Origin: Apostichopus japonicus
Taxonomy: Eukaryota; Echinodermata; Holothuroidea; Aspidochirotida; Stichopodidae
Assembly (NCBI RefSeq): GCF_037975245.1
Contig: NC_092573.1
Location: 6,015,501-6,079,500, forward strand
Reading direction: 5' to 3'
DNA: 64,000 nt
The notes under the pieces are model-generated. The model was given only the letters and a program-made list of their open reading frames with translations. It ran no database searches and had not been told where the DNA came from. Positions 1 to 64,000 of this stretch are shown here, piece after piece (position 1 is the first letter of the stretch; each line of letters starts with the position of its first letter). Made by a program: the position numbers and the translations under genes.

Positions 1-107
1 CTTTGAGAAATTGTATCTCGCGATTCTTATACTCCACCATACAAACCTTTGTATAATTTTGAATACTCCAAAAAAAAAAATGCCTAACAGAACTACCGTC
101 ATATGCG

Positions 108-490
108 TAGGAGCCCAATTTGAAATGGGGGGGGGGGGGCTGTAACGACTTGCCCGAAATATATAGCCAAAGAAAAAAAAAACGCACGTTCCACATGTTA
201 ATGTGCATATCATATAGGCATGAATCGGTTTTAACATTGCATGCCAATAACATACAATCATTTTCCTTGTTATTACCGTTCCATATGGTTAGATGGATTT
301 TCAGCCACAACACCCCCAATCCATCAGGCCTTAGCTACGTCCCTGCCTGTATTGTTGGTTTTGTATTCATTTATATCTATGTGTAATTGTTTTCAAGCTA
401 GGGGTACTGACTGGTCGTTTTCCGATTTACCATGCGCAATTGGTGTTTTCTTAACGGTAACATTCTTTCAAGTATTAAACTTTGATGAAT
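108..490 (+). mobile_element. Remnant of the GGCGTAGG repeat family
   Basis: GTAGGAGCCCAATTTGAAATGGGG and the downstream CTTGCCCGAAA match 3256-3310. A short G-run lies at about 126-139. No coding signal. Confidence 0.45.
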
Positions 491-499
491 TGAATGAAA

Positions 500-1400
500 C
501 CTGAAAACCATCAGCCCTAAATGTAGTTTCGTATCCTCTGGAATTCCATGGAATATTACACGTCCCCATTCAATAAGCTTAACGGGATTCGTATTTCAAA
601 GACTCAACACCCTGCACACCCAGATGCGTAAAATTTGCCGCTGACTCATACCATTCCTCGCAAGTCCTTTGTTTACTCATTCTGGGATTTTCCCTTTGAT
701 TTACCCGGGACTATATAAAGAGTTTACTTTTAACATCAAGCTCATGTACGTGTCAACTATTTTTTTTTATGGGGATTGACTCGGTTCCTATACTTCCTTT
801 ATTTGTCTCTCATTTCAATGACTTGACCTTTGACCATGCCTGAAAATGCCTGCGTTGCTACATGCTGTAAAGCTGTGACGTAATTTTATAGATTAATTTT
901 ATAGATTATTAGACATAACAGTGTAGCATAGACCAGGTTAAACGTATAAAATAAAAATAAAATAAAAATAAAATAAAACTGTTAGCAAAATTGCTTATCC
1001 ACTAGAGAACCTGTGTAACAGAATGTGCAAAGTAAGTTGGGCTTGGCGTATCGATCTTAGCCTCTGAACATGATCCTATACCATCCTTTATCCTGAACTT
1101 GATCTGTCAAATGTCACTTAAAAACCAAGTTTTGTAATCCATTCCTCATGTGGTACAATATCCGGATGGCCACGAGCATCTGGCTATGACCCTCAAAATG
1201 TTTTCTTTGAATTTGATAATAGTCTGCTGGCAGGAGGAATTGAAAGACCTTTGGCATAAAGGGGAATGACTATATATCGGCAGGATACTGTTTAGCTGCA
1301 TAGCATTACATACAATTGTTACCGACATCCGTGGATGTTCACTCAACAAGCTATACTGATTCAACTTATTATGTAGGCTTACAGACATGTTACAGTGTTC
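500..1400. other. Non-coding sequence, no feature recognised
   Basis: AT-rich, with a short AAAATA repeat at about 945-977. Open frames here are short and unsupported. Confidence 0.5.
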
Positions 1401-1406
1401 AGCACA

Positions 1407-1409
<3 letters not shown>

Positions 1410-1477
<68 letters not shown>
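1410..1477. repeat. (TA)n microsatellite
   Basis: Uninterrupted TA run. Confidence 0.9.
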
Positions 1478-1481
<4 letters not shown>

Positions 1482-1621
1482 ATACTAGATGAGACTAGTG
1501 GAACACTAGTAGTTGTAACTCGGAGTTTCACGCGTTATAGCGATCTTCAGATGTCCAATGGACATAGAGCACTCTGCGCCAAGGTAGACGCCAACCTACT
1601 CTATATATATATATATATATA

Positions 1622-2334
1622 TAAATGAAAATCGTAATGAGTTGGAAAATCAAGAACAGTGAAAAAACTTTCAGCCTCCACCGGGATTCGAACCACGGGC
1701 CTCCCGCTCTGTACGCGGACACCCTAACCACTAGGCTATGGACGCTGATTGTATGTCCAGAGGTTCGAAACCGGTAAGGAAGATCGTAATTCCACTGTAG
1801 GCGTTTGTCACCTATATCGAACAATACTAGTTCTGTTTTTGGTGACATATTTTCCCTTCTCTAGAGATCAAACATGATGCTATCCAACTCGAAAATCATT
1901 TGTGATTCCTAAAGCCGGATCTCGAAAGAGATACTTTGAACAGACTTTATGTTAATGCAATGGAGGTAAACGACAAAGGCAAATGAATATATATAAATGA
2001 AAATCGTAATGAGTTGGAAAATCAAGAACAGTGAAAAAACTTTCAGCCTCCACCGGGATTCGAACCACGGGCCTCCCGCTCTGTACGCGGACACCCTAAC
2101 CACTAGGCTATGGACGCTGATTGTATGTCCAGAGGTTCGAAACCGGTAAGGAAGATCGTAATTCCACTGTAGGCGTTTGTCACCTATATCGAACAATACT
2201 AGTTCTGTTTTTGGTGACATATTTTGCCCTACTCTAGAGATCAAACATGATGCTATCCAACTCGAAAATCATTTGTGATTCCTAAAGCCGGATCTCGAAA
2301 GAGATACTTTGAACAGACTTTATGTTAATGCAAT

Positions 2335-2336
<2 letters not shown>
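1622..2336 (-). mobile_element. Two tandem tRNA-derived SINE-like units, 372-bp period
   Basis: Two nearly identical units (1622-1987 and 1995-2336). On the minus strand each holds a tRNA-like block with an A-box-like TAGCCTAGTGGTTAGGGTG and B box GGTTCGAATCCCGG. The tRNA-like blocks are 1674-1745 and 2046-2117. Flanked by (TA)n. Confidence 0.7.

Positions 2337-2414
<78 letters not shown>
2337..2414. repeat. (TA)n microsatellite
   Basis: TA run with a short TTTATTTATT break; abuts the left end of the 2415-4369 element. Confidence 0.9.
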
Positions 2415-2457
2415 CAGGTGCGTATCCAGGGGGGGCGTTGGGGGCGCGCGCCCCCCG

Positions 2458-2582
2458 GGTAAGGAAAAGAGGAGAGAAAAAAAGAGAAGAAAAAAGGGAA
2501 AAGGAGGGGAGAAAAAGAAAAGGAGGAGAGGAAGGAAGGAAGGGAAAAGAAAAAAGAGAGAAAAGGAGAAAAGGAGGGAGTA
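2458..2582 (+). repeat. Polypurine tract
   Basis: About 120 bases almost entirely A and G (GGAAAAGAGGAGAGAAAAAA style). Mirror-like runs could allow triplex DNA. Open frames here are compositional artefacts. Confidence 0.75.
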
Positions 2583-3250
2583 GAAGATAGCCAAGGCCTC
2601 GGGAAGAGAAAGAGGAACAGTCATAGTTAAAGCGCTGATCCCTATTATATACACAGGGTAGCCAGTGACAGATCAAGGATTACGGAGGGGGTGTGCGCCT
2701 CACCCTCCCCTTACACCGACATCTCCATTTTTGACGTTTCTATTTTTTCCTCTCTCACTAATGTATCTATATAAATACTACATATGGTCTATCATAACGC
2801 GTGTGTGTGTATGGACGCCTTAAACAATTGTACAATTGTGCTATATGGAACCAACTGTGGCTGGTCTTGAACTCGACCGAGTCGAGTTCAAGAACATGAC
2901 GCATTTCGGGAAGGGGGCGACCGCCCCCCCCCCCCGAGCAAATTTTCTTTATGACATCGCTAGTAATTTCAAAATATACAATGCTTAGATGCAACTTACA
3001 AGGCCTGGAAAGTGTTATTTCCAGCGATCTGGGAGGCATTTTCGGCCAAAATTTTTAATGTACGCTTCGCGCCAACTTATGGTGGCGCTTCGCTTAGATA
3101 TTTTGCCTACAGGCTTCGCCCCTCCCTTGGCATTACTCGCTACACGCCTGTTCGAATTTGTAAAGCAAAGAGCATATATAAAATCATATCAGTGAGCAAT
3201 GCATGCATGTTCCACGATGAACAGCCTCAAAAACTGTCTATGTGTGTAGT

Positions 3251-3690
3251 CAAAGGCGTAGGAGCCCAATTGGATTTGGGGGCTGTAATGACTTGCCCGA
3301 AAAAAAGCCCAAATTTTTCGCGCGCAAAGCGCGCGTTCAACATACCGATGCCAATATCATATAAGCAAGCATCGCTCATTACATTGCATGGCATAGTGTA
3401 CCGCACGGTCCGTGAAAGTTGCACATTATACCGCCGGATGCTAATGTAAACAACCAAATGTCTTATGTAGATGGAGAAAAACCATACAGATCCATTTATG
3501 TCAAAACTCTCTTTTACAGTAGTAATGTCGGCCAAGCATAGACCTTTATTTTAATTACCAAGGAGATCATTTTTAAGCTATTCATTGCTATTTATTTTTC
3601 TTTCAGTAGGTGCCCGAAAAAGTGGGAAAAATTTGGTTGCGGGGGGGGTGGGGGTGGGGCTGCAGCCCCCGCCTCCTACGGGACCTACGC
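3251..3690. mobile_element. 440-bp nested insertion with 13-bp direct flanks
   Basis: CTATGTGTGTAGT occurs at 3238-3250 and again at 3691-3703. Inside are inverted ends GGCGTAGG and CCTACGCC. A relative of its left part is at 108-290 (GTAGGAGCCCAATT, CTTGCCCGAAA). Confidence 0.55.
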
Positions 3691-4366
3691 CTATGTGTGT
3701 AGTGTTCGGTTTCGATATACCTGATATCGGAAATATCTGCTATTTTTCGTTTCCTTCAAACAAGTTTTATAATAGCCATTATAAGAGGTTGCAATATTTC
3801 TACACCAAGAAATTAACTGTGTCGGAATTTTAGAAAATTTCCTCACCAACATTCTTCATCATACTTTCCTCTACTCGTGCAATTTTGACCTGTCTGTTAG
3901 GGGTTCAAGGAGGTTTTCTATATTAGTTGTCCATAGACTGAATTTTGTGTAACATTATGGGTATGTTTTCAAGTGATTTTATTCACGAGAAATCTGAATT
4001 TTCAAATTCTCAACAAATAATGGGCTTAAAACCTTGAAAAGTGGGGCTTTCGGATATTGTGGGCCGTGACGTAGAACCACCTACAAAAGCAATGATCCAT
4101 AGGACATGCCATGAGGTCGAACATGGTGTGTGACTGGTGACAATCTTCAAAAAGGTTATGGATGGAAAAAAACTTTTGGGAAATACTTGGTTATCAGGCA
4201 AAAGTGTACATCTGGTTGGTCATTTTCAAGCCCGATAAGTGCCATTTCCGGTGATCTGGGGGTATCAAAACCAGAAATTTTCTTGTACGCTCCGCGCCAA
4301 CCGATGGTGGCGCTCCGCTTAGATAGTACTTCGCGCCCCCCGGGTTAGAAAATCCTGGATACGCGC

Positions 4367-4525
<159 letters not shown>

Positions 4526-4644
4526 CCCATAGGGGAGATATGTATAAACACGCTATTCCATCGCGTTGCAATTCACGAGTTTCACGCACACACAACCAGA
4601 GTTTCACGCACACATTCAGCTCTTCTCACTGTGGCGATCATCAG

Positions 4645-4714
4645 GCAACTGAATCTATCTATCTATCTGTTTGTCTGTCTGTCTGTCTATCCATCCATCC
4701 ATCCATCTATATAT

Positions 4715-4751
<37 letters not shown>

Positions 4752-4850
4752 CATACATTTATACATATAGATAGATAGATCGATAGATAGACAGACAGAC
4801 AGATAGACAGACAGATAGATATATAGATAGATGTGTATGTATATATATAC
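4645..4850. repeat. Mixed TCTA/TCTG/TCCA and TA microsatellite
   Basis: TCTATCTG then CATCCATC, (TA)n, and GATAGACAGACA in the opposite sense, making a long imperfect inverted repeat. Confidence 0.8.
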
Positions 4851-4861
4851 ATGTAAATGTA

Positions 4862-6274
4862 TACATTTCCCTGTACAAATTAATTTCTTTGTGGGACAGG
4901 TTGGTGGGTTGGTAGAGATTTGTGGGCCTAGCCCCTCCCCCTTACCCCCCCCCCTCTCCTTTGACTAGGCCACTGGCATTAATTCTTTTGTTCTTTGTCC
5001 GTTGAGGGTCTCCGTGCACAGGTATACGAAGTCAAATATTTCTTCAAATTTCGTTATAGGTCTCCCTGGAGTGTAACACATACACATGCACAAGAAATTT
5101 AATGCTGGATATGCCAATAGAATGGACATAGAGTTGTTTATTGAGTGACAAAATCTGAACCATATTGCTTCATTGTATAGTCCACTGTAAGTTTGTACAT
5201 CCAATCTAAGTTTGTACAATTGCGTAATCAGTTTTCGGCACACTTAAAGCAGAAGAAATACACAAAAAAGAAACTTTCAAATCAACCGGGAGGTTTTATT
5301 TTAAGAAGCTGAAAAAGTACAATTTGAATAAGATAATGAGCAAAATATACAGAAGTATACTTTAAATTTTCTTAAGCCTTTTTTTTTAAATTTGTTAGCT
5401 GGAAAGTTTTTATTTGTGGCTACTTTTAATGTTAACTTTTGAAATCTGTGATCAATATATGATCACCAAAAATACATTATATTGGATTAACGTGTATACT
5501 TTTATTTAATCCCGCAAATGATATTTATCAGTCACTATGCGGTACTTTTACAACATGTTTACATGTGACGTTAGCTTGAGAGAAGTTAAAGTTTTGAATG
5601 GGACGTTAGCCCTATATAGCTGCTATATGGAATGAGAGTATAGACACTTCTTGTTTTCAGGTTTTGTTTTAAGACTGTCACAAGTCACAGAAAACAAAAT
5701 ATTTACTCAAACTTACGGTTGATAAACTGTCAATTAACGCACAAGATGATACACTTTGTTGCATCGATTAGTTTCTCGTTGATTCTGAGAAAAAGTATTT
5801 AGTTTATAGATAATACAGCCCCAGAACCTCTTGAAGCAAATTTATATTGGACGTAACAATAGCTTTCTACGGTTAAAGCTTTAGATATTAGAATGTCCAC
5901 CACCTCAGTTATACAAATATGATAATAAGGTATGTTCTGAATTAAATCAAGTTCATTGCGTCAAATCACCACTTTGATAGATAAAAATGAAATTGCGACT
6001 CAGTTTAGATTCAAATTCACGTAGTCCTCCGAGCAAGTTTTGTTAGGCTGCTCTTCATATGGACCTAATCAAACTTCAGTCTCTAAGCTACCTTGAAAAT
6101 GCAGATAATAATTATCTATTCACTTGAAGTATACATAAAAAAAATATTAAAAATTAGATACCGGCAGACTACATGAAAACTGTGTAATACTAGAAACATA
6201 CAAATATAAAATTATATGGAGCAACCATAAATTTCTGCAAGTTTCGCAAGGTATGCGGGCTACAGCTGGACCCG
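4862..6274. other. 3' flank of gene A
   Basis: Follows the gene A stop on the minus strand. Mostly shared with 16860-18444 except a replaced segment at about 5505-5895. AATAAA on the minus strand at 5501-5506 is a weak polyadenylation candidate. No further exon seen. Confidence 0.5.
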
Positions 6275-6348
6275 TTACATGTTACTCGTCACGAGGCCCA
6301 TCGCGAGAGAGACTGTGACCAGATACAATGCACCAAAAAGGATATTAC
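6275..6348 (-). CDS. Gene A exon 6, terminal hydrophobic exon
   Basis: A pyrimidine-rich tract ends in TTGTTAG and opens a phase-1 exon starting [10 protein letters not shown] and ending ...TSNM then TAA. The 23 residues are almost all hydrophobic or small and are the C-terminus, after a Ser-Ala-Gly-Gly stretch that could serve as a GPI omega region. The exon is identical in B, which supports it as real coding sequence. Confidence 0.6.
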
Positions 6349-7494
6349 CTAACAAAGAAAGAAAAGAGAGAAGTTGCTATATGTTGTAAGCTTATCGTAA
6401 TTAATATTCAAGTTTATAAAGCTCTTTGCACATTTCAAAGTGTTATTTATCTATCATATGATTATCATTTCGATGACAATTGGTCTTTGTAATCATGGTC
6501 ACAAGCATTAGGGGATGGGATAGGGGGAGGGGGTGGAAAGGAGACCGGAATACCGTAACAAGAATTTTTCTCCTTATATCTTCAGAGGATTCGTTCATCC
6601 CTCATATTGATCTATATACGGGATATGTTGAATGATTGGTTATGTTTTGCCTTTGACTATCACTCACCTGCACTGCATTTTGGTTCGTTGTTCCATAAAC
6701 CAGTATCCTGACATGTTATAACTTCGGTAGTGATGTCACCGCCATCTCCAATAGTGAAACCTTCATCACATTCCACCGTTGTTGTATCATTTGCGTAGAC
6801 AAAAGCAGTCGGACCTTTCCCATTTTCAATGTCAAAGGTTCCACATATTACTAATTTAACAATAAAAAAGAAATCATTTTTTTCCCACACTGAATGTTAT
6901 TACTGACTGTAACATGTATAACACAACGCGTGTAAACAATATATAATCTTGACAAGTGTTCCTTAAACCTTCACTTTATATAATTACGTTCCTGTTGCAG
7001 CCTTTTTACCATTATACGCTTTGAGCATAACTTTATTACTTATGCATACAGCTCTCTACCACGTGGAGTCCCTTTCTAGCCAGTGCCCAGGGGAAGGGGT
7101 GGGGTGCGTTGTACCCCAGGTTATAAGACAGACTGCTCGAGACTAACCATTAGTGGTGGTCCTATTTAGCACTATTAACCGTTTGCGTTCCTCGATGCAA
7201 GGTTGTACCTTTAGTGAGATGCTCCTAGACAGTTACTAAATGTATATTATTATTCAAATCATTTGCAAAATATCTCACCGATACACTTCGGCAAATCTAC
7301 AGGATCCCATACACCTGGGGCTTTGCATGTTGCATTGGTTGGACGGCTTTGTTTGTTTTCACCACTGCAAGTAAATTGCACCACTACGTCAAAGTCAATC
7401 ACGTCACCACTGGGATTTATCGTGACGTCATCACCGAAGTCACTTGTTGAGCAATTGCCTATCAAGAAAGGAATATTATTACAAAGTGAATGTA

Positions 7495-7580
<86 letters not shown>

Positions 7581-7603
7581 GGCTATACACAGGCTATATA
7601 AAG

Positions 7604-7676
<73 letters not shown>

Positions 7677-7830
7677 CGGCGATCATCAGACAACTCGAGT
7701 TACAACATGCTGTAAATTACAGTATAGGTATACAATATTATATTTTCTATACATCTATGTAATGCGCACTATTGCAGCAGGAAGTGAATTGAATCTTTGT
7801 TATAAATAAGATATATATAAAATATACTAT

Positions 7831-7875
<45 letters not shown>

Positions 7876-7891
7876 CATATATATATATATG

Positions 7892-7928
<37 letters not shown>

Positions 7929-10900
7929 TAAGATTCTATTCATTCGTATTGACATTATACAATTCGTTAACAAAAAATAAACCTCCTTATTAAACAGGGA
8001 AAAGTTGATCACATCATCTTGGCTACGTTTGTATGACTAAACGGCACGTGATTGTCGGCTCAGTACTATAATCGTGCAACATTGTAGTATTCTAAAATAT
8101 CCAGGCTATGTTTAAATGTGTGTAATGATTACAACAGTAGAGTGACAATGATGTTATAAAGCTTATACTTACCACATGATGTGCTCAGGTTTACTGACCA
8201 TGTACCTTCTAGACATTGTATGGGCACGACTTCGGCTGATACACCCCTACAAGTAGCATTAGCATTAGCTTGGTCGGCGTAACAAGCGTCAACGATTGGA
8301 TCGAGCGTGTAACTCGAGTGTACAGCGGTCTTTGAACATCCTTTTCAAAAGGGGGATACAGAAGTTGGCAAAATGTTTGAAATGATAATGTATTTGACCA
8401 TATTCTCTTGCCGACACACCATTGCATGTAAATTTTCGTTAACAATAAATCAAGGGACTATATGGACGCAATAAGAAACACAACTACCCTTACTCAAATT
8501 CCATATCTGGTTTTATATCTGGCTATATCTGGATAGATAAAGTTTGATATGGCCATATAAAGCCAGATATATCTTGATATAATTGTAATCCAGATATCCA
8601 TATCAAGTTTGATATGGCCATATAAAGCCAGATATAACTGGATATAGAGTCAATCCAGATACGCATATAAAGTTTGATATGGCCATATAAAGCCAGATAT
8701 ATCTTGGTATAATTGTATTCCAGATATCCATATCAAGTTTGATATGGCCATATAAAGCCAGATATATATTGGTATAATTGTAATCCAGATATCCATATCA
8801 AGTTTGATATGGCCATATAAAGCCAGATATATATTGGTATAATTGTAATCCAGATATCCATATCAAGTTTGATATGGCCATATAAAGCCAGATATAGCTG
8901 GATATAGAGTCAATCCAGATGCGCATATAAAGTTTGATATACAGTAGCCATATAAAGCCAGATATTGGTATAATTGTAATCCAGATATCCATATCAAGTT
9001 TGATATGGCCATATAAAGCCAGATATAACTGGATATAGAGTCAATCCAGATACGCATATAAAGTTTGATATGGCCATATAAAGCCAGATATAACTGGATA
9101 TAATTGTAATCCAGATATCCATATACATTTTGATATGGCCATATAAAGCCAGATATAACTGGATATAGAGTCAATCCAGATACGCATATAAAGTTTGATA
9201 TGGCCATATAAAGCCAGATATATCTTGGTATAATTGTATTCCAGATATCCATATCAAGTTTGATATGGCCATATAAAAGCCAGATATATATTGGTAAAAT
9301 TGTAATCCAGATATCCATATCAAGTTTGATATGGCCATATAAAGCCAGATATATATTGGTAAAATTGTAATCCAGATATCCATATCAAGTTTGATATGGC
9401 CATATAAAGCCAAATATATCTTGGTATAATTGTATTCCAGATATCCATATCAAGTTTGATATGGCCATATGAAGCCAGATATATCTTGATATAATTGTAT
9501 TCCAGATATCCATATCAAGTTTGATATGGCCATATAAAGCCAGATATAACTGGATATAGAGTCAATCCAGATACACATATTAAGTTTATCTGGCCATATA
9601 AAGCCAGATATATCTTGATATAATTGTTAGCTAGATATCCATATCAAGTTTGATATGGCCATATAAAGCCAGATATAACTTGATATAATTGTAAGCCAGA
9701 TATGCATATAAAGTTTGATATGGCCATATAAAGCCAGATATATCTAGACAATCCAGATAGGCATATAAAATTTTATCTGGCCTAATAAAGATATAAAGCC
9801 AGATATAACTGGACATAGAGTCTATCCAGATATGCAGATAAAGTTTTATCTAGCCATATATAGCGAGATATAACTGAATATACATTTAAGACTGTGTGCT
9901 CTTACATAGTGTATTTATACAGAGATATACCATGCCCTATGTTTAGTACTGCACATATTTTAATGGTAAAGCACCTACAGTGCACACTACTAGTCAGAGG
10001 GGGTATAAATTGGTTACTTGATCTATCTGGGTTGCTAGGCAACCACAGGATGATGGAAAAAGGATGACTCAGAGGGTAATTAAGCGTGAACATGGAGGTA
10101 AAAACAGACCTCCATGGTGTGAAAACCTTCTTTGGAACAAAGGACATATGTGTATTGATACTCTGGGATCGAGTGAGATAGGAAAACAGTTTACACATGG
10201 AAGGGGTAGAGAACAGAAGGAAATTTAATAGAAAGAATTGGAAGGGTGACTGGGTGATGGAGATTCGTAAAAAATAACCTATTGAGTTAGGACATTGGCA
10301 AAGGATTCTATAGTGAACTGAACAGTCAGAAGTAAGGAAGAATATTTTTGGAACGGATGGAAACAACATATTTGGGACTGATCTTCAATACTGAATGGAA
10401 CATATATCGCCCTCCTGGAACTTATTTACTAAAGCAAATATATCAAATACGGAAAGAGCACACTGCAATTTAATATCAACCTCTACAGGACCACAGAAGA
10501 ATAAAGAACTCAGCCTTCAAGTATTTTATTGAACAGCAGTCAGTTTATGACCATAGCAGTCGGATTAGGTAACAGCAAGGAGCTTTTTGAGCGATATGTT
10601 TGAGGCCAAAACTGCAGATTCTTAAGTCCAAGATAAGTTGATCTTTACCTCCAAGTAAGCCCTGCTTTTTTTGGTCTAATTGTCTGGAGATGGGTTTTTT
10701 CAGACACAATTTGAAATGATTTTGAAATCTCTCTCTAGTTGGAAGCATTGTGAGTCATAAATAAAACTATGTGTCACAAAAAAAAGTTATGTACACAATT
10801 GGGTTTGGAATGTGCTGGGAATAAAGTAATCCCAACTTTATGTCTACTCTTCGTCATTGTTTTGAAAGTTGTGTCGATGAAAAGGACTCGCAGACCTTGC

Positions 10901-13900
10901 AGAGACTGAAGACAGCATAGAGACGGCAGAGTGATGGGCATTTTGTCATGAAGCAAGCTTTCGAGTGCCAATTTATTCGTGGACCACTTTATCATGCCAG
11001 GATATTTTATTCTCTTAACCATGTATTTTTGTTCTGACGGTCATATTGCCTCAATAATCGTCTGAACAGAAGACCCTTTTTTAATATTAGTTTATTATTT
11101 GTAAAGGCTTGGACATACTGTGGGTAAGGTGAAACAAGAAAAAGAAAAATACCTGCTGATGGATCAAACAGGAAATGTAATTAATGGCCAGATAATTAAG
11201 CAGTAAATAAAGAGTTGCTTTATATGAGCCATATATTGCCCTTATTTGGTTTCAAATTATATTTCTTTACAATCGCCAGATGAAGTTCTGGCACGGATGA
11301 AGCCACTTTTTTTAACTAGTTCAATCTGGATTTATCATAATATGGGACAGTAATGGATTTGCCAAGGGCAATATATATGGATGTGGCATATATGAGCCAG
11401 ATATGGATTTGCCATATATGAGCCAGATATGGATTTGCCATATATGGGCCAGATATGGATTTGCCATATATGGACCATATCTGGTCCAGATAAAAAGTGA
11501 CCCATATAAAGTTTTATCTGAGGCAGATATGGCCTTTATCTTATATCAAGTTATATCTGCCCAATTCTTGATATGGCCAGATATAAATTCCATATATGGC
11601 ACAGATATGGGCCAGATACAAATTGCAATATATGGGCCAGATATGGATTTGCCATATATAAGCCATATATGGATCTGCTATATATGGGCCAGATATGGAT
11701 TTGCCATATATGGGCCAGATATGGATTTGCCATATATGGGCCAGATATGGATTTGCCATATATGGACCATATCTGGTCCAGATAAAAAGTGACCCATATA
11801 AAGTTTTATCTGAGGCAGATATGGCCTTTATCTTATATCAAGTTATATCTGCCCAATTCTTGATATGGCCAGATATAAATTCCATATATGGCACAGATAT
11901 GGGCCAGATACAAATTGCCATATATGGGCCATATATGGATTTTGAGTAAGGGTATTTAATAATAAAACAACAAATACATGATCAAAAACCTGGCTTGTCA
12001 GACTTGTGTCACTGTAACAACAATTGGAAAGCAAGGTTTTCTCTACTTAAAAAAAATAAATAAATAATTAAATAAAACAAAAAGAGAAACACAACCACGA
12101 CAAACAAAGACGAACTCAAATACACACAAAACCAAACGATGCTATATGTTGTTATACTGCTTCATCACACGAGGGATAAAATTATTCCGGGACGAATTGT
12201 CTTCAGTTTAGCATACTTATATAGCAAATTTAGTGGGCGCTATAATGGTCTCTCCAAATATTTCCTCTCGTTAAAGTCTCAATGTGTGTTTGCCAAATTT
12301 TTCCTTAGACCATTCCAGCTAACTGCACTGATTGCTCAGTGAAAATAACACCGTTCTTTGCAATTTTTATATAAATAATCCTTAATTTTATTGAGTTATT
12401 AGTCCCTTAATATTTTGAGCTGAATTAAATTCGCCAGATTATTTAACGAGTCCGTAGAATCTGCAATTTCAATCAAAATTTGCAAGCCCCGCCCAACAGA
12501 TCATGCGCCAATCAAATCTCTCTGTTTTGTTTACGACCGTTATAGGCTAGGCTAATTTTAACTTTCGTGGTTAGTCTATGTTAGGTCAATTCTTTTGAAT
12601 AGTATCTTTCTTTCGGTCTTTACCGATGTAGATTGAGAAATTGTGTCATTTCCTTCCATTGCAAGGAATAAACAGGTGTTTTCAAACGTTTCCTCCGTGA
12701 AATTGGGTCAAAACTGGACGATACGAGTATATATAATATAGGTTACATTTGTGTAATGAACATGCTGATATGGGCGGTCGCAGTGATCTTACCGTAAAAC
12801 GTTCGCGCCATAAGGGCAACAGAAAATAAATTCCTTTCTTTCGATTGCGACAGCTTTTCTCCATTAAACCCACCTAGTCAGAGTGCATTAAGAATAAGAA
12901 ACATTGAATCTGCTTCGGAAGTTTGTTTTCCGAAATTCATCAGAAAACACGTATTGTTATCATTACATTGTATAGAGACTGGATAATGTTAACGCAGTTC
13001 GAATCATATACGCATCATAGCCTATATATATATATAATACTTCATAGCGAAGAGGGAGTGGCCTTAAGGTTGCTGGAAAAGACTCCCGTATAGGGGATCG
13101 GGTAAGAGATCGAGAAAAGGGTCATCCGCAGCATTGGTTCCAAATTTATTGTAATTTTCTGTCTTTCTTTGAGCTACAAATGTTAGATTGTACGGTGTGA
13201 GTGGTATACGATGTCTCAGAACCGTGGAAATATAGTGTAAATTGACATGTTTGGTCGACATTTCGATTAACTTTGATGAAATTTCCGCATTTGATATGAA
13301 ACTTTGTTTCTTCTATCCAAAAATTTTCTTTTGTTTGATCCCAAGATTTCAAAATTCTCCATCTCAAAAATTTTGGAATTTGCTATTTGAATTTTGATTA
13401 AAACGTTTGATCTGAAACTCTCGATTCTTATTATCTCGAAATTAAGAATAACATCTCGGAATGTTAAACATTTTTATCTCAAAATTCCTTTTTTCTTCTT
13501 TCATTCTTTCACTTACAAGTACATTAAAATCGAGCAGGTGATTTTGGTAAATTCGATGCTTCTAACCGAAGAATCTCCGAAAATTATCTTCCTAGTTACA
13601 AAAGTGGAGAAAGACTCTCCACTCTTCCCTAACCACCACCCCCCCCCTACCCTCGCTGCTATCCAGCCCGTGTCTACGTCAATAGGCAGGGATGGGATGA
13701 TGTGTGAAAGTGGGGGGGGGGAGGGGCACCTGGTGTAGATGTTAAGAAGAGGGGGTGAGAATTGTTTGGATTTAATCAAGCCAGTATAAGATGTGATATG
13801 GTGCGATATTTATAGGTTATTTACCAGTACTATAGTTGTGTATTAAAAATGTAATTATGCTATCTGCATAAAAGTGTTGCCAGATTTATTAAGCGACAGA

Positions 13901-16021
13901 AAAAAAGTAACAAATGATTTTAAATAAGAATCGTCACAATGGGTCGATCATTTTTTGTAGCTTTTTATCGCAGAGTTGTCAGTATCGCTGTGGCATAACC
14001 AACCAACTAACCGACCGAATTGGATAACAAAGCCAACTCCAGGTCTTGGGGACATTGGGAGGGTAAAGTGCCTTGACCACCCCCCCCCCCTCCCCCCTCG
14101 TAATCCCACTTTCAGAATACACATTTTGTTGCAGTTATACCGGCAGATAATTGATAGTGCAGTTAGCTTAACATAGCAGCCTCTCGAAATGGTGAAATCC
14201 AAACTTTGAAGAAAAAAATTAACAAAGATAAAAGCAGATTTTGAGTGTTCCTTACCTCCATCTGGACAGTCTCCTTCACTGGTAGCTGTGACAGCAGAAA
14301 ACAAAGCATTTATTAATAAGGCTCTCAAAGTTCAATACATAAAGGGGGAGACAAATTTCAAATACCCCGACCGAGTATGGAAGGAACTTGAAGATTTATG
14401 GAAAAGCCAGGGTCAACAGGAAGGGTGTTATGTGATCTTTAGTGATCCACCCCCCCCCCCCAAAAAAAAGAAAAAAAAAACAACATGAAAAGTTTAGACG
14501 TCAAATGATGCATACTGAGACACATTCAGAATATACATTGTACTAATAAATACTTTAGAATGTTTGAGTGAGATTAAAGGAGTTAAGAGGAGGAGGGAGG
14601 ATCAACCATTGGAACAGCGCCTCATGGCGTCCAGGGCCTGATCGATGTCGAGGAGAGGGCGGGAGGGAAAGGCCATCTGCACTATACCTTTTAAGCATGT
14701 CACTGCAATGCCACTGGATATATCATCGTTTTTTTAATTTTCTTTTACTTTGATCTCATTACTTTTATGCAATCTACCGTATATAAGAATGACCGTTTAC
14801 AACCGACCTTAACGGAAACGAATTTCCTAACATTTTTCAATGTCAAATATGTAACTATGCTAACCGAACGACGGGGAACTCGTCAGAATATGTCATGCGG
14901 GAAACATCAGCTTAGAACATTTTAGTGCCGACGTGTCTATTGCAAATTCCACATAGACCTTCGTGTCTACTGCAATCTCCATATAGACCTATGCTAAAAA
15001 TGTAGCGGTTCAATGTGTAACATTCATAACAGCTGTAATGTCATTTTAAGCAGAAACATAATATTTTGTTTTTAATTTGATCCGTGAAGGGCAGCTGTAA
15101 ATATCTGATATTAAAATATTGATCTGTTTGAATGCCTTCTTTTTTTATGGGGGGGGGGGGGTGGGGGACCACAGTAGATTGGCTAGTCCTTGACAAGTTT
15201 GATACTAAATAAACAGAACTAAAAAATGTGATTTTTTATGTAGAAAATTTAGAAGGTTTAATGACTAATTCATTTCGTCAATGAACTGAAAAAAAGGTAG
15301 GGTTATAGACTTATTAAGAAATTGAGATTTGAAAAATATGTGGAAACTCGAAACCTTATTCGTCAAAATCATGAAAATAGATCGTCAGAAAGAACTTGAT
15401 TTATTAATCTAATAACATTTCATTGCCTTTTTATTCTTAATGTTCATGTTTGGCTATAAATATTATCATTACATGAAAGATTGAGTTTATGCAGTGCCCA
15501 CCCCCACCCCGTCCCCCTCACAATCAACCAAACAAACACACGCACACAAGCGTTAATGACACGTATTCTTAAAACGTGTATCATCTTATCACCCATCTGA
15601 AACAGAATCAACGTTAGTAACATTTCCAGTGTAACCGCATAGTCGCATGGTGTATATACTATTCTACCATTTCTCTTTAAGTGCACAGAAACTTTCAAAT
15701 CATCGTTTCATAATAACATCAACTATTTTCAAGCATGGTTCTATATTCACATCAACATTTTTAAAAATGACAGTCTTATCAGTGACCGGCTTTAACACTA
15801 AATATCTCGTTTCTAGTTTACACAACGAAACAAACCTGTTGCCATATATTCTATAACGTTGCTGAAGGTTGATTTTTTAACATTGGAGATTGGTATAACT
15901 TTCATAGATAATATCTATTAAAATCCATATCAAAGATACGAGAAAAAAAAGAAGGAATTCTTTACTCACCAAAAGTGCCGAACAGAATAAAGACGACGGA
16001 TACACAAAACTGAAGATTCAT
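6275..16021 (-). CDS. Gene A: three-sushi protein with hydrophobic C-terminus
   Basis: Six coding exons on the minus strand: 15970-16021, 14256-14285, 8173-8340, 7279-7458, 6668-6850 and 6275-6348, giving 687 nt or 228 residues. In order: hydrophobic signal peptide ([15 protein letters not shown]), a short linker with one Cys, three sushi (CCP) domains of about 56-61 residues each, then about 23 hydrophobic residues ending the protein. Every intron is phase 1 with GT donor and AG acceptor, and the same six exons recur in gene B. Sushi domains bind proteins or glycans outside the cell. The C-terminus suggests a GPI signal or a short membrane tail (inference). Intron 2 carries a 3.47-kb transposon-like insertion. 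The first three domains match the N-terminal layout of genes C and D, so A looks like a short relative of those receptors. Confidence 0.75.
6668..6850 (-). CDS. Gene A exon 5, sushi domain 3
   Basis: 61-codon sushi exon, phase 1-1, from [10 protein letters not shown] to [15 protein letters not shown] precedes the last Cys. Acceptor AAATTAG, donor GTGAGT. Confidence 0.8.
7279..7458 (-). CDS. Gene A exon 4, sushi domain 2
   Basis: 60-codon sushi exon, phase 1-1, from GNCSTSDFG to LPKCIG, with GVWDP before the final Cys. Acceptor TTGATAG, donor GTGAGA. Confidence 0.8.
7499..7925. repeat. Cluster of (TA)n tracts in gene A intron 3
   Basis: Runs at 7499-7580, 7614-7672 and 7838-7925. The matching gene B intron has only about 85 bases of such repeats (19665-19750). 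Confidence 0.88.
8173..8340 (-). CDS. Gene A exon 3, sushi domain 1
   Basis: Single-exon sushi domain from CSKTAV to STSCG with a Trp before the last Cys. It has five cysteines rather than four; the extra one (ACYADQ) is shared with B, C and D. Donor GTAAGT. Confidence 0.75.
8520..9890. repeat. Left subterminal array, 65-bp units
   Basis: About 21 units at a 65-bp period (GGCCATATAA at 8551, 8616, 8681, 8746 and on). Each unit has the palindrome ATATGGCCATAT and CCAGATAT motifs. Divergence between units is low. Confidence 0.85.
9900..11384. other. Unassigned centre of the insertion
   Basis: Unique sequence with minus-strand open frames at 9902-10369, 10545-10748 and 10774-11022. None shows a transposase motif I recognise. 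It could be a decayed or spliced transposase gene, or filler in a non-autonomous element. Confidence 0.4.
11385..11940. repeat. Right subterminal array, 26-bp units in a 292-bp duplication
   Basis: GGATTTGCCATATATGGGCC repeats every 26 bp. A longer block starting at 11461 recurs 292 bp later at 11753. CCATATATGG palindromes echo the left array. Confidence 0.8.
12484..12522. promoter_or_regulatory. GC box next to CCAAT box inside gene A intron 2
   Basis: GCCCCGCCC and GCCAATCAAATC lie about 20 bp apart in a local GC-richer patch, and the same in gene B at 20819-20850. Could be an internal promoter; could be chance. Confidence 0.2.
14256..14285 (-). CDS. Gene A exon 2, 30-nt single-Cys exon
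   Basis: Acceptor ...GTCACAG, donor GTAAGG, phase 1-1, codes [10 protein letters not shown]. Exactly 30 nt, as in B, C and D, always with one cysteine. Confidence 0.72.
15970..16021 (-). CDS. Gene A exon 1, signal peptide
   Basis: ATG at 16021 (reading down) with A at -3, 17 codons plus one base, then a GTGAGT donor. The coded peptide is strongly hydrophobic. Gene B exon 1 differs by one residue (Gln/His at position 4). Confidence 0.75.
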
Positions 16022-16164
16022 GATTTTAATTTTATTGTTGACTTGTTTTGTTTTGTTTGAAAGACAAAAACGTGTGTACACTTCTTGCTAAGTTATTGCA
16101 ATGCGTTCGCTCCTGATGTTTCGATACGAATGATTTAAGTTTCAATAACGCATTTACAAACCGT

Positions 16165-16185
16165 AGACGAATAATTTATAATAGG
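16165..16185 (-). promoter_or_regulatory. TATA-like box upstream of gene A
   Basis: CCTATTATAAATTATTCG about 150 bp upstream of the ATG. Gene B has CCTATAATAAATTATTCG at the same place. Conservation is expected from recent duplication, so support is modest. Confidence 0.3.
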
Positions 16186-16227
16186 TTATTTTTGAATATG
16201 ACATATGGATATATGGTGGCCGTGTGC

Positions 16228-16640
16228 AAAAAACAGGGTTAGTTGAGGGCGCAATAAGTTTAGACATCAATAGTTAAGATTTGCACCGAACAGAACTATC
16301 TATATATGTTTGTTTGTCTGTCTGTCTATCAAAAAACAGGGTTAGTTGAGGGCGCAATCAGTTTAGACATCAATAGTTAAGATTTGCACCGAACAGAACT
16401 ATCTATATATGTTTGTTTGTCTGTCTGTCTATCAAAAAACAGGGTTAGTTGAGGGCGCAATAAGTTTAGACATCAATAGTTAAGATTTGCACCGAACAGA
16501 ACTATCTATATATGTTTGTTTGTCTGTCTGTCTATCAAAAAACAGGGTTAGTTGAGGGCGCAATATGTTTAGACATCGATAATTAAGATTTGCACCGAAC
16601 AGAACTATCTATATAAGTCTATCTGTCTGTCTGTCTATCT
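16228..16640. repeat. 103-bp minisatellite upstream of gene A
   Basis: Four copies starting at 16228, 16331, 16434 and 16537, each beginning AAAAAACAGGGTTAGTTGAG and ending in TGTCTGTCTATC. Gene B has a single divergent copy at about 24500-24570. It lies some 200 bp upstream of the gene A ATG. Confidence 0.85.
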
Positions 16641-16673
16641 ATCTGTCTGTCTGTCTGTCTGTCTTTCTGTCTG

Positions 16674-16724
<51 letters not shown>

Positions 16725-16850
16725 GTCTGTCTATCTATCTATCTGTCTATCTATCTAGCTATCTATCTATCTGTCTGTCTGTCTGTCTGTCGGTCGGTCT
16801 GTCGGTCTGTCTATCTGTCTGTCTATCTGACTGACAGACAGACAGACATA
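16620..16850. repeat. TCTG/TCTA tetranucleotide tract at duplication junction
   Basis: Long mixed TCTG, TCTA and TCGG tetranucleotide run. A similar tract at 4645-4850 lies at the matching edge of the other copy. Confidence 0.85.
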
Positions 16851-18444
16851 AGTATAGATTTTCCCAGTACAATTTAATTTCTTTGTGGGAGGGGGATTGG
16901 TTGGTAAAGATTTGTGGGCCTAGCACGCCCCCTACTCCGCCCCACCCCCCCCCCCCTTGACTAGGCCACTGGCATGCATACTTTTGTTCTTGTCTGTTGA
17001 GGATCTCAGTGCGCAGGTATTCGAAACCAAATATTTCTTCGAATTTTGGTAAAGGTGTCTCTGAAGTGTAACACATACACATGCACAAGAAATAAAATGC
17101 TGGATATGCCAATAGAATGGACATAGAGTTGTTTATTGAGTGACAATAGCTGAACCATATGAACTTTTACGTGCATCTGCTTCATTGTATAGTCCACTGT
17201 AAGTTTGTACATCCACTGTTAGTTTGTACAATTGCGTAATCAGTTTTCAACACATTTAAAGCAGAAGAAATACCAAAAAAAAAAGAAACTTTCAAATCAA
17301 CTGGGAGGTTTTATTTTAAGAAGCTGAAAAAGTACAATTTGAATAAGAAAATGAGCAAAATATACAGAAGTATACTTTAAATTTTCTTAAGCTTTTTTTT
17401 TTTTTAATTTGATAGCTGGAAAATATCTATTTGTGGCTACTTTTAATGTTAACTTTTGAAATCTGTGATCAATATTTGATCACCAAAAATACATTATATT
17501 GGATTAACGTGTATACTTTATACCTAATAATAAAATTGCCACTACAACAAAAGGTAGGAAAATACATTCAATGTTTACATGGTAACCAGTGTACTATTTA
17601 CCAGTCGGTACATAAGTAATGACATTTACATCGACTTTGAAAACCTCATTCACTGCACCTTATTGTCTTCAATGCCTTTCAAGCTGTAAATTTTCTCTCA
17701 ATTTTCCTTCTCATTATAACCGAAAAAGTTTAATGTACACTATTAACCTAAGAAATATTGGAAGAGTAATCTGACCCGCATAATATTCACCAAAGTATAG
17801 GCCTATATATATGTATCTATGCGCTGGACATTATACTATCCCACGAAATGACAAAAATGATATATAGTTCCATTGGTGTCAAACCAACTCACTTCAGTAT
17901 CTGCCAGTTTGTCCCATGTAAAATGTCATTTTGTTACCTGAAACGAAGAGTGCATCAAGTCTGTCCCGCTCATACGGGAGAATTGGGGGGGGGGGGTAAG
18001 GAGAACGTGCCCCTAAGTTCATCATTTAGAAGTGCCATTTTTTTTAATGAAATGTACCTTTGTCCAGCACCTCATTTATACGAATATGATAATATGGTAT
18101 GTTCTGAAATTAAATCAAGTTCATTGCGTCAAATCACCACTTTGATAGATAAAAATGAAATTGCGACTCAGTTTAGATTCAAATTCACGTAGTCCTCCGA
18201 GCAAGTTTTGTTAGGCTGCTCTTCATATGGACCTAATCAAACTTCAGTCTCTAAGCTACCTTGAAAATGCAGATAATTAAGTTATCTATTCACTTGAAGT
18301 ATACATAAAATTAAAATTAAAATTTAGATACCGGCAGACTACATGAAAACTGTGTAATACTAGAAACAGACAAATATAAAATTATATGGAGCAACCATAA
18401 TTTTCTGCAAGTTTCGCAAGACATGCGGGCTACAGCTAGACCCG

Positions 18445-18518
18445 TTACATGTTACTCGTCACGAGGCCCATCGCGAGAGAGACTGTGACCAGATACAATG
18501 CACCAAAAAGGATATTAC
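18445..18518 (-). CDS. Gene B exon 6, terminal hydrophobic exon
   Basis: Identical to gene A exon 6 in sequence, acceptor and stop codon; codes the hydrophobic C-terminus. Confidence 0.6.
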
Positions 18519-19661
18519 CTAACAAAGAAAGAAAAGAGAGAAGTTGCTATATATGTTGTAAGCTTATCGTAATTAATATTCAAGTTTATAAAGCTCTTTG
18601 CACATTTAAAACTGTCATTTATCTATCATATGATGATCATTTCGATGACAATTTGTCTTTGTAATCATGGTCACAAGCATTTAGGGGGATGGGATAGGGG
18701 GGTGGGTTGGAAAGGAGACCGGAATACCGTAACAAGAACTTTTCTCCTTATATCTTCAGAGGATTCGCTCAACCCTCATATTTATATATATACGGGATAT
18801 GTTGAATGATTGGTTATGCTTTGCCTTTAACTATCACTTACCTGCACTGCATGTTGGTTCGTTGTACCATAGACCAATATCCAGACATGTTATAACTTCG
18901 GTAGTGGTGTAACCGTCACCTCCAAAAGTGAAACCTTCATTACATGACACCGTTGTTGTATTACTTTCGTAGGCAACAGCAGTCGGACCCACTCCATTGT
19001 CAATTTCAAAGGTTTCACATTTTGCTAATTCAACAATAAAAAAGAAATCATTTTTTCCCACACTGAATGTTATTACTGACTGTAACATGTATAACACAAC
19101 GCATGTAAACAATATATAATCTTGACAAGTGTTTCTTAAACCTCCACTTTATATAATTACGTTCCTGTTGCAGCCTCTTTACCATTATACGCTTTGAGCA
19201 TAACTTTATTACTTTTGCATACAGCTCTCTACCACGTCGAGTCCCTGTGTAGCATGCCAACGGGAAGTGGGTGGGGTGCGTTGTACCCCAGGTTATAAGA
19301 CAAGCTGCTCGAGACTAACCATTAGTGGTAGTTCTTTTAAGCACTATTGACCGTTTGCGTTCCTCGAAGCAAGGTTGTACCTTAGGTGAGATGCTCCTAG
19401 ACAGTTACTAAATGTATATTATTATTCAAATCAATTGCAAAATATCTCACCGATACATTTCGGCAAATCTACAGGATCCCATACACCTTGGGTTGTGCAT
19501 GTTGCACTGGTTGGACCGCTTTGATTGAATCCATTACTGCAAGTGAAGTTCACCATTACGTCAAAGTCAATCACGTCACCACTGGGATTTATCGTGACGT
19601 CAGCATCGAAGCTACTTGTTAAGCAGCCTATAAAGATAGGAATATTATTCCAAAGTTAATG

Positions 19662-19696
<35 letters not shown>

Positions 19697-22600
19697 CATA
19701 TATATATTTATATATATTTATATATATTCATATATATATTCATATATATTTGTATGACATTATACCATTCAGTAACAAAATTTAGACATTCCTTATTAAA
19801 CCAGGAACAATTGATCACATGCACGTCATCTTTGCTACGTTTGTATGACTAAACGGCACGTGATTGTCGGTTCAGTACTTTAATCGTGCAACATGGTAAT
19901 ATTCTAAATCATCCAGGCTACTAGTTTAAAGGTGTGTAATGATTACAACAGTAGAGTGACAATGATGTTACAAAGCTTATACTTACCACATGATCTGCTC
20001 AGGTTTACTGACCATGTACCTGCTAGACATTGTATGGGCACGACTTCGGCTGATACACCCCTACAAGTAGCAGTAGCTTTTTCTTGATCGGCGTAACAAT
20101 CTAACTCTGGAACGAGCATGTAACTCGAGTGTACATCGGTCATTGAACATTCTTTTCAAAAGGGGGAAACAGAAATTGGCAAAATTTTTGAAATGATGAA
20201 TGTATTTGAACATATTCTCTTGCCGACACACCATTACATGTAAATTTCGTTAGCAATAAATCAAGGAACTATATGGACGCAATAGGAAACACGACTATTT
20301 AATAATAGGACAACAAATACATGATCAAAAACCGGGCTTGTCAGACTTGTGTCACTGTAACAACAATTGGAAAGCAAGGTTTTCTCTACTTCAAAAATAA
20401 ATAAATAATTAAATAAAACAAACAAAGAAACACAAACAAAGACGAACTCAAATACACACAAAACCAAACGATGCTATTTGTTGTTATACTGCTTCATCAC
20501 ACGACGGATAAAATAATTCCCGTGACGAATTGTCTTCAGTTTAGCATACTTATATAGCAAATTTAGTGGGCGCTATAATGGTCTCTCAAAATATTTCCTC
20601 TCGTTAAAGTCTCAATGTGTGTTTTCCAAATATTTCCTTAGACCATTCCAGCTTACTGCACTGAATGCTCAGTGAAAATAACACCGTTCTATGCAATTTT
20701 TATATAAATAATCCTTATTTTTATTACAAGTTATTTGTCGTTAAATATTTTGAGCTGAATAAAATTCGCCAGATTATTAAACGAGTCCGTAGATTCTGCA
20801 ATTTCAATCAAAATTTGCAAGCCCCGCCCAACAGATCATGCGCCAATCAAATCTCTCTGTTTTGTTTACGACCGTTATAGGCTAGGCTTATTTTAACTTT
20901 CGTGGTTAGTCTATGTTAGGTCAATTCTTTTGAATAGTATCTTTCTTTCGGTCTTTACCGATGTAGATTGAGTAATTGTGTCATTTCCTTCCATTGCAAG
21001 GAATAAACAGGTGTTATCAAACGTTTCCTCCGTGAAAATGGGTCAAAAATGGACGTTACGAGTATATATAGGTTACATTTGTGTAATGAACATGCTGATA
21101 TGGGCGGTCGCAGTGATTTTACGGTAGAACGTTCGCGCCATAAGGGCAACAGAAAATAAATTCCTTTCTTTCGATTGCGACAGCTTTTCTCCATTAAACC
21201 CACCTAGTCAGAGTGCATTAAGAATAAGAAACATTGAATCTGCTTCGGAAGTTTGTTTTCCGAAATTCATCAGAAAACACGTATTGTTATCATTACATTG
21301 TATAGAGACTGGATAATGTTAACGCAGTTCGAATCATATACGCATCATAGCCTATATATATATTATATATAATACTTCATAGCGAAGAGGGAGTGGCCTT
21401 AAGGTTGCTGGAAAAGACTCCCGTATAGGGGATCGGGTAAGAGATCGAGAAAAGGGTCATCCGCAGCATTGGTTCCAAATTTATTGTAATTTTCTGTCTT
21501 TCTTTGAGCTACAAATGTTAGATTGTACGGTGTGAGTGGTATACGATGTCTCAGAACCGTGGAAATATAGTGTAAATTGACATGTTTGGTCGACATTTCG
21601 ATTAACTTTGATGAAATTTCCGCATTTGATATGAAACTTTGTTTCTTCTATCCAAAAATTTTCTTTTGTTTGATCCCAAGATTTCAAAATTCTCCATCTC
21701 AAAAATTTTGGAATTTGCTATTTGAATTTTGATTAAAACGTTTGATCTGAAACTCTCGATTCTTATTACCTCGAAATTTAGAAAAACAACTCGGAATGTT
21801 AAACATTTTTATCTCAAAATTCCTTTTTTCTTCTTTCATTCTTTCACTTACAAGTACATTAAAATCGAGCAGGTGATTTTGGTAAATTCGATGCATCTAA
21901 CCGAAGAATCTCCGAAAATTATCTTCCTAGTTAAAAAAGTGGAGAAAGACTCTCCACTCTTCCCTAACCACCACCCCACCCCCCACACTTGCTGCTATCC
22001 AGCCCGTGTCTACGTCAATTAGGCAGGGTGGGATATGATGTGTAAAAGTGGGGGAGGGGCACCTGGTGTAGATGTTAAGAAGAGGGGGTGAGAATTGTTT
22101 GGATTTAATCAGAACCCTATAAAATGTGATATGGTGCGATATTTATAGGTTATTTACCAGTACTATAGTTGTGTATTAAAAATGTAATTATGCTATCTGC
22201 ATAAAATTGTGGCCACATTTATTAAGCGACAGAAAAAGTAACAAATGATTTTAAATAAGAATCGTCACAATGGGTCGATCGTTTTTGTAGCTTTTTATCG
22301 CAGAGTTGTCAGTATCGCTGTGGCATAACCAACCAACTAACCGACCGAATTGGATAACAAAGCCAACTCCAGGTCTTGGGGACAGTGGGAGGGTAAAGTG
22401 TCCCCTGACCACCACCGGGCCCCTCCCCTCCTAATCCCACCTTCAAAATACACATTTTTTGCATTTTACCGGCAGATAATTGATTGTGCAGTTAGCTTAA
22501 CATAGCAGCCTCTCGAAATGGTGAAATCCAAACTTTGAAGAAAAAAATTAACAAAGATAAAAGCAGATTTTGAGTGTTCCTTACCTCCATCTGGGCAGTT

Positions 22601-24292
22601 TCCTTCACTGGTAGCTGTGACAGCAGAAAACAAAACATTTATAAATAAGGCTCTCAAAGTTCAATATATAAAGGGGGAGACAAATTTGAAATACCCCGAT
22701 CGAGTATGGAAGGGACTTGAAGATTTATGGAAAGGCCACCAATAAACAACATGAAAAGTTTAAGTCGTCAAATGATGCATAATGAAATACATTCAGAATA
22801 TACATTGTACTAATAAATACTTTAGAATGTTTGAGTGAGATTAAAGGAGTTAAGAGGAGGGGGAGGATCAACCATTGGAACAGCGCCTTATGACGTCCAG
22901 AGCCTGATCGATCTCGAGGAGAAGACGGGAACTTTGGAAAGGCCATCTGCCCCTACCCTTTGGGCATGCCACTGCAATGGATATATCATCGTTTTTGACT
23001 TTTCTTTTACTTTGATCTCATTTCTTTTATGCAATGTACCGTATATAAAAACGACCTTTTGCAACCGGCCTTAACGGAAACGAATTTCCTAACATTTTTC
23101 AATGTCAAATATGTAACTATGCCAACCGAACGACGGGGACCTCGTCAGAATATGTCATGCGGGAAACATCAGCTTAGAGCATTTTAGTGCCGACGTGTCT
23201 ATTGCAAATTCCACATAGACCTTCGTGTGTACTACAATCTCCATACAGACCTATGCTAAAATATGTAGCGGTTCAATGTGTAACATTCATAACAGCTGTA
23301 ATGTCATTTTAATTAAAGCAGAAACATAATATTTTGTTTTTAATTTGATCCGTGAAGGGCAGCTGTAAATATCTGATATTAAAATATTGATCTGTTTGAA
23401 TGCCTTTTTTTTATGGGGGAGGAGGGGGGGGGAGGTGGGGGACCACAGTAGATTGGCTAGTCCTTGACAAGTTTGATACTAAATAAACAGAATTTAAAAA
23501 ATTGATTTTTGACGTAGAAAATTTAGAAGGTTTATTGACTAATTCATTTCGTCAATGAACTGTAAAAAGGGTAAGGTTATAGACTTATTAAGAAATTGAG
23601 ATTTGAAAAAAATATGGAAACTCGAAACCTTATTCGTCAAAATCATGAAAATAGATCGTCAGAAAGAACTTGATTTATTAATCTAATAACATTTCATTGC
23701 CTTTTTATTCTTACTCTTCATGTTTGGTTATAAATATGATCATTACATGAAAGATTGAGTTTATGCAGTGCCCAACCCCACCCCTTCCCCTTCACAATCA
23801 GCCAAACAAACACACGCACACAAGCGTTAATGACACGTATTCTTAAAACGTGTATCATGTTATCACCCATCCGAAACAGAATCAACGTTAGTAACATTTC
23901 CAGTGTAGCCGCATAGTCGCATGGTTTATATACTATTCTACCATTTGTCTTTAAGTACACAGAAACTTTCAAATCATCGTTTCATAATAACATCAACTAT
24001 TTTCAAGCATGGTTCTATATTCACATCAATATTTTTAAAAATGACAGCATTATCAGTGACGGGCTTTAACACTAAAAATCTCGTTTCTAGTTCACACAAC
24101 GAAATAAACCTGATGCCTTATATTCTGTAACGTTGCTGAATGTTGATTTTTAACATGGAGATTGGTATAACGTTCATAGATAATATCTATTAAAATCCAT
24201 ATCAAAGATACGAGAAAAAAAGAAGGAATTCTTTACTCACCAAAAGTGCCGAACAGAATAAAGACGACGGATACACAAAAGTGAAGATTCAT
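18445..24292 (-). CDS. Gene B: three-sushi protein, tandem duplicate of A
   Basis: Six exons on the minus strand: 24241-24292, 22585-22614, 19987-20151, 19451-19627, 18842-19024 and 18445-18518, totalling 681 nt or 226 residues. Same architecture as gene A: signal peptide, 30-nt Cys exon, three sushi domains, identical hydrophobic C-terminal exon. Introns are nearly the same as in A (21399-21702 translates identically to 13064-13367 in two overlapping frames), which shows a recent duplication. The three sushi exons, however, differ at many amino acids and carry two single-codon deletions relative to A. B lacks the 3.47-kb insertion of A intron 2 and keeps the empty TA site at 20296-20297. Confidence 0.75.
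18842..19024 (-). CDS. Gene B exon 5, sushi domain 3
   Basis: 61-codon sushi exon from KCETFEIDNG to NEPTCSAG, donor GTAAGT. 22 residues differ from gene A. Confidence 0.8.
19451..19627 (-). CDS. Gene B exon 4, sushi domain 2
   Basis: 59-codon sushi exon from GCLTSSFDADV to LPKCIG, phase 1-1. One codon shorter than gene A, about 15 replacements apart. Confidence 0.8.
19665..19750. repeat. (TA)n-rich tract in gene B intron 3
   Basis: TATATA with TTTATATATA variants. Confidence 0.85.
19987..20151 (-). CDS. Gene B exon 3, sushi domain 1
   Basis: 55-codon sushi exon from ECSMTDVHSS to SRSCG with the extra fifth Cys (LDCYADQ). One codon shorter than gene A and about 12 replacements apart. Confidence 0.75.
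22585..22614 (-). CDS. Gene B exon 2, 30-nt single-Cys exon
   Basis: Codes ATSEGNCPDG, phase 1-1, donor GTAAGG; one replacement (Asp/Asn) against gene A. Confidence 0.72.
24241..24292 (-). CDS. Gene B exon 1, signal peptide
   Basis: ATG at 24292, codes [17 protein letters not shown] plus one base, GTGAGT donor; matches gene A exon 1. Confidence 0.75.
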
Positions 24293-25296
24293 GATTTTAG
24301 TTTTATTGTTGTTTTGTTTTGTTTGAAAGAAAAAATCGTGTGTACACTTCTTGCTAGGTTATTGTAATGCGTTCGCTCCTGATGTTTCGATACGAATGAT
24401 TTAAGTTTCAATAACGCATTTACAAACCGTAGACGAATAATTTATTATAGGTTATTTTTTAATATGACATATGCATGGATGTATGGTGACCGTGTGCAAA
24501 AAAATACAGGGTTAGTTGAGGGCGCTATATTTTTATTCATCGATTGTTAAGATATTCACCGAAAAGAACACAAACCGAACATATTTATATGCTACTGTAC
24601 ACTAAAGACTTGCATAAGTTAGCAGGCTGTGTAGGCGGTAGTTTTAACTTGATAAGAGATAAACCAATAAAAACTTGTTAAATGAGTGCAGGATTCATTA
24701 CTCTACTAGTTTAAGGTTTTGAGATACGACCTTTTAAACATGAAAGGCTCATCAATCAACATGAATGGGGGTATCCTGTTTGACATTTAGCTTTTCATAA
24801 ATAACTCAGTACAAATAAATTAAGTAATAAACAGACTTGCACGATCTCAACATAAAATGAATTTATTTGTAACAAAATCAAGTAGAAGAACTATTAAAAC
24901 AAAAATGGTGTTTCATCACATTGTTTGGTTCATTATTTATTTGTGTGAAATAAGGAAAGCTTTCTGGAAAGTTAAAGCATAATGAACAGACATATAAGTG
25001 TTAGCAATTGACTTAATGAACCCTCGATACAACCAATTTGACATTAATAAATATTCCAGTTATTCCAAAGACGAATATCTGAATAGCCATGGAAACACTT
25101 CTTGACGGTAGTTCTTTTTTGTTTTGACTAAATAAACACGAAAATGCTTAGATTTAGTGATGGGGCTATTCATACATCTTATGTAGTGCTATATATATTT
25201 CATGCATTCCAGCTTGCGTAGGCCTATATATGATCCTATATGGACAACCCAATAGCAGATGTTCGCCCCAATTTTTCGCCAGCTTTAAACATATAA

Positions 25297-25302
25297 TTTA
25301 TT
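25297..25302 (-). promoter_or_regulatory. Possible polyadenylation signal of gene C
   Basis: AATAAA on the minus strand about 550 bp past the gene C stop. No transcript evidence; other AT-rich hexamers are nearby. Confidence 0.25.
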
Positions 25303-25494
25303 CATCAAGTAGGTTTTCTAATTGAGCTAAAGATAGTGACTATACATAATGTGCAATTAATTGTGTAATTATAGCAAAACGTTGCGTAGTTTGAATATTC
25401 ATGAGTTTTCAGAATGTTTAGAAAGTGAAACCCTGCTTATAATGACAGGCGTTTGTTATTAACACCAACAACCTTATTTCACCATCAGGTCCGT

Positions 25495-25496
<2 letters not shown>

Positions 25497-25589
<93 letters not shown>

Positions 25590-25620
25590 TATAGATAGAT
25601 ATAGATATATTCATATCTAT
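25497..25620. repeat. (CA)n(TA)n(GATA)n tract
   Basis: Compound microsatellite between genes B and C. Confidence 0.88.
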
Positions 25621-25850
25621 TTCATATATATATTCATATATATATTCATTCATATCTTTCTGAGAACTAGTACCTTTCTTATATAATACTAAAGTTCCCT
25701 TCACAATAAAACATTATAATCATATGCCATTATACGCATCATGTACTGGATTCCTTTGCCTATAGAACCATTAAAAAAAGGCTATGTAATCATAATAGAT
25801 ACTATATTAACACATATAGCTACGTTACTCGATTAACTCAGCAAGTTGGA

Positions 25851-47235
<21,385 letters not shown>

Positions 47236-50144
47236 CTTGTCAATTGGTAACTCTTCTCTATACCATATTCCTTATCCGAATGGCAACTTGGTATTATATC
47301 GTAGAGAGCACCATTAACGTTCCTTATAGTAATTTATCTTTGTCATGTATGGTATAAAAGTACAGTTTTACAGCATCTACAAACTGGCCGTGGTTTCAAT
47401 AGTGTACTTCTAACATGATACAGAATAGCGTAGTTGACAAATCAAATATGGTCATAAAAAACTGGGTGAGGCGGTATTACAACGTTTTTATGGTATAAAG
47501 TCGAGTATGTTATTTGCACAACATAAGAGTTACTGATCAAAGCACACAATGTACCACTTCAAATCGTTAATACATCGTAACCTCACGTACTATACCACTC
47601 TTTGAGCTCAACTCGCAGCTTTTTGAGTTGAAGTTCACTTACTATTCGATTCTGGTTGAAACTGATGTGTAATAAAAAAAAAATATGTAGTTTATTACAG
47701 GTTGACGTTTCAATTTATGGTTCTAATTTTCAAAGTAGAATTGGCATAGTACATTTGCATATTAACTGCGTATACATGGATTATAATGTAAAGGTAAATC
47801 ACGCCCAGTAGTAATAGGCAGTCATCTTTAGCCGACGAGTCAACCTCTTCTCTTGATGCTGAATCACACAGAGCTACGAAGAGTAAAATTTGTTGATTGT
47901 AGCATTCTCAATCGCGATATATGAAGAGCAAGCACACACTAAACATATGCCATTAAAGCCTTACAATTCGTTCGGTTGCAAATTAAGGACTTTTTTTGCG
48001 ATGGTAAGTTTGAAATGTAAATGATAGTACTAAACCACTGCTAGGGATCTTTTTCACGAAATGAGTAAAGGAACATGTTAATCAATGAGAAATCAGTGAT
48101 TTTATACCATTCCAAATGAGAAATGATCGAGAAAGCTAGCTACTCTCAATTACATCAGTGAAGACTGGATGAATTAATATCAACGGTATCTATCTAACAA
48201 CATATACATTAGATGGAACATCTTTAAGAGCGAGTGTTTGGTATCTTTAGGAAACAGCCACTACGACTGCTTGCGTAACAACATGGATGAAGTGAGGACA
48301 GGGCCGAATCCAACATTATACGGGACCATAGGTCAAACATCGTTTGGGGCCATGTTCTTATATGACTGATGATCTTCTACACATTATCCTTTTCCTGGAT
48401 TTCATTTTTGAAAAGTCATCAATGATTCCGTGGAAGTCAATGTGCGTGCACTTTACCTACACGCGGGACCCCAAACTTTACGGAGCCATAGGCCATGGTC
48501 TATCGTTGTCTACACCATAACCCAACACTTAGCGAGGCCGCACTTGATTGAAATAGAAGGAAATTTGTCCGGTACTACATGGAATGCGACAATTTGTTCT
48601 TCAATGCAATATATTGCACGTTGATCTTTGAAGGGGAATTCCATCTTAAAAACATAAACGTTTGGAGAATAGAATATGTAAATAGAAGTTCATGTAGGCT
48701 TTGCATAACTCTTCAAACTTGATGCCAGAGCAAACATACCGCATTGATAAGCAAACTGTGTGATGACATTTCTGATAAATTGATCTTCAAAATTTAGAAA
48801 ATGTTACGGTACACGGTAATGACTACTCACTACACATATATAACGCCTACATCGTCAAGGTATGATTCTTAACTTAATGCAAATGTCGGTGGTCAAATTT
48901 ACCAAGACCAAAAATTGCCTTTCTAAATTCTCACTACCAGTGACCACAGCCCTGTACAAGAAAAACAAAGAAACACAAATACACAATACAAAAAGAAGCA
49001 CATGGATACACTTACGACATGGATAAAAACGAAACACCCAAAATGCACAAAAATGCAAGTCAAGTCAAGGCAAAACTAGAAGAAACTCAGAGGATCTTAT
49101 AAACAGCAGTGTTTTAATAATAAACAGCCGTTATTTTTACGACACGAAAGCGATGTCAAATGTGGGCGAAACCCACAAGGGCTTATGGATTACAGCTAAC
49201 ACGTCGGGTGGCTTCAAATTTAATATTTCAACTCAAATTTGGAGCTTTTCATTTAGAAAGTCATTTCAGATGGGAAAACCATAGATTGCTCTTGGATGAA
49301 AGAACCCTCCTTACTATGACTAGGCCGGGTATCGAACCCGGAACCTCCCGATTGCTAAGCTTCATTGCTTCAAATGCCACCGCCTTTATCCACTAGCTGG
49401 GCTACAACACCGATAAAGTATTGTATTGACTATCCACCAGAATAAACAATATCTTCTTCCTTCTTCTTTGAAACTTTAAAAGTAACCACTTTGCAAACTT
49501 CATAACACTTTGATAAACAACGTCTACAATCTGATATTTTACTATATAGATGTACCAAATCCCGATTGTAGGTTTCCCGGAAAAAGAGAAAACTTTGGAG
49601 TCACTTTTACCGACCTTGCAAACTTGTGAGGGGGACCGAGTATTGCCCAAAAAACTTGACCATGAAAGCTTCACAAATAAAAAGCTTGACAAATCGACAT
49701 CTGTTGGAATGTTTCTGATCGTTTACATTTGTATATCTAGAGAAGTATGTTGATTTAGAGATCGTTGTTCTTACATCCTTATTTGCACGCACAACACGTT
49801 ACTCATAAAAGGTATATCATTGCTAGATCAAAGGTAGATTGACTACTACACTCCACTACTTGTAAGTGCACACTGCCAAACAGTCGCCATTGTTTAGCAG
49901 AAATGGTAAAGCTGGATTTACAACAAAATTATATTTGCAACCGCCGCGACTAGCTCTATTCATGATCACGGTGAAGTTTTCTAGCTGCAAGAACAAAACT
50001 GTAATCACAAGAATTATTACAGGGGACAAAATTCAAAAATACAAGGCTATATCATAGCATTCGTAGTCCAATAATTCGTCACGGAGACGAGAACGCCATA
50101 ATATCCGTTCTACGATATCCACTGATGAGGAAGTCGGTACTAAT
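47236..50144. promoter_or_regulatory. Divergent intergenic region between genes C and D
   Basis: 2.9 kb separating the two start codons on opposite strands. It must contain both 5' regions. Contains one SINE (49130-49415). I see no convincing TATA box or CpG-rich patch, and no further exon. Confidence 0.6.
49130..49415 (-). mobile_element. tRNA-derived SINE between genes C and D
   Basis: Minus strand has TAGCCCAGCTAGTGGATAAA and GGTTCGATACCC boxes at about 49320-49410, then a body ending near 49140. A fragment of the same body lies at 44565-44640 (GGGCTTATGGATTACA shared). Confidence 0.6.
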
Positions 50145-50229
50145 ATGAAGCACGATGCTGTTTTTCAAATGTCTTCGACAGTCTTCGTTCGTTCTGCACT
50201 AGGGGTTTTTCTGCTATCTATAGTTCTGG
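50145..50229 (+). CDS. Gene D exon 1, signal peptide
   Basis: 28 codons plus one base, MKHDAVFQMSSTV then a hydrophobic run GVFLLSIVLG; GTGAGT donor. A second Met at codon 9 could also start a shorter signal peptide. Confidence 0.75.
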
Positions 50230-53200
50230 GTGAGTTATTTGATTGCACTGTTTAAGAATTCAGTAGATTTGTTTTACCTTTGCGATGTATGATTTCCATT
50301 GTTTCAATCATGGTTTTAACTCAATATTTGGCCTTATGCATAAGTGATTTCCTGTACAAAAAGTTAACATTCATGGTCATGCAAGTTCTACAGGTATGTC
50401 CTTATTAGAAATTGAATCCATTCACGACGAGTATTTAAAGCCGCAAAACAAAAATAGTATTAATCCATTAATTAACAGATTAATTTTATTATTGATCTTT
50501 TATTGCGAATCCAAGTTTATCTGAGTGGGTAGACAGCCGATAGAAATCTACAACCTCAGGTTTAGAAAGTCGTCTAAACATTCGAAAAATAAGCAAGACG
50601 ATTAGTTCAAAAATATTTTCTGTTCTAGAAATGCGCTGGATAAAGTTTCAACTATTTCTACAATTTCCAAAACTGTGCTCTTAACAGTGTAACATATATG
50701 TGCCACTTTTCTTTTGTTTAACAACAGGCTTAACACAAGGGCAGTGTTTATCAATAGGTAAGAATTTTCGGAATATAAAGTTTACCTCTGCATTTAAATA
50801 TATGACGACGTATTTGGTAAATCGAATGAATATTTAGTAGATTCAAAATCTTTCCAAAGGATGTTTATACAACGTTTGTCAAATATTCATATGCTTATAG
50901 AACATTTTTAATATTATTAGTATATAAGTGAAAGTATCAATTTAACAGTGAAATAAAGTTCACGTATCTCGTATATGCATGGACACTATTACAACTTGCT
51001 TATCAAGATATGTCCATTATATGTATTTGCAGAACAACATTGATTTTATATATGTAACTAATGTGTGCGTACTTCATATTTTCAGTAGGCAGGAGTGCGA
51101 TGGGCTTTGGTTAGTTTCATCATGTTACAAGAAAGCTACGACCTGTGTTAAAAGAACATTTCATGATGTCAATTGTTCTTTAACCATCAATGCATATTAG
51201 TTTCGAATAATGATGCGTATATATACATTTTACGTAACACAATACATAGCAAGTTGTCACACTTGGCAGAGTTATACCTGAAAGTTAGAGACACAAACCT
51301 ACCGCCAACTTATGAAGATTATTGATGTCCTACAACACCAATATACACAATTACTACTGTAAATATTAAAGTTTTGTACCAAAGGAAAAACTGGATCGTG
51401 CTATAATTCAGTAGCATGTTCTATTAAGATTACAGTAAGAACTGAAGATATGTGTAATTCCAACAAATCCAGTTGCTAGGATTTGTTGGGATAACACATA
51501 TCCTCAGTTTTTACTGTAAACCTAATGCATGCATGCTATCGATTTATCATATTTGTTAGCGGCATCCAGTATTGATTGTGGTACAAAACTTTAAGATTTA
51601 CAGTTGTTACTATATCTCTGTGTGAATCGATTGCCTATAACCAAATAAAGAACACATTAATAGCTACGCAAATATATTCATCGGCATCATTTGCCAGTTG
51701 AGCAATTTCATGCAATATCACATATTTAATAAGTTAGACTTTACATATTTTGAACGACATAGCCTTTATTGTCTTTAAAATTTGTATAATTAAATCTGCT
51801 TGGTATTTATTTTATTTTTCAATTTAGCATATTATCAATTAAATTGTACGGTTAATACATTGTATCTTAAAGCAGGATATTCTAATAGTTATTGATAAAT
51901 ACGCCAGTCATGTAAGTGACTAAAGTTTTGTCCTTCCAACAATGCTGATCACATACGCTCAAAACCTCTTTAAATCTTGCAAGTTGACTCTATGACGTGG
52001 GGTAGAACCGTGACTTCATCCCTGCAATATTTAGGAATCGTGCTGATTTTGAAGTGTAAAGTTTTGATTAACATCTTAACATATTTGATATAAACTGTAA
52101 AACGAATGACACGGTCCATGAACGACGATAGATTGAAACAATTCTATTCAGTTCATTCTTTATATTAAGTTGCGATATATTTGGATGCTCTGATGTACAT
52201 TCAATGGAACATAACATAATGACTGTAATGTCAGCACACTGGTGTTAAGTTGTAACATGGTGATCTTGTCCCTGACATATACTACTCTGGTCACCTTACA
52301 TTCTGAAACAGATGACGTTCTGTGGATAAGCATGCACGGTTAATGATAAGAACATGATATCAGTATAAGCGTGCTATTACGTTTTGTTGACGTGCAAATT
52401 TTATTACCAGAGTGTGAAGCAACTTACTTCGACCCTGATCTAGTCATTACACCAAATCAGGATTGTTTTGCGGATGGTTCATCGGTTACTCTCTCTTGCT
52501 CGGTTAACCTTGGCGGACCACCATTTAACACTTGCGACAATGGCACATGGGAATTTCCATCGGCCTCGTGCGATGGTATGTACATACGACAACTAATTTG
52601 ACCATCAGAATATCCGAACTGTTCAATATATTGAAATATATTGTTTGATTCCTCGTGATGTTAAACATTGCAATTATCAGAGTTCACATTACAAGAGTAG
52701 AAGTATACCCTAACCAGTATATGCTGTTGTTTATACAATGTGGTTGATGAACACTTATACACACGGTATTTGACGGTATGCAGGAATTCTCTTTGTATCA
52801 TCGGTCATTAATTCTGGAAGAATAGATAACAATAATAATTAAATGTGAATGAACCGTTTGAATATCATATATGGTAATCTGATTTCTCAGGATTTACATG
52901 CGCTCGACCTATTGTTGGAGACAGTGTTGTCGTAACGCCGGACAAACTCACGTATTTAGCAAGAGAAAGTGTTAACTTTTCATGTGTTGCCAACAACTTG
53001 ACGGGACCAAGCATGGCTTCCTGTGGGCCCGGTGGGATATGGGAACCAAATCCGTTACCTGTTTGTGAGAGTAAGTCATGCATTTATAGTTGTTATACAA
53101 TGGGTATTTTATGCTTTCATGTATATATTATGACGTGCATCATCCCAATCAGTGGTGACGACGCTCATTATCAAGCTGATGACACATATTTGGAAGCACA

Positions 53201-56200
53201 CAAGTACCTTCTATTCATTATCTTCTATCTCTTTTCTATCACTGTGACGGGGAAATGTTTCGAGGTTTTATAACTGTTATGTCTTTGTTTTGGAAATATC
53301 AGCTGAAATGATGCAGAGTTCTAGGTATAAAATTAACTTATCTACATTCTAGTAAAAAAAGTATAAGCCTAAGCTACAGCCTACACACTAGCGTATATGT
53401 GTACCTATGTGACGCAACATACATTTCCACTATGACTATAACACACAAGCCACACATCGAACCCACGACATTGCACAGGATCCTTTCTCAAGTGAACGAG
53501 TTTTTGTTAATAACCACGGGTTATGCACACACTGAACGAACTGCACATTGTTCGTCGACGTAGAGGTGTACGGGCAGGTACACACAATACAACAAGCATC
53601 ACAAACACCTGTCATTTCAGTGTTTTGCTGTTGATTATCATCGAATGTAAACAGTCTTCGAGGGAAATTTACATATTTAGATCAGACCATAGCTAATATG
53701 AGAAATGTTGTGCTTCATAGCCGTTCAGGAGGCAAAAATGCAGAACGACGCCAATAAATTTAATCATGAGACACGGCAATACACAGTTAGTAGATGAGGG
53801 CAGTACAATTTGACAATAATTACTGCATGTTTTGTCACGATCGATAATTTAGAATAAAATAAGATTTTGTTTTATACTATTTTCCCCTTTAGTTTTCGTG
53901 AGTTCATTATGTTTTGGATAATAACTTTGAAATTTACTTAACTTGTGAAATGGAATCTTAATAGGAATATAATAATGAAAGTAATATGAAATGCATTTAT
54001 GTTCTTGTTATCAATTTCAGCTTTGTGTGATGTCCCCCCGGACATAGTGAATGGTAATGTGAACATTACTGACCCAATTGGCATAGGAGATGAAGTCGAA
54101 ATAATCTGCAAAGCAAATTATTCAGTCCCAGCTGGAGAGGAACCATTTATCAGATGTAACGGAGAGCAATGGAGCTCGATACCCACGTGTTATAGTTAGT
54201 AAATATAAACTAACAGAGTATTGTAAATGTTCTTAAGTCACTATTAACTTATATCAGGTAATGAATGGTATGTCATGCTAAAACTACCAAGGAACGTATT
54301 AATATTGCTGGTAAATTATTTCTTGTATATTAAAAATGGTTTCAAGCAAAGTTGTCTTCATGACCGTGTTCCAGCAGTTAACCATAGAAATAGACGATTC
54401 CCATTGTTACTATATATTTGACATGTAGTTTATATTCATTCCAGTTGCTGATATTTTAGTTTCTTTAGCATTTTATGTAAAAGCTATTTTCCTGCATATT
54501 TGCAACACAGGTAGATGTTCTGTACCAGTTGTTCTCAACTCCGACTCAGAAGTTACTGATATTCTTCTCCATAATGAAAGGAAAGTTATTGAATGTAACA
54601 TCAGCCATTCGTTTGACCAACAGAATTCATTCAATGTCACCTGTAATAATGGGTCAATTGAAGGACTATATCCCCAACAATGCTTCGGTAAGTTAACCAC
54701 TTTTGTGTCATCATTGTCACCATCCTTTTTATTTTCAATGAAAACGTATCAGTTGTCTGTACGCTTACGTAACACATTACGTCATTCATTTTATGGACCA
54801 ATTAAATGGACCCTGCATTAGTAATTCAACGAGAACAATCATTCATTAACGATTCAGTGCTAGGCATTTCCTCAAACATAGCTATATTTTGTTAATTGAA
54901 CTGATTCGTGTGAACTTTTAATTTCCTTAACATTTCAACGATATTAAAAAACAGGAATGAGGACGTGTGTGTGACCTCCAAAGTAGTAACGAGATGGTAC
55001 CGTAATGAAAGAAAAAAGAAAGAAAATGTAATAACTTATTATATTTTCAGCCGATTGTGAAGCCTTTGCACCTCCTTTGAACGGTACAATCATGGGTGGT
55101 AACCTTCACGGTCAAGTTGCTAAGATTTCTTGTGACAATGGGTACATCATTAGTGGCCCGGCGTTTACCACATGCATCGATGGGAAGTGGACTAATGATA
55201 CCTCTGGGACTGCTTGTCTCGGTACGTAAATTGAATTTCGATACAAACTACAAGAATCTTGAATGAAAATTAAAAGCAAAGAATTATAGTAATGCCGGTA
55301 GAACACGAAATTACAAATAATAATAATAATAATATTGTCCTGCTTAGTGTTACTTCCGCACGATATGTTGTCACTCACCCGATACTCGTAGCTGGTACAG
55401 TAACTACTGTTCATGTCCTGTAACACTTGTTATCGTGTTACGAACACAAAGTAGAAATTACTGATGCACGGTTGTGTGACATGAATGGTATTTGCTATAC
55501 CAAACATTTAGTGCAAATTCATTAATACGCGATTCTAAAATGAAGTCGTTTCTAGTCGTTTTTTATGATATATAAGTAGGTCTATGGATAAACCCGAACA
55601 TGGCCTTTCTTCGTTCTCGACATGACGAATTGGCGTAATTTAAAGAGAGGTGTTAACTGGAACCAAGCGGTACCGCAACGCGCAGTTCTTTGTCTTACAT
55701 GGGAACAAGTTAACATCTATGCAGTTGTTATAGTGCCACCTGTAACGCATATTACCGTGTTACGAACACAAAGTAGTTATTATTGATGCACGGTTGTGGG
55801 ACATGAACAGTAGTCGCTGCACCAGCTATGAGTATCGGCTGTGTCACTGCTTCAACAGCTGTAAGAGAGTGCAGTAACCTGATAACTCGTTGTAAACCCC
55901 TCTTGACCTAGCCCACGTGAGACGGTAATGATATGTAAAGAAAAGCGTTTATTGCATAGCTCCTTGTCATTATATCATGAAAAAACATTAACCAAAAGAA
56001 TCAATGGCAGCGACGTGATTAACGTCAAATCCAACGCTTCGTGAACATTTCCAAACGCAGGATAGGTTACTTTATCGTTAATGGTCTCATTGGAGTAGAG
56101 ACCAAACCTAATCGGCCCAATATAACAAGTTATTCGAAAGAATCTTGTCCCGACACTTTACGTCATTCTCTCTGCTCCACCAACCCCCATAATAGAGGTT

Positions 56201-59200
56201 ATAAGGCACTGCATGTTTTCTTCTTCCCACAATTTACGAAAATCTTTTACAGCTGCGTGTGATGAACCTTATATCCCGAACGGGAAAGTGGTAACTACGG
56301 GACCTTTCTTTGTGGGAGATACTGCTGAAGTTGTTTGTCTTCCGGGCAATGATTTCGAAAGTGGTGCTAATTCTTCAATGATGACATGCCAGAATAACTC
56401 TATATGGGGCACAACACCACAGTGCTTCGGTAAGTGGGATAGGCGCTAAATTCTAGAGTATATCCATCATGAGGTCAGACATCCTACCAGTTAAGTACAT
56501 GAGACTTATACTGTGTTCGATTGACGTAATGGACACTGTAACCTCCACTTTTCAGTATTTCCAATGATATCGGAAGCTTTGAATATGTATGTATGTAGTT
56601 AAGATTCTCCTGAAAGCAGGAAATCGCGAAGAAACTTCTTCTTACAAAAGCCGCAAGCTGACCGAAGTCAGTCTGTCAGATTCATATTTAACGACCATGA
56701 TTATGAATTGTCAATTGTCAACAACTCTGTGACTGGACGACATACATTAATCTTGGAGTGACTCGAACTGCAGTATGGGAACATTATGATTGGAAGGCAC
56801 CGGCGTTAACCACTGAGCTAACACTCCTCAATATGATATTTCAAAATGACATTTCGATTCGAGATCTACTTAAATGTATTTAAATTAGATCTATAGCATC
56901 TTCAGATATGCCAGTCGTGTTGACCGTATTTACAAGCAATTTGGAACGCATAATCATTGCACATAAACCATTCAACTATGAGAAAAAACATAATATTCCG
57001 AATAACTACCTTAAGGCTTTTTGAGCAATCTACTTTTAAGATTGACGAAAATCTCAAAAGCTTTCGCTAAAACAGATAACTTTTCACGTGGTCACTTAAG
57101 CATTTCACTACCATGACCTACGGCAATAACTATAGTAAATGCAAATCATAACGCAAACGTAAAGACTTCTCGACCTTCCTTTCTAGCTTCATCTCCTTGT
57201 TGATGAATCAGTGAGGAATCAGTGACGAGGTGGGGCTGGGGGGGGGGGGGACTTCTCATGTAACACACTCTCCGAATCCACAACATAATTACCACACCCG
57301 TGTTATATTTAACATGTGTCTTTTACATAATACCAATATCCCATGTACGATGTTACATATTAGTTTAAAACATTTCTATCTATCATCACTTATGTATAGA
57401 CTGGGGTAACTTTGTTATTTAGTTTTTTTTTTGAGATGGAAAACGGAACTAACACACATAAACCAAGAGCTACTTTTCTAGTAAGGTGTAAGATCCAGTA
57501 TAAACATAAAACCTGCAGGGAAATTGTTAATGAAGTTCGGAAAAAAAAGGTGAAGGAATGACTATTGTTTAATACGTGTTCTTGGCAAGTATATAAAAGA
57601 AATGACTAATAATCACCGACGATTTCTTTTTCGTCATTTGAACAAAAGGTCGATGCCACTTTCCTGGCGTTCCATTTTCCAACTCCTCTGTCGCCGAAAC
57701 CAGATTTCACAATGACCAAAAACTCATCATCTGCGACGTGGACTATACATTTAACCAGCAGAGGTCTTTCAGCGTTAATTGTAATAATGGTACAATTGAA
57801 GGGTTACTTCCATCTCAATGCTTCGGTATGTGTAGCAATCATCAGCAACTTTTCAATGTCATATAACGTCATGTGATAAATGATAATGATCATTCATATC
57901 TAGGATGATTTAACTACAATACAATCGTTCAGTTGGACTAGCGGAGACTATTAGTCCTTCTTCATATAGACAGTCATTTAGAAATTAAAGTAAACTCATG
58001 TCGTATCTTAATATTCCTAACGCTTGCACTCTCTCCTACTAAGGAAACGATAATTATCTCTACTTTCGTCTTCCCAGCTGATTGTGTGGCTCTTGACGCT
58101 CCTTTGGACGGCAGTGTTACAAGTGGTCATTTGCACGGTCAGGTCGCTACCTATTCATGTGATGACCGGTATCAGTTAGCAGGCAATGCAACCACAACAT
58201 GCATGAATGGAAAGTGGGGAAATAATGAACCACCACCAGTTTGCGTAGGTACGTTCGGGTTTTCAACAATTTGCCAACATGTATGGATTCACGTGATAAC
58301 AACGTTTGCCGAATAAATTAATACAGAGCAGATTTAAACGTCTGTATTCCATCTTGTTAAAATATATTGTTTCTTTTTCTTCTTCTTCTTAGCATTATTC
58401 TGCACAGTTCCGATACCCCAAGATGAAAACGTCAATATTTTACCGTTCAAAGACTTATACAACAGTCTGGAGACAATCGAATATTCTTGTGCAGATAACT
58501 TTGTTCTGAAAGGGAACTCAACCGCTGAATGTAAAAGGGGAACCTGGAACCCACCTGAATACCCAAGCTGTGAAGGTATTTTTTTTTTTTTAATTATACC
58601 TCTTTGAGCTGAAAAGAAGTTCTGTCAAACCAGGAAGAATAGTTGTAACGACTTATTTAAAACAATACGCAATTTTATAAGTTCTGGGACTATAGCAGTA
58701 GTAATTAATTTGACCCACAAAAAACTCATTTTTAAGCTCAAAGTATTGATGATGTTTTCTTGTTCGTAGCTTACGAAGAACTCACCCGGCAACTCAATGA
58801 ATCTTCTAATGTGAGTGACTAATACATTGTCAGTATAACACCCAGTTAGCATAAGTCTTTATAATTAGTAGGTCTACTTTCTTGTATTAATAGTATAATC
58901 AATATGAATATCATCTTTCCAAACATACATGTCAATTGTTCTACAAAATTAAACTACGAATTGAGTAAGTTTATCGAAATCGACGTATAAGGTACTAATT
59001 TATTAATTGTGTATTAAAATCGGCTGAAACGTAAAAAGTAATCACTATTACAGGATGCAGTTGTTCTCTTAATTATTTAGCTCTACTTAATACCACAGTT
59101 TTATGAAGGTCATTGGATACGCTAATATATAATCAATACTCAAAGAATTTCGTATTTGTATTTTCAACCAAAGCTTAATATCGGGTTATACGGAGCAGGA

Positions 59201-60714
59201 AATTACATATGTTTTAACAGGATATTCTTATTCATTTGCCGCAAGATGCTCTCTGAAAACTCCACAAAAGAAGAGGTCGAGTCTGTTGCTGAGACAATTG
59301 AGTTAGCAACGACTGACGAAAACTTTGTACAAGATGAACCAGAGCGAATCGACCTCATTGCGGATTCCTTGGAAGCTGTTGCAAATGCTGGAGAACCATC
59401 AGTAGAGGTAAACTTTGTCTATCATTCTGGAAGTTTCGTTATTGGAAAAATGGTTTTATTTTTTTGCATCATTGTTACATGTGAAAGAAATGACAAATCT
59501 GCTTAAATATTGCCAGCAAAGATTACCTATAGGAATAGCCTTTGGTAATAACGATCGCGTAACCTCTTATTTGATTGTTTAAAAAATACAAGGCTCAGTT
59601 AGACTGCTTTCAAAATAAATCAAATTCCTGACAATGATAGTATGCATTCTTTTGTTTATAGATAACCGACCCAGTAGTTTCCTCTATAAACAATTTAATG
59701 GAATTTGAAGAAGATGCGCTCCAAAATAGCACTTCAGGAACCGCTCGGATTATTGCTGCGTTAGAACAACAAATATCAAATTTACAGACAATTGATGGAA
59801 ACTATACTAATGTACTACAAAATATAGGAATAAAAGCTGTTCAGCTCAACACGGAGGACATAGGGGAATTTCTGAGTTTTGCCAATGTTTTTCCTCTTGG
59901 CGAAAGTCCCACGGTAGGAGCTACTCTAGAGGAGGAAAATACACAGCTTTACGATGATATGGATGACATTCCCCTGACTAGAACCGCAGCATCTATCTCA
60001 GTGCCATCCAGTGTTATAACCGAATTGAACGGTAAGTGGTATTACTCTATTAAACGGTAACATTTTTATAAAAGCAAATTATTTTACAGTGTTGGTGGAA
60101 AAGATCGTCTTAGTGGCTTAACCTGTGGCTATTTGCCTGGGAAGGTAAGCAATTTTGCCAAGTGCAAAGTTATAGTGTCATTATAGCATATGTTCTACAA
60201 ACGTTTCACTTTCCTATTATAGGATTGGAGTTGATTTATCCTTGACATGTGATACAATTGTGATGTTGATTGATTGTAAATTTTCCCAATAATCACATTA
60301 CCATGCAACTTTTTTGAGGGAATATTATCTTTCTGTTTGGGTAAAATATAAAATATGGGTAATATATATATATATATATATATATAAAGCGGGAGGCCCG
60401 GGTTCGAATCCCGGTGTAGGCTGAAAGTTTTTTCACTGTTCTGGATTTTCCTTCTCATTACGTTTTCAATTACATATATTCATTTGCCTTCGTCGTTTAC
60501 CTCCATTTCATTAACATAAAGTCTGTTCAAAGTATCTCTTTGGAGATCCGGCTTTAGGAATCACAAACGATTTTCCAGTTGGTTAGCATCATGTTTGATC
60601 TCTAGAGTAGGGCAAAATATGTCACCAAAAACAGAACTAGTATTGTTCGATACAGGTGTCAAACGCCTACAGTGATATTACGACCTTCCTTACCTGTTTC
60701 GAACCTCTGGACAT

Positions 60715-60765
<51 letters not shown>

Positions 60766-63141
60766 TAATAATAATAATACATACATAATAAAGCAAAACA
60801 AATAACTCTTCAGCTAAATTGCCATGTCACCATTGTTGCAAGTTGCATTTCTAAATTTTCTTTTCTAAATGTTGAAAAAACAAGATTTCACATGTACGAT
60901 ACAAAAAAACCAGAAGGATGTGGCTTTAATCAGACAATTTCCAGCTATTTTGCTAAACATTGAATTTCAGCAACTGGAATATCCAGTTAACTTGAGATCA
61001 TGATATGTGACTTCACGGTCACTGATTATGTATAATTGAAAATATGATACTTGGTATATTGAAGTTGAAACAGTTCTTATCTTAAGATCGACATGTTATT
61101 TGGCTTATCATTACAGCAACTGATGAGTCTGGGAGAGTTCGAATCAGCTTCTTCATCTATGGGAACGCAGTACTATTCAACCCATCAAGAATGTATGAAC
61201 CATTAAACTCGTCGAGCAGTAATTCGACAGAGTCTTTCACGGACACGATTGCAAGTCAAATTATTTCTGCAAGACTCGAGGGCGAAGGCCTATCAACATC
61301 CAACGAATGGATAAGTGAATCGAGTGTTCTTGCAAACTTCAGAACCAACGTTAGTTCAAATTTCATTTTTTCTCAGAACTCACACTCTGTAATAGTAGTA
61401 ACCTATATACTATAAATTCAAACAAAACTCAACTCATGCCCTTTGGAAAGTAGTGCATGTGGTTTGTTCAGTTTATTTTGATGATCTGTTTTCAATGTCA
61501 TAAGGTTATCGTATCTATAATATGTACACTAATAAACTCTAATGAACAGCTAAAGTTAAATTCTGAACGACATGATTCTAGAATGAATTATTTACGTAGC
61601 TTTCGGGCATTTATACGTACTACGCCCCCTTTCCTTATCTTATGACATGGAATTATTCAGGATGTTTAAGGTAAATGTGATAAAATAAAAGCGTAACTTT
61701 TCTGTAGAATATGCTTGATAGTTTTAACTTAGAGATCATTTCACATTAGATGAGGAAATGGCAGAAGATAGGAGTAGATTATCTTCATGAGTTTATAGAG
61801 GAATGATGATGCCAATGCCTACAACATTTAATTGATGTTACTAGCATGAATGGAATCTATGATGCAATGATTGACGTACTGTTTTCGTTATTTCCAGACA
61901 GTTCATAACCAATTCCATGTTGTTGTATTAGAAACAGGTCCTCAGCTGAAACTACATCTCATGACAGTATCTAATGTTTTTAAACCTATTGCATGGTAGG
62001 CTACATAGCATTACAGTCTTCCCTATCTATACCTTCTTAGTTGACAGATCGAAGCAAAGACGTCGTACTTAAAGAGTGTGTCTTTTGGAGCTATGACGAT
62101 ACAACAGCTGAGGGATATTGGTCTAATGAAGGTTGTAAGACTCGACAAGATGAAGATGGATTGGTAGTTTGTTCTTGCAAACGGCTCGCAAGTTTCGCTG
62201 TCTTGATTGTAAGCATACTTAAATGTTATTATATATGCCATATACTTTCCAACATACTCATTTATCTGTATTTAAATCAAACAATGTGACACTATACGAA
62301 ACAACGAACTGTATAGTTTGATAAAGCAAATAGACGTGTAAAATGATTTTGATTTTAGCTAAAATATAAATCAATTTACACGCTGAACTCTTTTCTTGTT
62401 ATTTACAGCGTCTACGCAAAGATGGGCCCCTTCCTCCTGAGTCGCTTTATTGGATCACCTTAATTGGGTCAATTATTTCAGTTTTTTGTTTAGTCATCTG
62501 CATAATTTCATTTCTGTTTGTAAAGTAAGTAAACTAATATGTTTCTTTTTATTGGTCTTCTCCTTCAAAAAATGTTTCCTATTATTAGTTGTCCACTCTT
62601 CCTTCGTAGATAATAGTAGGCCTAAGAGCTGAATAACTCATTACTCTTTTAAAGATAACCCTGGGGATTGAATATAAACTTCTATAGCTGTCGGTCAAGG
62701 ACCCTTCAAGATTTCTAAAAAACCACGTACCTACATAAAGGATTTAATATTGTATCTAGGGTTATTTCAGTCCACACAGTTTTGCTTTTATATGATCAAT
62801 GTACATATCATCGGGAAAGTATCTTTAAAATATTAACAGCTGCAATAAACATCTCGAATCGCATCGTTTCAGAAAAATGAGGGATCAACAACCAGCTGTG
62901 CTACATATCAATCTTTGTGTTTCGCTTCTTGGATTCTACACTGCGTTCCTATCAAGCGAAAGAGCGTTTGAAAAAACTGTTCGCTGTGCCGTTGCTTCGG
63001 CGGCAATTCATTACTTCTGTCTTGCAACTGTGGTGTGGATGACAATGGAAGCAGTCAACATGTACAGGATGCTAATTCAATGGACGAAAGGATTACCAAA
63101 CATGAGACAGTTTGTACTAGTGTCATGTCTGATTGGATATG
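50145..63141 (+). CDS. Gene D: nine-sushi adhesion GPCR, 3' end outside window
   Basis: Plus-strand paralogue of gene C, with 18 exons read: signal peptide 50145-50229, 30-nt exon 50728-50757, nine sushi exons from 52411 to 58575, linker 58770-58810, GAIN exons 59246-59407, 59662-60031 and 61117-61349, GPS 62041-62208, TM1 62409-62524 and TM2-3 62873-63141. The exons total 3049 nt with all phases consistent. TM4 to the stop lies beyond, or only weakly within, the remaining 860 bases. It has no mucin-like stalk. The GPS reads CSCKRLASFAVL: the HLT triad is RLA, so self-cleavage is doubtful. It starts 2.9 kb from gene C on the opposite strand. Confidence 0.85.
50728..50757 (+). CDS. Gene D exon 2, 30-nt single-Cys exon
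   Basis: Codes GLTQGQCLSI, phase 1-1; acceptor CAACAG, donor GTAAGA. Confidence 0.75.
51349..51612. mobile_element. Fold-back / MITE-like inverted repeat
   Basis: The left arm ACTGTAAATATTAAAGTTTT and an arm ending at about 51612 are inverted copies. A second inner pair (AACAAATCC / GGATTTGTT with flanks) meets near 51470, so nearly the whole unit can fold on itself. Lies in gene D intron 2. Confidence 0.6.
52411..52575 (+). CDS. Gene D exon 3, sushi domain 1
   Basis: 55 codons from ECEATYFDPD to PSASCDG, five Cys including QDCFAD; acceptor TTACCAG, donor GTATGT. Confidence 0.85.
52891..53070 (+). CDS. Gene D exon 4, sushi domain 2
   Basis: 60 codons from GFTCARPIVGD to LPVCE; GGIWEP before the last Cys; donor GTAAGT. 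Confidence 0.85.
54021..54194 (+). CDS. Gene D exon 5, sushi domain 3
   Basis: 58 codons from LCDVPPDIVNG to SIPTCY; donor GTTAGT. Confidence 0.85.
54511..54687 (+). CDS. Gene D exon 6, sushi-like domain 4
   Basis: 59 codons from SRCSVPVVLNS to PQQCFG. It lacks the usual Trp and has CNNGSIEGLYP near its end, as in exon 9. No counterpart at this position in gene C. Confidence 0.8.
55051..55221 (+). CDS. Gene D exon 7, sushi domain 5
   Basis: 57 codons from ADCEAFAPPLNG to TACLG with GKWTNDT; donor GTACGT. Resembles exon 10 (shared LHGQVA). Confidence 0.82.
55370..55850. repeat. Composite inverted and direct repeats in gene D intron
   Basis: An arm with ACTACTGTTCATGTCCTGTA (55370-55423) recurs inverted at about 55797-55848. 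A direct pair CGTGTTACGAACACAAAGTAG lies at 55433 and 55756. Likely a MITE or two overlapping ones. Confidence 0.5.
56253..56429 (+). CDS. Gene D exon 8, sushi domain 6
   Basis: 59 codons from AACDEPYIPNGK to TPQCFG with SIWGTTP; donor GTAAGT. Confidence 0.82.
56575..56828 (-). mobile_element. tRNA-derived SINE in gene D intron
   Basis: Minus strand starts GAGTGTTAGCTCAGTGGTTA (A box) with TTCGAGTCACTCC downstream (B-box-like), a body with CAGCTTGCGGCTTTTG, and a tail of ATAC repeats. Confidence 0.6.
57649..57825 (+). CDS. Gene D exon 9, sushi-like domain 7
   Basis: 59 codons from GRCHFPGVPFS to PSQCFG, Trp-less, with CNNGTIEGLLP; donor GTATGT. It has no Met, so it was found by reading frame and splice sites. 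Confidence 0.75.
58078..58248 (+). CDS. Gene D exon 10, sushi domain 8
   Basis: 57 codons from ADCVALDAPLDG to PPVCVG with GKWGNNEP; donor GTACGT. Confidence 0.82.
58393..58575 (+). CDS. Gene D exon 11, sushi domain 9 (membrane-proximal)
   Basis: 61 codons from LFCTVPIPQD to YPSCEG with GTWNPPE; 183 nt like its gene C partner. Acceptor TTCTTAG. Confidence 0.82.
58770..58810 (+). CDS. Gene D exon 12, linker
   Basis: 41 nt, codes AYEELTRQLNESSN, phase 1-0; acceptor TTCGTAG, donor GTGAGT. Confidence 0.7.
59246..59407 (+). CDS. Gene D exon 13, GAIN domain part 1
   Basis: 54 codons from MLSENSTKEEVE to GEPSVE, phase 0-0; acceptor GCCGCAAG, donor GTAAAC. Matches the gene C pattern EEV..AAETIQFAT. 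Confidence 0.75.
59662..60031 (+). CDS. Gene D exon 14, GAIN domain part 2
   Basis: 370 nt, phase 0-1, from ITDPVVSSINNLM to PSSVITELNG; acceptor TTTATAG, donor GTAAGT. Confidence 0.82.
60388..60719 (+). mobile_element. Permuted copy of the same SINE-like unit
   Basis: Begins inside the tRNA-like block (GCGGGAGGCCCGGGTTCGAA), runs through the body and across the unit junction seen in 1622-2336, and ends just before the tRNA start (GGACATACAA). (TA)n on both sides. Lies in a gene D intron. Confidence 0.65.
60718..60760. repeat. (TA)n microsatellite
   Basis: Directly follows the permuted SINE copy; a shorter one, 60361-60386, precedes it. Confidence 0.88.
61117..61349 (+). CDS. Gene D exon 15, GAIN domain part 3
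   Basis: 233 nt, phase 1-0; contains RISFFIYGNAVLF, the beta-strand core, and DTIASQIISARLEG. Donor GTTAGT. The gene C exon is about 45 nt shorter, lacking part of the N-terminal segment. Confidence 0.8.
62041..62208 (+). CDS. Gene D exon 16, GPS with RLA in place of HLT
   Basis: 56 codons, phase 0-0. ECVFWSYDD, GYWSNEGC and CSCKRLASFAVLI give the full GPS cysteine/tryptophan frame, but His is Arg and Thr is Ala at the cleavage triad. Donor GTAAGC. Confidence 0.87.
62409..62524 (+). CDS. Gene D exon 17, TM1
   Basis: 116 nt, phase 0-2, ESLYWITLIGSIIS followed by VFCLVICIISFLFV; donor GTAAGT. Confidence 0.83.
62873..63141 (+). CDS. Gene D exon 18, TM2-TM3
   Basis: 269 nt, phase 2-1. TM2 is around VLHINLCVSLLGFY; TM3 contains AIHYFCLATVVWMTMEAVNMY. 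Ends CLIGYG at a GTAATA donor. Confidence 0.87.
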
Positions 63142-63497
63142 GTAATAATTCTTCCATGATCTCACTTTCCCTAATCACATCAATTTTTCAGCGGTTTCAT
63201 TCCTTTTTGGCTATTTAGACATTCCTGAATAGTACGCCGAGTGTTTCCTGGCCAAGGCTGTAGTCGAGTCAATCAGATCCAAGTTGGAGTCAAAGTCCCA
63301 GAATTTTCCGAGTCCATAGCAGGTCTTGTAAGAGTCTACTAACAGCCAAAGTCCATTTTCAAAACCAGGCTATGTACACTTGACTTCGATATCTCTTACC
63401 ATAGTTCTCCTCACACCACCACCTCATACCCATTTATATCGCATCTCTGTCCATGGTTTAACAAAACCTAGAACACGTTTGATTTGTTTCAGTTCAG

Positions 63498-63600
63498 TTG
63501 GGCAGTTATACATTCCCATACAGCTGTGCTACCTTGTTATTATAGTACACGTGCAGACAATTCATTTAAAGACCAAAATGTTTAGTCAGAATTCTTCAGG
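63498..63600 (+). CDS. Weak candidate TM4 exon of gene D
   Basis: The frame GQLYIPIQLCYLVIIVHV is hydrophobic, phase 1-2 as in gene C TM4, and bounded by AG and GTAATG. The sequence match to the gene C helix is poor and the exon is 33 nt longer, so it may be chance. Confidence 0.18.
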
Positions 63601-63626
63601 GTAATGCATGTTCGCTGTGTTAGTAC

Positions 63627-63908
63627 AGCTGAGCAAGGGCGGCGGAACCGGGGGGGCACAGGGGGCACGTGCCCCCCCCCACTTTTCCTCAGGTTAAAAA
63701 TGTGCCCTTTTTCTACATAAAAATTGGGGTGTCTCAAGTTAGCAAGAGGCCAGGGAACCAGAATGAACACTCGGGAAGGGCCGTTTCCGGCCATCTGAGG
63801 GGTTTGTAAAACCAAAAATTTTCTTGTACGCTCCGCGCCAACTGATGGTGGCGCTCCGCTCAGATAGTCGTGCATACAACTTTGCAAATCCTGGCTACGC
63901 CCATGACT
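63627..63908 (-). mobile_element. Interspersed repeat remnant
   Basis: Contains TTTTCTTGTACGCTCCGCGC and GATGGTGGCGCTCCGCT, also found at 4275-4325 and, more diverged, at 3045-3105. The minus-strand end reads GGGCGTAGCCAGGATTTGC. Confidence 0.5.
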
Positions 63909-64000
63909 TTTAATGAATTTCTGTGGGTCAAACTCAAGCTATTTCGAATGGAAAAAAATGGTTAAGATATTAACAAGAAATAAACTCTAACTCGGAGGAT

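Follow-up and report, generated by a model that had tools for sequence, protein, structure and literature searches.

Diversifying selection on the sushi exons of a tandem gene pair in the sea cucumber Apostichopus japonicus

Why do two neighbouring genes of Apostichopus japonicus, here called A and B, differ so strongly in their sushi (CCP) exons when their end exons are nearly alike? A sequence-only reading of the window, a stretch of 64,000 nucleotides of contig NC_092573.1, had proposed that these exons are under diversifying selection. Rebuilding of the exons has shown that A and B each form a complete gene of six exons on the minus strand with GT/AG borders and intact reading frames of 228 and 226 residues, respectively. 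Exon 1 of A (15970..16021, 52 nt) encodes the start codon and signal peptide, exon 2 (14256..14285, 30 nt) is a microexon with one cysteine, exon 3 (8173..8340, 168 nt) encodes CCP module 1 with an extra cysteine, exons 4 (7279..7458, 180 nt) and 5 (6668..6850, 183 nt) encode modules 2 and 3, and exon 6 (6275..6348, 74 nt) encodes a hydrophobic C-terminal tail and the stop codon. B consists of a signal peptide exon (24241..24292), the microexon (22585..22614, 30 nt), exons for modules 1 (19987..20151, 165 nt), 2 (19451..19627, 177 nt) and 3 (18842..19024, 183 nt) and the same tail as A (18445..18518). The mean hydropathy of the tail is 2.1 over its best 19 residues and no basic residue follows; the tail is probably a cell-surface tether, formed either by a GPI anchor or by a transmembrane segment that leaves hardly any residues in the cytoplasm. 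GPI-anchored proteins have small omega residues, a polar spacer and a hydrophobic tail at the protein end; when the A/B tail is read by eye for this signal, the spacer is not polar. Downstream of A, the stretch at about 5450-5950 has no homology to the corresponding stretch of B, and this downstream part lies outside all tests described below.

Sushi is the sole Pfam match above the cut-off in A and B. PF00084 (Sushi, cut-off 20.7 bits) matches A with 26.2 bits in one stretch (162-202) and B with 32.1 bits in two stretches, the best at 108-140. The four cysteines and the tryptophan before the last cysteine are invariant across an alignment of 19 modules, including all six of A and B. A single-module model of CCP3 encoded by exon 5 of A has a pLDDT of 92.8; its comparison with the PDB gives 210 matches at E up to 10, none of them below 0.001 (best E 4e-3), and the best matches are mostly CCP-containing complement proteins. 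A full-length AlphaFold model of A, built on a five-row alignment, reached a pLDDT of only 28.7 and was set aside.

Codon alignment of A and B has shown that 12 of 55, 15 of 59 and 22 of 61 aligned codons are replaced in exons 3, 4 and 5, respectively, that 6 further codons differ only silently and that there are 2 indels of one codon each, confirming every hand count of the sequence-only reading (12, 15 and 22 replacements, two indels and about six silent changes). Its further observations, that the signal exon and the 30-nt exon differ by one residue each, that the terminal exon is identical and that the cysteines are kept, also hold: all 15 cysteines of A, one of which lies in the signal peptide, are present in B and in the database protein P0001. 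The amino-acid excess is thus confined to the sushi exons, within which exon 3 is no more changed than exons 4 and 5 (12/55 vs 37/120, p=0.28).

In this single gene pair, on which the DNA-level test of selection rests, dN is 0.158 and dS is 0.072 over exons 3-5, giving an omega of 2.20 (bootstrap 1.15-5.6), and joint fitting of the three exons by likelihood gives an omega of 3.06 (likelihood ratio p=0.004). Per-exon tests (F3x4) give p=0.04 each for exons 4 and 5, and the omega excess of exon 3 by itself is not significant (p=0.40). A Fisher test with silent sites as the sole reference gives p=0.020; this test and the likelihood ratio, both resting on silent sites, are of moderate strength. 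Non-synonymous changes in exons 3-5 (58/408) exceed the changes in the near introns (54/839, p=9e-6), and the silent changes of the same exons (8/117) match those introns (p=0.84). The near-intron total conservatively includes intron 3, whose masked divergence of 0.12 cannot be relied on owing to misaligned AT repeats. When each changed codon is counted once, the excess persists against introns 4 and 5 (49/408 vs 33/650, p=4e-5). Neutral simulations at rates of 0.056 and 0.066, with 4000 runs each, never exceed 35 and 39 replaced codons, respectively, vs the 49 observed. As a local control, the first three CCP exons of two neighbouring receptors, X and Y, were compared; these three exon pairs show an omega of 0.30, indicating purifying selection, and differ from exons 3-5 of A and B at p=2e-5, the control pair being the older one (dS 0.39). 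Diversifying selection is therefore supported by the codon tests, the intron comparison, counts robust to multi-base changes and the local control, and neither a dN/dS at or below 1 in exons 3-5 nor a near-intron divergence matching that of the exons, the outcomes that the sequence-only reading had named as contrary, was seen. The sushi-module protein sequence of A and B has changed two to three times faster than would be expected without selection.

Three explanations would account for this pattern in another way. Intron 2 of A contains a tract without substitution relative to B (12798..13435 on the minus strand, ends approximate), which spans 636 aligned positions with indels ignored, whereas the longest such run in 5000 permutations is at most 325 positions; the tract likely arose by gene conversion. 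Within it, 13064-13367 and 21399-21702 are the same base for base over 304 nt. The identity of this stretch in two translated frames, reported by the sequence-only reading, is true, but it says nothing on coding because the DNA itself is identical. The tract suggests that conversion occurs, and conversion could have homogenised the introns and end exons while leaving an older divergence in exons 3-5 with no positive selection. However, conversion restricted to the flanks predicts a high silent divergence in exons 3-5, and the silent divergence there equals that of the near introns, so this escape route is not supported; introns 4 and 5, which lie around the most divergent exon, diverge by 0.046-0.058, and such a history is already disfavoured and very improbable. 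The high amino-acid change between A and B might also mean that one copy has come under relaxed constraint or become a pseudogene, but the frames and splice sites of both are intact, the cysteines are kept, and relaxation would leave omega close to 1. Sequences simulated neutrally at the intron rate acquire, over the two copies, roughly one stop codon and fewer replacements, and this explanation is scarcely credible. A and B could instead be two haplotypes of one gene that the assembler set in tandem, since an intron divergence of 3-6%, intron 3 aside, although high, could be met with between alleles in a marine invertebrate. Against this, the listings of P0003, an A-type protein, and of P0002, a B-type one, both name a contig of 1,000,031 bases. 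This suggests a second assembly in which a single scaffold carries the two types, and an assembly artefact is quite unlikely.

The origin of the pair is illuminated by X and Y, which we label sushi-7TM, adhesion-GPCR-like receptors. The first five exons of X are predicted from sequence at 43732..47235 on the minus strand, with the signal exon at 47175-47235 (61 nt), the microexon at 46397-46426 (30 nt), CCP1 at 45287-45451 (165 nt), CCP2 at 44213-44392 (180 nt) and CCP3 at 43732-43905 (174 nt). Those of Y, likewise predicted, are transcribed divergently on the plus strand at 50169..54194, with the signal exon at 50169-50229 (61 nt; a further open ATG lies upstream, at 50145), the microexon at 50728-50757 (30 nt), CCP1 at 52411-52575 (165 nt), CCP2 at 52891-53070 (180 nt) and CCP3 at 54021-54194 (174 nt). 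More CCP and 7TM frames follow downstream on the same strand in each case, including PF00002 frames at 28298..28663 (minus strand) for X and 62829..63218 (plus strand) for Y. A GAIN match below threshold lies at 30056-30457 in the X region, and the strand and order of the 7TM and GAIN frames suggest that they form one gene with the X sushi exons.

All four genes have a signal exon, a 30-nt microexon with the cysteine codon at the same place and three sushi exons, all in phase 1. The exon lengths in A, B, X and Y are 168, 165, 165 and 165 nt for CCP1, 180, 177, 180 and 180 nt for CCP2, and 183, 183, 174 and 174 nt for CCP3, and the extra CCP1 cysteine occupies the same alignment column in both pairs. 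Against the six CCP1-3 modules of X and Y, the best-scoring partner of exon 3 of A and B is CCP1, and that of exon 4 is CCP2. When a wider set of 13 X/Y modules is ranked by shuffle z-score, the top partner of A exon 3 is a different X module, near 41.6 kb, and in both A and B exon 5 pairs best with Y modules other than CCP3; the score of the module near 58.4 kb is unreliable because it was cut at the wrong cysteine. Collinearity with X and Y is thus clear in the exon plan and in CCP2 and fair in CCP1, but it is not seen in CCP3. X and Y are predicted to go on to 7TM, whereas A and B end at the hydrophobic tail exon with its stop codon, so A and B are relatives of this receptor family rather than members, and the common 5' plan makes it most likely that they are truncated relatives of sushi-7TM receptors without the 7TM part. 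The shared plan of the first five exons and the purifying selection on three sushi-exon pairs of X and Y are new here, as are the differences in exon 3 from two database proteins.

These two proteins are A. japonicus gene models, compared as proteins only. B differs from P0002 at 11/51, 1/59 and 1/61 residues in exons 3, 4 and 5, and A differs from P0003 at 24/51, 3/60 and 10/61, an exon-3 excess with p=3e-5 and p=8e-7, respectively; cysteines are kept at 12 positions within the columns compared. Because the differences are greatest in exon 3, the outermost module may be hypervariable, and P0002 and P0003 may be paralogues rather than alleles. P0001 ('isoform X2') equals A over exons 2-6, whereas its exon 1 codes for the residue found in B, and full-length B protein was absent among the matches of the protein searches run. 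No protein reading through from B exons 1-5 into A exons 3-6 emerged from a search of 4286 candidates, whose sole match at E up to 1e-5 was P0001, and a profile search of 4122 candidates found no relatives beyond A. japonicus at E up to 1e-3. In the library searched, the literature on sushi or complement-receptor proteins of sea cucumbers and A. japonicus yielded nothing on the pair.

The contrast between the fast A/B modules and the constrained sushi modules of their neighbours suggests that A and B take part in a biological arms race as recognition proteins. We consider it probable, at about 60%, that A and B are surface-tethered truncated relatives of sushi receptors that diversify as recognition or decoy proteins, a reading inferred in part. 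Tandem duplicates with a signal peptide, a cysteine microexon, three CCP modules and a hydrophobic tail would expose a CCP surface that binds a partner which itself varies. A microbe or its surface molecule would be the most likely partner, followed by a complement protein or a self/non-self ligand; CCP1, the outermost part, would vary most between animals, and duplication with local gene conversion would supply the variants. All introns of A and B are in phase 1, so every combination of their exons is in frame. On this ground and in view of the make-up of P0001, the two might be interchangeable ectodomain cassettes of a single recognition locus that varies between individuals and derives from a sushi-7TM receptor, a reading that is doubtful.

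A more familiar role is that of a complement regulator resembling vertebrate DAF/CD55, in which A and B would shield self cells through binding of activated C3 or factor B and diversify as pathogens exploit or mimic them. CD55 is GPI-anchored, and regulators of the RCA family (DAF, MCP, CR1) are characterised by C3b/C4b binding with decay or cofactor activity. Like CD55, A and B have few CCPs and a short hydrophobic tail, a plan that fits a regulator; among the PDB sequences that match B are CR1, CR2, factor H, beta-2-glycoprotein I and, weakly, DAF, and the fold matches of module 3 include modules of MASP-1, C1s and factor H. Complement C3 and Bf have positive values in a differential-expression table for skin ulceration syndrome of A. 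japonicus (PMC4906609). However, CCP similarity does not prove regulation, since PMC6683126 describes CR2 and B5R as all-CCP proteins without it and gives regulators of the RCA type an M5-M3-M1-M2 motif order in three CCPs. A constant self partner such as C3 would not alone suffice for an omega above 1, and A and B, unlike DAF/CD55, carry extra cysteines in the microexon and CCP1, which may pair, while their binding to C3 is hypothetical; a regulatory role is thus possible at best. The strong CCP1 differences between A. japonicus proteins would also suit allorecognition or gamete recognition, with A and B as individual-specific surface markers selected for diversity, and polymorphic sushi proteins of tunicates provide precedents (PMC3549757, PMC12065747, PMC9265791). 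PMC12065747 describes the Botryllus fester family as sushi-containing, polymorphic, polygenic surface proteins, and 15-27 codons of fester have an omega above 1 (PMC3549757); however, fester has an Ig domain and three TM segments (PMC12065747), and A and B show only sushi in Pfam. Ciona vCRL1 (variable complement receptor-like 1) is likewise a sushi-domain protein that varies among individuals, but it is a tunicate protein with a reported role in the blood system, likened to A and B by description rather than sequence, and it is reported to have no part in self/non-self recognition at fertilisation (PMC9265791). A marker function is accordingly unlikely.

The pair offers a compact, testable case of an echinoderm recognition-type protein under diversifying selection beside conserved receptors that resemble it. 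If A and B do act as decoys, they would show that one exon plan can serve both a receptor under constraint and a rapidly evolving relative tethered to the cell surface. Interchangeable cassettes with a hypervariable CCP1 would form the echinoderm equivalent of the individuality receptors of tunicates. Should CCP1 prove polymorphic in populations, it would offer a way to study how microbes or kin are discriminated in sea cucumbers, which are farmed and suffer disease losses.

Mapping of the replaced sites on a CCP structure, which the sequence-only reading had proposed, was carried out for module 3: 4/21 strand positions and 17/39 other positions are replaced, a loop bias that is not significant (p=0.088). 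In CCP1 and CCP2, not in CCP3, positions -2 and -4 before the second cysteine, which we take to point inward, are kept and positions -3 and -5 are changed, a pattern that is suggestive only.

The divergence between genes A and B, neighbouring duplicates on the minus strand with three sushi (CCP) modules each, is concentrated in the exons encoding these modules. Both A (16021–6275) and B (24292–18445, upstream of A) are complete and have six exons with GT/AG borders throughout, in the order of a 52-nt signal exon, a single-cysteine microexon of 30 nt, three sushi exons and a 74-nt tail exon that encodes a hydrophobic C-terminus. Exons 2–5 have lengths in multiples of three, and every intron is in phase 1. 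There are five N-glycosylation sequons in A and four in B, and two are at positions common to both. Directly upstream of A (16227–16639), inspection by eye shows tandem repeats with a unit of about 103 nt, followed by tetranucleotide repeats; one similar unit lies upstream of B near 24500.

Exact counting reproduces the hand counts of the sequence-only reading: 12 residues are replaced in exon 3, 15 in exon 4 and 22 in exon 5, and there are six silent-only codons and two single-codon indels; exons 1 and 2 have a single replacement apiece, and exon 6 has none. For exons 3–5, the Nei-Gojobori method gives a dN of 0.158 and a dS of 0.072, and so an omega (dN/dS) of 2.20 (bootstrap 95% interval 1.15–5.6, with dN not above dS in 0.65% of 2000 replicates; Fisher p = 0.020). 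Pairwise maximum likelihood with our own GY94 script gives an omega of 3.06 under F3x4 (p = 0.0038) and 3.19 under equal frequencies (p = 0.0027). Omega by exon (F3x4) is 1.93 for exon 3 (p = 0.40), 3.93 for exon 4 (p = 0.040) and 3.49 for exon 5 (p = 0.039), and therefore exons 4 and 5 carry the selection signal, exon 3 only pointing in the same direction between A and B. The pooled exons 1, 2 and 6 have an omega of 0.77 (p = 0.84).

The introns provide a neutral yardstick. Their masked JC divergence is 0.044, 0.033, 0.058 and 0.046 for introns 1, 2, 4 and 5, and 0.120 for intron 3, which is inflated by AT repeats. Non-synonymous sites in exons 3–5 (58/408) differ more often than the pooled near introns 3–5 (54/839; p = 9e-6), whereas silent sites (8/117) show no excess over the same introns (p = 0.84); against all introns plus an upstream stretch (198/4608), the p values are 1e-13 and 0.17, respectively. 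When each changed codon is counted once, as a guard against nine multi-base codon changes, 49/408 still exceeds both introns 4 and 5 (33/650; p = 4e-5) and silent-only codons (6/117; p = 0.019), and the 40 single-change replacements alone exceed introns 4 and 5 (p = 0.003). Neutral simulation from A never attains 49 replacements at rates of 0.056 and 0.066 (4000 runs each) and attains them in 6% of runs when the rate is raised to 0.125, roughly double that of the introns. Therefore, the codon tests, the intron comparison and the simulation yield neither of the contrary results named beforehand, an omega at or below 1 in exons 3–5 or flanking introns as divergent as the exons.

The stretch of intron 2 noticed beforehand for its identical translation is identical DNA in A and B over 304 nt, within a substitution-free run of 636 aligned positions (permutation maximum 325, n = 5000). 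The simplest reading of this run is a recent gene-conversion tract, and a conserved element is possible. A 3466-nt insertion in intron 2 of A (8487–11952), which B lacks, holds 65-nt and 292-nt tandem repeats and has 12-nt terminal inverted repeats (CCCTTACTCAAA) flanked on both sides by TA, the empty site in B having one TA; from these features it resembles a non-autonomous DNA transposon.

Sushi frames and secretin-family 7TM frames also form two divergently oriented sets in the window, X on the minus and Y on the plus strand, which we infer to be two genes. Since Pfam gives 7tm_2 in both and GAIN only below threshold in X, "adhesion-GPCR-like" is our own label for them. Three X/Y sushi-exon pairs have omega values of 0.35, 0.34 and 0.22, and pooled they give a dS of 0.39, a dN of 0.12 and an omega of 0.30 (maximum likelihood 0.33, p = 3e-5 against omega of 1). 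The non-synonymous/silent contrast between A/B and these pairs of the older X/Y duplicates is significant (p = 2e-5), and therefore the amino-acid excess cannot be put down simply to sushi exons as such or to this locus. The 5' sushi exon regions of X and Y (43708–54222) are inverted repeats, 75–89% alike in three main pieces, and about seven 859-nt tandem units (33133–39335) lie between the sushi and 7TM frames of X.

X and Y are predicted to start with a 61-nt signal exon, a 30-nt microexon and CCP1, CCP2 and CCP3 exons of 165, 180 and 174 nt, all in phase 1. The cysteine codon of the microexon has the same position in A, B, X and Y, and the extra CCP1 cysteine of A/B and X/Y falls in one alignment column. 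Among the six X/Y modules CCP1–3, the top-scoring partner is CCP1 for exon 3 of A/B and CCP2 for exon 4; for exon 5 of A it is, weakly, X CCP3, which does not hold for exon 5 of B. In a z-score comparison with 13 X/Y modules, exon 4 again pairs with X CCP2 and B exon 3 with Y CCP1, but A exon 3 pairs with a module of X located around 41.6 kb, and exon 5 of both genes with later Y modules. The common exon plan is stronger evidence of kinship than the module scores. A and B would most simply be relatives of the X/Y receptors without the receptor part, which implies no order of origin for the two forms.

A predicted model with a pLDDT of 92.8 supports a CCP fold for module 3, and chains of MASP-1, MASP-3, C1s and factor H lead its PDB matches, whose E values all stay at or above 0.001 (4e-3 for the best). 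The best-supported mechanism, derived from one DNA sequence pair, is that A and B would act as tethered ligand binders or decoys, with a binding surface that is under pressure to change because the partner itself changes. An analogy with conflict genes suggests that this partner may be microbial; complement regulation, allorecognition and gamete recognition are each possible functions. Among the systems considered, tunicate fester and vCRL1 are nearest in kind to A/B, a likeness distinct from demonstrated relationship.

At the protein level the window agrees with A. japonicus: the three matches of the B protein at E up to 1, among 131 candidates, are all from this species. In the public A. japonicus proteins P0002 and P0003, counted without the initial alignment columns (up to 31), where the gene models start, exons 4 and 5 track B (2/120 residues differ) and A (13/121, ten in exon 5), respectively, whereas exon 3 differs at 11/51 and 24/51 residues (excess over exons 4–5, p = 3e-5 and p = 8e-7); A and B themselves show no such exon-3 excess (p = 0.28). 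Should these proteins be allelic to A and B, module 1 would be hypervariable from animal to animal, with stable A/B differences residing in modules 2 and 3; should they instead be additional copies, exon 3 is still evolving separately from its neighbouring exons. Since both are listed with a 1,000,031-base contig, they are probably on one scaffold of another assembly. The alternative that the A/B pair is a haplotype artefact is unlikely. A third public protein, P0001 ("isoform X2"), matches exons 2–6 of A residue for residue, yet its His4 is the residue of B exon 1 (24241–24292) and not of A exon 1 (15970–16021); it represents either an A allele or a transcript running from the B first exon into A.

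Elsewhere in the window, tRNA-Cys is predicted twice, each time with an Rfam tRNA match as well (47 bits), in a duplicated 350-nt repeat (1672–2118) whose flanks recur near 60.4–60.7 kb, and these are perhaps tRNA-related repeats.
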